Source of the DNA: Plantactinospora sp. BC1
GTDB taxonomy: Bacteria > Actinomycetota > Actinomycetes > Mycobacteriales > Micromonosporaceae
Length of the DNA: 64,000 nucleotides
Assembly: GCF_003030345.1 (NCBI RefSeq)
Contig: NZ_CP028158.1
Location: 6,076,001-6,140,000, forward strand
Direction: 5' to 3'
The notes beneath the pieces are model-generated. The model saw only the letters and a list, made by a program, of their open reading frames with translations, had not been told where the DNA came from and made no database searches. The translations under genes and the position numbers were made by a program. Of the stretch, positions 1 to 64,000 are shown one piece after another (the first letter of the stretch is position 1; the number at the start of each line of letters is the position of its first letter).

Positions 1-780
1 GAACTCGCCCAGCCGGTCGCGGGCGAGGGCCGCCTGGAGGATCTCCACGCCCTCGGCGATCATTGTGGTGTCCCACCGGCCGCGGTCCTGCTCGGCCAGC
101 GGCACCAGGCTGCCGTCGGGCGCGGTCCGGGTGGCGCGCCGGGCGTGGTGCAGCAGCATGAGGGCGAGCAGTCCCGCCACCTCGGGGTGGTCGATCGCGG
201 CCGCGAGCTGCCGGGTCAGCCGGACGGCCTCGGCGGCGAGGTCGACGTCGCCGGAGTAGCCCTCGTTGAAGACCAGGTAGAGGACGCGCAGCACGGTGGC
301 GACGTCGCCGGGCTGGTCGAACCGTACCCCCGAGACGGTGCGCTTGGCCCGGCTGATCCGCTGCGCCATGGTCGCCTCCGGCACCAGGTACGCCTGGGCG
401 ATCTGGCGGGTGGTCAGCCCGCCGACGGCACGCAGCGTGAGCGCGACCGCCGACGACGGCGTCAGCGACGGGTGGGCGCAGAGGAAGTAGAGCTGGAGCG
501 TGTCGTCCACCACGGGCACGGGCCCGGGCGCCGGCTCCTCGTCGAGGAGGTCCTCACGACGGCGGCGGGCGGCGTCCGCCCGGTTCGCGTCGAGGAACCG
601 GCGCCAGGCCACGGTGACCAGCCAGCCCTTCGGGTCCCGGGGCGGATCGGCCGCCCAGGTCCGGACCGCGTCGACCAGCGCGTCCTGTACGGCATCCTCG
701 GCCGCCGCGAAGTCGGCCCCGCGGCGGACGAGGATGCCGAGCACGCTCGGGGTGAGGCTCCGGATCAGGGCCTCGTTCAT
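1..780 (-). CDS. ECF42-type RNA polymerase sigma factor, 3' end cut by window edge
   Basis: The first 260 residues are visible, starting at ATG 780-778; the rest lies outside the window. Sigma region 2 is at about residues 10-70 (GADFAAAEDAVQDALVDA, then WLVTVAWRRFLDANR) and region 4 at about 110-160 (LTTRQIAQAYLVPEATMAQR). The FNEGY motif and the following helical region match the DUF6596/TPR-like C-terminal extension of ECF42 sigma factors. The gene starts 7 nt after a DGPF/YCII-domain gene, which is the hallmark neighbour of ECF42. ECF42 members normally lack an anti-sigma factor and are thought to be controlled through the C-terminal extension. The target regulon cannot be read from the sequence. 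Group assignment is from architecture and context. Confidence 0.88.
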   Translation of the reverse strand, partial: MNEALIRSLTPSVLGILVRRGADFAAAEDAVQDALVDAVRTWAADPPRDPKGWLVTVAWRRFLDANRADAARRRREDLLDEEPAPGPVPVVDDTLQLYFLCAHPSLTPSSAVALTLRAVGGLTTRQIAQAYLVPEATMAQRISRAKRTVSGVRFDQPGDVATVLRVLYLVFNEGYSGDVDLAAEAVRLTRQLAAAIDHPEVAGLLALMLLHHARRATRTAPDGSLVPLAEQDRGRWDTTMIAEGVEILQAALARDRLGEF

Positions 781-787
781 CTGTCGG

Positions 788-1195
788 TCACTCCGTGATG
801 GTCGGCGGCTCGGTCAGGAAGGGGCGCAGCTCGAGCCACTCGTGGATCGGCTTCCCGCCGGCCCCGGGAGCCGCCGACAGCTCCCCGGCCAGTTCGACGG
901 CGCGCTCGTAGCTGTCGACGTCAATCACCATCCAGCCGGCGATCAGGTCCTTGGTCTCGGCGAACGGGCCGTCGGTGACCGGCGGGCGCCCCTCACCGTC
1001 GTACCTGACGAACGTCCCCTCGGGGGCGAGCGCCTGACCGTCGACGTACTCGCCGGTCTCCTCCAGCCGGGCCGCGAAGTCGCTCATGTACTGCACGTGC
1101 GCCGTGATCTCCTCCGGCGTCCACTTCTCCATCGGTACGTCGTTGACCGCAGCCGGAGCGCCACGGTAGTGCTTGAGCAGCAGATACTTGGCCAT
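788..1195 (-). CDS. DGPF/YCII-related domain protein, partner of the ECF42 sigma factor
   Basis: 135 residues. ATG 1195-1193 is preceded by GAGGAG about 7 nt upstream. The protein is a single YCII/DGPF domain: an N-terminal ferredoxin-like strand (AKYLLLKHYRG), and the signature VTDGPFAETKDLIAGW at about residue 70. It is followed after 7 nt by the sigma factor and the two are surely co-transcribed. Members of this family are small proteins of unknown biochemical role, consistently linked to ECF42 sigma factors and often part of their regulon. Nothing here shows an enzymatic function. Confidence 0.9.
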   Translation of the reverse strand: MAKYLLLKHYRGAPAAVNDVPMEKWTPEEITAHVQYMSDFAARLEETGEYVDGQALAPEGTFVRYDGEGRPPVTDGPFAETKDLIAGWMVIDVDSYERAVELAGELSAAPGAGGKPIHEWLELRPFLTEPPTITE

Positions 1196-1398
1196 CGTGT
1201 TTCTCCTCGGTACCGGTGTGCGACCCATTCTGGCCGCGTTCACAGCCGGGGACGGAGCAGGTCACCGGTTCTCGACATCGCCGTCGGAATTTTCTGTCCC
1301 CGATTTCCGAGCCCCCGGCCGGCCGTGCGCCCGCCGTCGGGGCGGCCCCGGCGCGGGACGGGAGCGCGGGACAGTCGACCACCAGGCACAATCCGGCG

Positions 1399-1902
1399 GT
1401 GCCGATCTCGATCTCGAACTACCGGGACCTCTTCGCGGACATCCGCAGACGACCCGGAATGTGGCTCATCCGGGCGGACTTCGCCAGCGTCGTGTCGTTC
1501 GTCGACGGCTGCAACGAGGGAAACGCCCGAGCCCTGCTGACCGGCTTCCAGCCCTGGCTGGTGACCCGGGCCGGCTGCCTGGACAACCACCTCTGGTGGA
1601 GCATCGTCGCTCACCTGACCGAACCCGTCGGCGCCAAGAACGTCCGCGACCTGGACCCCGAGCTTGACGCCCGGGCCGTCGAGACGCTGTTCGACCTCCT
1701 CGACGAATTCCTGGAGCTCCGCGACGAGCACGACGGCCTGCGCCGCGTCTACGCCGTACACGAAGAGTGGCGCCGCCTGCGCGGACAGGCCGGCTGCGGC
1801 GCCACCAGCGCGCCCGGCTGCCCGACCGTGCCCTGGCCCAGAGCCGCGAGCCGGAGCGGGCGGGGTTCAGGGTTACCGCAGCGGCCGGAACGCGGCGCGT
1901 AG
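1399..1902 (+). CDS. Hypothetical protein
   Basis: About 167 residues from GTG 1399, chosen because conserved-looking sequence (ISISNYRDLFADIRRRPGMW) begins there; upstream in-frame starts would add a low-complexity Arg/Ala-rich leader. The N-terminal two thirds are helix-rich and acidic, with LDARAVETLFDLLDEFLELR; the last ~35 residues are Pro/Gly/Arg-rich and probably unstructured. The 3' end overlaps the convergent epoxide hydrolase gene by 30 nt. No family recognised; it faces the sigma/DGPF pair across a ~200-bp divergent promoter region. Confidence 0.6.
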   Translation: MPISISNYRDLFADIRRRPGMWLIRADFASVVSFVDGCNEGNARALLTGFQPWLVTRAGCLDNHLWWSIVAHLTEPVGAKNVRDLDPELDARAVETLFDLLDEFLELRDEHDGLRRVYAVHEEWRRLRGQAGCGATSAPGCPTVPWPRAASRSGRGSGLPQRPERGA

Positions 1903-3063
1903 TTCGGTGGAGAAGAGTTCCGGTTCCTCCCAGGCGGCGAAGTGGCCGCCGCTGCCGACCTCGTTGAAGTACGCGAGGTCGGGGTAGACCGTCTCGGCCC
2001 AACTGCGCGGGGCGGCCCAGAGTTCGTCGGGAAAGGTCGTGAAGCCGACCGGTACTGAGACCGGCGGCGGCGCCTGGCCAGCGGCGTCGGCAGCGGCCTG
2101 GGCCCGGGCGAACTCCCAGTACCACCGGGCGGACGAGGCGCCGGTGCCGGTCAGCCAGTACAGCGTGATGTTGTCGACGATGCTCTCCCGGGTGAGACCG
2201 CCGACGGCCCCGCCGTCGACGAACGCCCGGGACATCTTGTAGTAGCTGCTCGTGTCGTGGTCGAGCATCCAGGCCGCCAGCCCGACGGGTGAATCCAGCA
2301 GGGAGTAGCCGATCGTCTGCGGGCGGGTGGACTGCTCCAGGAAATAGCCGAAGCCGTCCGTCGTGAAGGTGTTGAGCGCGTCGTACGCCGCCCGCTCCGG
2401 CCCGGACTGCGCCGGCAACTGGTCCTTGAGACCGATCGCCGCGACGAGCAGATTGACGTGGATGCCGAGCAGCCCCTCGGGGGCCAGTCGAGCCATCGCG
2501 TCCGTGACGGTGGCGCCGACGTCGCCGCCCTGGGCGACGTAACGCGAGTAGCCGAGCCGGTTCATCAACTCCGCCCACGCACGCGCCATCCGGGTGGACT
2601 CCCAGCCGTGCTCGGTCGGTTCACCCGAGCAGCCGTAGCCGGGGAGCGAGGGCAGCACCAGGTGGAACGCGTCCTCGGCGGTACCGCCGTGCGCGGTCGG
2701 GTCGGTGAGTGGGCCGATCACCCCGAGCAGCTCGACGACCGACCCCGGCCAGCCGTGCGTGATGATCAGCGGCAGTGCGTTCTCGTGCCGCGACCGCAGG
2801 TGGATGAAATGGATCTCGACACCGTCGATCTCCGTCGTGTACTGCGGCAGCGCGTTCAGCCTCGTCTCGAACGCGGGCCAGTCGTGCTCGGTCGTCCAGT
2901 ACCGGGCCAGTTCCTGGACGGTCGCGAGCTGCACGCCCTGGGAGCGATCGGTGACCAGTTCCCGGCTGGGCCAGCGGGTGGCTCCGATCCGGCGATGCAT
3001 GTCGGCGATCGCGTCTTCCGGCGTGTCGAGCCGGAAGGGACGGATTTCGTTGTCGTTCGACAT
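1873..3063 (-). CDS. Epoxide hydrolase (EHN + alpha/beta hydrolase)
   Basis: 396 residues from ATG 3063-3061, with AGGTGG 5-10 nt upstream. Residues 1-110 form the N-terminal EHN domain of microsomal-type epoxide hydrolases (FRLDTPEDAIADMHRR, and YWTTEHDWPAFETRLNALPQ). The alpha/beta-hydrolase core follows: oxyanion motif HGWPGSV, nucleophile elbow QGGDVGATV with the catalytic Asp, and a C-terminal His in EVGSGGHFAAWEEPELF. Length and order match the family, which opens epoxides via an ester intermediate, usually in the cytoplasm. The natural substrate cannot be told. The leader upstream is unusually repetitive (see repeats at 3065-3116 and 3198-3245). Confidence 0.9.
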   Translation of the reverse strand: MSNDNEIRPFRLDTPEDAIADMHRRIGATRWPSRELVTDRSQGVQLATVQELARYWTTEHDWPAFETRLNALPQYTTEIDGVEIHFIHLRSRHENALPLIITHGWPGSVVELLGVIGPLTDPTAHGGTAEDAFHLVLPSLPGYGCSGEPTEHGWESTRMARAWAELMNRLGYSRYVAQGGDVGATVTDAMARLAPEGLLGIHVNLLVAAIGLKDQLPAQSGPERAAYDALNTFTTDGFGYFLEQSTRPQTIGYSLLDSPVGLAAWMLDHDTSSYYKMSRAFVDGGAVGGLTRESIVDNITLYWLTGTGASSARWYWEFARAQAAADAAGQAPPPVSVPVGFTTFPDELWAAPRSWAETVYPDLAYFNEVGSGGHFAAWEEPELFSTELRAAFRPLR

Positions 3064-3064
3064 G

Positions 3065-3116
3065 TTCCACCTGCCGGGTCGGGTCGACTTCCACCTGCCG
3101 CGCGGTCGGGTCGACC
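3065..3116. repeat. Short imperfect direct repeat in epoxide hydrolase leader
   Basis: TTCCACCTGCCG occurs at about 3065 and again at about 3089, each followed by GGTCGGGTCGAC. The copies are 24 nt apart and one contains the ribosome binding site of the epoxide hydrolase (AGGTGG on the minus strand). This may be a local duplication or an operator-like element. Confidence 0.6.
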
Positions 3117-3197
3117 GGCGCCGGGCGCCGGCCGGCTGGTACGAGCCCAGTTTCGCACCGGCCCGGCGACCAGCGGACCGGAACGCGATTTCGCCCT

Positions 3198-3245
3198 CGG
3201 GTCCGGGTCCGGGTCCCGGTTCGGGGTTCGGGGTTCGGGGTTCGC
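3198..3245 (+). repeat. G-run simple repeat (GGGTCC / GGGGTTC)
   Basis: Three tandem GGGTCC units followed by three GGGGTTC units on the plus strand. Regularly spaced runs of 3-4 G make a G-quadruplex possible. It lies ~140-180 nt upstream of the epoxide hydrolase start, on the strand opposite to that gene. Confidence 0.7.
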
Positions 3246-3268
3246 ACTCGCGTCTGGCCGGGACCGGT

Positions 3269-3451
3269 TCACGGAGGGCTGATGGTCGGTCGGCACGAGC
3301 CGAACCGGCCGATTGACGAGGTGATGTCCACGATCTCGACGGCGAGTACAGCGGTACGGTCGAGCGCGGTGTTGTGGACCAACCCTTCGATGCCGTCTCC
3401 CACGGCGAGGAAGACACCCAACGGCGGTACGACGCGGGTCACCGTACCCAT
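3269..3451 (-). CDS. Small S1-like RNA-binding domain protein, possibly a fragment
   Basis: 60 residues from ATG 3451. The first half reads like the N-terminal strands of an S1/OB fold: MGTVTRVVPPLGVFLAV, then GDGIEGLVHNTALD, matching the family pattern Gx-V-x(6)-GvfV-x(4)-EGLVH. A full S1 domain is ~70 residues and usually starts a few residues earlier; the last 15 residues (RFGSCRPTISPP) do not fit. The start lacks a convincing Shine-Dalgarno. It is either a very small S1 protein or the remnant of a longer one. Confidence 0.42.
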   Translation of the reverse strand: MGTVTRVVPPLGVFLAVGDGIEGLVHNTALDRTAVLAVEIVDITSSIGRFGSCRPTISPP

Positions 3452-3631
3452 CCCCCGATACCCATCCCTCGATTCTTTCGCCCCGTCCTGCCCTGCCCGG
3501 GCACACCATGGATCCTGTCTCCATACCCCGGCCTCTGATCAGCACGGACGCCGATCATCAGGGGTACGGCAACTCGGAGGCGACACACGGGGCGTCGACT
3601 AAGATCCGGTAACCGCACCGGAGGGGGTCGG

Positions 3632-3940
3632 ATGGTGACATGGCGTCCCCTGGCTGGTGCCGTCATGAGCCTTGTGGTGATCCTGATAGGTGTCGCCCTG
3701 GGCACCAACTTTCGCGGCGTCACCGAGTGGCACGTACGGCGGTCGATCTCCACGGCCAGCGTGCTACGGCGAATTCCGCCGTGGCTCTGGCTGCCGGACG
3801 TCTCACAAGAGGAGCGTCTAGCTCGCTTCGTACTGCTGGAACGGGTGCTTGGGATAACCTTCGCAGTGGTCGGCGTCATGATCTTGATCGCCGTCGGCTA
3901 CGGCATCTCGGCAGGTCAGCCGATGCGGACGGTGAAGTAA
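3632..3940 (+). CDS. Hypothetical two-pass membrane protein
   Basis: 102 residues from ATG 3632, with GGAGGGGG 5-12 nt upstream. Two hydrophobic segments are clear: AGAVMSLVVILIGVALGT near the N-terminus and ITFAVVGVMILIAVGYGI near the C-terminus, separated by a ~45-residue charged loop containing the acidic/basic stretch QEERLARFVLLERV. Stands alone, convergent with arsC. No family recognised. Confidence 0.65.
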   Translation: MVTWRPLAGAVMSLVVILIGVALGTNFRGVTEWHVRRSISTASVLRRIPPWLWLPDVSQEERLARFVLLERVLGITFAVVGVMILIAVGYGISAGQPMRTVK

Positions 3941-3968
3941 CAGGCTCTCATCGCAACCGTCGGTAAGG

Positions 3969-4388
3969 TCAACCCGCTGCTGGCCCGGTCGGGTTCAGTT
4001 CCGCGAGGAGGCGCACGATCCGGGTACGGATCTCGTCGCGGACCTCGCGGACGACGGACAGGGGCTGGCCGGCGGGGTCGGCGAGGGACCAGTCCTCGTA
4101 GCGCTTGCCGGGAAAGACCGGGCAGGTGTCTCCGCAGCCCATCGTGACGATCACGTCGCTGGCTTCGGCGGTCTCCCAGTCGAGAATCTTGGGTTGTTCG
4201 GTTGATATGTCGATGCCGACCTCCCGCATCGCTTCGACGGCCACCGGGTTGATCTGCCCGGCGGGCTCCGAACCGGCGGACCGGACCTCGACACTGTCCC
4301 CGGCCAGTTGACGTAGCCAACCGGCCGCCATCTGGGAACGGCCGGCGTTGTGTACACAGACGAATAGGACGGAGGGCTTGTCGGCCAC
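3969..4388 (-). CDS. arsC: Arsenate reductase, low-molecular-weight phosphatase type
   Basis: 139 residues from ATG 4388. The P-loop CVHNAGRSQ near the N-terminus holds the nucleophilic Cys; a second Cys pair lies in MGCGDTCPVFPG, and the DWSLADPAG loop carries the conserved Asp. This is the LMW-PTP-like ArsC fold, which reduces As(V) to As(III) in the cytosol. In actinobacteria such enzymes draw electrons from thioredoxin or mycothiol; which applies here is not shown. Last gene of the arsR-aqp-GNAT-arsC unit, 17 nt after the acetyltransferase. Confidence 0.92.
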   Translation of the reverse strand: MADKPSVLFVCVHNAGRSQMAAGWLRQLAGDSVEVRSAGSEPAGQINPVAVEAMREVGIDISTEQPKILDWETAEASDVIVTMGCGDTCPVFPGKRYEDWSLADPAGQPLSVVREVRDEIRTRIVRLLAELNPTGPAAG

Positions 4389-4405
4389 CGTTGCTCCTCA
4401 ATCGG

Positions 4406-4924
4406 TCAGATGATCTTTGTACTGCGCCGCTCGATCAGAATCACGTCGCGCCACCGGCCGCGATGACGGCCGATGCGCTCGCGAGTCCCCACAACCCGGA
4501 AACCGCAGGCAGCGTGCAGGGCCAGGCTGGCGGCGTTCTCCGGGAAGATGCCGGACTGGATCGTCCAGATCCCGGCCTGCTCCGTCGAAGCGATCAGAAC
4601 GTCGAGGAGAACGCGCCCGATCCCACAGCCATGCGCCTCCGGGTGTACATAGACGGAGTGTTCGACCACTCCTGAGTAGACGCAGCGGTCCGAGACGGGG
4701 CTGCACGCCACCCAACCAGTGACCCGGCCGCCGGGGTCGAGGGCGACGAATCGGTGCTCCTGATCTCTGCTGGTCGCGTACTTCTCCCAGGTCGGCGGTT
4801 CGGTCTCGAAGGTGGCGTTCCCGGTCGCGATCCCCAGCCGGTAAATTTCTAGCACCTCTGCGGCGTGCTCGTTTCTCATCGCCACGACGGTGACGTCGCC
4901 AGCGTTGGTGGTTGCGGGAGTCAT
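4406..4924 (-). CDS. PAT/ArsN1-like GNAT N-acetyltransferase
   Basis: 172 residues. ATG 4924-4922 overlaps the aquaporin stop as ATGA. The sequence follows phosphinothricin acetyltransferases: IYRLGIATGNATFETEPPTW at the acceptor side, the strand VEHSVYVHPEAHGCGIGRVL with the acetyl-CoA loop (Q/R-x-x-G-x-G equivalent HGCGIG), PENAASLALHAACGFRVVGT, and the C-terminal GRWRDVILIERR. PAT-family enzymes acetylate glutamate analogues. In ars operons the family is represented by ArsN1, which acetylates the organoarsenical antibiotic arsinothricin; position between aquaglyceroporin and arsC makes that the best guess here. Methionine sulfone or phosphinothricin remain alternatives. Confidence 0.82.
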   Translation of the reverse strand: MTPATTNAGDVTVVAMRNEHAAEVLEIYRLGIATGNATFETEPPTWEKYATSRDQEHRFVALDPGGRVTGWVACSPVSDRCVYSGVVEHSVYVHPEAHGCGIGRVLLDVLIASTEQAGIWTIQSGIFPENAASLALHAACGFRVVGTRERIGRHRGRWRDVILIERRSTKII

Positions 4925-5652
4925 GCAGGTGCCTCCTCCTGCGTCGCATGCCGGATGACCATGTCGTCGGGCCGCCGTCTCGGCACGGGGTACCACCACG
5001 CCAGGGCGGCCAGCGCGGCCACAGCGCCGACGAGTTGACCCGCGATGAAACCCGGTGCCGAGGCGGGGGCGATGCCCGCGAAGGTGTCGGAGAAGATTCG
5101 GCCTACGGTCACGGCCGGATTCGCGAAACTGGTGCTGCTGGTGAACCAGTACGCGGCACCGATGTAGGCGCCGACCGCGGCAGGTGCCACGTTCACCCGA
5201 CCGGAGCGGACCAGGGCGACGACGAGCAGCACCAGGCCGGCGGTGGCGACGACCTCGCCCAGCCAGAGGTGCCCGCCCGTGCGCGCCGTGCCGGACCAGG
5301 TCACGGCAGGCAGATCGAACATCAGGTTCCCCAGCACAGCCCCGGCGACCGCTCCGGTGACCTGCGCGGCCACGTACGCCGCGAGCTGGGCCGGGCTCAG
5401 CCCTGCACCGGTACGTCGACCGAGCCACCAGTCCGCCGCCGAGATCACCGGGTTGAAGTGCGCCCCGGAGACCGGCCCGAAGATCAGGATCAGCGCGCCG
5501 AGTGCCAGAGCCGTCGCGAACGCGTTCTGCAACAGTTGCAGTCCCACGTCCCCGGGCGACAGCCGGGCGGCCGCGATGCCGGAGCCGACCACTGCGGCGA
5601 CCAGCAGGGCCGTACCGGCGAACTCCGCCGACGTACGCCGGGCCAGGCTCAC
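4921..5652 (-). CDS. MIP-family aquaglyceroporin (AqpS-like)
   Basis: 243 residues from GTG 5652, overlapping arsR as GTGA. Six hydrophobic segments and both pore half-helices: NPV in SGAHFNPVIS (instead of the usual first NPA) and NPA in TSFANPAVTVGR. Aquaglyceroporins conduct neutral As(OH)3; in Sinorhizobium meliloti, AqpS replaces an As(III) pump by letting ArsC-generated arsenite flow out. No ArsB or Acr3 gene is present in this cluster, so the channel probably serves the same purpose. Inner-membrane location. Confidence 0.88.
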   Translation of the reverse strand: MSLARRTSAEFAGTALLVAAVVGSGIAAARLSPGDVGLQLLQNAFATALALGALILIFGPVSGAHFNPVISAADWWLGRRTGAGLSPAQLAAYVAAQVTGAVAGAVLGNLMFDLPAVTWSGTARTGGHLWLGEVVATAGLVLLVVALVRSGRVNVAPAAVGAYIGAAYWFTSSTSFANPAVTVGRIFSDTFAGIAPASAPGFIAGQLVGAVAALAALAWWYPVPRRRPDDMVIRHATQEEAPA

Positions 5653-6020
5653 CCGGACGCTCGGGACGTCATCGCCGACGTGTCGAGCAGCCGGGACAAT
5701 GCACCGAGTCGGCCGGGCATCACCCAGTAGTAGACCCAGGTGCCTCGACGCTGGGAGTCGACCAGGCCCGCTTCCCGCAGCACCTTGAGGTGGTGCGAGA
5801 TCGTCGGCCCGGTCAGGTCGAACGCGTCGGTCAGCTCACACACGCAGACCTCCCCGCCGGCTCGGGCCGCGATGAGCGACAACAGGCGCAGGCGTACCGG
5901 ATCACCCAGCGCCTTGAAGCCCCGGGCCAGGTCGGCGGCCGTCTCCTCGGTCAGGGCTTCGGCGACCAGCGGCGGACAGCAGCTTTCGGCGCTGAGTAGG
6001 GGTAGCTCTTGTCTCGACAC
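5649..6020 (-). CDS. arsR: ArsR/SmtB-family arsenite-responsive repressor
   Basis: 123 residues from GTG 6020 (an ATG at 6024 is out of frame). Winged helix-turn-helix: ARGFKALGDPVRLRLLSLI, then VCVCELTDAFDLTGPTISHH and GTWVYYWVMPG. Cys pairs occur in ESCCPP near the N-terminus and EVCVCEL in the DNA-binding region, giving candidate As(III) ligands typical of actinobacterial ArsR. First gene of the minus-strand operon and divergent from the arsI-like gene, so it probably represses both through the intervening CATCTAG boxes. Confidence 0.93.
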   Translation of the reverse strand: MSRQELPLLSAESCCPPLVAEALTEETAADLARGFKALGDPVRLRLLSLIAARAGGEVCVCELTDAFDLTGPTISHHLKVLREAGLVDSQRRGTWVYYWVMPGRLGALSRLLDTSAMTSRASG

Positions 6021-6095
6021 CCATCTAGTTTGACAGTCATCTAGTCAGCGTGGCAACCTGCTGTTTAGATATTCATCTAGGCAGGGAGGTGCGGG
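6021..6095. promoter_or_regulatory. Divergent ars promoter/operator with three CATCTAG boxes
   Basis: CATCTAG occurs at 6022-6028, 6038-6044 and 6074-6080. The last lies in the inverted repeat TAGATATTCATCTA (6066-6079), the kind of AT-centred dyad bound by ArsR dimers. The 75-bp region separates arsR from the arsI-like gene; AGGGAGG at 6083-6089 is the latter's ribosome binding site. The boxes near arsR overlap its expected start of transcription. Operator role is inference from position and symmetry. Confidence 0.72.
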
Positions 6096-6602
6096 ATGTC
6101 CCGCGTCCAACTCGCGCTACGCGTTTCCGACCTTGAAGGGTCGGTGGCGTTCTACTCCAAGCTGTTCGGGGTCGAGCCGGCCAAGCGCCGCCCCGGGTAC
6201 GCCAACTTCGCCATCGAGCAGCCGCCGCTGAAGCTCGTCCTGCTCGAAGGCGCCCCGGACCAGCCCACCGTCATGGACCACCTCGGCGTCGAGGTCTTCG
6301 ACGGCGCGGAGGTGGCGGCCGCGACCGAGCGGCTCACCCAGAGCGGGTTGATCACCCTCACCGAGAACGACACCTCCTGCTGCTACGCCGTGCAGGACAA
6401 GGTGTGGGTACGCGGCCCCGGCAACGAACCGTGGGAGGTGTACGTGGTCAAGGGCGACTCCGACCAGTACGGCAAGAGCGCCGACGCACAGCCCGGCGCC
6501 GACGGCAACTGCAAGTGCGGCGAGGCCGGAGACACTGGCGACGGCAAGGAAGACGAGGCAACGGCCACCGTTGGAGCAGCCTCCGGCGGTTGCTGCTCGT
6601 AG
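6096..6602 (+). CDS. arsI: ArsI/CadI-family VOC metalloenzyme, putative C-As lyase
   Basis: 168 residues from ATG 6096. Vicinal-oxygen-chelate fold: [40 protein letters not shown], then [11 protein letters not shown] (metal-ligand His) and PWEVYVV (metal-ligand Glu). Cys95-Cys96 in [15 protein letters not shown] match the vicinal thiols that bind trivalent arsenicals in ArsI. At the first metal-ligand position there is Gln (VQLAL), as in actinobacterial CadI-type members, rather than His. A Cys-rich tail (NCKCGEAG and terminal GGCCS) is separated by ~40 Gly/Asp-rich residues. ArsI cleaves methyl from MAs(III) using O2 and Fe(II). Cadmium-inducible CadI is the alternative name; the ars context favours ArsI. 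Confidence 0.87.
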
Positions 6603-6622
6603 CTACCAGCGGTCTCGGGGAA

Positions 6623-6676
6623 CGGGCGGGTCCGCTGGCGGGGTGCCGTATCCACCATCGGACCCGCCCGCTTTTC
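6623..6676 (+). terminator. Hairpin terminator after arsI
   Basis: Perfect 12-bp inverted repeat CGGGCGGGTCCG (6623-6634) / CGGACCCGCCCG (6659-6670) with a 24-nt loop, followed by CTTTT. Lies 20 bp after the arsI-like stop. Confidence 0.8.
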
Positions 6677-6748
6677 GCGGGCGTCCTTTCGCTCATGCAG
6701 TGGTGCCGCGAGGTCTTTTGGCGGTTTCGCGCGTGGCATGATCTCGCG

Positions 6749-7159
6749 GTGGCCACCTATGAGGTCGCGCTCGTGCTGCTTGTTGATCCCTCGGGCGCGG
6801 TGCTTCTGCAACACCGGGATGAGGACGTGGCCGTGTCGCCGAATCAGTGGAGCCTGCCAGGTGGCCACATCGAGGCCGGTGAGTCACCCGAGGAGGCGGC
6901 CCGCCGGGAACTCTGGGAAGAGACGGGTCTGACGGCGGATGAGTTGCACCTGCTGTGGAGCGGTCCGCGTCCGTACGAGGCCGGCTTTCCCCACACTGTG
7001 ACCCTCCACGTGTTCAGTGGGACCACCAGTGCGCGCCAGGAGGATGTGGTACTGGGCGAGGGACAGGCCATGGTGTTCGTCCCTCGGAATGAGCTACTTC
7101 AGCGTGAGCTGGCGGTCTCTTCTGCGCTGGTCCTGGCTCTGCACCTCAAGGGCACCTGA
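6749..7159 (+). CDS. NUDIX hydrolase
   Basis: 136 residues from GTG 6749, where the domain begins ([15 protein letters not shown]); an ATG at 6695 would add 18 residues ending in a poorly conserved leader. The NUDIX box is intact and spans residues ~36-58: [18 protein letters not shown] followed by WEETGL. These enzymes hydrolyse nucleoside diphosphates linked to another group, e.g. damaged NTPs. Substrate unknown. Separated from the ars genes by a strong terminator, so independently expressed. Confidence 0.85.
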
Positions 7160-7164
7160 CACGT

Positions 7165-7349
7165 GCCGATCGGTCGCCAGAGCCAGCCGGCTGCGGCCGC
7201 CAGGACCCGGCTGGCCCGGTAGCGGAATGCGGGTGTGGCGATCCCGTGGTTAGGTCGCGCCAATCCTTGAATCGGTGGAGGCGGCGCTCTACGACGTTGC
7301 GCTTCTCGTAGACCGTCTGGCCGGGCGGGGGCAGGATCGAAGGTCCCAC
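7165..7349 (-). pseudogene. C-terminal remnant of an IS5-family transposase, frameshifted
   Basis: On the minus strand one frame reads YEKRNVVERRLHRFKDWRDL (from about 7320), the conserved NVVER-x(4)-R-x-K-x-WR block around the last catalytic Glu of IS5-type DDE transposases. The expected continuation, GIATPAFRYRASRVLAAAAG then WLW, appears in another frame starting around 7240, so a frameshift has broken the gene. No N-terminal part or terminal inverted repeats were found. Confidence 0.7.
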
Positions 7350-7385
7350 AGCCGAGTCCGGATTCTCTGAGGCCGCCCAGCGTTG

Positions 7386-7550
7386 TCATGACCGGCTGCG
7401 CGACTGAGGTCGTCCAAGCGCACCGCCGATCTTGTCATTGATCGTCTCGTCTCCCCCGTCAATCCAGTTCGCGTACACCCACGGCCGCGCCTTCCGAGCC
7501 GCGCGCTGCCGATCTCCCAGATCTGGACTTCGCAGCTCTTCACGCGGCAT
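7386..7550 (-). CDS. Small hypothetical protein
   Basis: 54 residues from ATG 7550, preceded by GGGAG at a good distance. Basic N-terminal half (MPREELRSPDLGDRQRAARK), then PWVYANWIDGGDETINDKIG. It lies 53 nt downstream of the 129-residue hypothetical gene in the same direction and may be co-transcribed. No family recognised; it borders a transposase relic and could be a fragment. Confidence 0.4.
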   Translation of the reverse strand: MPREELRSPDLGDRQRAARKARPWVYANWIDGGDETINDKIGGALGRPQSRSRS

Positions 7551-7603
7551 CACACTCCCGCCGGACACCTCTCCCGCATCGCGTTCCGGAGCCAACGGCG
7601 ACG

Positions 7604-7993
7604 TTACATGCCCTCAGCCATCAGGTGCGTTCGACGCTGGATCGCGAGACAAGCAACGAGGCGGGAGCCGCCGGGCGCTAAGAAGAACCAGTAAGACCAC
7701 CGCAACTCCGGCCCGGCTACCCGTCCAAGCTGCAACTCATCCAGATCCGTCACGGCCATCCGGCTTACCGCCTCCGCAGAGCCCATCGTGCGGACGCCTC
7801 GTGCACGGGTGTGACGCTCCCGGCGCCTGTAGATCCGCAGAAGATCCCCGGCCGACGCCACGCCCTCGAAGATCCTCAGGTCCGCACCGGCCCGAAGCGC
7901 CGCGCGGCAGGACTCGTACGCCTCGCCTGTCTCCGCGTCGAGAAGCGCGGTCAGCCCCGCACGGTCCACTCGGTCATCCTGCCTCCCGAACAC
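7604..7993 (-). CDS. Hypothetical protein
   Basis: 129 residues from GTG 7993. Soluble, with TALLDAETGEAYESCRAALR near the N-terminus, the basic stretch LLRIYRRRERHTRARG mid-way, and ELRWSYWFFLAPGGSRLVA toward the C-terminus. No recognised domain. Located between the transposase relic and the left attachment site, i.e. probably host sequence just outside the integrated element. Confidence 0.5.
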   Translation of the reverse strand: MFGRQDDRVDRAGLTALLDAETGEAYESCRAALRAGADLRIFEGVASAGDLLRIYRRRERHTRARGVRTMGSAEAVSRMAVTDLDELQLGRVAGPELRWSYWFFLAPGGSRLVACLAIQRRTHLMAEGM

Positions 7994-8146
7994 CGACAGG
8001 CGCGAAACAGTTCCGGCCCGGACGCGAACAGGTCCGAACCCAGGGCGGCGGTACGGAAACGGGCGTGGTTGGCCGCCGTCGAACTCCTGGCTTCCGCCTG
8101 TCGCGCCGCCGACCGAGCGCAGGGACCAAGATCACGGGACCGAACA

Positions 8147-8189
8147 AAATCAGCCCCTCACCCGGTTGTCCCAGGTCAGGGGCTGATTT
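8147..8189 (-). terminator. Terminator of the displaced tRNA-Tyr 3' end
   Basis: AAATCAGCCCCT (8147-8158) pairs perfectly with AGGGGCTGATTT (8178-8189); four further pairs with one mismatch extend the stem. On the minus strand it ends in TTTTG. It sits just beyond the left att repeat, where the original tRNA-Tyr transcript ended before the element integrated. Confidence 0.75.
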
Positions 8190-8197
8190 CGCACCGT

Positions 8198-8248
8198 GTG
8201 GCGGGTAGAGGATTCGAACCTCTGTAGCTTTCGCGACGGATTTACAGT
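8198..8248 (-). repeat. attL: 51-bp copy of the tRNA-Tyr 3' half
   Basis: Identical over 51 bp to 24456-24506 within tRNA-Tyr. It runs from the anticodon loop to the discriminator base plus one. The base pairs after the discriminator differ: here the minus strand continues CACGG rather than CCA, so this displaced end does not encode CCA. It is not a functional tRNA because the 5' half is missing. Confidence 0.93.
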
Positions 8249-8409
8249 GCAGGCGTCAAACCGCCTCTGACCAGGTCGGTTGCTCTGTCCTGCCGCCAAC
8301 CTCTCCGTACATTCTCCGAGACACCTTCCACCCTGCGCTCCGACGCCGGTCAGCCGAGCACGTGCCTGGCCGGACTGCACGGCAGTACCAGATCCAGGAG
8401 ACTTCACCT

Positions 8410-8658
8410 GTGACTGCCTTTGAAGTGTGGTTTGAAGACGGACCCGTTGACGGGCGGATGTTGGCTGTCGAGGTGGATGCCTCTGGTCGGTTGCCCGAAG
8501 TCGTCTGTCTACCCCAGACAGGGGCCTACATCGGCGCGAACGACCTTGCTGCGCCACGCGTCGATCATCGCTACCTCCTTAGGCGGGATATAGATCACGA
8601 GGTGACGTACCAGTATCTGGACAGCATGGAACCTCCTAATCACTGCTCACGCCACTGA
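8410..8658 (+). CDS. Hypothetical protein, AICE cargo
   Basis: 82 residues from GTG 8410, with CAGGAG 9-14 nt upstream. Sequence: TAFEVWFEDGPVDGRMLAVE at the N-terminus, a strand-rich middle (LPEVVCLPQTGAYIG) and LRRDIDHEVTYQYLDSM near the end. Acidic, probably a small beta-rich domain. First gene inside the left end of the element. No family recognised. Confidence 0.6.
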   Translation: MTAFEVWFEDGPVDGRMLAVEVDASGRLPEVVCLPQTGAYIGANDLAAPRVDHRYLLRRDIDHEVTYQYLDSMEPPNHCSRH

Positions 8659-8710
8659 CGCCAAGGCGACACAACGCCACACGTGGGCCTAGACCTGGTT
8701 CCATGTACCC

Positions 8711-8947
8711 ATGGTCGGAAAGGTGCTGCCTACCCGCGAGCGCGCCCAGCGCTTCCCCGTGCCTCGGTCGTGGGCGACGACTACGCTTCTGGCGTTGACG
8801 GCTGCAAACCTTGGTGCACTTGCCGTCATCGGGAACAAAAAGGACGTTGCTACACCATACGCTATCGCTCTTGCACTGGCAGTTCTCGCGCTAGCCGCTG
8901 AGTTGATAGACCATGGACGTAGCCTCTGTGTCACCAACCGCATCTGA
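8711..8947 (+). CDS. Small membrane protein, AICE cargo
   Basis: 78 residues from ATG 8711. Two predicted membrane helices: WATTTLLALTAANLGALAVI and PYAIALALAVLALAAELI, joined by a short NKKDV loop. The N-terminus is basic (TRERAQRF). Ends 9 nt before the 260-residue cargo gene, so probably co-transcribed with it. Function unknown; a small two-pass partner would suit a membrane-linked effector or sensor system. Confidence 0.6.
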   Translation: MVGKVLPTRERAQRFPVPRSWATTTLLALTAANLGALAVIGNKKDVATPYAIALALAVLALAAELIDHGRSLCVTNRI

Positions 8948-8956
8948 GGGAGCGGC

Positions 8957-9739
8957 ATGACGGCCGAGAGTGAAACCGGCATAGAGCCACCCTCCGAGCT
9001 TCAAAAGCGATCGGGTGCCGCCTTCGATCGAATCGTAGGCAACTCAGTAAACACAGGCATATCCGCTTGGATCACCGCGACAACAGGATCACCTGAAACG
9101 GGCGCCGCGATCGGCGGGATGCTGGGTCCATTGGCCGAGGAACTCTCCTTCGCTGTCCGCCGAGCAGTGGACTTTCAGCAGGCACGCGGCAGCCAATTGC
9201 TGATAGAAGCAGCGTCGTCGTCAGAGACATCGCTTGACGACCTACTGGATAAACTTGTGAACGACCCAGTTCGACTACAACTCCTTCTTAGATCGCTGGA
9301 GGTCGCCGCGAGAGCCACTACAGATTACAAACTCTCACTAGTGGCTAACCTTTTGGCAACAGGCGCTTTAGCTACAGATAGCGCAGCCGTTGACGAACAG
9401 CTACTCGTGGTGGATGCCCTTGGCGCACTAGAGACTCCACATTTCCGCCTAATGCTTATCCTGAAACACCCGTCTCCGGTTTGGTGGACAAGCCCGGACG
9501 AGCGAAAAGCGTATCGCCAGGCGTGGCCTGAAGCTCGTATCCTGGAGCGAGATGACGGGCTAAGGAACGTCTTAACGGCACTCCTCGCACGGTTACAGAG
9601 CCTGGGTTTAGCCCGCGACGTTAGCTTGACAGCATCACCTGATCCCCTTTGGGAACTCACCACGTTCGGACGACTTAGCGTGAATGCACTCGGAGAGTTC
9701 AACCGCACGAACCACCCGGCCAATCCAACAAAAGAATAG
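8957..9739 (+). CDS. Unknown 260-residue protein, AICE cargo
   Basis: ATG 8957 with GGGAG upstream. The N-terminal ~85 residues contain a Gly/Ala-rich, weakly hydrophobic stretch (TGSPETGAAIGGMLGPLAEE) that could associate with membrane. The rest is helical, with LIEAASSSETSLDDLLDKL, YKLSLVANLLATGALATDSA and a final all-alpha region ending in FGRLSVNALGEFNR. Contains rare TTA codons (e.g. in the stretch encoding LQSLGLARD) and is AT-richer than the host genes. The next gene's ribosome binding site overlaps its stop codon. No domain recognised; an AICE cargo gene of this type may serve phage defence or stress response, but that is only a guess. Confidence 0.72.
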   Translation: MTAESETGIEPPSELQKRSGAAFDRIVGNSVNTGISAWITATTGSPETGAAIGGMLGPLAEELSFAVRRAVDFQQARGSQLLIEAASSSETSLDDLLDKLVNDPVRLQLLLRSLEVAARATTDYKLSLVANLLATGALATDSAAVDEQLLVVDALGALETPHFRLMLILKHPSPVWWTSPDERKAYRQAWPEARILERDDGLRNVLTALLARLQSLGLARDVSLTASPDPLWELTTFGRLSVNALGEFNRTNHPANPTKE

Positions 9740-9746
9740 GAAGACA

Positions 9747-11225
9747 ATGCCAGAGGCCGAGTCCGTAGACGCTACTCCCGAAGAAATCAACGATGCAACT
9801 ACAACGCGCAGCCATCGGATCAATACAGAGAATCTCCTGATACTCACAATAGAGATTGCAGTCAGGAACCTGACCGACAGTCTCGACAAATCAAGGCGAC
9901 TTATCGAGATTTCCGAGAACGAGCGCGAGAACGCGAGACAGTCGATCCTTAGACCCTACATCAGGCGCTTGACGGCACGAGAGCGAGTTAGCATCGAAGC
10001 GACAATCAGCAGGCTTGATAAGTCGCGGGTCGATCGATTAGTCGAACGTCTCACCGCCCTCGTTGAGAAAAAGGGGGTAGAGAAACCAAAGAGGGCCGAC
10101 GATCAGATATACCCCATTTCCACCGAGCAGATACAGGCCGCTACGGCCGAGGAATATATGGAGGTCGAGAAATCAATCTGGGCCGAGATCCAAAGGACAT
10201 ATGCAGACCAGGAGGTACACTTAGGATTCGCCACGCGCTACTATATGATTCTCTCACAGCCAAACCTTACCGAGCACCTCGCCGAGTCGCTTCTATCGAA
10301 AGCCATTTACTCACTCGAAGAATGCGTAGGCGCACTCACCCGATGCATCCTAACTGGCGCCGGAGCAGAAACGTTGGGAGATCTTCCGCCCGTACCCTTC
10401 AAGGTAGTCGAGTCCTACGGCAGCAACTCGTCAACCAATGACATTATGAGATGGGCGGTCGACCGACGAGTCGAAGAGTTTGTTCGGGGAGGACCACAGG
10501 AATGGAGCGAATCTGTCGAACGATGGTGCGGATTCTGCCTGGATCCCGTCTGCGGTAACTGGACACAGATCCGAGAGGCAGTTGCACGGACACGTCTATT
10601 TACCAGAGGAACTGCTCGGCGGGTTGACGGACAATATCTGGCCGAGGTGGAGGGCACCGTCCATGCGAATGTCAAACCATGGGACACCCTCAGGACCGAC
10701 TCTAAGTATCTTCTGTCTCTACTCGACGAAATTGAGGTAGGGGTTTTGTGTCTATCGCTGCGCTGGGCACAACACTTCTTTCCCGATCCAGCGGTTAACG
10801 TTGACTCCTTTCTAGACCGTGCAATCGGCTTCGAGCGCAAGAAGCGATGGCAGTTTGCGCAGATGGTATGCGAAGCGCTTCTTGATACCTTCGTTCACCG
10901 AGATCATCCGGACTTCAACCTTACAACCCTTAACGTATGGTACTGCAAGCAGGAGTTAGGGAGCGAGACCGAGGCAGATCGCCGCGCAATCGACGGGTTT
11001 CAGCCAGACGATGCATACGAGGCGATCGGGAAGGCCGCGTTGTTGCGGGAGTCGGGACAAATTGCTGCCGCAATTCAAACGTACGGACGGACGGTCAAAG
11101 ACCATTCTTGGCTAATCCAGCTTCCGATAATTCAACGATCGCTACATGATCATCCTACCCTCAGGTCCCTGTTCCCGAAGACCAAAACTAGACGTCGAGG
11201 CGCGCGTAGTCGTAATTCTCGCTAG
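9747..11225 (+). CDS. Large unknown protein with N-terminal coiled coil, AICE cargo
   Basis: 492 residues from ATG 9747; AGGAAG immediately upstream overlaps the stop of the preceding gene, which decides this start over ATG 9684. Residues ~25-125 are long charged helices with coiled-coil character (LTDSLDKSRRLIEISENERE and SRVDRLVERLTALVEKK). The middle holds several Trp/Cys motifs (ESVERWCGFCLDPVCGNW). The last ~120 residues look like TPR-type helical pairs (AYEAIGKAALLRESGQIAAA). It ends in a basic tail (KTKTRRRGARSR). TTA codons present. Probably an effector or scaffold acting with the upstream 260-residue protein; no family recognised. Confidence 0.75.
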   Translation: MPEAESVDATPEEINDATTTRSHRINTENLLILTIEIAVRNLTDSLDKSRRLIEISENERENARQSILRPYIRRLTARERVSIEATISRLDKSRVDRLVERLTALVEKKGVEKPKRADDQIYPISTEQIQAATAEEYMEVEKSIWAEIQRTYADQEVHLGFATRYYMILSQPNLTEHLAESLLSKAIYSLEECVGALTRCILTGAGAETLGDLPPVPFKVVESYGSNSSTNDIMRWAVDRRVEEFVRGGPQEWSESVERWCGFCLDPVCGNWTQIREAVARTRLFTRGTARRVDGQYLAEVEGTVHANVKPWDTLRTDSKYLLSLLDEIEVGVLCLSLRWAQHFFPDPAVNVDSFLDRAIGFERKKRWQFAQMVCEALLDTFVHRDHPDFNLTTLNVWYCKQELGSETEADRRAIDGFQPDDAYEAIGKAALLRESGQIAAAIQTYGRTVKDHSWLIQLPIIQRSLHDHPTLRSLFPKTKTRRRGARSRNSR

Positions 11226-11324
11226 CTCGCTCCAAGAACGGTTGCTCGTAGCTACCGACTCGGTGGCGCAGGGCTGGATACATTCGGATAATCATCCGTA
11301 ATCCCTTTCGCCCCACACCACCTC

Positions 11325-11735
11325 TCAAACTGGACGGATCAGCTCTGTCTTGTCGGCTGGATAAATCTCGGTCGTGCCATCCGGGTGGTGCACCTCGATC
11401 AAGGGCACTCCCGCGTCCATGTCGCGTTCGACGCGCTCTGGGTCGGTGGGCATGCGCGCAACTGCCCGTCCACCGGGCGGTAACTCGACCGGCACCCGCT
11501 CGGGCGGTGTCCGCACTCGGGACCGTTCTCCACGTTCGGTGCTGACGAGTCCCTCGCTACGGAGCAGGGCAAGCGCTTGGCGGACAGCATCCCGGCCGAC
11601 GCCGTACTCCTGAGAGAGGGTGACCTCGCTCGGCAGCGGCGCTCCTGCCTCGTACTGCCCAGAGTAGATGCGCTCGCGGATGAGATTCGCGAGCTGGCGG
11701 TACACAGGCGTGTGCGAGCGCCGATCGATCGACAT
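11325..11735 (-). CDS. GntR-family repressor of the AICE
   Basis: 136 residues from ATG 11735. Residues ~8-75 are a GntR winged helix-turn-helix: VYRQLANLIRERIYSGQYEA, PLPSEVTLSQEYGVGRDAVR, then ALLRSEGLVSTERG. The remaining ~60 residues are too short for a UTRA or FadR effector domain; they contain MPTDPERVERDMDAGVPLIE and a DGTTEIYPAD strand, a tail common in small actinobacterial GntR proteins. Divergent from the 158-residue gene over a ~160-bp region with overlapping palindromes, so it probably represses itself and the divergent unit, as KorSA does in pSAM2. Confidence 0.85.
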   Translation of the reverse strand: MSIDRRSHTPVYRQLANLIRERIYSGQYEAGAPLPSEVTLSQEYGVGRDAVRQALALLRSEGLVSTERGERSRVRTPPERVPVELPPGGRAVARMPTDPERVERDMDAGVPLIEVHHPDGTTEIYPADKTELIRPV

Positions 11736-11775
11736 GGACGGCAGCCTTGCTGACAGATACAGCCCTGTGTCCTTG

Positions 11776-11800
11776 TGGCCATATGGCCATAGGGCTATGG
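11776..11800. promoter_or_regulatory. Overlapping palindromes, candidate GntR operator
   Basis: TGGCCATATGGCCA (11776-11789) is a perfect 14-bp palindrome. CCATAGGGCTATGG (11787-11800) is a second dyad (6-bp arms, 2-bp spacer) sharing three bases with it. Both lie 41-65 bp upstream of the GntR repressor start, in the divergent control region. Binding is inferred from symmetry and position. Confidence 0.65.
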
Positions 11801-11896
11801 TCGACGTTACGGAAAGTGCTCATGCTGCGACGCAGATTCGCGCCGGAGCACCCTTCCGTGTGCCCGAGGACCCGGATCAACCGACGGAGAGCAACA

Positions 11897-12373
11897 GTGG
11901 ATCAAGACACGTACACCCCCGACCGGGTGACCAGAAGCGAGCGACGCACGACTAACCAGGTGTCCAGGTCGACCTACGGCTACGACGAGCACAGCCAGCC
12001 ATCCGGACCGCCCAACCGGCGAGGCATCTACGAAGCGGCGAGCCGGACCGTCCCTCCGACACAGGTCGAAGTCTTCGACGTGTTCGAGCCCCTTCCCCGC
12101 AAGGCGCTCGACGCATTCGCCGGCCGCTTCCGAGCAGCGCCGCGATTCGTGCTGCTGATTCCGATCGAGGCGGGCAACCTCGAAGAGGCGGTGAACCTCG
12201 CCGTACTCCTCGGCCGATCCCTGCGCTACATGCCCGAGATGCGTGCCCGAGACGAGCTGGTCATGGACGCTCAGGCCGAGACGTTCCACGATGCGTTCTG
12301 TGACCTCGTGCTCCCCGGCAACCTCGATTGTGCTCGACAGGCCGGGCACCCTGGGAGATGCGAAACTCTGTAA
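11897..12373 (+). CDS. Hypothetical AICE protein
   Basis: 158 residues from GTG 11897, preceded by GGAGAG at 11886-11891. N-terminal ~55 residues polar and disordered-looking; then TQVEVFDVFEPLPRKALDAF, a strand RFVLLIPIEAGNLEEAVNLA, and a C-terminal LDCARQAGHPGRCETL with two Cys and one His. Such a tail recurs in small actinobacterial element proteins. Function unknown; location between the GntR repressor and the triple-GntR protein suggests a regulatory or accessory role. Confidence 0.6.
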   Translation: MDQDTYTPDRVTRSERRTTNQVSRSTYGYDEHSQPSGPPNRRGIYEAASRTVPPTQVEVFDVFEPLPRKALDAFAGRFRAAPRFVLLIPIEAGNLEEAVNLAVLLGRSLRYMPEMRARDELVMDAQAETFHDAFCDLVLPGNLDCARQAGHPGRCETL

Positions 12374-12519
12374 GAGCAGCCAGCCACGGGCCAGAAGTGT
12401 GGGGTACAGAGTTGAGGCCGAGTAAGCGGCTGTCGCAGCCTGAGCCGTGCGGGTAGTTGAAGCGGGTCCGGACGGCGGGGAGACTAGGTCCGTCGTCCGG
12501 ACCAAGGCTAGGGAGGCAC

Positions 12520-13242
12520 GTGGGCGGGCAAGGTGGCAGCGGCATCGGCTTCCGTGAGATTGCACAGGAGCTACGGGAGGCAATCCAGTCCAAGACCCTG
12601 CCTCCCGGCTCGCCCCTCCCCTCTGAGACAGATGTCGTCAAGCGGTGGCGCGTTGCTCGCGTCACCGCACGGCGCGCGCTGGCCGCGCTCGAAGCGGAGA
12701 ACTTGATTGAGACCGTTCCCGGGCGGGGACGGTTCGTACGTGGCCCGGGAGGCACCTCAGAGGAGCGCACCGGGGCGAAGTTCGAGGCGGTTGCGGCTGC
12801 TGTTCGACGGTCGATTGACAGCGGCGCATTTCCGCCCGGCAGTCGTGTTCCGAGCGAAGCTGAGTTGAGTGAACAGTTTCAGTCGTCGGTAGGGACGGTC
12901 CGGCAGGCGTTACGCGCTTTAGAGAGTCGCGGAATCCTCGTCTCCTTACGGGGCAAGGGGAGGTACGTTCCGCAGGATTCGGGGTCTGGTCCGGTTGCCA
13001 CGGATGCCGAACGAATCGCTGCCGAAATTCGTGTCGCTATCGAGCGTGGGGAGTTGGCCGCAGGCGTGGGCCTGCCTGGCGAGATGGAACTAGCGGAAAG
13101 GCACGGAGTGGCACGGGGTACAGTGCGCCGTGCCTTGACGGCCCTGGAGCGCGCCGGATTGATAGAGACTGTCAGAGGGAAGGGGCGCTTCGTGGTCGAG
13201 CAACTTGCGTCACACGCGAACGATGAAGCAAGAGGCTCCTGA
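12520..13242 (+). CDS. Regulator with three tandem GntR-type winged-helix domains
   Basis: 240 residues from GTG 12520 (GGGAGG at 12511-12516). Three successive GntR wHTH units fill the protein: (1) IAQELREAIQSKTLPPGSPL to ETVPGRGRFVR, residues ~14-75; (2) VAAAVRRSIDSGAFPPGSRV to SLRGKGRYV, ~90-150; (3) IAAEIRVAIERGELAAGVGL to ETVRGKGRFVVE, ~165-235. Each has the PSE(A/T)-type recognition entry and a terminal G-x-G-R-(F/Y) wing. There is no effector-binding domain. It could contact extended or multiple operators as a monomer. Overlaps the APH-like gene as TGATG, so the two are translationally coupled. Confidence 0.85.
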   Translation: MGGQGGSGIGFREIAQELREAIQSKTLPPGSPLPSETDVVKRWRVARVTARRALAALEAENLIETVPGRGRFVRGPGGTSEERTGAKFEAVAAAVRRSIDSGAFPPGSRVPSEAELSEQFQSSVGTVRQALRALESRGILVSLRGKGRYVPQDSGSGPVATDAERIAAEIRVAIERGELAAGVGLPGEMELAERHGVARGTVRRALTALERAGLIETVRGKGRFVVEQLASHANDEARGS

Positions 13243-14141
13243 TGGGCGCGTCCGACTCGCCTTTCAGCTCGGACGAGGCGGTAAAGGTTCTAGGCGAGGC
13301 TTGCCGAACGATCGGGGTTTCTACCAAGGACGCAGCGCTGATCCGGCTCGGCGAGAATGCGATCTTCCGCCTTCCCGCTGCGAATTTGATCGTCCGGATC
13401 GCTCGTGGTGTCGATGTTATTGAGGACGCCCGGAAAGAGGTACGCGTATCGGACTGGTTGCGGAATGCCGGGTTGCCCGCGGCCCGGACTGCGGATTTCC
13501 CTCAGCCCATTGTCGCGCTGGACCATCCTGTCACCTTCTGGCATCCGATCGTGGACAGCGGACGTAAGGCGCGTGCCGCCGGGCTAGCAGCCGTCCTGCA
13601 CGAGCTTCACGCTCTGACACCATCGGCGGATCTCAAACTTCCGGCGCTGAACATGTTCGGTCGCGTGCAAGAACGGATTGACCAGGCGTCAGACCTTGAC
13701 CCGAGGGATGTTGATTTTCTTCGGAGACGGCTGGACGAGCTCACCGCCGAATACAGCGGACTCGCCTACTCGTCCCTACCGTGCGCCGTGCACGGGGACG
13801 CTCACGTACAGAATCTCATTGTTGATCCGGCCGGCACCGCCGTGCTGATCGATTTCGAGCGTTTCGCGTTTGGCCACCGGGAAACGGATCTCTCCGTCAC
13901 CGCGACCGAGTATGAGATTGGGTGGCATACCGATCAGGACTACGCCGAGTTCTGCCAGGTTTACGGCTACGACGTGCGGGCCTGGGAGGGGTTTCCCGTG
14001 CTGCGGGGGCTCAATCAGCTCAAGATGACGACATGGCTGATGCAAAACGTCCGTGAGGGGCCAGCGGTTGCCAAGGAGTTCCGAAATCGCTTGGAGACGC
14101 TACGCGACCCCACCTCCCGCCGCCGCTGGGCTCCCTTCTGA
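13242..14141 (+). CDS. APH-like phosphotransferase (kinase) family protein
   Basis: 299 residues from ATG 13242, overlapping the upstream regulator. Kinase-like fold of the aminoglycoside phosphotransferase/choline kinase superfamily: ATP-side strands LIRLGENAIFRLPAANLIVR, catalytic loop AVHGDAHVQNLIVD (Brenner motif HGD...N) and metal-binding IDFERFAFGHRETDL. Family members phosphorylate aminoglycosides, macrolides, homoserine, choline or hydroxyurea; coupling to a GntR-type regulator, seen in many Streptomyces and Micromonospora elements, does not fix the substrate. The 3' end overlaps the convergent XRE/TPR gene by 42 bp. Confidence 0.82.
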   Translation: MGASDSPFSSDEAVKVLGEACRTIGVSTKDAALIRLGENAIFRLPAANLIVRIARGVDVIEDARKEVRVSDWLRNAGLPAARTADFPQPIVALDHPVTFWHPIVDSGRKARAAGLAAVLHELHALTPSADLKLPALNMFGRVQERIDQASDLDPRDVDFLRRRLDELTAEYSGLAYSSLPCAVHGDAHVQNLIVDPAGTAVLIDFERFAFGHRETDLSVTATEYEIGWHTDQDYAEFCQVYGYDVRAWEGFPVLRGLNQLKMTTWLMQNVREGPAVAKEFRNRLETLRDPTSRRRWAPF

Positions 14142-15506
14142 CGGCAAGAGCACTTCGTCCGCAAGGCGCAGGAACGGCACCACCACCGCGCTCGCCTGGT
14201 GTGGCGCAAAGTCGCCGCACAAGTCTCGGATGTAGCGGAGATAGCGCTCTGACTTGAGGCTACCGGCAAGGGTGATGGCCTCGATCCCTGCACCAGCAGC
14301 ACGCTCTAGATCAGACTCATGAATGCAACTCGCGCAGAGGACGAGGCGCATGAAGGCGAGCGTCCGCACATAGGTTGGATCGGATAGAGCTACAGCCTTA
14401 CCGACGAACTCCTGTGTCAGCTTTGGTTTACGGAGATCTCGGAAACAGTGCGCCATCTCCCCGGCTAACTCAGCTTCATCAAAGTAATCGATCCATGGTG
14501 GGTCATCGGCTGAATTACGGCGGCCAAATACGGTCTCTGCCGCAGCAAGCACGGCGGCGCATCCTTTCTCATCGCCTGATCCCGCTAATGCCCGTGCCTC
14601 CATGGACAGCAGCATTGTCATTACCGTTGCGCTGGCAGCGCCCTTTCCGCCCTCTTGCGCGGCTCTCGCCAACTGGGCTGCTTCGGTAAACCGGCCAAGG
14701 TAGTTGGCCTGGTGGCTCAGGTTGGAGAGGATGCGGCTGCCCATCACGCGGTCTTGCCCGGCCTGTGCCAGGCGTAGCGCCTGGATTAGGTACCGCTGCG
14801 CCAGGCCGTGCCGTCCGGCGTCGTACGCGGTCCAACCGAGTAGTTGCGCGACTTCCGAAGCAGCCGAGAAGAGTCGCTTCCCGACGTTTTCGGTGAACCT
14901 CCCGTCCAGCAGCGGCAGCACCTCGGCCGCGAAGTACTGCGCCAGAGCGCTACGGGCGTGTCCTCCGCCGTACTGGAAATCGAGACGCATGAACATCTTG
15001 TTCGTTGCGCAGATGGCCTCAACGTCGGCCATTCCTACTCGACGTGCCGTAGCACCGGTCTCCGGGACCGGTTCGGGGCGAGACAGGAGCCATGGAAGCA
15101 GGGGCGCTGACCAGGCGGCCGGGACGGCTGGTGACGTGAGGACATCAGGCAGGTTCGACAGGTCATGGCGTGCGAGTTCCAGCAGCCGAATCCGTGCTCC
15201 CGCGACATCATCCGGGTACTGAAGCGCGCTTTCGAACGTCGCCATGGGAGATGCCTCCCCCATGCCGATGTCTTCGACGCTGACCCGGAAGCCGCCCTTC
15301 TCCGACAGGGCTTCCGCGATGAATCCGGCCGTCTGCGTGCGAGGCTGCGACCCATCCAGCCATCGCTTGACGGTGACGTGATCGCACTTCAGCTCTGTTC
15401 CGTGCCGCGCGGCAACCGCGCGGACCCGTGCGGCAAGTCCCTTGTTGGAGCAGTTGACTCGGGTCATCACCTCAGCCAAGGACAGGTTCGGCTGAAGTTC
15501 GGGCAC
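14100..15506 (-). CDS. Helix-turn-helix regulator with TPR-like C-terminal domain
   Basis: 468 residues from GTG 15506, chosen because AAGGAGGGG lies 5 nt upstream (an in-frame TTG at 15524 would include that Shine-Dalgarno). N-terminal ~65 residues form an XRE-like HTH: VNCSNKGLAARVRAVAARHG, CDHVTVKRWLDGSQPRTQT. Residues ~150-450 are helical repeats of TPR type (YDAGRHGLAQRYLIQALRLA, ILSNLSHQANYLGRFTEAAQ, CFRDLRKPKLTQEFVGKAVA). Proteins of this architecture regulate development and mobile elements in actinomycetes. Transcribed away from the conjugation genes over a ~280-bp promoter region. Confidence 0.8.
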   Translation of the reverse strand: MPELQPNLSLAEVMTRVNCSNKGLAARVRAVAARHGTELKCDHVTVKRWLDGSQPRTQTAGFIAEALSEKGGFRVSVEDIGMGEASPMATFESALQYPDDVAGARIRLLELARHDLSNLPDVLTSPAVPAAWSAPLLPWLLSRPEPVPETGATARRVGMADVEAICATNKMFMRLDFQYGGGHARSALAQYFAAEVLPLLDGRFTENVGKRLFSAASEVAQLLGWTAYDAGRHGLAQRYLIQALRLAQAGQDRVMGSRILSNLSHQANYLGRFTEAAQLARAAQEGGKGAASATVMTMLLSMEARALAGSGDEKGCAAVLAAAETVFGRRNSADDPPWIDYFDEAELAGEMAHCFRDLRKPKLTQEFVGKAVALSDPTYVRTLAFMRLVLCASCIHESDLERAAGAGIEAITLAGSLKSERYLRYIRDLCGDFAPHQASAVVVPFLRLADEVLLPSEGSPAAAGGGVA

Positions 15507-15788
15507 GTCCCCTCCTTGATCCAATTGTCCTGAGTAGTCAAGTCCTCACGCACTCCATAGTCAAGGTCGTTCGCATCTCCCCTGCCGCGCGCACCCCGGG
15601 AAGCACCCCCGGACGCACCCACGCACCCCCGAAATCACCCTGCCGGCTGCTGCTCAGGCGCGGTTTGCTTGTCCCACAGCCAAGCCGAGGTCAGGCCGAG
15701 CACCCCGGGATCGCCGGGGCAGCACTTGACAGACCAGAGGTAGACATGTTCTAACTTAGATAGGTCATGGCTACATGAGAGGTGAACG
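15507..15788. promoter_or_regulatory. Divergent control region between XRE/TPR regulator and AICE backbone
   Basis: On the minus strand TTGACTA occurs twice (15564-15558 and 15541-15535, 23 bp apart), consistent with -35 or operator repeats for the XRE gene. On the plus strand TTGACA (15726-15731) with TCTAAC 18 bp later is a plausible promoter for the DUF6284-led backbone operon. A perfect dyad TCATG-GCTA-CATGA lies at 15765-15778, between promoter and the GAGAGG ribosome binding site. The middle (15590-15650) is only C-rich. Confidence 0.6.
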
Positions 15789-16019
15789 ATGGACAGGCAC
15801 ACGGACGAGCCCACCCCGGCAGACCTGGACGCGATCGAGGCGGAGTGGCCGCTCATCGACGCCGAACTCTCCCTGCTCGACGCGGAGATCAGGGCTCTGT
15901 ACAGCGACGGCGGACCGTCGCCGTTGGACCGGCGCCGCATCCGGCGTGCGGAGCAGCGGGTGATGCGGATGGCCGCGACGTTGGGCAGCCCGGTCACGCC
16001 GACCCGGCTCGCGGCGTAG
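15789..16019 (+). CDS. DUF6284-like small AICE protein
   Basis: 76 residues from ATG 15789 with GAGAGGTGA upstream. The run TPADLDAIEAEWPLIDAELS followed by LLDAEIRALYSD is the hallmark of this small acidic helical family found at the head of AICE backbones; the C-terminal third is basic (LDRRRIRRAEQRVMRMA). Function unknown, always linked to transfer/replication genes. First gene after the divergent control region. Confidence 0.78.
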   Translation: MDRHTDEPTPADLDAIEAEWPLIDAELSLLDAEIRALYSDGGPSPLDRRRIRRAEQRVMRMAATLGSPVTPTRLAA

Positions 16020-16031
16020 GTGGTGGCTCCG

Positions 16032-16262
16032 ATGACGCGCCGCTACCCGGTTTCGGTTTCGGCCCCGGCCAAAGACACCCGGTTCACGTTCGGCCTGGTG
16101 ATGGACGTTGCCGAAGTGCTGGCCGCGCACGGCTGCCCGGTAAGGACCGCCGACGAGTACGACGGCCAGGGCCGCGACCTGCTCGGTCTGCAAATGGCTC
16201 TGTACCGGCTGATCCACATCCCCGAAGCCGGCCCCGCCGGCTTGATGCGAGAGGACGCGTGA
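16032..16262 (+). CDS. Small conserved AICE protein
   Basis: 76 residues from ATG 16032; a GTG at 16020 would add four residues. RRYPVSVSAPAKDTRFTFGL, then VMDVAEVLAAHGCPVRTADE and DLLGLQMALYRLIHIP. Probably a small alpha/beta protein. The stop overlaps the next start (TGATG). Recurrent in this class of element; no known function. Confidence 0.68.
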   Translation: MTRRYPVSVSAPAKDTRFTFGLVMDVAEVLAAHGCPVRTADEYDGQGRDLLGLQMALYRLIHIPEAGPAGLMREDA

Positions 16263-17086
16263 TGACCACCCCGACCCTGAACAGCGCGTACCCCCGGTCC
16301 GTGGAAGACCTGCTGCCGGCCGCGCGGGACCTGGCCGATCGGACCGGCGAGATTCCCTCCCGGAACCGGCTCATGAAGGAGTTCAAGGTGGGCGGGCCGA
16401 AGGCACGCGCCATCCTGTCTGCCCTCCGGCAGCCCTCCCCCGTCGCACTTCCGGCGCCGAACGAGCCGAGCGGCGAGACCCCGCAGAACCAGCCAGACCC
16501 CGAAGCGGACCCGGGTTCGGCGACGACGCCGGCCGCCGCCCCGCCGACAGAGAAGCCCGCCACCGACGAAACGTCGCCGGAGTCGTCGCCGCTGCCCATC
16601 CCGCCCGCAGACCCGGGCGCCGCCGGCACCCCGGAGCAGGGTCGCAAGCCGCGCCCGGCGGTGCGGTCGTGGGTCCTGCTGCTGTTGGCCGCTCCCGCGT
16701 TCGTGGCCATCTGGTCCGGGTGGGTCGGACTCGGCGGACTCACCGGGTTCGGCGTGGTCCACCCGCTGCCGGGCATCTGGGACTCGCTGAGCATCAACAC
16801 GGCGATCACCCTGCCCATCGGCGTCGAGGCGTACGCGGCCTACGCCCTGCGGGCATGGCTCTCCGGCGACGCGGTACCGATCCGGGCGCGCAGGTTCGCC
16901 CGGATCTCCGGGATCGGCTCCTTGATGCTCGGCGCACTCGGGCAGATCGCCTACCACCAGATGACCGCCGCCGGGATGACCTCCGCCCCGGCGTGGATCA
17001 CGACCATCGTCGCCTGCCTCCCGGTCGCTGTGCTCGGCATGGGGGCGGCGCTGGCTCACCTGCTCCACACGAACGACCAGCCCTGA
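16262..17086 (+). CDS. Spd-like/DUF2637-type membrane protein with N-terminal helix-turn-helix-like region
   Basis: 274 residues from ATG 16262. Residues ~12-60 resemble a small DNA-binding helix pair (VEDLLPAARDLADRTGEIPS, NRLMKEFKVGGPKARAILSA). A ~75-residue Pro/Glu/Ala-rich linker follows. Four membrane helices fill the rest: SWVLLLLAAPAFVAIWSGWV, INTAITLPIGVEAYAAYALR, ISGIGSLMLGALGQIAYHQM and WITTIVACLPVAVLGMGAAL. Such proteins accompany TraB in AICEs and are thought to aid intramycelial spread. Precise role unproved. Confidence 0.72.
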   Translation: MTTPTLNSAYPRSVEDLLPAARDLADRTGEIPSRNRLMKEFKVGGPKARAILSALRQPSPVALPAPNEPSGETPQNQPDPEADPGSATTPAAAPPTEKPATDETSPESSPLPIPPADPGAAGTPEQGRKPRPAVRSWVLLLLAAPAFVAIWSGWVGLGGLTGFGVVHPLPGIWDSLSINTAITLPIGVEAYAAYALRAWLSGDAVPIRARRFARISGIGSLMLGALGQIAYHQMTAAGMTSAPAWITTIVACLPVAVLGMGAALAHLLHTNDQP

Positions 17087-17092
17087 CTTTGC

Positions 17093-17138
17093 CCGGCGGC
17101 GCGGCTCCTGGCCTCGCAAACCCGTGCCGCGCCGCCGG
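17093..17138 (+). terminator. Hairpin between spd-like gene and traB
   Basis: Perfect 13-bp inverted repeat CCGGCGGCGCGGC (17093-17105) / GCCGCGCCGCCGG (17126-17138), 20-nt loop, no T-run. It lies 7 bp after the upstream stop and 51 bp before traB, so it may attenuate rather than end transcription, lowering TraB expression. Confidence 0.6.
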
Positions 17139-17188
17139 CCCCCTTCCGATCCGAGATCCACAAAATCCCTGATGGAGGAACCCTCATC

Positions 17189-19369
17189 ATGGCAAGCAAC
17201 CCTGATGACCGCTTCGACTGGGAGGCTTACGAAGCCGACCTGACCCGGCAGGCCGACGCGGACGTGGTCGACCTGGACGACGAACGCGCCCGCCGGGCGC
17301 CGCGCCGCCGCGACCGGCCGACCGGCGCCGCTGCCGGCACGCACTTCGACGTACCGCTCGACGAGGCGCCACAGCCCGGCGGCGCCCTGGTCGACGTTCC
17401 GCCGGCCGGGCCGGACGGACGCCGGCCGATTGTGCCAACCAGCTTGCGCGGCTGGGCGAACCTCCGCGCCACGGTCCGCTACGCCGTTGGGTTGACCGCC
17501 TACCGCACCGGCTACCACGCCCTGCGTTCCCCGTGGTACGCCACGCAGGCCGGATTCTGGGCCAGCGTTGGCCTGTTCCGGCTGCTCGGCCGACAGCTCC
17601 GTTGGTGGTGGCTCTCCGAACAGTACGGGCTACGCCAAGCGGCTGCCGACGCGAAAGACGCGCAACTGTGGCTGAAGCTGCACCGGGAGGTCAAGGCAAC
17701 CCGGGCATGGCGCGGCACCGTGCTCGCCGCCGAGCTGGGCGCACTCGCCATCGGTGCGCCGGTTCTGTGGCCGCTCACCCCGTGGTGGGTGAAGGCAACC
17801 GCCGCCGTACTCGGCGTGTCCTACCTCGCCCACATCGGCCGCCCCGCCGACCGACGGATCATAAGCCCTGCCACCGTCGCCGGCCGGTTCCGCCGGGTGA
17901 ACCCGGACATCATCCTCCGCGCCTACTACGCCGCCGGCCTGGGACACCCTGACCGGCCGAACCAGCAGATCACCTTCGGGTCGACCATGGCCCGGGACGC
18001 GTCCGGTACCGGCTCTCAGGTGTTAATCGATCTGCCGTTCAACGGCAAGACCTGGGAAGACGTCCTGAAGGCCAAGCCCGCCATTGCGGCCGGCATGGAC
18101 GTGTCGGTGAATCAGGTGTTCGTGACCCGTGACCCGTCCTCACACCGGCGACACCTGCTGTTCGTCGCCGACCGCGACCCGCTCGCCGTCCCGGCCGGCA
18201 AGACGCCGCTGCTGGACTGCAAGGTCCGGGACATCTGGGCGGAAGCGCCGTTTGGGCTGGACGAGCGGGGACGCAAGGTCACCCTTGCCCTGATGTGGAT
18301 CTCGGTCCTGATCGGTGCGCAGCCGCGCAAGGGCAAGACGTTCGCCACTCGCCTACTGGCGCTGTTCGCCGCACTTGACCCGTACGTGACGCTGCTGGTG
18401 GCCGACGGGAAGATGTCGGCCGACTGGGACAAGTTCCGCCTGGTCGCCCACCGGTACGTCTGCGGCGTGGTGCCCAACAGCCGCGACAACGACCCGATTC
18501 CGCATCTGCTCGACATGCTCCGCGAGATCAAGCGTCACATCGAGCAGGTCAACGACCTCCTTGCCAAGCTGCCGACCTCGGAGTGCCCGGAAGGGAAGAT
18601 CACCCGGGACCTGTCCCGGAAGTACCCCCAGCTTCGGGTGTGGCTGCTGGTCCTGGAGGAGTTCCAGACCTACTTCGAGACTGACGACCAGGACGTGAAC
18701 AAGGAGATTGCCGGCCTGCTCAGCTTCATCATGGCTGTCGGTCCGTCCGCCGGGGTCATCATCCTGTCGTCGTCGCAGAAGCCGTCCGGGGTCGGTGCCG
18801 GGGACGTGGCACGGCTGTTCAACCGCTACCGCGACAACCACGCCGTACGGTTCGCGCTCAAGTGCGGCAACCGGGTCGTCTCGGAGGCGATCCTCGGCGG
18901 GGACGCGTACGCAGAAGGGTTCGACGCCTCCACCCTGCCCAACGGCAGGGACTACCGGGGCGTGGGCATCCTCTACGGCGCCTCCGACGACACCGCCACC
19001 GTCCGGACCTACCTCGCCGACCACACCGACGCGGAGAAGATCCTCAGCGCTGCCCGCAAGCACCGGGAACGGGCCGGAACGCTGACCGGCGACGCTGCCG
19101 GGGAAACCGTCGCCCGAGAGGTCCGCGACGTGCTCGCCGACGTCCGGGCCGCGTTCCACCCCGGAGAACCCGGCCTGCACTGGACCACCATCGCCGCACG
19201 GCTGGCCGAACGGATGCCCGAGCACTACGCCGACCTGACCGCCGACGCCGCCTCTGCTCTCCTTCGCGAGCATGTACCGAGCGTGAGCGTCAAGGTGCGC
19301 GGAACGGTCAACCGGGGCGCCCGGCTCAAGGACCTGGACGACGCGATCAACCGACGCAAGAGCGCCTGA
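17189..19369 (+). CDS. traB: TraB/TraSA-type conjugative DNA translocase (FtsK/SpoIIIE family)
   Basis: 726 residues from ATG 17189; GGAGG at 17173-17177. N-terminal ~100 residues acidic then basic, followed by membrane segments (FWASVGLFRLLGRQLRWWWL; LAAELGALAIGAPVLWPLTP). The motor domain has Walker A GAQPRKGKT at ~375-383 and Walker B LRVWLLVLEEFQ at ~484-495, plus GVIILSSSQKPSG (sensor-like). A C-terminal ~90-residue winged-helix region (LAERMPEHYADLTADAASAL) probably reads the transfer sequence. TraB hexamers pump double-stranded DNA between mycelia without relaxase, the mode typical of Streptomyces plasmids and AICEs. A nest of GGTAGCG repeats lies directly downstream. Confidence 0.93.
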   Translation: MASNPDDRFDWEAYEADLTRQADADVVDLDDERARRAPRRRDRPTGAAAGTHFDVPLDEAPQPGGALVDVPPAGPDGRRPIVPTSLRGWANLRATVRYAVGLTAYRTGYHALRSPWYATQAGFWASVGLFRLLGRQLRWWWLSEQYGLRQAAADAKDAQLWLKLHREVKATRAWRGTVLAAELGALAIGAPVLWPLTPWWVKATAAVLGVSYLAHIGRPADRRIISPATVAGRFRRVNPDIILRAYYAAGLGHPDRPNQQITFGSTMARDASGTGSQVLIDLPFNGKTWEDVLKAKPAIAAGMDVSVNQVFVTRDPSSHRRHLLFVADRDPLAVPAGKTPLLDCKVRDIWAEAPFGLDERGRKVTLALMWISVLIGAQPRKGKTFATRLLALFAALDPYVTLLVADGKMSADWDKFRLVAHRYVCGVVPNSRDNDPIPHLLDMLREIKRHIEQVNDLLAKLPTSECPEGKITRDLSRKYPQLRVWLLVLEEFQTYFETDDQDVNKEIAGLLSFIMAVGPSAGVIILSSSQKPSGVGAGDVARLFNRYRDNHAVRFALKCGNRVVSEAILGGDAYAEGFDASTLPNGRDYRGVGILYGASDDTATVRTYLADHTDAEKILSAARKHRERAGTLTGDAAGETVAREVRDVLADVRAAFHPGEPGLHWTTIAARLAERMPEHYADLTADAASALLREHVPSVSVKVRGTVNRGARLKDLDDAINRRKSA

Positions 19370-19371
19370 TC

Positions 19372-19533
19372 GGTAGCGGCGGCGCTGCTACCAGGTAGCG
19401 CCGCCGCTACTTCCCCCGCTACCACCCTGGCCAGCCGCTACCCACACCGGTAGCGGGTAGCGCCAACAGCCCCGTGCACCCAAAAACCGGCCCCAGGAGG
19501 CTTTCCGTGGCACCCCTCGCCGCTACCGCTACC
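19372..19533. repeat. GGTAGCG repeat nest after traB, candidate clt locus
   Basis: GGTAGCG or its complement CGCTACC occurs at 19372, 19394, 19417, 19436, 19449, 19456, 19521 and 19527; GCTACC also at 19387. Inside it is a perfect 14-bp inverted repeat, GTAGCGGCGGCGCT (19373-19386) / AGCGCCGCCGCTAC (19397-19410). In Streptomyces plasmids the cis-acting transfer locus bound by TraB consists of short repeats beside traB. The hairpin may also terminate traB transcription. Confidence 0.72.
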
Positions 19534-19791
19534 TCCGCCTTCCCCCACGACTCAGCCGCCGCCGCTCTCCTCCTACTCGCCCTGCTCACCATCACGCTCG
19601 GCTACCTCGCTACGTGCTGGCTCTTCCCGTTCGTCGCCTGCCGACGCTGCCACGGAACCGGCCGCCGCCGCGCACCGTTCGGCCGCGCCTTCCGACTCTG
19701 CTCCCGCTGCGACGGAGACGGCTACCGGCTCCGGCCCGGCCGCCTGGTCCTCAACTACCTCCGCAACCTGCACGACAAGGGCACCCGATGA
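19507..19791 (+). CDS. Small membrane protein with CxxC zinc-ribbon-like motifs
   Basis: 94 residues from GTG 19507; AGGAGG at 19495-19500 fixes the start. One membrane helix (ALLLLALLTITLGYLATCWL) is followed by a CRRCHGTGRRR ... CSRCDGDG pair, i.e. two C-x-x-C-x-G-x-G units like a minimal DnaJ-type zinc finger. Downstream of traB and coupled (ATGA) to the next gene. Proteins of this type recur in AICEs between traB and rep; a role in spread or replication control is conceivable. Confidence 0.7.
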   Translation: MAPLAATATSAFPHDSAAAALLLLALLTITLGYLATCWLFPFVACRRCHGTGRRRAPFGRAFRLCSRCDGDGYRLRPGRLVLNYLRNLHDKGTR

Positions 19792-20081
19792 ACCACCACA
19801 CCGGACACACCGGATGGTGCGCCCGAGACCACCGCTGCAACCTCACCGAGCACCGATCCGAAGAGATCATCGTCAACCTGCCGGGGCACGGACGGGCCGT
19901 GCTGAACCGGGTCCGCACCGACGGCGGCACCGAGTACGCCGAGCTGCGCATGCGGGTAGCCCTGGCCCCGACGGAACCGGCCGCCCGCCGACAACTGGCC
20001 GCGATCCTCACCAGCGCCCGCGATCTGGTCACCCGTGCCGCACTCGCTGGCCGGCCCACCCCGCGCCGGACCGCCCGATGA
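19788..20081 (+). CDS. Conserved small AICE protein
   Basis: 97 residues from ATG 19788, overlapping the upstream stop as ATGA, and itself overlapping the next gene the same way. N-terminus HTGWCARDHRCNLTEHRSEE is Cys/His-rich and may bind metal; then strands EIIVNLPGHGRAVLNRV and YAELRMRVAL, and a helical C-terminus (ARRQLAAILTSARDLVTRA). No assigned function; position within the replication operon suggests a replication or copy-number role. Confidence 0.68.
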   Translation: MNHHTGHTGWCARDHRCNLTEHRSEEIIVNLPGHGRAVLNRVRTDGGTEYAELRMRVALAPTEPAARRQLAAILTSARDLVTRAALAGRPTPRRTAR

Positions 20082-21121
20082 CCGCCACCCACCGACCCGC
20101 CACCCCGGCCGCCGCTGTCCGTGCGGCCCGTGGCTGGCCGATGTGCGACGCCGGTTGCGGCTGGCCGGTCGACCCGGCCGCCGGCACCGACCGACACCCG
20201 ACATGCCAACCCGACCCCCGAGAGGACGAAGCCGTGTCCGAGCTGCTCCAGCCAGCGTTGCAGTACGCCGCGCAGGGCTGGCCGGTGTTCATGCTCGCCC
20301 GGTCCAAGCGCCCGGTAGCCAACTGCCGCCCGTGCGCGGACCCGGACGACAGCCATGACCCGGCCGGCTGTGACTGCCTCACCTGTCACGGCTTCTACGC
20401 CGCGACCACCGACCCGCTACGGGTGGCCGGCATCGTCGCCGCTGTCCCCGCCGGGCAACTCGCGGTGCGGACCGGCGCCCCGTCCGGCCTGGTCGTGGTC
20501 GACGTCGACCCGCGCCACGGTGGCGACGACACCATGACCGCCCTGATCCGCGCAGGGCTGCTACCGCCCACCGCGCACGTGGTCACCGGGTCGGGTGGTC
20601 GGCACCTGTACTACCGGCACCCCGGACGGCCGGTGCGGTGCAGCCAGGGCAAGCCCGGAGCAGGGCTCGGACCGGGCATCGACGTCAAGGCCGATGGCGG
20701 GTATGTCGTGCTTCCGCCGTCGGTGCACCCGCGCACCGGCCGCCCGTACCAGTGGGTACCGGGTCGGCAGGTGGAGGAGATGCCTCCCGCGCTGGTCGAG
20801 GCGTGCGAACCGGCGCCGCCGGCACCCGAACCGACCCGGCCGACGGGACCGATCAGCACCCGCACGGCGGGAGGCATCTCCCATCCCGACCGGCTCCTAG
20901 CCGCACACCTGCACGCAGTGACCAACGCCCCGGAAGGCGCCCGCCGGACCACGTTGTACGGCGCCGCCCGTGGCGTGGCTCGGATGGTCGCCGCGCACGC
21001 CATCGACCAGGCCGACGCCGTGGCCGCACTGACCGACGCCGGCCGCCGTGCCGAGCAGACCGAACGGGACATCCGCGCCGCCATCCGTGGCGGATTCCAG
21101 GCTGAAGGAGTCGCAGCATGA
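20078..21121 (+). CDS. Bifunctional DNA primase/polymerase (prim-pol), AICE replication
   Basis: 347 residues from ATG 20078. N-terminal ~50 residues carry a small Cys pair (GWPMCDAGCGWPV). The prim-pol domain spans ~50-245: LQPALQYAAQGWPVFMLARS, a Cys-rich insert (CRPCADPDD, CDCLTCHG), the metal-binding acidic motif GLVVVDVDPRHGGDD, VVTGSGGRHLYYRHP, and GIDVKADGGYVVLPPSVH. The last ~90 residues are helical, as in RepA-type primases. Coupled to the DUF3631 ATPase, giving the prim-pol/helicase pair that replaces RepSA in many AICEs. Confidence 0.9.
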   Translation: MTATHRPATPAAAVRAARGWPMCDAGCGWPVDPAAGTDRHPTCQPDPREDEAVSELLQPALQYAAQGWPVFMLARSKRPVANCRPCADPDDSHDPAGCDCLTCHGFYAATTDPLRVAGIVAAVPAGQLAVRTGAPSGLVVVDVDPRHGGDDTMTALIRAGLLPPTAHVVTGSGGRHLYYRHPGRPVRCSQGKPGAGLGPGIDVKADGGYVVLPPSVHPRTGRPYQWVPGRQVEEMPPALVEACEPAPPAPEPTRPTGPISTRTAGGISHPDRLLAAHLHAVTNAPEGARRTTLYGAARGVARMVAAHAIDQADAVAALTDAGRRAEQTERDIRAAIRGGFQAEGVAA

Positions 21122-22443
21122 ACCAACACACCCTGCCCGGCCGCCGTATCGACGGCGCGGCGATCCTGGACGACCTACACGCCTGCCTGACCCGGTACGT
21201 CATCCTCCCGTCGCCGGAAGCCGTTGACGCCGTGGTGCTGTGGATCGCCGCCACGCACGCACAAACCGCGTGGGCACACGCGCCCCGGCTCGTGATCCGG
21301 GCGCCGGAGAAGCGGTGCGGCAAGAGTCGACTGCTCGACATCGTGGAAGGCACCTGCCACAACCCGCTGATCACCGTCAACGCGTCTCCGGCCGCCGTCT
21401 ATCGCGCCATTGGCACCGACCACCCGCCAACCCTGCTCGTCGACGAGGCGGACACCATCTTCGGCAACGGCAAGGCCGAAGCGAACGAAGACCTACGCGG
21501 ACTCCTCAACGCTGGCCACCAGCGCAACCGGCCCGCGATCCGATGGGATGCCGGCACTCAACGTCTGGAGAAAATCCCCACCTTCGCCATGGCCGCACTC
21601 GCCGGAATCGGCGCCATGCCCGACACCATCGAAGACCGCGCCGTAGTCGTCCGGATGCGCCGCCGTGCCCCCGGCGAGCAGGTAGCGCCGTACCGGCACC
21701 GCCGGGACGGGCCAGCGTTGCGGCGACTGGCCGAGCGGTTGACCGAATGGCTCGGCGCTCACCTGGTCGACCTGGAAGCCGCGGAACCCACCATGCCAGT
21801 TGAAGATCGCGCCGCCGACACCTGGGAACCCCTCGTAGCCGTCGCCGACCTGGCTGGCGGAATGTGGCCGACCCGCGCCCGGTGCGCCGTCACCACCCTG
21901 ACGGCGGAAGCCGACGACGCCGGCAACGTCTCCACCCGGGTACGCCTGCTCGGCGACATCCGCACCGCGTTCACCGTGCTCGGCGACCCGCCAGCCGCCG
22001 CGACGAGCGAGCTGCTGACCGTCCTCAACGGCGACCAGGAGGCGCCCTGGTCCGACAGCGGACCATCCGGGCTCACTGGCAAGCGGCTCGGTGACCTGCT
22101 CCGCGAGTTTGGGATCACCTCGGCCACGCTCCGCTTCCCCGTTGGGCAGGCCAAGGGCTACACCCGAGATGCCTTCGCCGACGCGTGGCAGAGATACTGC
22201 CCGGCACCGACGGCAGGGGTATCCGTCCCATCCGTACCAGCCTCGTTTCCGCAGGTCATCCCTGGTACGGATTCCCTGCCTGGTACGGATCAATCCGTCC
22301 CACGGACCCGCCCCGTCCGCGCCCCTGGTACGCATCAATCCGTACCAGCGCATCAATCCGTACCAGCCCTGAGCAGCCAAAACGAGCTTGGTACGGATGG
22401 GACGGATACCCCCCGCTCCCGCGTCGCCGGACGCCGGCAATGA
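21118..22443 (+). CDS. DUF3631-domain P-loop ATPase, putative replicative helicase
   Basis: 441 residues from ATG 21118 (ATGA overlap). Walker A APEKRCGKSR at ~62-71 and Walker B TLLVDEAD at ~104-111; then EDLRGLLNAGHQRNRPAIRW and a sensor/arginine-finger region IEDRAVVVRMRRRAPGE. A C-terminal DUF3631 wing (GDLLREFGITSATLRF) ends at ~370. The last ~75 residues (SVP/GTD-rich) are encoded by a nest of iteron-like repeats, so that tail may be dictated by the DNA rather than by protein function. Works with prim-pol in element replication. Confidence 0.87.
   Translation: MNQHTLPGRRIDGAAILDDLHACLTRYVILPSPEAVDAVVLWIAATHAQTAWAHAPRLVIRAPEKRCGKSRLLDIVEGTCHNPLITVNASPAAVYRAIGTDHPPTLLVDEADTIFGNGKAEANEDLRGLLNAGHQRNRPAIRWDAGTQRLEKIPTFAMAALAGIGAMPDTIEDRAVVVRMRRRAPGEQVAPYRHRRDGPALRRLAERLTEWLGAHLVDLEAAEPTMPVEDRAADTWEPLVAVADLAGGMWPTRARCAVTTLTAEADDAGNVSTRVRLLGDIRTAFTVLGDPPAAATSELLTVLNGDQEAPWSDSGPSGLTGKRLGDLLREFGITSATLRFPVGQAKGYTRDAFADAWQRYCPAPTAGVSVPSVPASFPQVIPGTDSLPGTDQSVPRTRPVRAPGTHQSVPAHQSVPALSSQNELGTDGTDTPRSRVAGRRQ
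22216..22412. repeat. Iteron nest inside a 24-bp inverted repeat, candidate AICE replication origin
   Basis: CTGGTACGGAT or a near variant occurs at 22262, 22280, 22325 (one mismatch) and 22388 (TTGG start), and its complement ATCCGTACCAG at 22230, 22338 and 22356. The nest is flanked by perfect 24-bp inverted arms at 22216-22239 (begins GGGGTATCCGTCCC) and 22389-22412 (ends GGGACGGATACCCC). The repeats lie in the 3' end of the helicase gene, next to the other replication gene, as expected of an iteron origin. Confidence 0.8.
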
Positions 22444-22679
22444 CCGCCCGACCGGCCACCGAACCGACCCGATCAGTAGCCCTGAGAGCACTCGGCCCGT
22501 CAATGGACACCCGTCGACCGAAGATCTCGCCGCTACGGGCCTCTCAGACCCCCATGCAAACGGCCTGTGCCGAGTTCGCTCGCTCAGCCAACACCTACCA
22601 CCCTGTCAGCCGGGACGGCGCTCACCGTGCGATTCAGGCGCCCCGGAATCCCCTTGCGCACGACGGAGGACAGCAACCG

Positions 22680-22874
22680 ATGGCCCCGCGCCGGATCGAG
22701 GAGTCCCTGACCATCCCCGAAGTCATTGGCGAACTGAAGGTGAGCCGGTCGACCTTCTACTACTGGCGACAGACTGGCAAGGCGCCCCGTTGCATCAAGC
22801 TTCCCAACGGAGAAATCAGGGTCCGTCGTGACGACCTCAACCTGTGGCTTGACGGACTTGAGGAGGCAGCGTGA
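22680..22874 (+). CDS. xis: Excisionase (Xis), MerR-like helix-turn-helix
   Basis: 64 residues from ATG 22680 with GGAGGA at 22664-22669. Typical small AICE excisionase: ESLTIPEVIGELKVSRSTFY, YWRQTGKAPRCIKLPNGEIR and a terminal RRDDLNLWLDGLEE. It bends DNA at the att sites so that integrase excises the element. The stop overlaps the GTG of int. An in-frame ATG at 22440 would give an 80-residue extension of random character, less likely. The 235 bp between helicase gene and xis show nothing else. Confidence 0.88.
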   Translation: MAPRRIEESLTIPEVIGELKVSRSTFYYWRQTGKAPRCIKLPNGEIRVRRDDLNLWLDGLEEAA

Positions 22875-24325
22875 GTCGTCGCCGTACCGATGCCGGGCGC
22901 CCCGATGACAGGGGCGCCCGGCGCCTCTCCCACGACGTGCGTATCTGGGCACTACGCGTTCAGGAGGGAAAGCGCGGTAAGACCTACGCCGTTCGTTGGA
23001 CCGTCGCCGAGAAGGAGCATCACAAGACCTTCCGTACCCGGGCACTGGCGGATGGTTTCCGCGCGCAACTGCTGTCCGCGACGCAACGGGGAACACCGTT
23101 CGATGTCACCTCCGGGCTTCCGGAGACGATGCTGCGAGAGCAACAGAGCAAGCCGTGGTACGACCACGCCTGCCGGTACGTCGACATGAAATGGCCCGCT
23201 GCGGCGCCGAAGTCGCGTACCGGTGTCGCGGAGACGCTGACGACTGTCACGCCGGCCCTGCTCAGCACCGAACGCGGACGGCCGGACCATGACACGCTCC
23301 GGCAGGCGCTCTACGCATGGGCGTTCGTCGCGCCACGCAGGCAGGCTGGCGACCCGCCGCCGGAGTTCGCTGCCGCTATTCGATGGCTGGAGCGCAACAC
23401 GGTGGCCTTGGCCGACTTCGACGACCCAAGCACCGGCCCCGAACTGACCCGCCGTGCGCTTGACGCACTTGCCTTGCGGCTGGACGGACGACCGGCCGCA
23501 CCAAGGACGGTCGCCCGGAAACGAGCAGTCTTCTATAACGCCCTGGCGTACGCGGTAGAGCTTGGCATCCTGAGCGGCAATCCGATCGACCGGATCACCT
23601 GGAAAACACCGAAGACCGTGGAAACGGTCGATCGACGTCGGGCCGCGATCAACCCCGGGCAGGCACGGGCGCTACTTGCCGCAGTTCGCGAGCAGTCATC
23701 CATCGGGCGCCGCCTGGCCGCGTTCTTCGCCTGCATGTACTACGGCGCCGCCCGCCCCGGGGAGGCGTTGGAGATTCGGCGGGAGAACCTTGCCCGGCTG
23801 CCCGAAGAAGGCTGGGGCGAACTGTTGCTGACCAGCTCGGCCCCGCGCACCGGCACGGCGTGGACGGACAGCGGCCGGTCGCGGGAACGGCGCGGCCTGA
23901 AGCATCGAGCGGCACGGGACACGCGGCCAGTCCCGGCGCATCCGGAACTGGTGGCGTTCCTGCGGGAGCACCTGGAGGAGTTCGGCACGGCACCCGATGG
24001 TCGGCTGTTCGTCGGGCCGCGCGGCGGCACCATCGGCGAGTCGACCTACCTCACCGTCTGGCACAGGGCACGGGCAGCGGCTCTGACTCCGGCTGAGGCA
24101 GCCTCGCCGCTGGCCAGCGTGCCCTACGACCTACGGCATGCGGCGGTGTCGACCTGGCTCAACGGCGGGGTACCGGCCACCCAGGTAGCCGAGTGGGCGG
24201 GGCACAGCGTGGAGGTGCTGCTACGGACCTACGCGAAGTGCATCGTGGGGCAGGACGAGCTTGCCCGGCGCCGGATCGAGGAGGCGCTGAAACCGGACGA
24301 CGACCAGGACGAAGGCGCCGCCTGA
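22871..24325 (+). CDS. int: Tyrosine-recombinase integrase
   Basis: 484 residues from GTG 22871. N-terminal ~70: AP2-like arm-binding region (RWTVAEKEHHKTFRTRALAD). Core-binding helices ~90-230. Catalytic domain: first Arg in YYGAARPGEALEIRR (~295), YDLRHAAVS (~420; Tyr where the box II His usually stands), GHSVEVLLRTYAK with His ~446 and nucleophile Tyr ~454. It recombines attP with the tRNA-Tyr attB; the gene ends ~130 bp from the right att repeat, as expected, with two arm-like repeats in between. Confidence 0.94.
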   Translation: MSRRRTDAGRPDDRGARRLSHDVRIWALRVQEGKRGKTYAVRWTVAEKEHHKTFRTRALADGFRAQLLSATQRGTPFDVTSGLPETMLREQQSKPWYDHACRYVDMKWPAAAPKSRTGVAETLTTVTPALLSTERGRPDHDTLRQALYAWAFVAPRRQAGDPPPEFAAAIRWLERNTVALADFDDPSTGPELTRRALDALALRLDGRPAAPRTVARKRAVFYNALAYAVELGILSGNPIDRITWKTPKTVETVDRRRAAINPGQARALLAAVREQSSIGRRLAAFFACMYYGAARPGEALEIRRENLARLPEEGWGELLLTSSAPRTGTAWTDSGRSRERRGLKHRAARDTRPVPAHPELVAFLREHLEEFGTAPDGRLFVGPRGGTIGESTYLTVWHRARAAALTPAEAASPLASVPYDLRHAAVSTWLNGGVPATQVAEWAGHSVEVLLRTYAKCIVGQDELARRRIEEALKPDDDQDEGAA

Positions 24326-24363
24326 GCGCTCGGAAACTTCTCCGCGCATTCTCCGTGGACGCC

Positions 24364-24400
24364 CGTTGACGGCCAGACAGCGCCGTTGACGGCTGGACAG
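24364..24400. repeat. Tandem 17-bp repeats near attR, candidate integrase arm sites
   Basis: CGTTGACGGCCAGACAG (24364-24380) and CGTTGACGGCTGGACAG (24384-24400) differ at two positions and are 20 bp apart, i.e. about two helical turns. They lie between int and the att core, where arm-type Int/Xis sites are expected. Confidence 0.62.
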
Positions 24401-24405
24401 ACGGG

Positions 24406-24445
24406 AACAGCCCTTGACCGGCGTTTTGGCTGGTCAAGGGCTGTT
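24406..24445 (-). terminator. Element-borne hairpin after tRNA-Tyr
   Basis: Perfect 14-bp inverted repeat AACAGCCCTTGACC (24406-24419) / GGTCAAGGGCTGTT (24432-24445). It sits just beyond the tRNA 3' end and corresponds in position and core sequence (AGCCC..TGACC) to the host terminator at 8147-8189, so the element supplies its own replacement. The T-run on the minus strand is short, and it could serve int as well. Confidence 0.7.
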
Positions 24446-24453
24446 TTCGCACC

Positions 24454-24537
24454 TGGTGGCGGGTAGAGGATTCGAACCTCTGTAGCTTTCGCGACGGATT
24501 TACAGTCCGCTCCCATTGGCCGCTCGGGCAACCCGCC
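24454..24537 (-). tRNA. tRNA-Tyr (anticodon GTA)
   Basis: On the minus strand the gene starts GGCGGGTTGCCCGAG at 24537; the anticodon GTA is at 24503-24501 in CTGTAAA; a long variable arm (CGCGAAAGCTACAG region), the T arm GGTTCGAATCC, and acceptor ACCCGCC pair with the 5' GGCGGGT. Discriminator A is at 24457 and CCA is encoded at 24456-24454. The 3' 51 bp are the attachment site, so the mature tRNA is a host/element hybrid. Confidence 0.95.
24456..24506 (-). repeat. attR: 51-bp repeat within tRNA-Tyr
   Basis: Identical to 8198-8248. It covers the tRNA from the last base pair before the anticodon loop to the 3' end, so integration regenerates a full gene with an element-derived 3' half. Confidence 0.93.
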
Positions 24538-24683
24538 AGGGCGTGCCGCCACGCGGAACGCGGCAGCGGAAGCAAGGATAGCGGTTGCATCGGGCCGCCG
24601 CGCAAGCGGGTACCGTCGGCATGTCGCACCACCGCCGGGCCGGCCCGGCGCACCTTCATGTCGTCCACAGCAGGAGCGGAATC

Positions 24684-25178
24684 ATGGCAGCCAACCCGTC
24701 GTTCGACATCGTCAGCAAGGTCGACCGGCAGGAGATCGACAACGCCCTCCGGCAGACCGAGAAGGAGCTTTCCACCCGCTTCGACTTCCGGGGTACCGGG
24801 GCCGACATCTCGTGGTCGGGCGAGGAGGGGGTCAGCCTCCAGGCCGAGACGGAGGAGCGGGTCAAGGCGGCCCTGGAGGTCTTCAAGGAGAAGCTGGTCA
24901 AGCGGAACATCTCGCTGAAGTCCCTGGACGCCGGCGAGGCGCGCCCCTCGGGCAAGGTCCACAAGATCGACTGCAAGATCATCCAGGGCATCGACTCGGA
25001 CAAGGCCAAGGCGATCAGCAAGAAGATCCGCGACGAGGGGCCGAAGGGCGTGCAGGCGCAGATCCAGGGCGACCAGCTCCGGGTGACCGGCAAGAAGAAG
25101 GACGACCTGCAGACCGTGATCTCCCTGCTCAAGAGCGAGGACTTCGGCGTCGCCCTACAGTTCACCAACTACCGCTGA
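24684..25178 (+). CDS. YajQ-family (DUF520) nucleotide-binding protein
   Basis: 164 residues from ATG 24684; CAGGAG at 24671-24676. Intact family signature: [37 protein letters not shown], then the second half [18 protein letters not shown] and [20 protein letters not shown], ending [11 protein letters not shown]. YajQ consists of two ferredoxin-like domains; members bind c-di-GMP or nucleic acid, and one Xanthomonas member is a c-di-GMP-responsive transcription co-regulator. Full length. Host gene just right of the tRNA. Confidence 0.94.
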
Positions 25179-25240
25179 GACCGGCCACTCCCGAGCCGCT
25201 GACCAGGGCAGGGAGTGCACCCTCTCGCGACCGGCATGAC

Positions 25241-25280
25241 GCGGCCCCGACCACACCTGCTACGCGATGGCCGGGGCCGC
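25241..25280 (+). terminator. Hairpin after yajQ
   Basis: GCGGCCCCG (25241-25249) / CGGGGCCGC (25272-25280), 9-bp perfect stem with a 22-nt loop followed by TTCG. Probable weak terminator, 62 bp after the YajQ stop. The remaining gap to 25368 shows nothing else. Confidence 0.5.
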
Positions 25281-25368
25281 TTCGTCGTCGGTAACCTCCC
25301 GACCGTTCTCCACACTTCAGCACACCACCAGAGGCAACCCAAACACGCCAAAAGGCTCTAACGGGGTG

Positions 25369-25569
25369 TTACCCGACGTCGGGCAGCAGCATGGCTACCT
25401 GGGTGACCTTCGGGTCGTCGTGATCGCGATACTCCCCCGCGTACCACCGCCGGGTGAACTCTTCGAGATCTACCCCCAACAGGCGGACACACTCGGAGCG
25501 GACGTAGTCCTGCTCCTCCTCCTCGGACATCTCCACGACTTCGGGGTCGCGAGAATCGCTGAAAGTCAT
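25369..25569 (-). CDS. Small acidic hypothetical protein
   Basis: 66 residues from ATG 25569 (GTG 25572 is adjacent). GGGAGAGAGGG lies upstream. Very acidic: VVEMSEEEEQDYVRSECVRL and YAGEYRDHDDPKV. Its arrangement, ~70 nt downstream of three tightly linked small genes in the same direction, suggests the same transcript. Acidic helical proteins of this size are sometimes antitoxins or DNA mimics; no partner toxin is visible. Confidence 0.6.
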   Translation of the reverse strand: MTFSDSRDPEVVEMSEEEEQDYVRSECVRLLGVDLEEFTRRWYAGEYRDHDDPKVTQVAMLLPDVG

Positions 25570-25641
25570 CACGTCACTACCCTCTCTCCCGGCCGTCGTG
25601 CCAGCCAGAGCGAGGCGACGCCCTCGCCTCGGGTGCCAGGA

Positions 25642-25956
25642 CTACCCGAGTCGCAGGGGTAGCAGATCCTTGTCTCGTCGTCCCCTCCCTCGACCACCGC
25701 TCGATCTGACACGTGCAAGCTGCTGCCGCACGTCCACCACCGGGCGCAGCCCGGTCACCTGCACATAGACGTCACGCCGCTCCGTCGCCTCGCCGTTCCG
25801 GTCCAGGACGTAGCCGGTCAGCCAGCACCAGCCGTGGTACGTCGTTCGAGGATCGACCCGCACGACCCGCATCAGCAGCGCCCGATCCCCCGCGAACTGG
25901 ACCGAGGCCCGGCCGTCGATCCTGACCAGGTGTCCCGCATGCGGCAGTGCCGTCAT
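25642..25956 (-). CDS. Hypothetical protein
   Basis: 104 residues; ATG 25956 overlaps the upstream stop (ATGA). Beta-rich: HLVRIDGRASVQFAGDRALL, MRVVRVDPRTTYHGWCWLTG, RRDVYVQVTGLRPV; the C-terminus is basic (GRGRGRRDKDLLPLRLG). Part of a three-gene cassette of small proteins downstream of an XRE/TPR regulator gene. This type of cassette recurs in Micromonosporaceae but its role is unknown. Confidence 0.65.
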   Translation of the reverse strand: MTALPHAGHLVRIDGRASVQFAGDRALLMRVVRVDPRTTYHGWCWLTGYVLDRNGEATERRDVYVQVTGLRPVVDVRQQLARVRSSGGRGRGRRDKDLLPLRLG

Positions 25957-26210
25957 CGGTTCCAGCGCTCCAGGGCCGCGCGTACGTCGCCGGCCGTGAC
26001 CGCCGCCGGTAGCGTCCCGCCGAGCAGCACCCGGACGGCGTGCTCCCGGCGGTGAACCTCCGTCGCCCACGCCCAGAGCGGGCAGCCGTCCGGCCCGCAC
26101 CGGCCACACTCCCGCAAAGCATGGGTGCCGAGAACCAGGCGGGCGAGCGCGCAATCGACCGGTACCGGCCACTGGACCGTCACCCAGCGCCGCACCATCC
26201 GGATCAGCAC
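25953..26210 (-). CDS. Hypothetical protein with Cys-rich motif
   Basis: 85 residues from GTG 26210, overlapping the preceding gene's stop. MVRRWVTVQWPVPVDCALAR, then RECGRCGPDGCPLWAWATEV, a CxxCxxxxC arrangement that may bind zinc or iron, and LPAAVTAGDVRAALERW. Middle gene of the small-protein cassette. No family recognised. Confidence 0.65.
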   Translation of the reverse strand: MLIRMVRRWVTVQWPVPVDCALARLVLGTHALRECGRCGPDGCPLWAWATEVHRREHAVRVLLGGTLPAAVTAGDVRAALERWNR

Positions 26211-26380
26211 AGCCGGACCAGCCCGGACCACGTGCCGGCCGCGCCGGAGTCGACCCGGCGACGGACCGCCGCGAGCAGCACCATGCACCCGCCGCGGGGC
26301 GCACACTCCGCGCACCGGCCGCCGCCAGCGTGCGCCTGGAAGATCTGCTCGTCCGCCGGCTGTCGTTCCGAGTTGGTCAT
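26204..26380 (-). CDS. Small Cys-containing hypothetical protein
   Basis: 58 residues from ATG 26380, preceded by AAGGAGGTG, a near-perfect Shine-Dalgarno. NSERQPADEQIFQAHAGGGR then CAECAPRGGCMVLLAAVRRR: three Cys in a C-x-x-C-x(5)-C pattern. The stop overlaps the GTG of the next gene. First of the three-gene cassette. The 209 bp to the next gene upstream (26381-26589) hold its promoter but no other feature seen. Confidence 0.7.
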   Translation of the reverse strand: MTNSERQPADEQIFQAHAGGGRCAECAPRGGCMVLLAAVRRRVDSGAAGTWSGLVRLC

Positions 26381-26589
26381 CGTTCACACCTCCTTCGGCC
26401 GTGGCGCCCCGGATCCCCGATCACGGAGCGCCACTCTCCACCTGTGTCGGCTGCTGGCCGGGCCAACCAACTGAGAGGGCAAGCCCGACCGGCCGGACGC
26501 TCGGCTCGGACGGACGAAGGAACATCCATCCGAAGCGCGTCCGTGACAGGAACGCTACGGAGAGCAGTGACAGCGCGTATTACCGGCGG

Positions 26590-27771
26590 TTATGTCTGCA
26601 CCTCGATGCCGAAGCGGCGGGCCAGCACACGCAGATCGTCGGAGACGGACCGACGTTGTGCCCGGCGGACCATCGCCACCACAGAGTCGCGGGCGATCGG
26701 GTTCATCGCGAACGGTCCCGGCGCAGCGCGCTCAGCCCGGATGAACGCCACCAGGGCCTCCCGATCGGTACGCCCCGAGTCTGCCAGTGCCCGGCCGAGG
26801 TCCAACCAGTACGACTGGTGCCGGATCGACGCCCGCAACCTGTCGGGGCGTACCGTACGGGCCAGTTCGATGACCCGCCCGTGCTCGCCCGACTCGGCCG
26901 CGATCGACATCTGCCACAGCCCGATGTTGGTCGGGCCGAACCCGCATTCGTTGAAGCCCATGCCGTCGTCCGGGTCTCCGAGACCTGCCGCCTCCCGGTT
27001 GGCCTCGGCCAGGTGCGACCGGGCGTCGTCCTGCCGGCCGGCCACGGCCGACGTGAACGCGGCGGCCAGGTGGAGTTGCCCGAGAACCTGCCGGACGTCC
27101 CGGTCGGCAGCGGTCGCCTGGAGATTGCCCAGGGCGCGGTCGGCCACCCGGGCAGCGAGTTCCGGCGCCTCCATCGGCAGGGACTGGGTGCAGGCGAAGC
27201 GGATCGCGCCGATCCAGGCCGGCGAATCGGTCTGCTGCGCCGCCGCGAGGGCGACCTTCGCCGCGACGAGCGCCAGGTGCCGATAGCCGATGTGCCGCAG
27301 ACACGTCGAAGTGTGGTACGCGACCCGCGCGAGCACCGTCCCGCCGTAGGCTGCGGCGTCCAGAAGCAGCGTCGGCAGCAGTGGTGCCATCGCAGCGTGG
27401 TCGGCGCGGAGTCGCAGGGCGGCGCTCTGCTCGATCGCGGCGGTCAGCTCGCCGATGCTGCGGCTGGGCGTACGCCGCTCGCCCTCCTCGATCTCGATCA
27501 GTGCCACCCAGATCGCCGGTACCGCGTCGGCAGCACCGGCCTTGGCCGGATCGGTCGGATCACCGGGCTGATCGAGCAGGTCGGCGACGGTGACCTTGAG
27601 GGCAGCGGCGATGCTGACCAGCGTGGAGCGCCGGTCGACGACCCTCCGCCCGGCTTCCACCTGCGAGATGTACGACTGCGAGACGCCGGCCAGCCCGGCC
27701 AGGACCGTCTGCGTCATGCCGCCACGCCGCAGGCGCCAGTAGCGGATGCGCGCACCGATGCCGTCAGCCAC
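26590..27771 (-). CDS. XRE-family regulator with TPR-like C-terminal domain
   Basis: 393 residues from GTG 27771. Residues 4-65 are a classic Cro/CI helix-turn-helix: GARIRYWRLRRGGMTQTVLA, GLAGVSQSYISQVEAGRRVV, STLVSIAAALKVTVADLL. The remaining ~320 residues are helical TPR-like repeats (LVAAKVALAAAQQTDSPAWI; HLAEANREAAGLGDPDDGMG). Common, often many-copied actinobacterial regulators; some control small downstream membrane or DUF proteins. Lies just upstream of the small-protein cassette and may regulate it. Confidence 0.85.
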   Translation of the reverse strand: MADGIGARIRYWRLRRGGMTQTVLAGLAGVSQSYISQVEAGRRVVDRRSTLVSIAAALKVTVADLLDQPGDPTDPAKAGAADAVPAIWVALIEIEEGERRTPSRSIGELTAAIEQSAALRLRADHAAMAPLLPTLLLDAAAYGGTVLARVAYHTSTCLRHIGYRHLALVAAKVALAAAQQTDSPAWIGAIRFACTQSLPMEAPELAARVADRALGNLQATAADRDVRQVLGQLHLAAAFTSAVAGRQDDARSHLAEANREAAGLGDPDDGMGFNECGFGPTNIGLWQMSIAAESGEHGRVIELARTVRPDRLRASIRHQSYWLDLGRALADSGRTDREALVAFIRAERAAPGPFAMNPIARDSVVAMVRRAQRRSVSDDLRVLARRFGIEVQT

Positions 27772-27901
27772 GTCGGTCTCCCAGGTCAGCTGGGTGGAAG
27801 TGGCCTCTGACCTCGGCCACCATTCCGGACGCTAGCACTCGGAGAGAGCCAGTTCGATGTTCGAACACCGTCACTTCGTGAACAGCACCGCCGACACTCG
27901 G

Positions 27902-29167
27902 CTACCCCTCGGTGGCGAGCGCCTGCTCCAGGCGTACCTCGGCTTGGGCCTCGGCGCGGGCGATCGAGCCGGTGGGTAGCGCCGCGACCACCGCGGCGGC
28001 CGCCACCGCCAGCCCGGCGAAGATGAAGGCCCACGGTACGCCGACCTGGTCGGCGAGTACCCCGGCCACCGCGCCGCCGGCAGCGCTGGCCCCGACCGCC
28101 ACGGTGACCACCCAGGTGTACGACTCGTTCAGCATGCTCACCGGGGAGATCCGGCCGACCATGGTGTTCTCCACGGTCAGCGCGGGAGCGATGGTGGCGC
28201 CGCCGAACACCAGTGCCACGCCGAGCGCGATCGGGCTGGGCATCACCGCGAAGACCACGAAGGTGGCGGCGAGCAGGCCGAGGAGTTGCCCGAACTGGCG
28301 GGCGGCGTTCCGGGCCGGCTTGCGGGTGCCGAACCAGAGGCCGCCGAGCGCGCTGCCCGTCCCCCACATCGCCAGCAGCACTCCGGCGACGCTCTCCGCG
28401 TTGGCCGGGTCGTGCGCGGAGGCGTACGCCGGCACGGCCACCCCGGCGGCGCCGAACGCGATGCCGAGGCCGGCGACGCAGAAGAGCAACGCCGGGAAGC
28501 CGCCGACCCGCAGCGGGCCGAGTCCCTTGGCGTGGCTGTCCCGGGGGTGTGGCCGCCAGCCGCGCATCACCCGGCCGAGCGCCACGATCATCGTGCCGAC
28601 CAGGGTCACCACGGCGGCTCCGAGCAGCGCTGCCGCCGCGTCGGCCAGCAGGACGAAGGCGGCGACCAGCAGCGGGCCGACCACGAAGACCACCTCGAAG
28701 AGGGTGGTCTCGGCGGCGAGCGCGGTGTTGCGCAGGGCGTACCGGCCGGAGGCGGGGTCGGTGAGGTCGTTCCAGGCGCCCCGGATCGCGGCGGTCAGCG
28801 GCGGGTACGTCGCGCCGGCCACCGCCGAGGCGGTGAAGATCACTGCGAGGGCGTCCGAGCCGGCGCGGCTGGCGAGCAGCAGCCCGACCAGCGCCACCGG
28901 GTGGGCGACGGCGGTGACCAGCAGTACGGGGCTCGGCCCGACCCGGTCGGCGATCCGGCCGGCGATCGGGCTGACCGCGGCACCGGCGAGCGCGTACACC
29001 CCGCCGGCAATGGCGGCCAGCGAGTACCGGTCGGTGACCTGCTCGACGACGAGCAGCAGCGCCAGCGGGGTCATGCCGATGCCGAGCCGGCCGACGATGC
29101 CGGCGATCAACAGCATCGGCGCGCCGGGAATGCGCCACACTCCCAGGTACTGCCGCAGCGCGGTCAC
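27902..29167 (-). CDS. MFS transporter
   Basis: 421 residues from GTG 29167. Twelve hydrophobic segments; MFS motif A-like loops between TM2 and TM3 ([18 protein letters not shown]) and in the second half ([16 protein letters not shown]). Pattern resembles drug-efflux-type DHA MFS proteins of actinobacteria. Inner membrane. Upstream are three TCRTCGCAGGTA repeats, perhaps an operator. No dedicated regulator gene is adjacent. Substrate unknown. Confidence 0.87.
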
Positions 29168-29186
29168 GGGTCAGAACCCCCTCGGG

Positions 29187-29232
29187 TCATCGCAGGTAGG
29201 TCGTCGCAGGTAGCGACCGGTCGTCGCAGGTA
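29187..29232. repeat. Three TC(A/G)TCGCAGGTA direct repeats upstream of MFS gene
   Basis: Copies at 29187-29198, 29201-29212 and 29221-29232, 20-65 bp upstream of the GTG start. Spacing is 14 and 20 bp. Position suits a repressor operator or a local duplication. Confidence 0.65.
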
Positions 29233-29340
29233 ACGACTGAAAGACGTTCCGACACTAACGCGGCCGACCCTCGCGATGAACCCGATTAGTGCGAAGTCAC
29301 GATCTTGTCCACATCCGTACCCGAGGCGAGGCACGACGAA

Positions 29341-29377
29341 CCGGCCCCGGCTCCCGTTTGCGGGGAGCCGGGGCCGG
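29341..29377 (-). terminator. Strong hairpin terminator after htpX
   Basis: Perfect 15-bp stem CCGGCCCCGGCTCCC (29341-29355) / GGGAGCCGGGGCCGG (29363-29377) with a 7-nt loop, 52 bp beyond the htpX stop. Confidence 0.78.
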
Positions 29378-29428
29378 TCGGCCACTGGCCTACGAGCCGG
29401 GAACCACTGGCCTGGCGGGCCGTGGACG

Positions 29429-30313
29429 TCAGCGCTGGTACTGGACCGGGCCGACGTTGGCGCCCGCCATCTGCTCCAGGCGGCGTACCCGCTCCTCCAT
29501 CTTCGGGTGCGTGGAGAAGAGGTTCGCCACGCCACCGCCCCGGAACGGGTTGTCGATCATCAGGTGGGCGGTGCTGGTCAGCCGGTTGTCGGCCGGCAGC
29601 GGCAGCGCCTTCGTACCAGCGTGGATCTTGCGGAGCGCGCTGGCCAGTGCCAGCGGGTCCCGGGTCAGCGCGGCACCCGAGGCGTCCGCCTGGAACTCCC
29701 GGTTACGGCTGATGGCGAGCTGGATCAGGGTGGCCGCGATCGGGCCGAGGATCAGCGTCAGCAGCAGTACGGCCGGGTTCGGCGAGTCCTCGTCGTCCCC
29801 GCCGCCCAGCGGGATGAACCAGGCGAGGTTGGCCAGCATGGTGATGATGCCGGCCAGGCCGGCGGCCACACTGGAGATCAGGATGTCCCGGTTGTAGACG
29901 TGGGACAGCTCGTGACCGATGACGCCCCGCAACTCCCGGTAGTCCAGGATCTGCGTGATGCCCTGGGTCACGGCGACCGCCGCGTTCTGCGGGTTACGCC
30001 CCGTCGCGAACGCGTTCGGCTGCATGGTGGGGCTGACGTACAACCGGGGCATCGGCTGCTTCGCCTCGGTCGCCAGCTCCCGGACCATCTGGTAGAGCGC
30101 CGGGAATTCGGCCTCGGTGACCGGTTGTGCCCGCATCGCACGCAACGCGAGCTTGTCCGACCAGAAGTAGCTGGCGGCGTTCATGCCCAGCGACACCAGT
30201 ACGGCGATCACCAGACCGCCGCTGCCGCCGAACCAGTAACCGACGCCGAGGATGAGAGCGGTGAGCAGGCCAAGAAGCGCGGCTGTCTTGAGCCGGTTGT
30301 GATGGCTATGCAC
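29429..30313 (-). CDS. htpX: Membrane zinc metalloprotease HtpX
   Basis: 294 residues from GTG 30313, with GGAG 6-9 nt upstream. Two N-terminal membrane helices ([35 protein letters not shown]), the zinc motif GHELSHVYN with the two His and catalytic Glu, two further helices, and the third-ligand Glu in [15 protein letters not shown]. The C-terminal [17 protein letters not shown] is family-specific. M48 peptidase that clears damaged membrane proteins. Full length. Confidence 0.95.
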
Positions 30314-30443
30314 GATAACTCCTTCGGTGCGCGGGCCGATGGACCCGCTGACCGGTCCAACACCCGAATACCCCCTCAACAATCCGGATATGACTGAGAG
30401 TTACCTGAGAAAGCGCCCCAACAGCCGCCCGGGGCGGCGAATC

Positions 30444-32042
30444 TCACAGTGCGGCGACGTCCAGGATCAGTTGCGGGGCGAAACCGACGACGATCGCGAC
30501 CAGGGTCGCCAGGGCCAGCGCGGCGACAACCGCCCAGGCCGGCCGGGCCGGCGCGGCGGCCGGCACCGGGCTGCCGTCGCCGGGCGCGGCGGGCGCACCC
30601 GGATCGGCGGCGGGCACCACCGGCGCGGCGGCGGCGTCACCGGCCCGCTCGGCGGCCGGCTCCGGAGCGTAGAGGGTGGCGGCGACCCGTACGTAGTAGG
30701 CGAGCCCGACCACGGCGTTCAGCGCCACCACCACGGCGAGCCAGCCGGCGTCCCCGGCCAGCAGCGAGCGTACGACGGTGACCTTGGCGAAGAGTCCGGC
30801 CAGCCCGGGCGGCAGGCCGGCGAGCCCGACCAGGGCCAGCACGAACGCCGCCCCGACCCACGGCCGGCGCCGGGCCGCGCCCCGGTAGTCCGCGATCTCG
30901 CCACCGTCGGCGACCGCCGGCCGCAGCGCCACCACCGCCCCGAACGCGGCCAGCTCCAGCAGCACGAAGAAGACCGTGTACGCCACCGCGGCGGCGACCG
31001 CCGTGTCGATCGCCTCCGCACCCCGCCCCGACGAGAGCGCCAGCGCGCCGAGCGGGGCGACGATGTAACCCGCCTGGGCCACCGACGACCAGGCCAGCAG
31101 CCGGACCATCCGGCGCTGCCGGAGCGCCACCAGGTTGCCGACCGTCATCGTCAGCACCGCCACCGCCGCCAGCAGCGGGCCGGTCACCCGGGCCGGCAGC
31201 GCGGCGGCGGTGACCGCGAGCAGCGCGACCACCCCGCCGAGCTTGGAGGCGGTCGAGAGGTACGCCGCGACCGGCACCGGGGCACCGTCGTAGGTGGCCG
31301 GCGCCCAGGCGTGGAACGGCACCGCCGCCACCTTGAAGGCCAGCCCGAGCACGATCAGCGCCACCGCGACCACGGTCAGCGGCAGCTCCAGCAGCGCCGG
31401 CCCGGCCGGGAAGCCGCCGTCGAGCGCCACCGGCCGGTTCGCCTCGGCCGTGAAGACCGCGTCGAGCCGGCTCAGGTGCACCGCCCCGGTGACCGCGCAG
31501 AGCAGCGCGGCGCCGAGCAGGGTGATCGCGGTGGCCACCACGCTGACGACGAAGAAGGTCAGTGCCGCCTCGGCACCGGCGACGCTGCGGTGCCGGAGCC
31601 CGACCAGCACGTAGAGCGGCAGGGTCAGCGTCTCCAGGGCGACGACCAGGGTGATCAGGTCGCCGGCCGCGCCGAGTACCACGCCGCCGGTCATCGAGCA
31701 GGCGAGCAGGAAGCAGTACTCCCCCGGCGGCACCTGGCCGGAGCGGAGCAGCGGGACGGAGAGCGCCAGCACCCCGAGGGTGAGCAGCGCGAAGAGGCAG
31801 CCGACCAGCGCCGCCCGGCCGTTCGCCAGATAGGAGCAGTCGTCTCCGGCGCAGAACGTGCGCCGCGATCCGGCGGCACCGACCAGCACCGCGCCGAGCG
31901 CGGTGGCGGCGGCCCCGGCCGCGAAGACGGCCACCGTCGCGCCGCGCCGGCCGATCAGCAGGTCGGCCAGGAGCACGAGTACGGCGGTACCGGCCGCCAG
32001 GTACGCCGGCAGCAGCGCCACGTTGTCCACGCTCTGGATCAC
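30444..32042 (-). CDS. nuoN: NADH-quinone oxidoreductase subunit N
   Basis: 532 residues from GTG 32042 (VIQSVDNVALLPAYLAAG). Antiporter-like (Mrp-type) membrane subunit with ~14 helices; conserved Glu in VVALETLTLPLYVLVGL and Lys in LGLAFKVAAVPFHAWAP and SKLGGVVAL. A ~45-residue Pro/Ala-rich insert (residues ~470-510) precedes the last helix. Last gene of the nuoI-N block; 25 nt after nuoM. Proton-pumping subunit of complex I, inner membrane. Confidence 0.95.
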   Translation of the reverse strand: MIQSVDNVALLPAYLAAGTAVLVLLADLLIGRRGATVAVFAAGAAATALGAVLVGAAGSRRTFCAGDDCSYLANGRAALVGCLFALLTLGVLALSVPLLRSGQVPPGEYCFLLACSMTGGVVLGAAGDLITLVVALETLTLPLYVLVGLRHRSVAGAEAALTFFVVSVVATAITLLGAALLCAVTGAVHLSRLDAVFTAEANRPVALDGGFPAGPALLELPLTVVAVALIVLGLAFKVAAVPFHAWAPATYDGAPVPVAAYLSTASKLGGVVALLAVTAAALPARVTGPLLAAVAVLTMTVGNLVALRQRRMVRLLAWSSVAQAGYIVAPLGALALSSGRGAEAIDTAVAAAVAYTVFFVLLELAAFGAVVALRPAVADGGEIADYRGAARRRPWVGAAFVLALVGLAGLPPGLAGLFAKVTVVRSLLAGDAGWLAVVVALNAVVGLAYYVRVAATLYAPEPAAERAGDAAAAPVVPAADPGAPAAPGDGSPVPAAAPARPAWAVVAALALATLVAIVVGFAPQLILDVAAL

Positions 32043-32067
32043 GGCACCCACCCGTCGACCGAGCCGA

Positions 32068-33591
32068 TCATCGGATCGCCTCCAGTAGCGCCCCGACCGG
32101 CACCTCGGCATAGCCGAGCACCAGGGTCGGGGCGAGCCCGATGGCGAGGGCGAGCAGCACCAGCGGCCCCCAGGCGAGCAGCTCGGCACCGTGCAGTCCC
32201 GGCGTCAGGGTCAGCACCCTGGGGCTGGCCGGCCCGTGCGTGACCCGGCGCAGCAGCCGCAGCAGGTACGCCGCCGTCAGCGCGCCACCGAGCGCGGCGA
32301 GCACGGCCAGCGTGGTCCAGAGTGGACCACCCACCCGCCAGGCGGCCACCACCGCGAAGGCCTCGCCCCAGAAGCCGGCCAGGCCGGGCAGTCCGAGCGA
32401 GGCGATGGCGGCGAAGCCGAGCAGCCCGGCGAGTCGGGGCGTACTCTCGCGCAGCCCGCCCAGCTCGGTCAGCGCACCGGTGTGCGCCCGGTCCTTGATC
32501 GCCCCGGCGAGGAAGAAGAGCAGGCCGGTGATGACGCCGTGCGCGATGTTGCCGATCAGCGCCGCCTGGATGCCGGTGGCGGTCAGCGTGGCGATGCCGA
32601 GCAGCACGAACCCCATGTGCCCGACGCTCGAATAGGCGATCAGCCGCTTCAGTTCGCTCTGCGCCAGGCAGACCAGCGAGCCGACGATGATCGCCGCCAC
32701 CGCCAGCACCCCGAGCACCCCGGCGGCCTGCCGCGCCCCCTCCGGCGCCACTCCGACCGCCACCCGGATCAGCCCGTACGTGCCCATCTTCAGCAGTACG
32801 CCGGCCAAGATCACGCTGCCGACCGTCGGCGCGGCGGTGTGCGCGTCCGGCAGCCAGGAGTGCAGCGGCCAGAGCGGGCTCTTCACCGCGAACGCGATCG
32901 CCAGCAGGATGAACGCGGCCAACTGGGTGCCCCGGGACAGTCCGGCGCCACCGGTCAGCTCGGTCAGGTCGGCGGTGCCGGCGGCGGTGACCACGGTGAA
33001 GACGCCGACCAGCAGCAGCACCGAGCCGAAGAGGGTGTAGAGGGCGAACTTCCGGGCCGCGTGCCGCCGGTCCTCGCCGCCCCAGACCGCGATGATCGCG
33101 TACATCGGGAGGAGGACGACCTCGAAGAAGAGGAAGAAGAGCACCAGGTCGAGGGCGAGGAAGGTGCCGAGGATGCCGACCTCGACCACCAGCAGCAGCG
33201 CGACGAGGCTGCGGCCCCGCCCCGGCGCCGGCACCCGCCACCAGGTGTACGCGCAGCAGAGCAGCGTCAGCAGCGCGGTCAGCACCACCAGCGGGTAGGA
33301 GACCCCGTCGACGCCGAGCTGGAACCGCAGGTCGAGGCCGGGCACCCAGCTCAGGTCCAGCTCGTGCCACGGTCGGATCCCGGGTGCTGCGGCGCTCTCC
33401 GGCCGGTACGCCGTCCAGGTGTCGGTGGCGCCGACCGCCAGCAGCGCGGCGAGCACCAGGGTCACCGCCGCGAAGGCCGTACCGGTGATCCGGGCGGCCC
33501 GGTCGAACCGGCCCGGCAGTACGGCGAGCAGCGCCGCGCCGAGCGCCGGCACCGCCAGCGTGGCGACCAGGCCGATCCCGCCGAGGGTCAT
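32068..33591 (-). CDS. nuoM: NADH-quinone oxidoreductase subunit M
   Basis: 507 residues from ATG 33591, overlapping nuoL as ATGA. Proton-pump residues in LFFLFFEVVLLPMYAIIAVW (Glu), FAVKSPLWPLHSWLPDAHTA (Lys/His) and LLKMGTYGLIR (Lys). The 14-helix pattern is intact. Part of the accessory membrane arm encoded here; the electron-input module (E, F, G) is absent from the window. Confidence 0.96.
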   Translation of the reverse strand: MTLGGIGLVATLAVPALGAALLAVLPGRFDRAARITGTAFAAVTLVLAALLAVGATDTWTAYRPESAAAPGIRPWHELDLSWVPGLDLRFQLGVDGVSYPLVVLTALLTLLCCAYTWWRVPAPGRGRSLVALLLVVEVGILGTFLALDLVLFFLFFEVVLLPMYAIIAVWGGEDRRHAARKFALYTLFGSVLLLVGVFTVVTAAGTADLTELTGGAGLSRGTQLAAFILLAIAFAVKSPLWPLHSWLPDAHTAAPTVGSVILAGVLLKMGTYGLIRVAVGVAPEGARQAAGVLGVLAVAAIIVGSLVCLAQSELKRLIAYSSVGHMGFVLLGIATLTATGIQAALIGNIAHGVITGLLFFLAGAIKDRAHTGALTELGGLRESTPRLAGLLGFAAIASLGLPGLAGFWGEAFAVVAAWRVGGPLWTTLAVLAALGGALTAAYLLRLLRRVTHGPASPRVLTLTPGLHGAELLAWGPLVLLALAIGLAPTLVLGYAEVPVGALLEAIR

Positions 33592-35528
33592 GTCGTCCCC
33601 CCGAGGGCCAGTACGGCGGCGAGGCCGAGCAGCAGGGCACCGCCGAGCACCGCCACCACCGCCCGGGGCATCCCGGCCCGGTGCAGCAGCTCCATCCCGC
33701 CGCCGAGTCCGCTGGTCCCCCGGCCGGTCCCCTCGACCGCCCCGTCCACCAGCCCCTCGTCGCCGCGCCGGGCCAGCCGGCCGAGCGCCCGCACCGGGCG
33801 TACGACGAGAGCGTGCTGGACCTCGTCGAGCCAGAAGGCCCGGGCGAAGGCCGGGCGCAGCGGACCCAGTCCGGTCGCCGGGTCGGCGGCCGGATCGGCC
33901 CGCCAGCGCCACCAGGCGAGCCCGGCGCCGGCCAGCAGCAGCGCCACGGGAATGATCACGAAGCTGTCCAGGTGCGTCTCGTCCAGCGCCAGCGCGTCCC
34001 GGAACGGGGTCACGAGGAGCGCCAGCCCGAGCGCGGCGCTCGGCACCGCGAGCAGGATCACCGGCCAGCGCAGCAACCCGGGCGGGTCGTGCGGCGGGCC
34101 GGCCGGGGTGTGCGCGGGCGACCCGGCCGGTGCGTCGATCGCCGACGCCGGACTGGCGTGCGCGGCCGGGGTGTCGACCGGATGGGTCTGCGCCCGGGAG
34201 GTGCCGAGGAAGGTACGCAGCAGCAGCCGGGTGGCGTACCAGGCGGTCAGCCCGACCCCGAGCAGCCCGGCGAGCCAGACCAGCCAGCCCACCCAGGCGG
34301 CGGTCGGGCCGGCGTGGTGCAGGGCGGCCCGCTCGGCGACGACCAGGATGCCGTCCTTGCTCCAGAAGCCGGCCAGCGGCGGCACCCCGGCCAGCGCGGC
34401 CAGCCCGATCACCGTGCACCAGAAGGTCACCGGCATCGGCCGGCGCAGCCCGCCCATCGCCGACATCAGGTTGCTGCCGACGGCGTGGATCACCGCACCG
34501 GCGGCCAGGAAGAGCAGCGCCTTGAAGGCGGCGTGGCTGAGCAGGTGGAAGAGCGCGGCCGGTGGCGAGCCGACCGCCAGCGCCCCGGCCATGTAGCCGA
34601 GCTGCGACACCGTCGACCAGGCGAGTACCCGCTTGATGTCGTCCTGGGCGGTGGCGGCGAGCGCGCCGAGCAGCAGGGTGACCGCGGCCATCACCCCGAG
34701 TACGGCGAGCGCGGCCGGGGCCTGCTCGAAGAGCGGGAAGAGCCGGGTCACCGCGTAGATCCCGGCCGCCACCATCGTCGCGGCGTGGATCAGCGCCGAG
34801 ATCGGGGTCGGGCCGGCCATCGCGTCCGGCAGCCAGGTGTGCAGCGGGAACTGGGCGCTCTTCCCGGCCACCCCGGCGAGCAGCAGCAGGCAGGCGGCGG
34901 TCAGCGTGCCGGAATCGAAGTCGTGGGCCAGCACGTCGGTGATCCGGAAACTGCCGGCCCGCACGCCGAGGAGCACGATGCCGAGCAGGAAGCCGACGTC
35001 GCCGACCCGGGTGACCAGGAACGCCTTCACGGCGGCGGCGGGCGCCTCCGGCAGCCGCCGGTCGTGGGCGATGAGCAGATAGGAGCAGATGCCCATCACC
35101 TCCCAGCCGACCAGCAGCATGATCAGGTCACCGGCCACCACCACCAGCAGCATCGCGGCGGTGAAGAGGCCGACCTGGGCGGCGTAGGGGGCGTACCGGT
35201 CGTCGTCGTGCAGGTAGCCGACCGAGTAGACCTGCACCGCCAGCGCGACCGCCGCGACGGCGATCGCGACCAGGGCGGCGGCCGGGTCCAGCCGGAGGGT
35301 GAGGGTGACCGGCAGCCCGCCGAAGTCGATCCACTCGGCACTCGCCTCGGTGCCCCGGCCGTCGAGCGCGAAGACCAGCCCGATCGCCGCCGCCAGCGCC
35401 ACCGCCGCGCCGCCGATGCCGAACGCCGCCGCGCCGGCCCGGGACCGCTGCGGCAGCAGCAGCCCGACCAGGGCCAGTCCGAAGGGTACGGCCGGCAGCA
35501 GCGCGGCGAGCACCGTCGCCCCGGTCAT
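33588..35528 (-). CDS. nuoL: NADH-quinone oxidoreductase subunit L
   Basis: 646 residues from ATG 35528, overlapping nuoK. Typical motifs: [59 protein letters not shown] and [16 protein letters not shown]. Distal proton pump with a C-terminal lateral helix. Between two late helices there is a ~45-residue Pro/Ala/His-rich insert (after [15 protein letters not shown]) not usual in the family. Function should be retained. Confidence 0.96.
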
Positions 35529-35974
35529 CGATCCGCTCCCGGTGCCGGTCCTGTCGACGGTGTGGTCGCCGCCGACCCGGTCAGCGCCGGAGCCGCCACG
35601 ATCGCCTGCGGCCCGGCGTCCGGAGTGTGCGCGTCGAGGCGTACGTCGTCGATGGCGACCGTGCCGCGCAGCCGGTAGAGCTGGAGCACGATCGCCAGCC
35701 CCACCCCCACCTCGGCGGCGGCGATCACGATGACGAAGAGCGTGAACGCCTGCCCGGTCAGCGGCAGCGGCGCGGCACCCTCGACGCCCGGGGGCGGATG
35801 ACCCAGCGCCGCGTGCAGCGGGGCGGCGTCGGCGGTGACCAGCAGCAGGTTGACGGCATTGAGCATCAGCTCGACGGCCATCAGCACCAGTACGGCGTTG
35901 CGGCGGCGGAGCACGCCGTAGACGCCCAGGCCGAAGAGGAGGGCGGCGACGACGTACGGGATGGCGGGCCTCAC
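35525..35974 (-). CDS. nuoK: NADH-quinone oxidoreductase subunit K with C-terminal extension
   Basis: 149 residues from GTG 35974 (GTGA overlap with nuoJ). The first ~100 residues are a normal Nuo[41 protein letters not shown] with the essential membrane Glu, and [20 protein letters not shown] with the second Glu. A ~48-residue Ala/Pro/Thr-rich tail follows, ending [11 protein letters not shown]; the usual length is ~100. Confidence 0.95.
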
Positions 35975-36474
35975 TGGCGCCGCCCCGGAATCCGTACGCT
36001 GATCGCGATCGCTCCGACCAGGGCGGAGAGGAGCAGCACCGAGAGCACCTCGAACGGGAGCACCCAGGAGCGGAAGATCTCGGTGCCGATCCGCTCCGCC
36101 GTCCCGGCCTCCGGCAGCTCCACCGTGGACCACCGGTACGCGTCGACCAGCAGCGCGGCCAGGCCCAGCCCGGTCCCGCCGCCGATCAGCGCGGCCGGCC
36201 AGCCGGGCCGGTCCAGGTCGTCGGCGGCACCGATCGGCGCCCGGGTCAGCATCACCGCGAAGAGCAGCAGCACCACCACCGCGCCGACGTAGATGAGCAA
36301 CTGCACCCAGGCCACCAGCTCGGCGGTGAGCACCAGATAGAGCCCGGCGACCGCGCCGAGGCAGGCCACCAGGTAGAGCCCGGCCCGGACCAGGTGCCGG
36401 GTGGAGACCACGAGTACCCCGGATCCGACCGCCACCGCCCCGAGGGCCAGCATCAGCACGTCGGCGGCGGTCAC
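35971..36474 (-). CDS. nuoJ: NADH-quinone oxidoreductase subunit J
   Basis: 167 residues from GTG 36474, overlapping nuoI as GTGA. Five hydrophobic helices; family motif [20 protein letters not shown] near residue 60, including the pi-bulge helix. Normal length. Core membrane subunit of complex I. Confidence 0.94.
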
Positions 36475-37148
36475 GGCGGCTCCTCGTCGGCTGGGGAGCC
36501 GGTGGCCGGCGGGTCGACGGCCGGCGGGGCGGAGCCGGGGCGCTCGGTGGTGACCGGCGGGGCGGAGGTCGGACGGGCCGGCGTGGGGCGGGCCGGGCGG
36601 CCGGTGCGTGCCGCCGGACCGGCCGGACGGTCCCCGGCCGCACCGGGGGTGCCGGCCTTGCGCGCGGCGGCCTCCTCCTTGGCCGGTTCGCCGTTCTGGT
36701 CGTGCGCGGGCGGCGGTGGCACGGTCGCCATCCACTCCCCGAGGTGCTCCTTGTCGTGCAGCAGGTCCCGGATGTCGTACTCGGCGTACTCGAACTCCGG
36801 CGACCAGTAGAGCGCGTCGAAGGGGCAGACCTCGATGCAGATGCCGCAGTACATGCAGAGCGAGAAGTCGATGTCGAACCGGTCCAGTACGTTGCGCTGG
36901 CGCGGCCGGGCCGCACCGGGGACCGCCACCTCCTCCTTGTGCGAGTCGATGTAGATGCACCAGTCCGGGCACTCCCGGGCGCAGAGCATGCAGACCGTGC
37001 AGTTCTCCTCCAGCAGCGCGATCACGCCCCGGGAGCGTGGCGGCAGCTCGGGGGCGACATCCGGGTACTGCTGGGTGTGCGAGCGCCGGGTCATCGTCTT
37101 GAGGGTGACGGCCAGCCCCTTCGCCAACCCCTCGCCCGGGACGCTCAT
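36471..37148 (-). CDS. nuoI: NADH-quinone oxidoreductase subunit I with Pro-rich tail
   Basis: 225 residues from ATG 37148. Two 4Fe-4S motifs: [12 protein letters not shown] (~50-61) and [12 protein letters not shown] (~97-108), the N6a/N6b clusters of the Q module; [20 protein letters not shown] follows. After residue ~150 there is a ~75-residue tail rich in Pro, Ala and Thr (e.g. [16 protein letters not shown]), absent from ordinary NuoI. First gene of the I-N block and preceded by its own ~130-bp promoter region. Confidence 0.95.
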
Positions 37149-37280
37149 GCCAGCACTCCGCCGCGCTCGCTCATGGGCCTTATCCTGCCGTGTCGGCGGT
37201 TCCGGCGCGACCACCCCCGGCCAGTTGAGGCGGTACGGTGGCATCGGGTGACGTAAGTCCGCCATCCGCGAGAGGGAAGC

Positions 37281-37688
37281 ATGACCCTCGAAGAGGACTG
37301 CCCGGACGGGTACGACGTCACCCAGGCCGTCGAGGTGCGGATCAGCCAGCGGCGATCCTTCATCCCCGACGTGCTGGTCACCACCGCCACCGCGGCGGCC
37401 CGCCGGACCGCGAGGTACGAGCCACACGAGGTGGTACTCGCCGTCGAGATCGTCTCCGAGGGTTCGCAGTCGATGGACCGGATCCTCAAGCCGGCCCTCT
37501 ACGCCAAGGCCGGAATCCCCTACTACTGGCGGATCGAGACCGACGGCGGCCTGGTCGTACACACCAACCGGCTGGACCCGGTCGAGGAGATCTACGTCGA
37601 GACGGGCCGGTGGACGAAGCACGTCGACACCGGCGAGCCCTGGCCGGTCAACCTGCCGATCAGCCGGCTGACCCCCCGCCACCTCTAG
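37281..37688 (+). pseudogene. Uma2-family (DUF820) endonuclease, N-terminally truncated
   Basis: 135 residues from ATG 37281; complete Uma2 proteins are ~185-200. What remains starts within the domain at [20 protein letters not shown] and includes the PD-(D/E)xK-like catalytic stretch: FIPDVLV (Asp), [20 protein letters not shown] (Glu and Lys), ending YYWRIET. The missing ~55 residues are the usual N-terminal helix and first strands. The 5' truncation lies directly at the upstream region of nuoI, suggesting an insertion/deletion event that also split the nuo cluster. Could still be translated. Confidence 0.7.
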
Positions 37689-37924
37689 CCGCCCCGAAGT
37701 CCCGCCCGCCGACGACGGACATCGAGGGTGGGATGGGCGTCGCGCGCGGCCACACACTGCTCGGAAGAGCGCTGCGGAACGGATCCCGCTGTCGCCCGAC
37801 GACGTGGTCGCCGGGCGCCGGTACCCCGATCCGCCGGTGCGGCGCGGTCGACCCGGCGAACGGGCGGAGCTGCCTGCTCCCGCCCGGCCACCTCCGGGCC
37901 GCACCGCGACGAGCAGATGAGGGG

Positions 37925-38191
37925 ATGGCGGTGGAACTCGACGCGCGAGAGGCACTGATCCTCAGCGGCCACCTGGACGTCGCGGCGAGCGGCCCGCCGC
38001 TACCCCACGAAGTCGTCTGGACACGCCTGGTCGAGACGATCCGGCTGCATCGGATGATCGGCGGATTGTGTCAGGCGTGTGGCGAGCGGGCCGGTCCGGA
38101 GGGCCGGTGCTTCAAAGCCGCGATAGCGGTGGAATGGTGCCGGCAAAACCCGATGACGCTTCTCGATCAGTCCGCTCCCGGGCGTCCCTGA
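37925..38191 (+). CDS. Small hypothetical protein with Cys motif
   Basis: 88 residues from ATG 37925; the frame stays open upstream to ATG 37735, but that part is Arg/Gly-rich and less convincing. [20 protein letters not shown], then [20 protein letters not shown] and [17 protein letters not shown]; Cys pairs may bind metal. Lies between the truncated Uma2 gene and nuoH, opposite in direction to both nuo blocks. The 236 bp between it and the Uma2 stop show no other gene. Confidence 0.5.
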
Positions 38192-38214
38192 TCCGCGTGA
38201 CGGGTGGTCGGTCC

Positions 38215-38270
38215 CCGGGGTCGTGGAGTCGGACCGTCGCGGCAACGACGGCCCGACTCCACGGCCCCGG
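38215..38270. terminator. Bidirectional hairpin between hypothetical gene and nuoH
   Basis: CGTGGAGTCGG (38222-38232) / CCGACTCCACG (38253-38263), 11-bp perfect stem extended by CCGGGG/CCCCGG with one unpaired base. It lies 9-64 bp after the nuoH stop, so nuoC-H and nuoI-N are probably separate transcripts. Confidence 0.7.
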
Positions 38271-38278
38271 GCCGGGCG

Positions 38279-39244
38279 TCAGGCGATCGCCAGCTTCACC
38301 CCGGCGGTCAGCACGAGCTGGCCGAGCGCCACCGGGACCAGCACCAGCCAGCAGAGCCGCTGCAACTGGTCCTCGCGCAGCCTCGGGTACGTCACCCGGA
38401 ACCAGATGATCACGAACGAGACGGCGAAGACCTTGATCAGGGTCCAGAGCCAGCCGAGGTAGTCGTCGCCGAACGGCCCCTGCCAGCCGCCGAGGAAGAG
38501 CACCGTGGTCAGCGCGGCGATCACCACGATCCCGACGTACTCGGCGAGCAGGAAGAAGGCGAACCGCAGGCCGGTGTACTCGGTCATGTAGCCGAAGACC
38601 AGCTCCGAGTCGGCGATCGGCATGTCGAACGGCGGGCGGCGGATCTCGGCGAGCCCGGCGACGAAGAAGACCACCATCGCCGGTGCCTGCCAGAGCAGCC
38701 ACCACGGCTGCCACGCCTCGACGATGCCGGGCAGGCTCAGCGTGCCGGCCGCCATCGCCACGCTCGCCGCCGCGAGCACCAGCGGCAGCTCGTAGCCGAG
38801 CAACTGGGCGGCGCCCCGGATCCCGCCGAGCAGGCTGTACTTGTTGGCCGAGGCCCACGCCGACATGAGTACCGCGACCACACCGACGCCGACGACCGCG
38901 AGTACGAAGAAGAGCCCGATGTCCAGCGGCTGCCCGACCAGGTCGTTCGGGCCGAGCGGGATGACCAGCAGGGCCAGCAGGTACGGCACCAGCGCCACCA
39001 CCGGGGCGAGCCGGAAGACCGCCCGGTCCGCCTCGCGCGGGGTGACGTCCTCCTTCTGCACGAACTTGACGCCGTCGGCGATCAGTTGTGCCCAGCCGTG
39101 GAAGCCGCCCGCGTACATCGGGCCGAGCCGGCCCTGCATGTGCGCCATCACCTTGTGCTCGGCCTGCCCGACGACCAGCGGCAGGATCAGGAACGCCGCG
39201 ACCACCCCGACGACCCGGACCAGCAGCTCCAGCCAGAGCGGCAT
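38279..39244 (-). CDS. nuoH: NADH-quinone oxidoreductase subunit H
   Basis: 321 residues from ATG 39244, overlapping nuoC as TGATG. Eight helices with NuoH signatures: GRLGPMYAGGFHGWAQLIAD, GVKFVQKEDVTPREADRAVF, WASANKYSLLGGIRGAAQLL, AEIRRPPFDMPIADSELVFG. It forms part of the quinone chamber at the membrane-Q-module junction. Intact, about the normal length. Confidence 0.95.
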   Translation of the reverse strand: MPLWLELLVRVVGVVAAFLILPLVVGQAEHKVMAHMQGRLGPMYAGGFHGWAQLIADGVKFVQKEDVTPREADRAVFRLAPVVALVPYLLALLVIPLGPNDLVGQPLDIGLFFVLAVVGVGVVAVLMSAWASANKYSLLGGIRGAAQLLGYELPLVLAAASVAMAAGTLSLPGIVEAWQPWWLLWQAPAMVVFFVAGLAEIRRPPFDMPIADSELVFGYMTEYTGLRFAFFLLAEYVGIVVIAALTTVLFLGGWQGPFGDDYLGWLWTLIKVFAVSFVIIWFRVTYPRLREDQLQRLCWLVLVPVALGQLVLTAGVKLAIA

Positions 39245-40056
39245 CAGGCACCTCCCCCGCTGTCCTCGGCCGCCTTGGACCCGTCAGCCGGTGGGCTGGA
39301 AGCGGGCGCGGCCGGTGGGCTGGAAGCGGGCGCGGCCGGTGGGCTGGAAGCGGGCGCGGCCGGTGGGCTGGAAGCGGGCGCGGCCGGTGGGCTGGAAGCG
39401 GGCGCGGCCGGTGGACCCGAGGTGGGTCGGGCGCGGCCCGGAGTGCCGCTGGCGGGGGCGGCGGCGACGGGTACGGCGGCGGAGAGGCCCCACTCGCCAG
39501 GTGCCGGTACGCCCGGTGGACGCATCGCCTGCCGGCGGCCGGTACCGGCCTCGGACTCGCCCGGCTCCTTCGCCCCCGGCCACGCCTTGGCCACCCGGGA
39601 GGCGAGCACGAACTCCTTGCGCAGCGGATGCCCCTCGAACTCCGGCGGGAGCAGCAGCGGCGCCAGGTCGGGATGGCCGGCGAAGTCGATGCCGAACATC
39701 TCGTGCGTCTCCCGCTCGTGCCAGGCCGCCCCGGGGAAGAGTTCGACCACCGAACCGACGGTCGGGGCGTCCCGAGGCACCCGGGTCCGGAGCAGTACCC
39801 CGTGCCGGTGCCGGGTCGACCAGAGGTGCGCCACCACGTCGAACCCCTCGGCCAGCTCGTCGACGGCGGAGAGCCAGTCGAAGAAGTCGCAGGCCAGCTC
39901 GGTGTCGTCCCGGGCCGTCCGGACGGCGTCCCGCCAACGGCCGGCCGGCACGTCCACGGTCGCCCGCGCGTACGCCTGGCCGCCGGACTGCCCGACGGTC
40001 ACCTCCGGGTCCGCGAGCAGCGTGCCCAACCGGTCACCGACCTGTTCCGGGGTCAT
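39244..40056 (-). CDS. nuoC: NADH-quinone oxidoreductase subunit C with repetitive C-terminal tail
   Basis: 270 residues from ATG 40056. The first ~185 are the 30-kDa subunit: DFFDWLSAVDELAEGFDVVA, HLWSTRHRHGVLLRTRVPRD, and the signature WHERETHEMFGIDFAGHPDL, LLLPPEFEGHPLRKEF. The last ~85 residues are Ala/Pro/Ser-rich and contain five exact repeats of PAAPASSP, encoded by a 24-bp tandem repeat. No NuoD gene follows, contrary to the normal order. Confidence 0.93.
   Translation of the reverse strand: MTPEQVGDRLGTLLADPEVTVGQSGGQAYARATVDVPAGRWRDAVRTARDDTELACDFFDWLSAVDELAEGFDVVAHLWSTRHRHGVLLRTRVPRDAPTVGSVVELFPGAAWHERETHEMFGIDFAGHPDLAPLLLPPEFEGHPLRKEFVLASRVAKAWPGAKEPGESEAGTGRRQAMRPPGVPAPGEWGLSAAVPVAAAPASGTPGRARPTSGPPAAPASSPPAAPASSPPAAPASSPPAAPASSPPAAPASSPPADGSKAAEDSGGGA
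39287..39414 (-). repeat. 24-bp tandem repeat (5 copies plus partial) in nuoC
   Basis: Unit GCCGGTGGGCTGGAAGCGGG followed by CGCG on the plus strand, exact copies at 39287, 39311, 39335, 39359 and 39383, then an 8-bp partial copy. It encodes PAAPASSP repeats in frame. Exact identity implies recent expansion, so copy number probably varies between strains. Confidence 0.92.
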
Positions 40057-40158
40057 GTCCGCGATCCTAGGGCCATCCCCGGCCGCTCCGTCGGGTCGCG
40101 GACCGGTTATTCGACGACTCCGGGGGTACCGGACCGGCCGGCGGGGAAGAATGACCAG

Positions 40159-41205
40159 GTGCGTGCGATTACCGTGACCCCGGGTCGGGCCAACTCGCTG
40201 CGGCTGGCCGAGGACTTCCCGGAGCCGAGCCCCGACGAGGGTGCGGTACTGGTGGAGTCGGTCGCGGTCGGCGTCTGCGGCACCGACCGCGAGATCATCG
40301 ACGGCGAGTACGGCGAGCCGCCGCCCGGCACGACCGAGCTGGTGCTGGGGCACGAGTCGCTGGGTCGGGTGCTGGAGGACCCGAGCGGCTCGTTCGCCCC
40401 GGGTGACCTGGTCGCCGGGATCGTCCGGCACCCCGACCCGGTGCCCTGCACCAACTGTGCCGTCGGCGAGTGGGACATGTGCCGCAACGGTCTCTACACC
40501 GAGCACGGCATCAAGTGCCTACAGGGCTTCGCCCGGGACCGCTGGCGGATCTCGCCGAACTTCGCCGTACGGCTCGACCCGGAGCTGGCCGAGCTGGGCA
40601 TGCTGCTCGAACCGACGAGTGTGGTGGCGAAGGCGTGGGAGCACATCGAGCGGATCGGCGCCCGGGCCGCCTGGGAGCCGAAGCGGGTACTGGTCGCCGG
40701 GGCGGGGCCGATCGGCCTGCTGGCCGCCCTGCTCGCCGCGCAACGCGGCTACGAGCTGCACGTGCTGAACCGCTCCGCGAACGGCGACAAGCCGGCACTG
40801 GTGGAGGCGCTCGGCGGGGAGTTCCACACCGGCACCATCCCGGAGCTGGGCATCGAGTTCGACATCGTGCTGGAGTGCACCGGCGCCCCGACGGTGGTGC
40901 TGGACTCGATGTGCCAGGCGGCGCCGAACGGCATCGTCTGCCTGACCGGCGTCTCCTCCGGCGGCCGCACCATCGACTTCGACGCGGGCGCGCTGAACCG
41001 GGAGCTGGTGCTGGAGAACAACGTGGTCTTCGGCACGGTCAACGCGAACCGGCGGCACTGGGAACTCGGCGCCGAGGCGCTCGCCGCCGCCGACCGGGAC
41101 TGGCTGGCCCGGATGATCACCCGACGGGTGCCGGTCGACCGGTACGCCGAGGCGTACGAGACGCAGCCGGACGACATCAAGGTGGTCCTGGAGTTCCCGC
41201 ACTGA
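40159..41205 (+). CDS. Glucose 1-dehydrogenase-like zinc-dependent MDR dehydrogenase
   Basis: 348 residues from GTG 40159. MDR fold: catalytic zinc site GVCGTDREIIDGEYGEPPPG and VLGHESLGRV, structural/second site PCTNCAVGEWDMCRNG (three of the usual four Cys), Rossmann GAGPIGLLAALLAAQRG at ~178, and a C-terminal VNANRRHWELGAEALA typical of archaeal-type glucose dehydrogenases. Oxidises aldoses with NAD(P)+. It sits between nuoC and nuoB in opposite direction, with no sugar-pathway neighbours. Confidence 0.88.
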   Translation: MRAITVTPGRANSLRLAEDFPEPSPDEGAVLVESVAVGVCGTDREIIDGEYGEPPPGTTELVLGHESLGRVLEDPSGSFAPGDLVAGIVRHPDPVPCTNCAVGEWDMCRNGLYTEHGIKCLQGFARDRWRISPNFAVRLDPELAELGMLLEPTSVVAKAWEHIERIGARAAWEPKRVLVAGAGPIGLLAALLAAQRGYELHVLNRSANGDKPALVEALGGEFHTGTIPELGIEFDIVLECTGAPTVVLDSMCQAAPNGIVCLTGVSSGGRTIDFDAGALNRELVLENNVVFGTVNANRRHWELGAEALAAADRDWLARMITRRVPVDRYAEAYETQPDDIKVVLEFPH

Positions 41206-41267
41206 CCCTGCCGCCCGTCGACCCGTCGACCCCGTTGGTCGGCCCGGCGGCTACAGCCCCGGCGCGG

Positions 41268-42584
41268 CTACAGCCCCGGCAGTTCGCCGTTGCGGAACAG
41301 GTCAACGAAGATCTGGTGGTCCTGCCGGGCCCGGGCCCCGTACGCGTGGGCGAAGTCGACCAGGTGCGCGACGAAGCCGGCCTCGTCGGCGGCGACCGCG
41401 GCCACGATCGCCTCCTCGGTGGAGAAGTCGACCAGGTCGTGGCTGGACTCGTCGTCGGCGACCGAGTGCATCCGGGCCACCGCCCGGCCCAGGTCGCCGA
41501 GGACCCCGGCCAGCTCCTCCGGCTCGTTGACGTCCGACCAGTCCAGGTCGGCGGCGTACGGGGAGACCTCGGCGACGAGCTGGCCGTGCCCGTCCAGCTC
41601 GGTGAAGCCCAGCCATGGATCGGCGTGCGCCTGCAACGCCCGCTGCGACTCGGCCGTCCGGTGTCCCTGGTGCCGGAAATAGTCGCGGACCCCGTCGTCG
41701 GTGACGTACCGGGCCACCGCCGGCACCTGGGCCCGCTTCATGTAGATCACGACGTCGTTCTCCAGCGCCTGGGTGTGCCCCTCCAGCAGCAGGTTGTAGG
41801 AGGGCAGCCCGGCCGACCCGATCCCGACACCCTTGCGCAGCACCACGTCCTTGATCTGCGCGGCCACCGGGCGGCGCTCGGCGGTGGCCGGCGGCAGCGT
41901 ACCCAGGTAGTGCTCGAACGCCGCCACGACGGCGGTCCGGATCTCCCGGTCGACCTCGTAGACGCCCTCGCCGAGCGAGAAGCGCCGCTCGTACTGGTCG
42001 ACGGTGGTCTGCTGGGCCAGCAGGTCGACCCGGGTACGCAGCCGGGCCTGCTGGAGCACCCGCCGGAGCACCCCGTCGGCGTTGTCCAGCCGGATCGAGC
42101 CGATCGCGTCGTCGCCGCCGCTGGCGATCGCCCGCAGCTCGGTCAGGTAGGCGGCGGCGAACCGGGTGACCAGCCCGCCGATCGCCGAGTCGGAGAGCGC
42201 CTTGCCGTAGCCGAGCAGCGCCACGCTGGCCGCGAAGCGCTTCAGGTCCCAGGAGAACGGCCCGACGTACGCCTCGTCGAAGTCGTTGACGTTGAAGACG
42301 AGCTGCCCGGAGCCGTTCATGTAGGTGCCGAAGTTCTCCGCGTGCAGGTCGCCGTGGATCCAGACCCGGCTGGTCCGGGCGTCGAGGAACCGCTCGTCGG
42401 AGAAGTCCCCGACGAGGTCGGCGTAGAAGACCGAGGCGCTGCCCCGGTAGAACGCGAACGGCGAGGCGGCCATCTTCCGGAACTTGCGCCGGAACGCGGC
42501 CGGGTCGACGGCCATCGACTCGCCGAACTCGGCGATCAGGACGTCGACCAGCCACGCTGCCCGCGGGCCGAGGGTGGTAGCCAT
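41268..42584 (-). CDS. DUF2252 family protein
   Basis: 438 residues from ATG 42584. DUF2252 hallmarks: RRKFRKMAASPFAFYRGSAS, VWIHGDLHAENFGTYMNGSG and FNVNDFDEAYVGPFSWDLKR, which recall the HGD...N and DFD motifs of kinase-like (APH/HipA) folds. LAGVLGDLGRAVARMHSVAD is also conserved. Cytoplasmic, function unestablished; a small-molecule kinase is plausible from the motifs. Full length. Confidence 0.9.
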   Translation of the reverse strand: MATTLGPRAAWLVDVLIAEFGESMAVDPAAFRRKFRKMAASPFAFYRGSASVFYADLVGDFSDERFLDARTSRVWIHGDLHAENFGTYMNGSGQLVFNVNDFDEAYVGPFSWDLKRFAASVALLGYGKALSDSAIGGLVTRFAAAYLTELRAIASGGDDAIGSIRLDNADGVLRRVLQQARLRTRVDLLAQQTTVDQYERRFSLGEGVYEVDREIRTAVVAAFEHYLGTLPPATAERRPVAAQIKDVVLRKGVGIGSAGLPSYNLLLEGHTQALENDVVIYMKRAQVPAVARYVTDDGVRDYFRHQGHRTAESQRALQAHADPWLGFTELDGHGQLVAEVSPYAADLDWSDVNEPEELAGVLGDLGRAVARMHSVADDESSHDLVDFSTEEAIVAAVAADEAGFVAHLVDFAHAYGARARQDHQIFVDLFRNGELPGL

Positions 42585-42704
42585 GATCGCAGGCTAGTCC
42601 GGCTCCGCCACCGGTGGCCGTGGTCCGGCGAACCGGTCCACCGCGCGGGTCGATCCTGAGCGGTCGCGCCCGCCGCCGGTGGCGACGTCGCGTCCCGCGC
42701 CGGG

Positions 42705-44321
42705 CTAGCCTCCGGGCCGGGGCGCACAGGTGCGGACCAGGTCCAGGGCCAGCGTCGTGGTGGCTCCGGCGGTCAGCCCGACCGGGGTGGCCGCCGTCGG
42801 CGGGCCGGCGCCGCCCGTCGGTGCGCCGTACCAGCAGGTGGTGGTCGGGTCGGCGTACTCGACGTGCACCTGCTGGCCGCGATGGCCGGGCAGCACGAAG
42901 CGGCCGTCCGGGCCGACGTGGCCCGGCCCGGCCCCCGCGACGTCCCCGGTCCGCTGGTGGTACGTCCAGACCTGCCCGGCGCCGACCGCCGCGCCGTTGC
43001 GGCCGACCGTGCCGGTCAGGGTGCCCCCGTCGACGAGTCGGGTCGAGAGCGCGGCGGTGCTGCCCGAGGTGACCGGGGTCAGCCGGGCGCTGAACCGGTC
43101 GGCCACCTCCCCGGACCACTGCCAGGCCCATCCGCTGCCCGGCGGCGGGACGAACTGCACCGGCCAGGCGTACGGGCCGAGGTCGTCGATGGTGTAGCGG
43201 CCGTCCGGCCCCGAACAGTGCCGGCCGTACCCGGTGCCCCGGTCGGGTCGGAAGGCGTACGGGAAGGCGCAGACGCCGGGCAGGGCGGCGCCGGTGCGGG
43301 CGTCGGTGACGGTACCGCTGATCGCGCCGGGCGGGTCCAGCAGGATCGGCGGGATGGCGACGGTCCGCCCGGCCCGGAGCAGCAGCCGGGAGGCGAGGCG
43401 CTGGTCACCGGTACCGCCGGTCGGGGTGACCCACTGCGCGCCGTACCGCCGGTCGGTCCGGTCGTACGGGTCGTCCACCCGGTGGGCGTAGAGCTGCACC
43501 GTGGCCGGCTCGGCCAGTGGCCCGATCGCGAGCCGGCCCGACGCGTCGGAGCAGTAGCCGTCCTGGCCGGCGGACTGGCCGCCGGAGCCGGGCAGGACCA
43601 GCCGCACGCAGACCCGGTCCACCGGTCCGCCGGTGACCGCGTCCCGGACCGTGGTGGTGAGTCCGGCACCCGGGGTCAGTGCCACCGCCAGCCGGGCGAC
43701 GCCGCCCCGGACCGCGTCGACGGTCACCGGCCGGGCTGGCGGGAAGTGCGAGGGTGCGGCGGTGACGGCCACCGTCCATCGTCCGGGCGGGACCTGCCCG
43801 AGCCGGACCAGCCCGGCGGCGCCGCAGCCTTCCAGCGTCCGGGTGGTGGTGTCGATCCGGGCGCAGGGCCGGGGTACGGGTGCCCCGGTCACCGCGTCGG
43901 TGACGCTCACCTCGACGGTGCCGAGCGGCAGCCACTCCTCGTCCAGGGTCAGCACCTGGGAGTCGGCCAGCGGATAGATCCCGGCCTCGGCCCGGCTCTC
44001 CCGGCCGGGCAGCCACTGCGTGCCGTGCACGTCGTCGAAGACGGAGACCTGGTAGCGGCCGGGCGCCAGGTCGCGGACCTCGTACCGCCCGTCACCGGCC
44101 GGCGTGACGTACGCCAGCGCGTGCCAGTCCCGGTCGGCGGCCCAGATCCCGACCGTGGCGTCGGCCGGGGCGCCGGAGCCGTCCACCACCCGTCCCCGGA
44201 TGGTGCCGGCGCCGAGGCCGACGGCTTCCGCCGCCGGAGTCGGGAACGACGCGGCCGCTCCCGGAGCGGTCAGGAGCACTACCAGCATTCCGGCGACGCC
44301 GGTCGCCCAAGGCAATCTCAT
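42705..44321 (-). CDS. Secreted protein with carboxypeptidase-regulatory-like (Ig-like) repeats
   Basis: 538 residues from ATG 44321. Signal peptide ATGVAGMLVVLLTAPGAAAS, cleavage likely after residue ~25-33. About five repeats of a beta-sandwich unit follow: GTIRGRVVDGSGAPADATVG, EVSVTDAVTGAPVPRPCARI, TTTVRDAVTGGPVDRVCVRL, GTVTDARTGAALPGVCAFPY, GTLTGTVGRNGAAVGAGQVW. The spaced GRYxVxxLxPGxY-type motifs match CarboxypepD_reg folds. No catalytic domain; probably an exported binding or structural protein. Lies between DUF2252 and nuoB. Confidence 0.82.
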   Translation of the reverse strand: MRLPWATGVAGMLVVLLTAPGAAASFPTPAAEAVGLGAGTIRGRVVDGSGAPADATVGIWAADRDWHALAYVTPAGDGRYEVRDLAPGRYQVSVFDDVHGTQWLPGRESRAEAGIYPLADSQVLTLDEEWLPLGTVEVSVTDAVTGAPVPRPCARIDTTTRTLEGCGAAGLVRLGQVPPGRWTVAVTAAPSHFPPARPVTVDAVRGGVARLAVALTPGAGLTTTVRDAVTGGPVDRVCVRLVLPGSGGQSAGQDGYCSDASGRLAIGPLAEPATVQLYAHRVDDPYDRTDRRYGAQWVTPTGGTGDQRLASRLLLRAGRTVAIPPILLDPPGAISGTVTDARTGAALPGVCAFPYAFRPDRGTGYGRHCSGPDGRYTIDDLGPYAWPVQFVPPPGSGWAWQWSGEVADRFSARLTPVTSGSTAALSTRLVDGGTLTGTVGRNGAAVGAGQVWTYHQRTGDVAGAGPGHVGPDGRFVLPGHRGQQVHVEYADPTTTCWYGAPTGGAGPPTAATPVGLTAGATTTLALDLVRTCAPRPGG

Positions 44322-44411
44322 GAGCCGGCAGAGTAACCGTCATATCACGACTGGCGGGGCGGAATCGGTCAAACTGCCAATTCCGGCAGATCAGGCGCTA
44401 ATCGCCGCCGG

Positions 44412-44990
44412 TCACTGCCGCGCGGCCGGTGGTGGCACCGGCGGCGCGGTGAGCGACTCGGCGCTCCGCCCGAGCGCCGGACCGGACCGGTCGGCCGGCG
44501 AGGCGAGTTCGTCCGGGCGGGCCACCCCGCCGACGCCGGACCGCTCGGCGGCGATCTTGTCCTGCAACCGCAGGATCCCGTGCAGCAGCGCCTCCGGGCG
44601 GGGCGGGCAGCCCGGCACGTAGACGTCGACCGGGATGATCTGGTCCACGCCCTTGGTCACCGAGTACGAGTCCCAGTACGGGCCGCCGCAGTTGGAGCAG
44701 GCACCGAACGAGATGACGTACTTCGGCTCGGGCATCTGGTCGTAGAGCCGCTTGATCGCCGGGGCCATCTTGTCGGTGACCGTCCCGGAGACCACCATCA
44801 GGTCGGCCTGGCGGGGGCCGTGCGCGAACGGGATCACGCCGAGCCGGATGAAGTCGTGCCGGCCCATGCTGGTCGCGATGAACTCGATGGCGCAGCAGGC
44901 CAGCCCGAAGTTGAAGACCCAGAGCGAGTAGCGCCGGCCCCAGTTGAGCACGAACCGGATCGGCTCACCGAGCACCGCGGGTAGCTGCAC
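44412..44990 (-). CDS. nuoB: NADH-quinone oxidoreductase subunit B
   Basis: 192 residues from GTG 44990. All four N2-cluster Cys are present: [24 protein letters not shown] and [35 protein letters not shown] is conserved. A ~40-residue C-terminal tail rich in Ala/Pro follows. The gene is 4.4 kb from nuoC, separated by three unrelated genes; no nuoA precedes it (a DUF305 gene lies upstream). Confidence 0.95.
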
Positions 44991-45106
44991 GGCCGGCCTC
45001 CTTCCCCGTCGCCCACCCGACAGTGAACCACAGGACCGGCGACCGCAGGATCGACGCCGGCCGGGCGGCCCGGCCGACGTCCGCCCGGCGGCCCGCCCGG
45101 CTCCGG

Positions 45107-45718
45107 CTATCCGGCCTTCGGCAGCATCTTCAGCATCTGGTCGATCTGGGCGGTCCGGGACAGGTCGATCCGCCGGGCCAGGTCGCGTACCTCGGGGTGC
45201 AGGCCGGACTTCGTCTCCATCCGGGCCAGTTCGACCGCGTCGTGCTGGTGCCCGATCAGCAGGTTGAGGAAGTCCGTCTCGAACTTCGCCCCGCTGGTCC
45301 TGGCGAGCGCCGCGAGCTGTCCGGGCCCGAGCACCGGCAGGCCGCCGTGCTCGGCGTGGGCGTTGGCGTCCGGGTCCGCCGAGGTGCTCCGGCCCCAGCC
45401 GGCCAGCCAGTCCCGCATGGTCCGCTGTTCGGCCTCCTGGGTGACCTCGATCGCGGCGGCCAGGATCTTCAGCTCCTCCCGCTCCGCCCGCTCGGGCGCC
45501 AGCCGGACCAGCGCCAGCCCCTGACCGTGCGAGGTCACCATCATCTGCAGGAACATCACGTCGGTGTCGTTGACGGCGCCGCTGGGCGCGGCCGTCGCCG
45601 AGCCGGTCGGTGCGGGTGCCGGCGCCGCGACCGGGACGCCGGTGCCGGCCGGTGCGGGCGCGCAGCCGCCGAGCAGCACCAGCGCCGCGACGGTCAAGGT
45701 ACGGCGGAAGCGGTTCAT
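45107..45718 (-). CDS. DUF305 lipoprotein
   Basis: 203 residues from ATG 45718. Lipoprotein signal with LVLLGGC (Cys20), then a Pro/Ala-rich linker. DUF305 four-helix domain: [60 protein letters not shown]. The spaced M/H residues ([14 protein letters not shown]) are typical and suggest metal binding; related proteins occur with copper and heavy-metal genes. Anchored on the outer face of the membrane. Confidence 0.9.
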
Positions 45719-45761
45719 CCCCTCGTCTCCAGGTACGGCCGGTGCGGCGGGCGGACCCGTG

Positions 45762-45800
45762 GCGGATACGGACCCGCAGGGGGTACGGGTCCGTATCCGC
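45762..45800 (-). terminator. Hairpin terminator after LPMO gene
   Basis: Perfect 15-bp stem GCGGATACGGACCCG (45762-45776) / CGGGTCCGTATCCGC (45786-45800), 9-nt loop, 26 bp beyond the LPMO stop. Confidence 0.8.
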
Positions 45801-45825
45801 GACGGGTGCGTCCCGCCGGTCGGCG

Positions 45826-46569
45826 TCAGACGCGCTGCCAGAGCGCCGGTACGTTCGGCGGTTCCCAGCCGGCGATCGCGGTGTGCGCCTGCTGGCAGCG
45901 GTACGTCGCGCCGCCGTAGGTCACCTGGCTGCCGACCTGGTACGCGGTGCCGGCCCGCCAGGTTCCGCCGGCCGGCGGTGCGGTGGTCGGCGGCGGGGGC
46001 GGCGGCGGGTTGTTGGTACGGGTGGGGGTGGGGTTCGGGTTGGGGTTGCCCCCGCCGCCGCCGATCTGGAGGTCGACGCAGGCGTAGAAGGCGTTCGCGG
46101 TGTCCGCGATGTTCCAGATCGCCAGCAGCTTCTGCCGGCCGCTCCGGCCGCCCATGTTGACGCTGTGCGAGACGGTGGCGCCGGGCTGACGGCCGCCGTC
46201 GTCGAAGACGGCGATCCGGGAGTTGCCGATGTAGTACTCCCAGGTGCTGGTGGCGTGCCGGGCGGTGAGTACCCAGTTGAAGGTGACCTGCTGCCCGACC
46301 GAGGTCGCCGGCCAGTTGCGGCTGTCGTCGCTGAGCACCGAGAAGTGCCCGATGTTGGCGTGGCAGTTGCGCAGCCCCTTGGGGCCCTCCACGCTCTGCG
46401 GCTCGTACTGGATCTGGCCGCAGTCCGGCACGGCCCGCTGCGCGCAGAGGGCCTGACGGCTCGGCGGCGACGAGATGTACCCGTGCGCCTGGGCGGCCTG
46501 CGGGGCCACGAGGAGGGCGGAGACGACGGTTGCCGCCGTCGTCACCGCCAGGACCACGGTTCTTCGCAT
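45826..46569 (-). CDS. Secreted AA10 lytic polysaccharide monooxygenase with CBM5/12
   Basis: 247 residues from ATG 46569; AAGGAG upstream. Signal peptide ends AAQA, leaving His29 as mature residue 1 ([16 protein letters not shown]), which with the second His in [11 protein letters not shown] makes the copper histidine brace; [11 protein letters not shown] provides the axial Phe. A Gly/Asn/Pro linker leads to a ~45-residue chitin-binding CBM5/12 ([19 protein letters not shown] ... WQRV). Oxidatively cleaves crystalline chitin or cellulose outside the cell; the CBM favours chitin. Confidence 0.95.
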
Positions 46570-46802
46570 CGTGGGCTCCTTACTTCATCGGGAAGGTCTC
46601 CTCAACATAAAAGAAAGATTGTTAACAGTAAATACCCAACGGCAACATTCGTCGATGGCTGCACCGCGTCCCGCCCGGCGGGGAGGTGTCGGCCAGACGA
46701 CATCGACCGGGGTGCAACCGGGATCCGGGAGCGGACGTGTCTTGGCCGCAACAGGGAACGGGCGGAGAGACCGCCCTCCACAGTGGACCAGGAGAACCTG
46801 AG
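46570..46802. promoter_or_regulatory. AT-rich divergent promoter region (LPMO / secreted protein)
   Basis: The only strongly AT-rich stretch nearby, 46605-46645. On the minus strand TTGCCG, a 15-16-bp spacer and TAACAAT form a plausible LPMO promoter; GTTAAC is a 6-bp palindrome within it. The other 150 bp toward 46802 hold AGGAGAA, the ribosome binding site of the secreted protein, and no further motif seen. Confidence 0.5.
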
Positions 46803-47762
46803 ATGACCACCGTCAAGACCCGCCACCTGACCGCCGGAATCCTCGGTGCCGCCACCGCGATCGCCACCCTCGCGACGGCGCCGGCCGCGCAGGCCGCCCC
46901 GCGCGACGGCGTGCTCCCGCAGCAACGGGACACCTCGGTCACGGTCGGCCGGCTGGTGCTCGAACCGACCGACCGGGGCTACCGGGGCAGCGTCCCGCTG
47001 ACGGTCTCCTACCGGGGCCGGGGCACGGCCGACCTGCGGGTGACCGTCACCGAGCCGGTGGCCGGCGCCTTCGCCAACCTCGACTCCGACTTCCCCTGCC
47101 TCTTCGCCGAACGGGAGGGGGAACTGCGCCGGGACATCGAGTGCGGCGCCAACCCGATCCGCGGCGGTGAGCGCCGGGAGTACACCATCGACTTCGGGGT
47201 GCTGACCACGACCCAGGCGTACGCCATGTCGGCCGTCGGCGGTGCGGTGGCGGTGCGGACCGTCGACGCCCAGCCGCTCACCGTCACCACCGGCTTCGAC
47301 ACGGTGTTCCGGTCCACCACCGGCTCGCTGCGCGACCCCAGGCCGTACGTGCAGGACACCCAGACCGACGCGTCCGTGCAGGCGGGTGCGGCGACCCTGG
47401 TACGCCAGCCGGACGGCAGCTTCCTCGGCCGGGTCCCGCTGGTCGTCCGGTACGACGGCGACGCCCCGCACGACACGCTCCAGTTGGAGGCGCTACTGCC
47501 GGACGGCGTGCAGGTGCGGGGCATCGACCCGTCGGCGGTGTGCGCCTTCCCGTGGTGCGAGGTGCCGGGCGGCCGGTTCATGCCGGGCGAGGAGCGCGCG
47601 ATGGAGCTGCTGATCGGCGCACCGGCCGGTACCGCCCCCGGCGACCTGGGCACCGGCTCGGTACGGCTGAGCGCCGGCTTCTTCATGCACGACCTGTCCG
47701 ACGTGGACCCCTCCGACAACACGGCGGGCTTCGGCATCACCGCCCTTGACAGCGCTGTCTAA
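46803..47762 (+). CDS. Secreted protein of unknown function
   Basis: 319 residues from ATG 46803. Signal peptide GILGAATAIATLATAPAAQA, cleaved near residue 32. Beta-rich, with two similar halves: TVGRLVLEPTDRGYRGSVPL and AATLVRQPDGSFLGRVPLVV start equivalent domains; each has a Cys pair (FPCLFAEREGELRRDIECG; VCAFPWCEVPG). It ends DVDPSDNTAGFGITA, closely recalling the end of the neighbouring membrane protein (TPGDNTIGVRLR). Probably an extracellular Ig-like protein linked with the downstream ECF sigma system. Confidence 0.78.
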   Translation: MTTVKTRHLTAGILGAATAIATLATAPAAQAAPRDGVLPQQRDTSVTVGRLVLEPTDRGYRGSVPLTVSYRGRGTADLRVTVTEPVAGAFANLDSDFPCLFAEREGELRRDIECGANPIRGGERREYTIDFGVLTTTQAYAMSAVGGAVAVRTVDAQPLTVTTGFDTVFRSTTGSLRDPRPYVQDTQTDASVQAGAATLVRQPDGSFLGRVPLVVRYDGDAPHDTLQLEALLPDGVQVRGIDPSAVCAFPWCEVPGGRFMPGEERAMELLIGAPAGTAPGDLGTGSVRLSAGFFMHDLSDVDPSDNTAGFGITALDSAV

Positions 47763-47778
47763 CGTGACGGTCGTCGAC

Positions 47779-47808
47779 GCCCGGCCCCTGGCATTCCAGG
47801 GGCCGGGC
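47779..47808 (+). terminator. Hairpin terminator after secreted protein gene
   Basis: GCCCGGCCCCTG (47779-47790) / CAGGGGCCGGGC (47797-47808), 12-bp perfect stem and 6-nt loop, 17 bp after the stop codon. Confidence 0.75.
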
Positions 47809-47883
47809 GGCTCCGTCCTGTCTCCACCGGTCACCGCACCGGCTGGTACGGCGGGCGCGCGGAACACCAACGGGGAGACGGAT

Positions 47884-48453
47884 GTGCAGGCTGGGGAGCT
47901 GGCGCCGCGTTTCGACGACGTCTACCGTGCCCACTTCCAGCCACTCGTCGTCCAGCTGTACGCCTACGTCGGAGACATGACCGAGGCGCAGGACCTGGTG
48001 CAGGAGGCGTTCAGCCGCGCCTGGCCCCGCTGGGACAAGATCGCCCGGTACGACGATCCCGTCGCCTGGGTCCGCCGGGTCGCCTGGAACACCGCGACCA
48101 GCAGGTGGCGCCGACTGCGGACCGCCCGCCGATATCTGGAGCGCCAGCGGCCCGAGAACGTCCCCGGACCCGGCCCGGACCGGGTGGCCCTGACGGCGGC
48201 GCTGGCGACCCTGCCGCCGAACCAGCGCCGGGCCGTGGTGCTGCACCACCTGGCGGACCTGTCGATCAACGAAATCGCCCTGGAGTGCGAGGTCGCACCC
48301 GGCACGGTCAAGTCCTGGCTGCACCGGGCGCGGACCGCGCTCGCCGCCCGGCTGGGCGAGACTGGTGCGGACGGCCAGGCACCCGGCGCGACGCCCGGCA
48401 CCGCCACCGCCCGGAAGCCGCCGGAGCCGACGAGCCGGATGGAGGTGATCTGA
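47884..48453 (+). CDS. ECF RNA polymerase sigma factor (SigE-like)
   Basis: 189 residues from GTG 47884; GGGGAGA 6-12 nt upstream. Region 2: FDDVYRAHFQPLVVQLYAYV, DMTEAQDLVQEAFSRAWPRW, WVRRVAWNTATSRWRR. Region 4: LATLPPNQRRAVVLHHLADL, INEIALECEVAPGTVKSWLH, RARTALAARL. The C-terminal ~30 residues are disordered. The next gene begins 1 nt after the stop and encodes a membrane protein with the arrangement of an anti-sigma factor. Confidence 0.9.
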   Translation: MQAGELAPRFDDVYRAHFQPLVVQLYAYVGDMTEAQDLVQEAFSRAWPRWDKIARYDDPVAWVRRVAWNTATSRWRRLRTARRYLERQRPENVPGPGPDRVALTAALATLPPNQRRAVVLHHLADLSINEIALECEVAPGTVKSWLHRARTALAARLGETGADGQAPGATPGTATARKPPEPTSRMEVI

Positions 48454-48454
48454 C

Positions 48455-49333
48455 GTGGACGAGCTGGACCCGATCGCGGCCCGCCGACTCGACACGGCAT
48501 TCGCCGACCTCCGCGCCGACGCGCTCGACCGGGCCGGCGCCCCCGACCCGGACGCGCCCCGGCGGATCGCCTACCGGCGTACCCGCAACCGGATCGCCGC
48601 CGTCGGGACCCTCGCCGTCGCCGTCGTGGCCGGCGGGGTGATCGGCGTGATCGGCACCGACGGCGCCGAACTGCCCGACCCGCCGGTCGCGGACACCCCC
48701 AGCCAGACCGCCGCGCCGGAGACCGCCCCGCCGTCCGCCTCGCCGTCGGCCACCCCGTCGGGATCGCCGTCCCCGACCGCCAGCGCCACGCCGAGCGGAA
48801 CGCCCAGCCCGACGGCGCCGCCCACCACCCCGGCCAACCCGGCGCCGACCCGCCCCGACGACCGGGGCCAGGGTCCGGAGCCCGGCCCGGCCGAGCCGGA
48901 CCGGCCGACGGACCTGGTGTTGACCGGCCCGGCCGAGGTGACCCTCACCCCGGTCGACGGCAGGTACGCCGGCACGATCCAGATCGTGGTCCGCAACCAG
49001 GGCGAGCAGCCGTACGACGCCACCGCCATGACCATGGTGGAGCCGTTGGAGGTGCGGACCCGGCTCGACGGCACCGACTTCGGCCCCTGCTTCTACACCG
49101 ACCAGAACTCCCGGACCCGCACCTCGGAGTGCAGCGGGTTCAGCACGGTCCCGTCCGGCGGCTCCCAGGCCAGCACCTTCGCCATCACCGTCGACGTGGC
49201 GCCGGCACCCGGGACGCGGACGATCGACGGCTACCGGCTGACGGTACGCAGCAACCTGGACGGCCGGTTCCTGACCGACGAGACGCCCGGCGACAACACC
49301 ATCGGGGTACGACTGCGACTCAACGGCGGCTGA
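48455..49333 (+). CDS. Putative membrane anti-sigma factor with Ig-like ectodomain
   Basis: 292 residues from GTG 48455. GGAGGTGATC, an extended match to the anti-Shine-Dalgarno, lies inside the end of the sigma gene. Cytosolic part of ~45 residues (LDPIAARRLDTAFADLRADA), one membrane helix (AAVGTLAVAVVAGGVIGVIG), a ~75-residue Ser/Pro/Thr linker, then a beta-domain: LVLTGPAEVTLTPVDGRYAG, FGPCFYTDQNSRTRTSECSG, LTDETPGDNTIGVRLRLNGG. Topology and coupling suggest it holds the ECF sigma at the membrane; no zinc motif (HxxxCxxC) is present, so this is inference. Confidence 0.75.
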   Translation: MDELDPIAARRLDTAFADLRADALDRAGAPDPDAPRRIAYRRTRNRIAAVGTLAVAVVAGGVIGVIGTDGAELPDPPVADTPSQTAAPETAPPSASPSATPSGSPSPTASATPSGTPSPTAPPTTPANPAPTRPDDRGQGPEPGPAEPDRPTDLVLTGPAEVTLTPVDGRYAGTIQIVVRNQGEQPYDATAMTMVEPLEVRTRLDGTDFGPCFYTDQNSRTRTSECSGFSTVPSGGSQASTFAITVDVAPAPGTRTIDGYRLTVRSNLDGRFLTDETPGDNTIGVRLRLNGG

Positions 49334-49358
49334 CCGGCGGGCGGGAGGTGCCGGCCGG

Positions 49359-50825
49359 TCACCAGCCGGGTCGCTGTAGCAGGCCGAGGAACTCCGCCAG
49401 CAGCGCCTCCCGGACCGGGATCGGTGCGGCGTCGAGCAGGGTGTTCACCGGCGCCATCCGCTCCGGCGGCCGGCCGGCGGCCGGGTCCAGACCCAGCCCG
49501 GCGGCCACCCCGGTGACCAGGTCCGGGGTGAGCTGCGCCGGGGTCAGCGTGCCGAGCGTTCCGAGCAGCTCGGCGGGAAGCCGCACCGGACCGGCCAGCC
49601 TGGCGTCCGCCGCCGCCGCCCGCAGGTCCGCGCCGAACTCCGCCACCCGGGGCGCCACCGAGGCGGTCACCGACAGGTGGATGTTGGCCGGCATGCCGGC
49701 GTACGACAGCTGCGGCTGGGTGTGCCAGCCACGCCGGGTCAGCTCGTCGGCGAGGACGAAGAGGTTCAGCCCGGGGTCGGTACTGGTGAAGCAGACCACC
49801 GTCGACTCCGGTTCGGCGACCAGCCGCAACCCGTCCACGTCGGAGACCGCGCCGGCCAGTCCGCGTACCGCCGTCAGGGTCTGCTCGGCCAGGGTCAGGT
49901 AGCCGGCGTCGCCGAGGTGCCGCAGGATCGCGTAGGCGGCGGCGATCGGCCCGCCGGACCGGGTGGACGAGATCACCGGGTTGACCATCGTGTAGCCGGG
50001 CCAGCCGGCGAAGGCGAAGTACTGCGAGCGGCGCAGCTCCGGGTCGCGGTGCAGCAGCACCGAGACACCCTTCGGGGCGTACGCGTACTTGTGCAGGTCC
50101 ACCGAGATCGAGGTGACGCCCGGCAGGCCGAGGTCGAACGGCGGCACCGGTACGCCGAGCCGGCGCAGATAGGGCAGCGTCCAGCCGCCGAAGCAGGCGT
50201 CCACGTGGCAGCGCACCCCGGCGGCGGCGGCGATCCCGGCGATCTCGGCGACCGGATCGACCACCCCGTACGGGTACGACGGCGCCGAGCAGGCCACCAG
50301 TACGGTCTCCGGGCCGATCGCGGCGGCGATGTCGCCGGGTGCGGGGCGGAGCGTCCGGGCCGAGACCGGCACCTGGTCGAGGATGATCCCGAGGTAGTGC
50401 GCCGCCTTGGCGAACGCGGCGTGCCCACTGGTCGGCACCACCAGCCGGGGCCGGGCCACCTCCGGCCGGGCGTCCCGGGCCGCCTTCACGGCCAGGATCA
50501 GCGACTCGGTGCCGCCGCCGGTGACACTGCCGACCACCTCCGGCGCCGCCGTGCCCGGCCCGCCGCCGAGCAGTTGGGCGGCCGCGCCGACGAGGGCGTT
50601 CTCCAGCGCCAGCAGGGACGGGAAGGCGGTCGGGTCCAGCCCGTTGACGTGCGCCGCCAGCGCGTACGCCGAGTTCGCCAACTCGTCCAGCCCCGGCACG
50701 GCGGAGTCGTAGACGTAGGCGAAGAGCCGGCCGCCGTGCGTCGGCAGGTCCGTGGCGCGCAGGTCGCGGAGTTCGGCCAGCACCTTGTCCGCGGGTACGC
50801 CCACCGGCGGCAACGCGTCGATCAT
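49359..50825 (-). CDS. PLP-dependent lyase/decarboxylase (sphingosine-1-phosphate-lyase-like)
   Basis: 488 residues from ATG 50825. Fold-type I group II decarboxylase features: TGGGTESLILAVKAARD (phosphate binding), PTSGHAAFAKAAHYLGI, HVDACFGGWTLPYLRR (Asp at the PLP ring), and SVDLHKYAYAPKGVSV with the Schiff-base Lys. The spacing and the GGW..PYLRRLG segment resemble S1P-lyase-type enzymes more than glutamate decarboxylase. Substrate unknown. Full length. Confidence 0.85.
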   Translation of the reverse strand: MIDALPPVGVPADKVLAELRDLRATDLPTHGGRLFAYVYDSAVPGLDELANSAYALAAHVNGLDPTAFPSLLALENALVGAAAQLLGGGPGTAAPEVVGSVTGGGTESLILAVKAARDARPEVARPRLVVPTSGHAAFAKAAHYLGIILDQVPVSARTLRPAPGDIAAAIGPETVLVACSAPSYPYGVVDPVAEIAGIAAAAGVRCHVDACFGGWTLPYLRRLGVPVPPFDLGLPGVTSISVDLHKYAYAPKGVSVLLHRDPELRRSQYFAFAGWPGYTMVNPVISSTRSGGPIAAAYAILRHLGDAGYLTLAEQTLTAVRGLAGAVSDVDGLRLVAEPESTVVCFTSTDPGLNLFVLADELTRRGWHTQPQLSYAGMPANIHLSVTASVAPRVAEFGADLRAAAADARLAGPVRLPAELLGTLGTLTPAQLTPDLVTGVAAGLGLDPAAGRPPERMAPVNTLLDAAPIPVREALLAEFLGLLQRPGW

Positions 50826-50876
50826 GGCGGCCACCGTAACAGCCGAAACGCCCCTGGTGAGCGCCTCGAAGCCCCC

Positions 50877-50904
50877 GACCACGGCACGGATTCCTGCCGT
50901 GGTC
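50877..50904 (-). terminator. Hairpin terminator after GPH transporter gene
   Basis: GACCACGGCA (50877-50886) / TGCCGTGGTC (50895-50904), 10-bp perfect stem, 8-nt loop, 41 bp beyond the transporter stop and just upstream of the PLP enzyme gene. Confidence 0.68.
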
Positions 50905-50944
50905 CGGGTCTACGACACCCAGATCCTGCCGGGGTGGTGGGAGT

Positions 50945-52360
50945 TCAACCGGGGTGGGTGGGTTGCGGGTGCGGGTTCGCGTCGGAGGCGGTCGCCAGCC
51001 GTTCCGGGGTGAGGTCGTAGCCGCGCATGGTCAGCAGGGCGAGCCCGACCAGCAGCGCCGGCAGCACGGTGAAGCCGACCAGTACCCCGGCCCGGGCGGT
51101 ACCGGACTGGGCCGCCGCCTGACCGGTCGACGAGGAGACGTAGCCGGACAGTTGCAGCACCAGACCGTAGATGCCCGGCCCGAGGGCCAGCCCGAAGGTC
51201 TCGCCGGCCGTCCACACCCCGGTGAAGACCCCGGCCTGGCGGCGGCCGGTGCGCGCGGTGTCGTACCCGATGCAGTCCGGCAGCATCGCCAGCCCGAAGA
51301 CCTGCTGGCCGGCGTACCCGCAGCCGATCGCCGCGACGACCAGATAGACCACCGGGGCCGGCAGCACCGGCGCGGCGGCCAGGGCCAGCGCGCCGCCCGC
51401 GAAGATCAGCGACGCGACGGTGAACGCCCGGGGCTTGCCCAGCCGGGCGCCGGCCCGGCTCCACAGTGGCATCACCAGCAGCGCCGGACCGACGAAACAC
51501 CCGAAGAGCAGCGTCGCCCCGGTCCGCGGATCCCGCAGCACGTGCTCGGCGAAGTAGTTGACCCCGGCCAGCACGGTCGCGATCCCGGCCGCCTGGACCA
51601 CGAAACAGATCAGCAGCAGCCGGAACGGCCGGTTGGCGGCGGCGACCGCGAGCTGGGCGCGCAGGCTCGGCTCGCTCGCCACCACCGTCCCGGTCGGGGC
51701 GGACCGGGTGCCGAGGAAGGCGCCGACCGCGCCGACCGCGATCAGCACCGCCACGAAGAGCCCCAGCCAGCGGTGCCCGACCACCCCGTCGCCGCCCGCG
51801 CCCACCACCACCGGGGCGAGCGCGCCGGAGACCAGGATGGCCAGCGCCAGTACCGCCACCCGCCAGGTCATCAGCCGGGTCCGCTCGGTGTAGTCGTCGG
51901 TCAGCTCGGCCGGCATGGCGACGTACGGGACCTGGAAGAAGGCGAACGCGGTCGCGGCGAGCAGGAACGCCAGCGCGACGTAACCGGCGGCGGCCGGACC
52001 GGGCCGGAACGGTGCCGCGAAGATGGCGGCGAAGAGGACCGCCAGGCCGAGCCCGCCACCGAGCAGGTACGGCCGGCGGGCGCCCCAGCGGGACCGGGTC
52101 CGATCCGAGATCCGCCCGGCGACCGGGTTCACCAGCACGTCCCAGGCCTTCGGCAGCAGCACCAGCAGGGCGGCCAGCCCGGCGGCCACCCCCAGGGTGT
52201 CGGTCAGGTACGGCAGCAGCACCAGGCCGGGCACCGTACCGAAGGCGCCGGTGGCGAGCGATCCGAGGGCGTACCCGGCGTGCACCCGGCGCGGCAGGGT
52301 GGTCGGGGGCGAGGAAGGGGACTCGGAGAGGTCGGCGCGGGTGCCGGGCACGGCGTCCAT
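50945..52360 (-). CDS. GPH/MFS-family sugar transporter
   Basis: 471 residues from ATG 52360 (ATG 52381 adds seven residues; neither has a strong Shine-Dalgarno). Twelve helices; glycoside-pentoside-hexuronide signatures: GYALGSLATGAFGTVPGLVL, LLPKAWDVLVNPVAGRISDR, RSRWGARRPYLLGGG, FFQVPYVAMPAELTDDYTER. The second half has LPDCIGYDTARTGRRQAGVF. Cation-coupled sugar or glycoside uptake is typical. Upstream direct repeats suggest regulated expression. Confidence 0.88.
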   Translation of the reverse strand: MDAVPGTRADLSESPSSPPTTLPRRVHAGYALGSLATGAFGTVPGLVLLPYLTDTLGVAAGLAALLVLLPKAWDVLVNPVAGRISDRTRSRWGARRPYLLGGGLGLAVLFAAIFAAPFRPGPAAAGYVALAFLLAATAFAFFQVPYVAMPAELTDDYTERTRLMTWRVAVLALAILVSGALAPVVVGAGGDGVVGHRWLGLFVAVLIAVGAVGAFLGTRSAPTGTVVASEPSLRAQLAVAAANRPFRLLLICFVVQAAGIATVLAGVNYFAEHVLRDPRTGATLLFGCFVGPALLVMPLWSRAGARLGKPRAFTVASLIFAGGALALAAAPVLPAPVVYLVVAAIGCGYAGQQVFGLAMLPDCIGYDTARTGRRQAGVFTGVWTAGETFGLALGPGIYGLVLQLSGYVSSSTGQAAAQSGTARAGVLVGFTVLPALLVGLALLTMRGYDLTPERLATASDANPHPQPTHPG

Positions 52361-52394
52361 GCGCCGGGATGCTATCGGCATCGATCTTGTCTGC

Positions 52395-52430
52395 GGGCTC
52401 CCGCTTTCGGTGGCAGGGCTCCCGCTTTCG
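52395..52430. repeat. Direct repeat GGGCTCCCGCTTTCG upstream of GPH transporter
   Basis: Exact 15-bp copies at 52395-52409 and 52416-52430, two helical turns apart (21 bp), 35-70 bp upstream of the transporter start. This spacing suits a dimeric regulator binding in tandem. Confidence 0.7.
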
Positions 52431-52508
52431 TACGGTGACGGTGGCCGATCGGTGTAGCGCCGACCGGCCACCACCCGCCGCACGGTCAGGTCGGTGCCGC
52501 CCAACCCG

Positions 52509-53150
52509 TCACGGCTGCCACACCATCGTCTGCTGGTGGAGCTGCCTGCCGCCCTGCCTGGCACCGGGGACCGGTGGAGTCGGACCGTGCCTGGCGAAGC
52601 CGACACGTTCGAAGAACCGCACCGCACGCGTGTTCTCGGCCAGGGTCTGCAGATGGCACCCGGGCGAGCCGGTCCGGATGAGCCGGTCGAACCATCGCCT
52701 CATCAGGCCGTCGGCGGCGCCGGTCCCCCGTGCCGGGGGCGTCACGTTGATGTGCAGGTGGGCCGGCCAACGGGCATCGTCGAGGCCCCTCGCGGTGGGC
52801 TTTCGCCGGACCGTGGCCGTCGCCATGTCGACCATGCCACGAGCGAGGAAGGCTGCGGGCCTGGGTCGGAATACCAGCCGATACCTCGCGATCGCCCGCT
52901 CCATGCGCTCTCTCTCGCTGGGGAACGTGGAACTGTCCAGGCAGCCCGCCAGGTAGCCGACGACATGGCCACCCGTCACGGCGACGAACAACGAGTCCGG
53001 TTCCCGGCTCATGTACGGCTCCAGGTACATGGCCGCCTCCGACTCCTCGTGTCCCCACATCAGGGCGGACGGAGAGCCCTCGCCCGCCCGGCCGAACAGC
53101 TCACGCAGCGCGGCGCGGTCAGTCTCCGCGAAGCTACGGATTTCGATCAT
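52509..53150 (-). CDS. GNAT-family N-acetyltransferase
   Basis: 213 residues from ATG 53150. MIEIRSFAETDRAALRELFG, SLFVAVTGGHVVGYLAGCLD, then HLHINVTPPARGTGAADGLM (acetyl-CoA loop R-G-T-G-A) and TLAENTRAVRFFERVGFARH. The INV-x-P-x-x-R-G-x-G pattern and the long insert before it resemble the C-terminal acetyltransferase of NCOAT-like proteins. Substrate unknown. The 230 bp to the next gene show no clear motif. Confidence 0.85.
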   Translation of the reverse strand: MIEIRSFAETDRAALRELFGRAGEGSPSALMWGHEESEAAMYLEPYMSREPDSLFVAVTGGHVVGYLAGCLDSSTFPSERERMERAIARYRLVFRPRPAAFLARGMVDMATATVRRKPTARGLDDARWPAHLHINVTPPARGTGAADGLMRRWFDRLIRTGSPGCHLQTLAENTRAVRFFERVGFARHGPTPPVPGARQGGRQLHQQTMVWQP

Positions 53151-53382
53151 CCCGAGCCACTCCCCGACACCCTCCCCCAGCTGGTCCGAACAGTGTGCCA
53201 CGTCCCTGACCAGGAGATTCGAGTGCCTGTTGGGATACGGATCAGCCTTGTTGCGCGCAGGCCCGTACGGGGCAGCGGCGGTGTCCGCCGAAAGTGGTAT
53301 CCCCGGTTCGGCATGCGGGCCGACGCGCCGGCGCGGTAGGTCGATGACGCTGGACGCGACGCCTAGCACGGGGGGAAGCGGA

Positions 53383-53859
53383 ATGGGTGTGGCCCTGACG
53401 ACAGTCGTCGGTCGGGAGAGATCCGGCGCGGATCGCCTGGTGCTGCTGGACGTGCTGCGCGGGGTGGCGATCCTCGGCACGCTCGCCACCAACGTCTGGA
53501 TCTTCACCCACCCCGGCGGGGAGTACGGCGTACTGTCCGACACCACCGCCATCGCGACGCTCAGCGGCAACCCCGTCGAGACGGCGTTCCGGTTCCTCGC
53601 CAACGGCAAGTTCCTGGCACTGCTCACCATCCTGTTCGGTGTCGGACTGGCGATCCAGTACCACTCGGCGCAACGTCGCGGCGAGCGCTGGCCCGGCCGG
53701 TACCGCTGGCGGGCCGGGTTGCTCAGACTCTGGGCGGCCGTCTGCACCGGGCTCACCGTCGGCGCCTCGCTCTGGCTGCGCCGCTTCCAGCACGGCCCGC
53801 TGGAGGCGCTGCAGAGGAGCCTACTCACCCGGCGGCGCACCGTCGCGGAGCTGGGCTGA
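53383..53859 (+). pseudogene. DUF418 (YeiB-like) membrane protein with internal deletion
   Basis: 158 residues from ATG 53383 (GGGGGAAG upstream). The start is a normal DUF418 N-terminus: RLVLLDVLRGVAILGTLATN, FLANGKFLALLTILFGVGLA, IQYHSAQRRGERWPGRYRWR. Instead of ~200 more residues of membrane helices, it jumps to the family's last helix and C-terminal motif (SLWLRRFQHGPLEALQRSLL), then a foreign RRRTVAELG end. Full-length members are ~380-420 residues. An in-frame internal deletion best explains it; likely non-functional. Confidence 0.72.
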
Positions 53860-54109
53860 GTGGCTGGGCGAGTGGGACCGGATCGACGACCTGATCCTGG
53901 GCGGCGTGACGCTCTACGCGATCAGGGAGATCCGCGTTCATGCCGGTTGCAGCCTTCAGGAAGCGATCGGCCGACACCACGAGCGAGCTGCCTTGCTGCG
54001 CGAGACGCGGCCGGGTGACTTCACGTCGGGCCCACCCCGGTCATCCGACAGTCCGGGTGCGCTCAGCCGGTGCCCTTACGACGCTCCTCCCGAAGCAGAC
54101 GCAGGGTAG
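53858..54109 (+). pseudogene. 5'-truncated small helical protein fused after the DUF418 relic
   Basis: In the +2 frame, overlapping the DUF418 stop, WDRIDDLILGGVTLYAIREI followed by RVHAGCSLQEAIGRHHERAA resembles small actinobacterial proteins with an I-L-x-G-x(4)-A-(I/L)-(K/R)-x-(I/V)-R-x(3)-G-x-S/G-L-x-E-A motif. No ATG or GTG start precedes it in frame, so the 5' end appears lost in the same rearrangement. The open frame ends overlapping the DUF3592 gene. Confidence 0.5.
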
Positions 54110-54518
54110 CCAGGGGGACCCCCACCAGGCCGAACAATGTGGTCCCCAGCAGTATGTACGCGATGCGGTGGTTCTCCGGTGCCCGTGCGTCACGCACGTC
54201 GTGGTCGGGGTGTCGAGGGTCGTACACGATGGGAATCTCGTCGCCGACCTGCACTCTCGGCCCGGGCGCCTCGTCGCCCTGCCCGACCAGCGACCGCACC
54301 TGCCGCCCGTCGCTGGTGCGGAATTCGACCTCCACCCGCGACTTCTTGCCCAGGTCGACACCGGTGACCCGGGCGGTTACCTGGCGACCGCGATCCCGCA
54401 GCGCGTTGTCGTTCGTCCAGACCTGCCAGGTCGCGACGGCGAAACCGCACACCACCACCACTCCCATGGCGACGAAGAGTTTCGCGGGTGGCCGCCGCAC
54501 GGTGCCGAAGAGAGCCAT
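54063..54518 (-). CDS. DUF3592 membrane protein
   Basis: 151 residues from ATG 54518. An N-terminal helix (KLFVAMGVVVVCGFAVATWQ), a ~80-residue extracytoplasmic strand-rich domain (VTARVTGVDLGKKSRVEVEF; IPIVYDPRHPDHDVRDARAP) and a C-terminal helix (IAYILLGTTLFGLVGVPLAT) ending in a basic tail. This layout is that of DUF3592. Role unknown. Confidence 0.82.
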   Translation of the reverse strand: MALFGTVRRPPAKLFVAMGVVVVCGFAVATWQVWTNDNALRDRGRQVTARVTGVDLGKKSRVEVEFRTSDGRQVRSLVGQGDEAPGPRVQVGDEIPIVYDPRHPDHDVRDARAPENHRIAYILLGTTLFGLVGVPLATLRLLREERRKGTG

Positions 54519-54649
54519 GGCGTCCAGTTCCCCGACGGCGGGTTGAGGTAACCCGATCCTGAGCGCGCCGACGCTCCGCCGCGCTGTGCTCGATTGCGTC
54601 GATGCGGGATGATCGCAGCGGCTGGTACGACAGATTAGGAGCGGCCGGC

Positions 54650-55306
54650 ATGCGCATCCTGTTGGTCGAGGACGACGCCCGGGTGGCCGGCGCGATGGCC
54701 GCCGCCCTGTCCCGGCGCGGCTACGACGTCGAGCGGGCCGGCACCGCCGCCGCCGCACTCGCCGCCGCCCCCTGCGACCTGGTGCTGCTCGACCTCACCC
54801 TGCCCGACGGCGACGGGGTGGAGGTCTGCCGGGCGCTGCGGCAGCGCAGCGCGCAGCTCGGCATCATCGCGGTCACCGCCCGCGGCGAGGAACGCGACCG
54901 GGTGATCGGGCTGCGGATGGGCGCCGACGACTACGTGGTGAAACCGTTCTCGATGGCCGAGTTGGAGGCCCGGATCGTCGCGGTGCTCCGCCGGGCCCGG
55001 GCCGGCGCCCCCCGACCCGAGGTCGTCGAGGTCGGCCCGATCTGGATCGACGTCGCCGCCCGGCTGGTCACGGTACGCAGCGCCGAGGTCGCGCTGACCC
55101 GCAAGGAGTTCGACATCCTGGTCTCGCTGGCCCGGCAGCCGGGCGTGGTGGTGCCGCACGAGCGGATCGTCCTGGACGTCTGGCCGACCACCGGCGCCGC
55201 CCGGCACACCGTGGAGGTGCACGTCGGCTCGCTGCGCGGCAAGCTCGGCGATCCCGACCTGGTGCAGACCGTACGCGGCGTCGGTTACCGGCTCCGGGCC
55301 GAGTGA
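54650..55306 (+). CDS. OmpR-family response regulator (TctD-like)
   Basis: 218 residues from ATG 54650; AGGAG at 54637-54641. Receiver: MRILLVEDDARVAGAMAAAL, phospho-Asp51 in DLVLLDLTLPDGDGVEV, Thr in IIAVTARGEE, Lys in ADDYVVKPFSMAELEARI. Winged helix: LTRKEFDILVSLARQPGVVV and RHTVEVHVGSLRGKLGD. Followed after 13 nt by its kinase. TctD-type systems sense carboxylates with a TAXI or TctC binding protein, which is encoded downstream. Confidence 0.9.
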   Translation: MRILLVEDDARVAGAMAAALSRRGYDVERAGTAAAALAAAPCDLVLLDLTLPDGDGVEVCRALRQRSAQLGIIAVTARGEERDRVIGLRMGADDYVVKPFSMAELEARIVAVLRRARAGAPRPEVVEVGPIWIDVAARLVTVRSAEVALTRKEFDILVSLARQPGVVVPHERIVLDVWPTTGAARHTVEVHVGSLRGKLGDPDLVQTVRGVGYRLRAE

Positions 55307-55319
55307 CCGGAGCCCCTCG

Positions 55320-56696
55320 GTGCGCCGCCGCCTGGTTTTCAGCTACTCGCTGCTCATGATCCTGGTCCTGCTCGCCCTGGAGACCCCGCTGGCGATCACC
55401 CTCGCCAACCGGGAGACCGAACGGATCCGGGCGGACCGGCTCGCCGACGCCAACCGGTTCGCCTCGCTCTCCGGCCCCGCGCTGCGTACCGGCGCGGTCA
55501 GCGCGATCGACGACGAGTTGCAGCGCTACCAGGAGCTGTACGGGATCAGCGCAGCCGTGATCGACCGGGAACGGCGCCAGGTGGTCGCCCCCGCCGGCCC
55601 CCGGCTGGACACCGAGCTGACCGACCGGGCGATCTTCGGTGCGCTGGCCGGCCGGCAGATGACCGTGCCGGAGGTGCTCTGGCCCTGGGAGGTCGGCCCG
55701 CTGGTGGTGGCCGTACCGGTGAACGACGGCGGTGAGGTGATCGGTGCCGTCATCACCGTCTCCGCCACCGAGCGGGTCCGCCGGACCGTCACTGTCTGGT
55801 GGGCGGCGCTGGCCACCATCGGACTGCTCGCCGTCTCCGCCGGGGTGATGACGGCGTTCCGGCTGGCCGGCTGGGTGCTGCGCCCGGTGACCGTGCTCGA
55901 CGTGGTCACCCACGACATCGCGGCCGGCGACGGCCTGGCCCGGGTGCCGACCCAGCAGGGTCCACCCGAGCTGCGCCGGCTCGCCACCAGCTTCAACGAG
56001 ATGGCCGACGCGGTCGCCGACGCCCTGGAACGGCAGCGGGCCTTCGTCGCGCACGCCAGCCACCAGCTCCGCAACCCGCTGACCGCGCTCCGGCTGCGGG
56101 TCGAGGAACTCGGGCCGAGCCTGACCGACGAGTACGGCCGCGACGAGCACCGGCTGGCGCTGGAGGAGACCGACCGGCTCGCCCAGGTACTCGACGGGTT
56201 GCTCACGCTGGCCCGCGCCGAGCGGGCCCAGCACGCCATGGTGGTGGTCGACGCGGCGGCGGTGGCCGCGTCCCGGGTCGCCGCCTGGCAGCCGCTGGCC
56301 AACCACCGGGGCGTCACCCTCACCCTCGCCCCGGTCACCGGCCCGGTGCCCGCCCGGGCCGTGCGTACCGCCGTCGACCAGGTGCTGGACGCGCTGATCG
56401 ACAACGCGGTCAAGTTCGGCGACCCCGGCGGCCGGGTGGAGGTCTCGGTGCACCGCGCCGAGGACGGCGTGCTCGTCCGGGTCACCGACGACGGACCGGG
56501 GATGACCGGCGCGCAGCTCGAATCGTCGACCGAGCGCTTCTGGCGGGCACCGGACACCCAGAACATCGACGGCGCCGGGCTCGGCCTGACCATCGTGGCG
56601 GTACTGGTCGACGCCTCCGGCGGTCGCCTCACCATGCGTCCCGCCGAGCCGACCGGGCTCGTCGCCGAGGTCTGGTTCCGCACCGGCGAGGCGTGA
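55320..56696 (+). CDS. Sensor histidine kinase (TctE-like)
   Basis: 458 residues from GTG 55320. Helix FSYSLLMILVLLALETPLAI, a ~125-residue extracytoplasmic domain, helix WWAALATIGLLAVSAGVMTA, HAMP, then H-box FVAHASHQLRNPLTALRLRV (His ~247), N-box VLDALIDNAVKFGD and G-boxes VTDDGPGMTGAQ, GAGLGLTIVAVLVDASGG. Partner of the upstream regulator. Ends 10 bp from the convergent TAXI gene. Confidence 0.9.
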   Translation: MRRRLVFSYSLLMILVLLALETPLAITLANRETERIRADRLADANRFASLSGPALRTGAVSAIDDELQRYQELYGISAAVIDRERRQVVAPAGPRLDTELTDRAIFGALAGRQMTVPEVLWPWEVGPLVVAVPVNDGGEVIGAVITVSATERVRRTVTVWWAALATIGLLAVSAGVMTAFRLAGWVLRPVTVLDVVTHDIAAGDGLARVPTQQGPPELRRLATSFNEMADAVADALERQRAFVAHASHQLRNPLTALRLRVEELGPSLTDEYGRDEHRLALEETDRLAQVLDGLLTLARAERAQHAMVVVDAAAVAASRVAAWQPLANHRGVTLTLAPVTGPVPARAVRTAVDQVLDALIDNAVKFGDPGGRVEVSVHRAEDGVLVRVTDDGPGMTGAQLESSTERFWRAPDTQNIDGAGLGLTIVAVLVDASGGRLTMRPAEPTGLVAEVWFRTGEA

Positions 56697-56706
56697 GCGG
56701 TCTCCG

Positions 56707-57687
56707 TCAGGGCTTGTGCGTCTGGTAGTAGCGGGCCGCCCCGGGGTGCAGCGCCAGCGGGGTGGTGGTGATCGCCGACTGCACGTTCAGCCGGGCGGCG
56801 GCCGGATGGGCACTGCTCAGCTCGTCGCGGCGCTGCATCAGCAGCCGGGTCACGTCGTAGACGAGCTGCTCGGGCATGCCGGTGGCCACCACCAGATAGT
56901 TCGGCACCGCCACCGTGGTCACCGGCGCCGACCCGTACGCCGAGGCGGGGATGTCCCGCTGGACGTACACCTCGCGGTAGGACTGGCGCAGCGGCTCGAC
57001 CCACTGCCCGAGGTCGACGAAGCGGGCCCGGGTCTGCGCGGCGAAGTCCGCCACCGCCTTGACCGGCAGGCCGCCGGAGAAGAAGAAGGCGTCGATCTGG
57101 CCGGCCCGCAGCGCGGCGACGGAGTCGTCGATGCCGAGCCGGAGCGTCTCGGCCAGCTTGTCGCCGACCTTCGCGACCCGGAGCAGGCGTTCGGCGGTGA
57201 CCGCGGTGCCGGAGCCCGGCGCGCCGATCGCCACCCGCTTGCCGGTCAGGTCCGTCAGCTGCCGGATCGGCTCCTGGGTGAGGGTGACCAGGTGCAGCAG
57301 GTCGTCGTAGACCCGGGCCACCGCGCTCAGCCCGGCGCCCTGGCCCGGTTCGGCGGTCAGGATGTCGGCCTGGGTGAAGCCGAGTTCGGCCTGCCCGGTG
57401 GAGACCAGCGAGACGTTCTCCTCCGACGCGGCCGTCACCACCACGCTCGCCGTCACGTCCGGCAGTTCCCGGTTGAGGATGCCGGCCAGGGACTGACCGA
57501 CGGCGTAGTAGACGGCGGTGGCGCTGCCGGTCGCGATGCGCAGCCTGGTCGGCTCGGCCGGCGCCGAGGTGCAACCGACGGTGGCCGGCAACGCGACCGT
57601 GATTACGGCCAACGCCACGGCGAGCGTGCCGAACCGCCGACCGGGCAGTCCCCGGCCGACGCGTCGGTGCCACCGTGCCCCGCCCAC
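56707..57687 (-). CDS. TAXI-family TRAP-type solute-binding lipoprotein
   Basis: 326 residues from GTG 57687. Lipobox PATVGC (Cys39). TAXI signatures: LRIATGSATAVYYAVGQSLA, VVTAASEENVSLVSTGQAEL, QADILTAEPGQG, GKRVAIGAPGSGTAVTAERL, LRAGQIDAFFFSGGLPVKAV. Such proteins capture carboxylates for a fused TRAP permease or feed a TctDE-like sensor. No TRAP permease gene is next to it, so a sensory role with the convergent two-component system is attractive but unproved. Confidence 0.9.
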   Translation of the reverse strand: MGGARWHRRVGRGLPGRRFGTLAVALAVITVALPATVGCTSAPAEPTRLRIATGSATAVYYAVGQSLAGILNRELPDVTASVVVTAASEENVSLVSTGQAELGFTQADILTAEPGQGAGLSAVARVYDDLLHLVTLTQEPIRQLTDLTGKRVAIGAPGSGTAVTAERLLRVAKVGDKLAETLRLGIDDSVAALRAGQIDAFFFSGGLPVKAVADFAAQTRARFVDLGQWVEPLRQSYREVYVQRDIPASAYGSAPVTTVAVPNYLVVATGMPEQLVYDVTRLLMQRRDELSSAHPAAARLNVQSAITTTPLALHPGAARYYQTHKP

Positions 57688-57818
57688 CCCACCACCCCGG
57701 CGATGATCGACACTCAGCGCAAGTTTTGCTCAAGCCTTCAACCGATGTCTACCGCCTCGGCGCGGTAACGGCCACCGTTGAAAGTAGTTGGTCGTCGCGA
57801 GTACGGGGGGCGACAGAG

Positions 57819-58466
57819 ATGGTCTGGAGCACCGGGGTGTACGCCTCAACGCGGCCGCCCCTACGGCCGTCCGGCAGTACCAGCCTGCTGGACCGGACGT
57901 CGCTGGCGGACGCTTTCGAGGCGGCGTGCCTGATCAGGTGCATCCGGGTGCAGGGGGTGCGGCAGCCGACCACCATGGTGGCCGAGTTCAGCTCGGAGGC
58001 TGCCGCCAACCGGCTGGCCGAACTGCTGGCCCGGCTCGGCACCCCGGCCCGGGCCGAGCGGATCACCGCCGGTGTGCGCCGCCGCTACGAACTGCACCGG
58101 CTGCACCTCACCGAGCCGGGGCAGCCCGCCGTACTGTCGATGGGTTGGCGGCAGGGGCGGACCGCGCTGCTCGACCCGGCCGCGGTCGGCGCCTCCGCGC
58201 CCCGCAACGCCCGCCGGCAGGCGTTGGCCGCCGCCGCCTGGCGGGCCGCGCTGCTGGCCGCCGGCCGGCACGTCCGGACCACCATCCTCGGGGTACGCAT
58301 CCGCGACACCGAACTCGCGGCGGTACTGGTGCGCAGCGCCCAACTGCTCGGCTCGCCGGCCTCGGTCGCGCCCCGCTCGGGCTGCCTGCTGGTGACGGTG
58401 CCGGGCGGCCCGGACAAGGAACGCATCCTGCGCCGCAGCGCCCAGCCGGTCTCCCTGGTGGGCTGA
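57819..58466 (+). CDS. WhiA N-terminal-like (LAGLIDADG-type) protein, putative
   Basis: 215 residues from ATG 57819; a G6 run at 57805-57810 serves as ribosome binding site. Two similar alpha/beta halves: LADAFEAACLIRCIRVQGVR to AAANRLAELLARLGTPARAE, and ALAAAAWRAALLAAGRHVRT to LAAVLVRSAQLLGSPASVAP. Each helix-strand-strand-helix half, with AELLARLG / VLVRSAQLLG, recalls the degenerate homing-endonuclease fold at the N-terminus of sporulation regulator WhiA. The HTH of WhiA is missing. Similarity is judged by eye and is tentative. Followed 21 bp later by a kinase gene. Confidence 0.55.
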   Translation: MVWSTGVYASTRPPLRPSGSTSLLDRTSLADAFEAACLIRCIRVQGVRQPTTMVAEFSSEAAANRLAELLARLGTPARAERITAGVRRRYELHRLHLTEPGQPAVLSMGWRQGRTALLDPAAVGASAPRNARRQALAAAAWRAALLAAGRHVRTTILGVRIRDTELAAVLVRSAQLLGSPASVAPRSGCLLVTVPGGPDKERILRRSAQPVSLVG

Positions 58467-58487
58467 CCGCCGCACTACCATCGGGGC

Positions 58488-59723
58488 GTGAGGGCCGTGC
58501 GGGACCGCTGGCGACGGCCGGCACCGCCACCAGACACACACGACGGCGCAGACCCCTCCGGCGGCGTCGGAGAGAGCGTCGGCGGGCCGGCGACCGACGA
58601 CACCCGACGGATCGGCGGTACGGAACGCGGGCTGCGCCGGCTCGGCCGCCGCTACGCGGTCGTCATCCGCAGCGCGACGCTGGCCTGTGCCGGCGGTGCC
58701 GCGCTCTTCCAGTCGGCCCCGGAGCGGCGGGCGTTGGTCGGCGGTGTTCTCCTGACGCTCTGCGCCTGGAGCGTGCTGTACCTGCGCGCCAACTCCCGCC
58801 GCTGGCTGCTGCCGGTGGACACCCTGCTGATCGTGCTGCTCTGCCTGACACAGCGCTGGACGGTGCCGCCGGAGGCGTTGGCCGACAGCACCAACTGGGT
58901 CCTCGCGGTCGCCGCGATCACCGCCGTGGCGCACCAGTGGCTCGGTACCGCCGCCGGGGGCGCGCTGCTGGCCACGGCGATCGTGCTGGCACACCTGGCC
59001 GGCAACGCGCTCGCCTCGCCCGGGACCTGGTCGGAGTCCGCGCCGGTCGGGCTCTGGACCCTCGTGGAGGCCGGGCTGTCCCGGGTGCTGTTCCTGCTCG
59101 TCCGGGCCGGTGCCCGGCAGACCGACCTGGCCGTCCGGGAACGCGAACGGGCCCGCTCCGAGGCCGCGGTGGCCGCCGCACGGTGGGCGGACGAACGGGA
59201 GCATCTCGCGGTGCTGCACGACACCGCCGCGAGTACCCTGCTCGCGGTCGGCGCGCGGATGGTCGACGGCACCGAGCCGTGGCTCGCCGCGCAGGCCGGC
59301 CGCGACCTGGCGACCATCTCCGGCCGCCCGGACCTCCCCGACACCAGCACTGACCTGGTGCGGACGCTGCGCGAGGTGGCCCGGAACGCGGCCGTGGCGG
59401 TGGAGCTGCGGTCGCCACCGATGCTCCTGCTGCCGACGGTCCGGGCCAGCGCGATCGGTGCCGCCGTCCGGGAGGCGTTGACCAACGTCGGCCGGCACGC
59501 CGGGGTCGGGACGGCGGAACTCGTCGTACGGCGCCGCGCCGGCCGAACCCTCGTGGAGGTCGTCGACCGGGGCCGGGGCTTCGCCCCGGAGCGGGTACCC
59601 GGACAGCGGCGCGGGCTCTCGCACTCCATCCGGGAGCGGATGGCCCGGGTCGGCGGCCGGGCGGTGGTGACCGCAGCGCCCGGCGCCGGTACCCGGATCC
59701 GGCTGGAGGTGCCGGATGGCTGA
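58488..59723 (+). CDS. DesK/NarL-type sensor histidine kinase
   Basis: 411 residues from GTG 58488. ~60-residue cytosolic lead, then six membrane segments (AVVIRSATLACAGGAALFQS; LLLPVDTLLIVLLCLTQRW-like; GLWTLVEAGLSRVLFLLVRA). Coiled linker RERERARSEAAVAAARWADE leads to the phosphoacceptor region HLAVLHDTAASTLLAVGAR (His ~242). N-box VREALTNVGRHAGV and G-box VEVVDRGRGFAPE complete the ATPase. Overlaps the next gene by 8 nt. Confidence 0.87.
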   Translation: MRAVRDRWRRPAPPPDTHDGADPSGGVGESVGGPATDDTRRIGGTERGLRRLGRRYAVVIRSATLACAGGAALFQSAPERRALVGGVLLTLCAWSVLYLRANSRRWLLPVDTLLIVLLCLTQRWTVPPEALADSTNWVLAVAAITAVAHQWLGTAAGGALLATAIVLAHLAGNALASPGTWSESAPVGLWTLVEAGLSRVLFLLVRAGARQTDLAVRERERARSEAAVAAARWADEREHLAVLHDTAASTLLAVGARMVDGTEPWLAAQAGRDLATISGRPDLPDTSTDLVRTLREVARNAAVAVELRSPPMLLLPTVRASAIGAAVREALTNVGRHAGVGTAELVVRRRAGRTLVEVVDRGRGFAPERVPGQRRGLSHSIRERMARVGGRAVVTAAPGAGTRIRLEVPDG

Positions 59724-60918
59724 GCCGGCCGGGCACCCTCCGGTGGGCAGGCTCCTGCACGGGCTCCGGCTGGCCACCCTCGCCATCGCCGTCACCGCGC
59801 TCTTCGGCTTCGCCCTGCCGCTGCTGCTGACCCACGCCGAGACCTACCGCAGCCTGGCACAGCAGGTCCTCGCCTTCGGGCTGCTGACCGCCGTCGCCGG
59901 GCTGGCCGGGGTGCGGATCGTCCGGAACCGCTCGCTGGGCCGGGCCCGCTGGGCGATGCTGGCGGCGGTGGTCGCGGCATCGGCGCTGGCCGTCACGGGG
60001 ATATCCGCCGACGCGCTCATGTCGGAGCAGGAGTGGTCCTTCGGCGTGATCGGCTGGTTCGGGCTGCTCCTGCTGGTCGACCACGGCGTCGCCGCCACGG
60101 CCACCTTCCTCGGCGCGCACACCGTCGCCAGCTTCGCCCAGCTCGCCCTGGTCGGGCAGGCGCACGAGATCGCCGACCTGGTCGTCGTCGCCGCGATCGT
60201 GCTCGGCTGCCAGCTTCCGGTCCTGGCCGGCGCCGCGACGCTGCGGGGGCTGGTGGCGACCGCCTCCGCCGCCTCGGCCGACGCCGCGCGGGTACGCACC
60301 GCCGAGGCGATCGCGGCACACCTGCACGCCGACCGGCGGGCCCGCTACGCCGACCTCGCGACCACCTGCGTACCCCTGCTGACCGAGCTGAGCACCGGCT
60401 CGGCCGACCTGCGCGACGAGCGGGTACGTCGCCGGTACGCCGTGGCGGCGGCCCGGCTGCGCCGGCTCTTCGCGGAGCACGACGAGGTGGTCGATCCGCT
60501 CCTGCACGAGCTGCGCGCCTGTCTCGACCTGGCCGACCGTACCGGGGTCGCGGTCTACCTCGGTACCTGCGGGGAGTGGCCGACTCCGCCCCTGGCGGCC
60601 CGCCGGGCGTTGACCGAGCCGGCGTTGCGGATCGTCGGGACCGCGACCTCCGAGGTCCGGGTGACGCTGCTCGGCTCCCCCGGCGGCGTCACCGTGAGCG
60701 TCGTCGCCGACCCTGGGATCGCCGACTCTGGGATCGACGAGCCGGCCGGCGGCGACCCGGCGGCCGCGACCGCCGGCCCCGCCGGCACCGCCGGCCCCGC
60801 CGGTACGGACAGCATGGACGGCACCGACGACACCGCCGGCACCGACGGGGTGACCGTCACCCGGCTCGTCGACGGGTCGAGAGTGTGGGTGGAGGCCAGA
60901 TGGCAGGCGAAGAGCTGA
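59716..60918 (+). CDS. Degenerate sensor-kinase-like membrane protein
   Basis: 400 residues from ATG 59716. Six membrane segments (LATLAIAVTALFGFALPLLL; LAAVVAASALAVTGISADAL; LVVVAAIVLGCQLPVLAGAA) then a cytosolic region that follows a histidine kinase layout without its chemistry: the H-box position has HADRRARYADLATTCVPLLT and the ATPase N-box is LTEPALRIVGTATSEVRV, lacking the catalytic Asn; the tail has Gly/Thr/Asp-rich simple repeats. Probably a non-enzymatic partner forming heteromers with the adjacent kinase. Overlaps the regulator gene by 19 nt. Confidence 0.75.
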   Translation: MAEPAGHPPVGRLLHGLRLATLAIAVTALFGFALPLLLTHAETYRSLAQQVLAFGLLTAVAGLAGVRIVRNRSLGRARWAMLAAVVAASALAVTGISADALMSEQEWSFGVIGWFGLLLLVDHGVAATATFLGAHTVASFAQLALVGQAHEIADLVVVAAIVLGCQLPVLAGAATLRGLVATASAASADAARVRTAEAIAAHLHADRRARYADLATTCVPLLTELSTGSADLRDERVRRRYAVAAARLRRLFAEHDEVVDPLLHELRACLDLADRTGVAVYLGTCGEWPTPPLAARRALTEPALRIVGTATSEVRVTLLGSPGGVTVSVVADPGIADSGIDEPAGGDPAAATAGPAGTAGPAGTDSMDGTDDTAGTDGVTVTRLVDGSRVWVEARWQAKS

Positions 60919-61556
60919 CCACGGCGGTGGTCGTCGACGACCACCCGGCGATCGTCGCCGGCATCCGTGCCTGGTGCGCCGCGGCCGACCCGCCGATCGA
61001 GGTCCTCGACTCGGGTACGACTCCGGCGGTGGCCTGGACCGAGCCCGGCCTCTCCGCCGACGTCGTCGTCTTCGACCTGCTGCTCAACCGGGAGGTACCG
61101 GCCTATCCCGACCTGCGACGACTCGTCGACGCCGGCCGTTCGGTGATCGTCTACACCATGCGCGAGGACCGGGACACCATCCTGCGCTGTCTGGACCTCG
61201 GGGCCTTCGCCTGCCTGGTCAAGACCGAGGGACCGAAGCACCTGGTCCAGGCGATCCAGACCGCCAGCCGGAACCTGCCGTACACGCCACCGGCGATGGC
61301 CCGCGCGATCGGCACCGACAACCGGTCGGACCGGCCACGGCTCACCCCGCGCGAGACCGACGTACTGGTCAACTGGTTCGCCTGCGAGTCCAAGGAGATG
61401 GTGGCGCGCAAGCTCAACCTCTCGGTACGCACCGTCAACAGTTACATCGACCGGGTCCGGATCAGGTACGCCAACGCGGGTCGCCCGGCCTCGACCAAGG
61501 CCGCCCTGGTGGCCCGCGCCATCCAGGACGGCCTGGTCCGGCTCGACGAGCTGTAG
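60900..61556 (+). CDS. LuxR/NarL-family response regulator
   Basis: 218 residues from ATG 60900 (GGAGG just upstream). Receiver: TAVVVDDHPAIVAGIRAWCA, phospho-Asp in ADVVVFDLLLNRE, Thr in VIVYTMRED, Lys in FACLVKTEG. LuxR HTH: RLTPRETDVLVNWFACESKE, MVARKLNLSVRTVNSYIDRV. Third gene of the kinase/degenerate kinase/regulator operon. Confidence 0.9.
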   Translation: MAGEELTTAVVVDDHPAIVAGIRAWCAAADPPIEVLDSGTTPAVAWTEPGLSADVVVFDLLLNREVPAYPDLRRLVDAGRSVIVYTMREDRDTILRCLDLGAFACLVKTEGPKHLVQAIQTASRNLPYTPPAMARAIGTDNRSDRPRLTPRETDVLVNWFACESKEMVARKLNLSVRTVNSYIDRVRIRYANAGRPASTKAALVARAIQDGLVRLDEL

Positions 61557-61737
61557 CGGCGGCCTGCCGCGACGGGTCCACCCGGGACTGTGGGGCGAAC
61601 GACCGTCACGGCGCCTCCGGCCTCCGCCCTAGCCTCCCATTCGAGGGCACGGGCAGGAGTGGAGAACGGGATGGTCCGGAACAGGTCATGTGCGGCCGGA
61701 GCGGATTCGGCCGGTGGCGGAGGGCACTCGGGGGATC

Positions 61738-62082
61738 GTGATCGCCGACGCCCGGCGCCGGATCGGCGGGTACGCCATGGATAGGCCGCTGCTGCCGAAC
61801 CTGCGGGACCCGGTCGCGGACCGGCTGTTGCGGGAGTCTCTGGCGGAGCAGGCCCGCGACGACCGTGACCCGCTGGCCCGGGACATGGCCCGCGACGTGC
61901 TGGACGGCAACATCACGCTCTACCAGGCTGCGGCGTCGAGCGTCTACGGCGAGGTCTTCGCCCGGCGGGCCGACGAGCACACGAACTGGTGGCACGGGCT
62001 CTCCGAAGCGGAGCGGGAGCGGCTGCGCGTCGAGGGCAGGGAGGCGATGGCAGCGGCTCGGGAGGAGGAGGTCCAGCGATGA
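61738..62082 (+). CDS. Hypothetical protein of a WXG100-like cluster
   Basis: 114 residues from GTG 61738 (GGGGGAT upstream); ATG 61777 is the alternative. RLLRESLAEQARDDRDPLAR, DMARDVLDGNITLYQAAASS, then ADEHTNWWHGLSEAERERLR: helical, with a Trp pair. Stop overlaps the next start as ATGA. Likely a chaperone or accessory for the secreted-type protein encoded next. The 180 bp upstream hold its promoter; nothing else seen. Confidence 0.7.
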   Translation: MIADARRRIGGYAMDRPLLPNLRDPVADRLLRESLAEQARDDRDPLARDMARDVLDGNITLYQAAASSVYGEVFARRADEHTNWWHGLSEAERERLRVEGREAMAAAREEEVQR

Positions 62083-63113
62083 CGGTCAAGGTGAAGACCG
62101 CCGACCTGCGCGGGTACGTGGCCCTGCTCAACCGCAACGCCGAGCACAACGACAAGGTCCTGGCGTACCTGCGGCAGTGGTGCGGCGCGGAGATGCGGGC
62201 GATCGACTCGGAGGGGCTGCTGGCGAAGGCGCTGAACTTCCACGACCGGTTCTACGCCGACGCCGAGAACCTGATCACCCAGTTGGGCCGGGCGTTGCGC
62301 GGCTCGGCGGCGGAACTGGCCAAGGCCGCCACCCTCTACGACGGCAGCGACCAGGCGGCCAAGGAGCGCTTCGAGCGCCAGTACAGCAACCCGACCGCCC
62401 GGGAGGGCTGGGAGGCGGGCCACTCCGGCTTCGCCGACTACATGAACCCGCTCGACGTACTCGTCGGAACCCCCTCCTACCAGGAGTTCTCCGACCCGAC
62501 CAAGATCCTTGACAAGATCGGCGACTCGATCAGCATCAGCGGGACGGTGCTCAACTTCATCCAGGAGGTGACCGGGGTCAATCCGCTGGACAGGGCGGGC
62601 CGGTTCTTCGCCGGCAACTGGGAGGCGTACAGCAAGGCCGCCGGAGCCTGGCGCGCCATCGGCGAGGCGCTGGAGCGGATCGGCAAGAACATCGACCGGG
62701 GACTCGCCTCGCTGGACCGGGCCTGGGAGGGCAGCGCGAGCGAGGCGGCGTACGCGACGTTCCAGGCCCTCGCCAACGTCTTCAAGGACATGCTGTCGCG
62801 GTTCACCAAGCTGCATCAGACGTACCAGGAGTTCGCCGAGTTCGCGATGTACACCGCATCGCTGGTGGTCGACACCATCAAGATGGCGATCGACACCGCG
62901 CTGATCCTGCTGGCCCGGCGGAAGGGTGGACCCTTCGCCGAGGCGGCGGCGGCGTTCGAGATGTTCAAACTCGTCAAGTACATCGGGTACTTCAGCTGGA
63001 CCCTGATCACGGCACGTGGCGCCATCGCCACGATCTTCGGCGCCACCGCCGGGATAGGAAGTTCACCGCTGCGCGGAGTGGGGGTGGCGGGCTATGACGC
63101 ACCCGGGGTCTGA
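62079..63113 (+). CDS. Double WXG100-like protein, putative type VII secretion substrate
   Basis: 344 residues from ATG 62079; GGAGGAGGAG upstream. Two four-helix ESAT-6-like regions: ~1-95 (VALLNRNAEHNDKVLAYLRQ; FHDRFYADAENLITQLGRAL) and ~190-265 (WRAIGEALERIGKNIDRGLA, then LDRAWEGSASEAAYATFQAL with a W-x-G turn). A hydrophobic C-terminal part (YTASLVVDTIKMAIDTALIL; KYIGYFSWTLITARGAIATI) may insert in membranes. Resembles actinobacterial T7SS-associated substrates. No ESX core genes are in the window. Confidence 0.72.
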   Translation: MTVKVKTADLRGYVALLNRNAEHNDKVLAYLRQWCGAEMRAIDSEGLLAKALNFHDRFYADAENLITQLGRALRGSAAELAKAATLYDGSDQAAKERFERQYSNPTAREGWEAGHSGFADYMNPLDVLVGTPSYQEFSDPTKILDKIGDSISISGTVLNFIQEVTGVNPLDRAGRFFAGNWEAYSKAAGAWRAIGEALERIGKNIDRGLASLDRAWEGSASEAAYATFQALANVFKDMLSRFTKLHQTYQEFAEFAMYTASLVVDTIKMAIDTALILLARRKGGPFAEAAAAFEMFKLVKYIGYFSWTLITARGAIATIFGATAGIGSSPLRGVGVAGYDAPGV

Positions 63114-63294
63114 CGGCGTGATCCGTGGCGTCACCGGGTACGACGCCGACGACGAACCCGATCCGCTGCGCGACGTACGCCCCATGCTCGACCGGCTCTA
63201 CGCCGACGACGAGAGTCCCGACGGCGCGGGTATGGACGTGATCTCCGAGATTCTGCTCACCTGGATCGAGCGGCGCCGGCACGGCGAGGAATGA
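63094..63294 (+). CDS. Small acidic hypothetical protein of the WXG100-like cluster
   Basis: 66 residues from ATG 63094, overlapping the upstream gene by 20 nt. Strongly acidic: GVTGYDADDEPDPLRDVRPM, LDRLYADDESPDGAGMDVIS, ending LLTWIERRRHGEE. Translational coupling implies a joint function, perhaps an immunity or chaperone protein for the upstream product. Confidence 0.65.
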   Translation: MTHPGSDGVIRGVTGYDADDEPDPLRDVRPMLDRLYADDESPDGAGMDVISEILLTWIERRRHGEE

Positions 63295-63335
63295 GTCCCG
63301 CCAGAGCGGACCGCGGCGACGGGCGGTCAGCAGGG

Positions 63336-63644
63336 TCAGTCGGCCGGCTGCCAGTCGGCCGCCGCCATGTCGACTCCGGCGCCGCGCAGCGGGGTCCCCT
63401 CGGCCAGCAGCCGGGCCCGGGCCTCGGACTCGTGCCCCGGTGGCAGCCGACCGGCCGAGTTGACCACCCGATGCCACGGCACTCCGCCGCCGTGCCGAGC
63501 CATGATCGAGCCGACCAGCCGGGCCGACGCCCGGCCGGACCGGTCGGCCAGGTGGTCGGCGATGGCGCCGTACGACATCACCCGGCCGGGCGGGATCCGC
63601 TCGACCAGCGCGAGCACCTCTTCGACGTACTCCTCGGGGGTCAT
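63336..63644 (-). CDS. Alkyltransferase-like (ATL) DNA-binding protein
   Basis: 102 residues from ATG 63644. MGMT C-terminal domain: EEVLALVERIPPGRVMSYGA, ADHLADRSGRASARLVGSIM and, at the alkyl-acceptor position, VPWHRVVNSAGRL: Trp replaces the Cys of PCHR, so it cannot dealkylate DNA. ATL proteins bind O6-alkylguanine, flip the base and hand lesions to nucleotide excision repair. Normal length. Confidence 0.92.
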   Translation of the reverse strand: MTPEEYVEEVLALVERIPPGRVMSYGAIADHLADRSGRASARLVGSIMARHGGGVPWHRVVNSAGRLPPGHESEARARLLAEGTPLRGAGVDMAAADWQPAD

Positions 63645-63715
63645 GAGCTGCCACGATATGGGAGTGCGGGGCGGGCCGGCGGGGCGGGCCGATCCGGGCA
63701 CCGCAGAATGGGCGG

Positions 63716-64000
63716 GTGCGGGAAGCAGTTACCACAGCTCGCCGGATCGTGGTCAAGGTCGGCTCGTCCTCGCTGACCACCGCCGCCGGTGGCCTGGACG
63801 CGACGCGGGTCGACGCGCTGGCCGACGTACTCGCCGGGTGGCTGACCGGCGGGTCGGCCGGCGCCCCTGTGACGGAGCCCGGTGCCCGACCGTCCGGGGT
63901 GGGCCGCAAGCGGGTCGTCCCGGCGGACCGGCGGGAGCTGGTGCTGGTCTCGTCCGGGGCGATCGCTGCCGGCCTGGCCCCGCTCGGGCTGGCCGCCCGC
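63716..64000 (+). CDS. proB: Glutamate 5-kinase, 5' part
   Basis: First 95 residues from GTG 63716; the gene runs off the window. Amino-acid-kinase start RRIVVKVGSSSLTTAAGGLD and LVLVSSGAIAAGLAPLGL, which form the phosphate and glutamate sites. A ~30-residue insert (GGSAGAPVTEPGARPSGVGR) separates them. Phosphorylates glutamate in proline synthesis. Divergent from the ATL gene over 71 bp. Confidence 0.9.
   Translation, partial: MREAVTTARRIVVKVGSSSLTTAAGGLDATRVDALADVLAGWLTGGSAGAPVTEPGARPSGVGRKRVVPADRRELVLVSSGAIAAGLAPLGLAAR

Follow-up and report, generated by a model that had tools for sequence, protein, structure and literature searches.

An exchangeable, AT-rich slot at the attL end of a tRNA-Tyr AICE in Plantactinospora carries a divergent HEPN relative and an unnamed protein family as candidate defence-type cargo

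AICEs of one family swap their cargo, which can include genes for restriction and AIPR abortive infection, as described in the parts of the AICE study available to us (PMC9513070). The histidine of the HEPN catalytic motif is essential in tested HEPN RNases, and HEPN domains without the motif are probably non-catalytic RNA binders; some motif-less HEPN proteins are still toxic, and alternative active sites are possible (PMC3710099, accessible sections). The described families closest to the cargo considered here are HEPN_RiboL-PSP (PF18735) of Pfam, RTasHEPN (PDLC03820) of PADLOC, and Abi_alpha (PF14337), for which "abortive infection alpha" is Pfam's name only. We analyzed a stretch of 64,000 nucleotides of Plantactinospora sp. 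BC1 (hereafter, the window), which begins at position 6,076,001 of a chromosome of 8,333,965 bases. Its left part contains the following features:

8198-8248, - strand, attL, a copy of tRNA-Tyr from the anticodon to its 3' end (51-bp identical direct repeat)
8410-8658, + strand, 82-aa ORF with a GTG start (an alternative GTG at 8362 would give 98 aa)
8711-8947, + strand, gene for a small protein of 78 aa, weakly hydrophobic in two segments (ORF, hydropathy)
8957-9739, + strand, gene for a 260-aa protein of an unnamed mobile- and defence-associated family (relatives, profile comparison)
9747-11225, + strand, gene for a 492-aa divergent HEPN-family protein lacking R-x4-H (relatives, profile, motif table)
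11325-11735, - strand, gene for a GntR regulator, right border of the cargo slot (Pfam GntR, 6.2e-17; 93% identical in the sister AICE)
11325-24325, no single strand, AICE backbone from GntR to integrase, kept in the G399 sister AICE
24454-24537, - strand, intact tRNA-Tyr gene containing attR at 24456-24506 (ARAGORN, repeat)

The element is bounded by 51-bp identical direct repeats (8198-8248 and 24456-24506), the right one being the 3' part of the intact tRNA-Tyr gene. It combines two properties of AICEs, namely integration in a tRNA gene with direct repeats, and a set of integrase, excisionase, Rep, and FtsK-type transfer genes, a block that is conserved in a sister element. From left to right, the genes encode the cargo, GntR, a protein with three GntR-like stretches, a phosphotransferase-like protein, a helical protein, Spd, FtsK, primase/Rep, excisionase, and integrase; these backbone names were assigned by reading, and that of GntR alone by profile.

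Four same-strand ORFs of 82, 78, 260, and 492 aa, reported in an earlier note on this DNA, were all present on the + strand. The last three are tightly linked, as the note had also described: 9 nt separate the 78-aa from the 260-aa gene, and a GGAAG ribosome-binding site overlapping the stop of the 260-aa gene lies 7 nt upstream of the ATG at 9747. This spacing, together with the ribosome-binding site over the stop, suggests joint expression. A scan for promoters and terminators gave matches at chance level only, and no promoter-like site was found. The 82-aa ORF is set 52 nt apart from the next gene, and no relatives of it were detected in Pfam, PADLOC, PHROGs, NCBIfam, a plasmid collection, or 29 loci described below; its membership in a module is unsupported, as nothing ties it to the other three genes. 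The 78-aa protein likewise had no relatives in the plasmid collection (tblastn) or the 29 loci. Hydropathy analysis supported two weak membrane segments in this protein, which the earlier note had described as a small two-pass membrane protein; no segment was found in the 260-aa or 492-aa protein, and the suggested membrane tether was thus not seen.

The AT-rich make-up of the four genes was also confirmed, with GC contents of 0.58, 0.60, 0.56, and 0.54, respectively, against 0.62-0.68 in five neighbouring genes. The codon contrast claimed alongside it was partial: TTA, ATA, and AGA are commoner in the cargo (7, 8, and 7, respectively, per 754 codons of the 260-aa and 492-aa genes), but the neighbouring gene at 12457-13242 also has 3 TTA and 3 AGA in 262 codons.

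Comparison with related elements showed that the interval between attL and GntR is a slot whose content is exchanged between related AICEs. The AICE of the same-genus genome G399 shares the backbone, and nine of its 11 genes are 80-93% identical to those of the window (GntR, 93%; the triple GntR protein, 83%; the phosphotransferase-like protein, 81%; the helical protein, 90%; a 76-aa ORF, 89%; Spd, 85%; FtsK, 90%; primase, 90%; and Rep, 86%), while its excisionase and integrase are just 52% identical. DNA similarity between the two elements starts at 11325, right after the cargo (89.7% over 476 nt), and to the left of this position the att stretch is the sole DNA match within the sequence compared. 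The window cargo genes are absent from the G399 element despite the common backbone; their place is taken by genes for a NACHT protein of 906 aa (PF05729, 1.3e-7, above cut-off) and a hydrophobic protein of 176 aa, among others. The separate entry of the cargo into the element, which the earlier note had proposed from composition, gained support from a sister AICE with the same backbone and other genes at this position. In genome G401, another element lies inside tRNA-Tyr. Its two flanks repeat the same att sequence over 51 and 50 bp, and its slot encodes a methyltransferase-like protein (Pfam, below cut-off).

The stretches left of related integrases were examined in 22 elements, and the 11 with a clear repeat pair were used; these come from nine genomes and, where a tRNA was detected, lie at tRNA-Tyr, -Arg, or -Ser. 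L063 and L064 were compared at an earlier step and then not carried into the slot counts, and for G399, which has two left repeats, the inner one was used. Pfam was run on slot proteins only, namely 13 picked by eye from seven of the 11 slots (all but L068, L071, L073, and L074), and on this basis defence-type domains above the Pfam cut-off were found in four of the 11 sister slots. They are GmrSD_N, HEPN_MAE_28990, and a C5 methylase in L069, AAA_21 and RloB in L080, TIR_2 and NB-ARC in L076, which also has a second AAA protein, and the NACHT domain in G399; the L066 slot gave a SLATT-like match below cut-off. PADLOC gave no confident matches for the four slot proteins submitted to it.

In the window, the first 2.5 kb inside attL have a GC content of 0.565, against 0.674 in the remaining element. 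With the window included, this stretch had a lower GC content than the remaining element in all cases but L076 (11 of 12; Wilcoxon p 0.0024). The GC minimum starts at most 3.5 kb from attL in nine of 12 elements, against 3.0 expected. Both figures overstate independence, since the elements are kin. A shared backbone carrying different genes, a low attL-side GC content, and defence-type domains in four of 11 slots together identify a slot for exchangeable cargo, among which genes of defence type appear repeatedly. The likeness to the described cargo regions of AICEs is that elements of one family differ in cargo, defence genes included; the difference is that the text of that study available to us names neither a fixed attL-side slot nor the two families treated here (PMC9513070). 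No publication describing an attL-side slot was found in the accessible parts of the literature on AICEs and defence. The interval between attL and GntR can be mined for new defence genes.

The earlier note saw no known domain, and this held for direct searches of the four proteins in Pfam, PADLOC, PHROGs, and NCBIfam, which returned nothing usable; weak matches to RETREG, UL73_N, RT_UG24, four PHROGs of unknown function, blaIMI, and TrbL were set aside as chance. Pattern searches of genome contigs with the 492-aa and 260-aa proteins gave no confirmed relatives, tblastn of the four window proteins against plasmids gave nothing, phmmer of the two larger proteins against PDB sequences gave nothing, and viral contigs had no matches for A1, P0003, A2, and P0005. 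No TPR family matched the 492-aa protein, which had been described as TPR-like; the TPR, coiled-coil, and membrane-tether readings were dropped as unsupported by library search and hydropathy.

The absence of a visible domain no longer held once relatives were used. In the class sample, weak relatives of the 492-aa protein occurred in two of 393 other genomes (E 8.6e-10 and 4.8e-4), and an alignment with those relatives reached three of 295 other genomes. With one relative as query, tblastn found four plasmids (two of Nostoc, one of Crinalium, and one of Kitasatospora), and two further relatives were present within the host's family. Phages, searched with two relatives only (the protein of L008, and P0009), had no matches. 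A profile of nine relatives, from which the window protein was excluded, matched the 492-aa protein at residues 97-443 with an E-value of 2e-19, against a best E-value of 2.2 among 2000 shuffles. PF18735 was matched by four of the 10 alignment members (best E 0.0016) and PADLOC RTasHEPN by three of the 10 (best E 1.4e-4), judged by E-value and not by the Pfam cut-off. These comparisons identify the 492-aa protein as a highly divergent relative of HEPN proteins, and thereby give a domain identity to a protein missed by four libraries (Pfam, PADLOC, PHROGs, and NCBIfam). Its likeness to HEPN_RiboL-PSP and RTasHEPN runs through these relatives; the difference is that the window protein matches neither family (PF18735 gave no match up to E 10), lacks R-x4-H, and, with respect to RTasHEPN, has no reverse transcriptase gene seen beside it.

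The catalytic motif has been replaced in this protein:

10575-10607, + strand, site of the lost HEPN catalytic motif, T-R-L-F-T-R, residues 282-287 (alignment; codons of E277-G288)

R-N-x-x-x-H was present in all 10 relatives compared and an eleventh has R-H-V-F-T-H, so that R-x4-H is kept in 11 of 11, while the 492-aa protein has lost all three key motif residues. The other two + frames of 10501-10700 contain no R-N-x-x-x-H, and R-S-E-R-Q-L-H in one of them has no family context, so a motif hidden in another frame was rejected. With R-x4-H replaced by T-R-L-F-T-R, the protein should be dead as a HEPN RNase. That it might still be an RNase by means of other residues is very improbable: motif-less toxic HEPN proteins and possible alternative active sites are mentioned in the literature (PMC3710099, accessible sections), but the only R-x4-6-H strings here, at 448 and 464, lie outside the HEPN stretch.

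Of 37 columns with a conservation of at least 70% among the other proteins, the 492-aa protein retains only 12; the corresponding counts for relatives run from 15 of 26 to 26 of 29 (counted without L011, a near-copy of L010, and with L102 not included). So few conserved columns fit relaxed constraint. The gene may accordingly be a former HEPN defence gene that is decaying with its ORF unbroken, in which case the 260-aa gene may work or decay too. Such decay would fit the disappearance of all three motif residues together with most conserved columns, and about half of AICE cargo genes were short in the accessible parts of the AICE study, which took this as a sign of pseudogenes (PMC9513070). 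We nevertheless consider it unlikely: the reading frame runs uninterrupted through 492 codons, free of stops and frameshifts, behind a good ribosome-binding site, and the overall profile match is still strong. A single-sequence AlphaFold2 model of the protein was unusable (pLDDT 34.3).

The 260-aa protein belongs to an unnamed family, brought to notice here, that occurs in seven of 296 genomes of the class sample and in seven of the 76 genomes sampled from the host's family, that of the host among them. The host has two further copies (E 3.5e-9 and 9.9e-4, the second weak). Its relatives lie in mobile and defence-like loci: one is on a Rhodococcus plasmid that carries a major capsid gene, and two loci on viral contigs, found with the Rhodococcus relative, encode proteins 82 and 100% identical to that of the plasmid; others are near E2/E1-type and SIR2-type genes (named by reading), near integrases (G827 and G778), or, in G834, beside GntR and Rep genes inside another AICE. 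These settings also bear on whether the cargo genes serve the element itself, through transfer, entry exclusion, or maintenance, instead of defence. Their position inside the AICE, next to its regulators, would suit such a role, but a sister AICE with the same backbone does without them, and relatives occur in cyanobacterial plasmids, in phage-like contigs, and outside AICEs; element service is, in our judgement, very unlikely.

Profile comparison gave a further lead. An alignment of 16 family members, compared with nine Abi_alpha proteins, matched them with 69-78% probability (E 1.9e-5 to 4.5e-5) along 100-126 columns, in the C-terminal half of Abi_alpha; with a nine-member alignment, the figure was 43%. 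HEPN and integrase controls stayed at or below 0.3%, and 60 column shuffles scored at most 15.6, against 41.4. The window protein alone gave an E-value of 0.22 against the Abi_alpha profile (set of nine), no family member passes the PF14337 Pfam model, and the host has no PF14337 matches. We take the family as probable remote kin of Abi_alpha and not as a member of it: the likeness is a remote profile similarity along those 100-126 columns, and the difference is that the Pfam model is unmatched. AlphaFold2 with two relatives gave no usable model of the 260-aa protein (pLDDT 38.7).

To determine whether the two larger genes form a conserved pair, we compared every ORF of at least 60 aa with both profiles in 18 loci of the 260-aa family and 11 of the HEPN family, of 8 to 20 kb each (L014 and L022, among the 18, are the same or nearly the same plasmid; L099, missed by the nine-member profile, was recovered by phmmer). 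The two families occurred together in none of the 18 and none of the 11 loci, the pair being unique to the window in this sample. Since the families were never together in 29 other loci, a conserved, undescribed four-gene system is not supported, the 82-aa and 78-aa ORFs having no relatives in these loci or the plasmid collection either. The earlier note had named missing co-occurrence as grounds for refutation; this applies to the gene set but not to the defence association of each gene. The data also raise the doubtful alternative that two separate single-gene modules were stacked by chance in one slot, each protein acting alone. Each family lacks the other in every other locus examined, and the closest 260-aa relatives (G827 and G846) have no recognizable partner alongside, as this would predict; on the other side, the 9-nt and 7-nt spacing and the ribosome-binding site over the stop suggest joint expression, and the strong change in the 492-aa protein may reflect a gained partner.

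We assign a probability of roughly 0.45 to the reading that this AT-rich stretch beside attL in a tRNA-Tyr AICE is exchangeable cargo of defence type, its last three genes being co-expressed and acting as an abortive-infection-type module; decay of the 492-aa gene and chance stacking are jointly nearly as likely. If the module reading is right, the three genes would guard the cell or the element by an abortive response to phages or rivals. The conserved working part would then be the 260-aa protein. Not cutting RNA at the usual HEPN site, the 492-aa protein would bind RNA or its partner and so sense or restrain, and the role of the 78-aa protein would not go beyond that of a small membrane anchor. 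A more specific version, in which a HEPN protein that no longer cleaves RNA came to serve an Abi_alpha-like partner as its non-catalytic RNA sensor or brake, giving a two-part system without a library match, is quite unlikely. The lost site raises the question of whether a dead HEPN protein can take part in defence.

No PADLOC family matched the four window proteins, so that none of the anti-phage systems modelled there was recognized. The resemblance to defence systems seen by the earlier note survives in its setting (defence-type domains in four of 11 slots, a HEPN relative, and a remote Abi_alpha likeness) but not in a conserved system build, and the idea of separately acquired, defence-like cargo was strengthened. 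The best reading is that the slot carries cargo of defence type with a HEPN component that either lacks catalysis or is in decay; defence activity itself is inferred. Three things are new here: a HEPN relative that should be dead as an RNase, the unnamed family of the 260-aa protein, and the slot itself. A counterpart is provided by the slot of the G785 element (L069), which likewise lies beside a tRNA-Tyr att site, is AT-rich, and includes a HEPN gene; it differs in that this gene comes from a different HEPN family, one that Pfam matches strongly (1.6e-23), and has partners of restriction type.

The host chromosome was found to encode two additional members of the 260-aa family, the relatives of the cargo protein in the window, at G000:C1:3003254-3003883 (L036) and G000:C1:6835939-6836322 (L103), the former adjoining a DUF4238 gene. 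By reading, two proteins from other loci resembled each other, one (L020:6157-7236) encoded near a 260-aa relative in another genome (G009) and one (L065:445-1485) encoded in the cargo slot of the sister element; this second protein had no Pfam match at E 0.01.

Relatives of the 492-aa protein, the HEPN relatives, were observed in the following loci outside the host:

L010:84-8517 and L011:1001-8361, Nostoc plasmids: restriction-like cluster with a gene row of Eco57I/TaqI-type methylase, 183-aa protein, HEPN relative, and PLD/SNF2-type helicase
L102:3317-4363, minus strand, genome G771: HEPN relative with putative zinc-ribbon stretches ahead of the HEPN part (by reading)

The slot of the related AICE L069 carried genes for GmrSD_N, HEPN_MAE_28990, and a C5 methylase (2536-5548, oriented coordinates), which overlapped mutually by a few bases; together they may form a restriction system that includes a HEPN component.

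Two further features of the window were recognized by reading:

12457-13242, plus strand, AICE backbone: three tandem GntR-like winged-helix stretches in a single protein, also seen as self-matches of GntR queries
3969-6602, left of the AICE: putative arsenic-resistance cluster with ArsC-, GNAT-, aquaporin-, ArsR-, and glyoxalase-like ORFs

The counterpart of the triple GntR-like protein in the sister AICE showed 83% identity.
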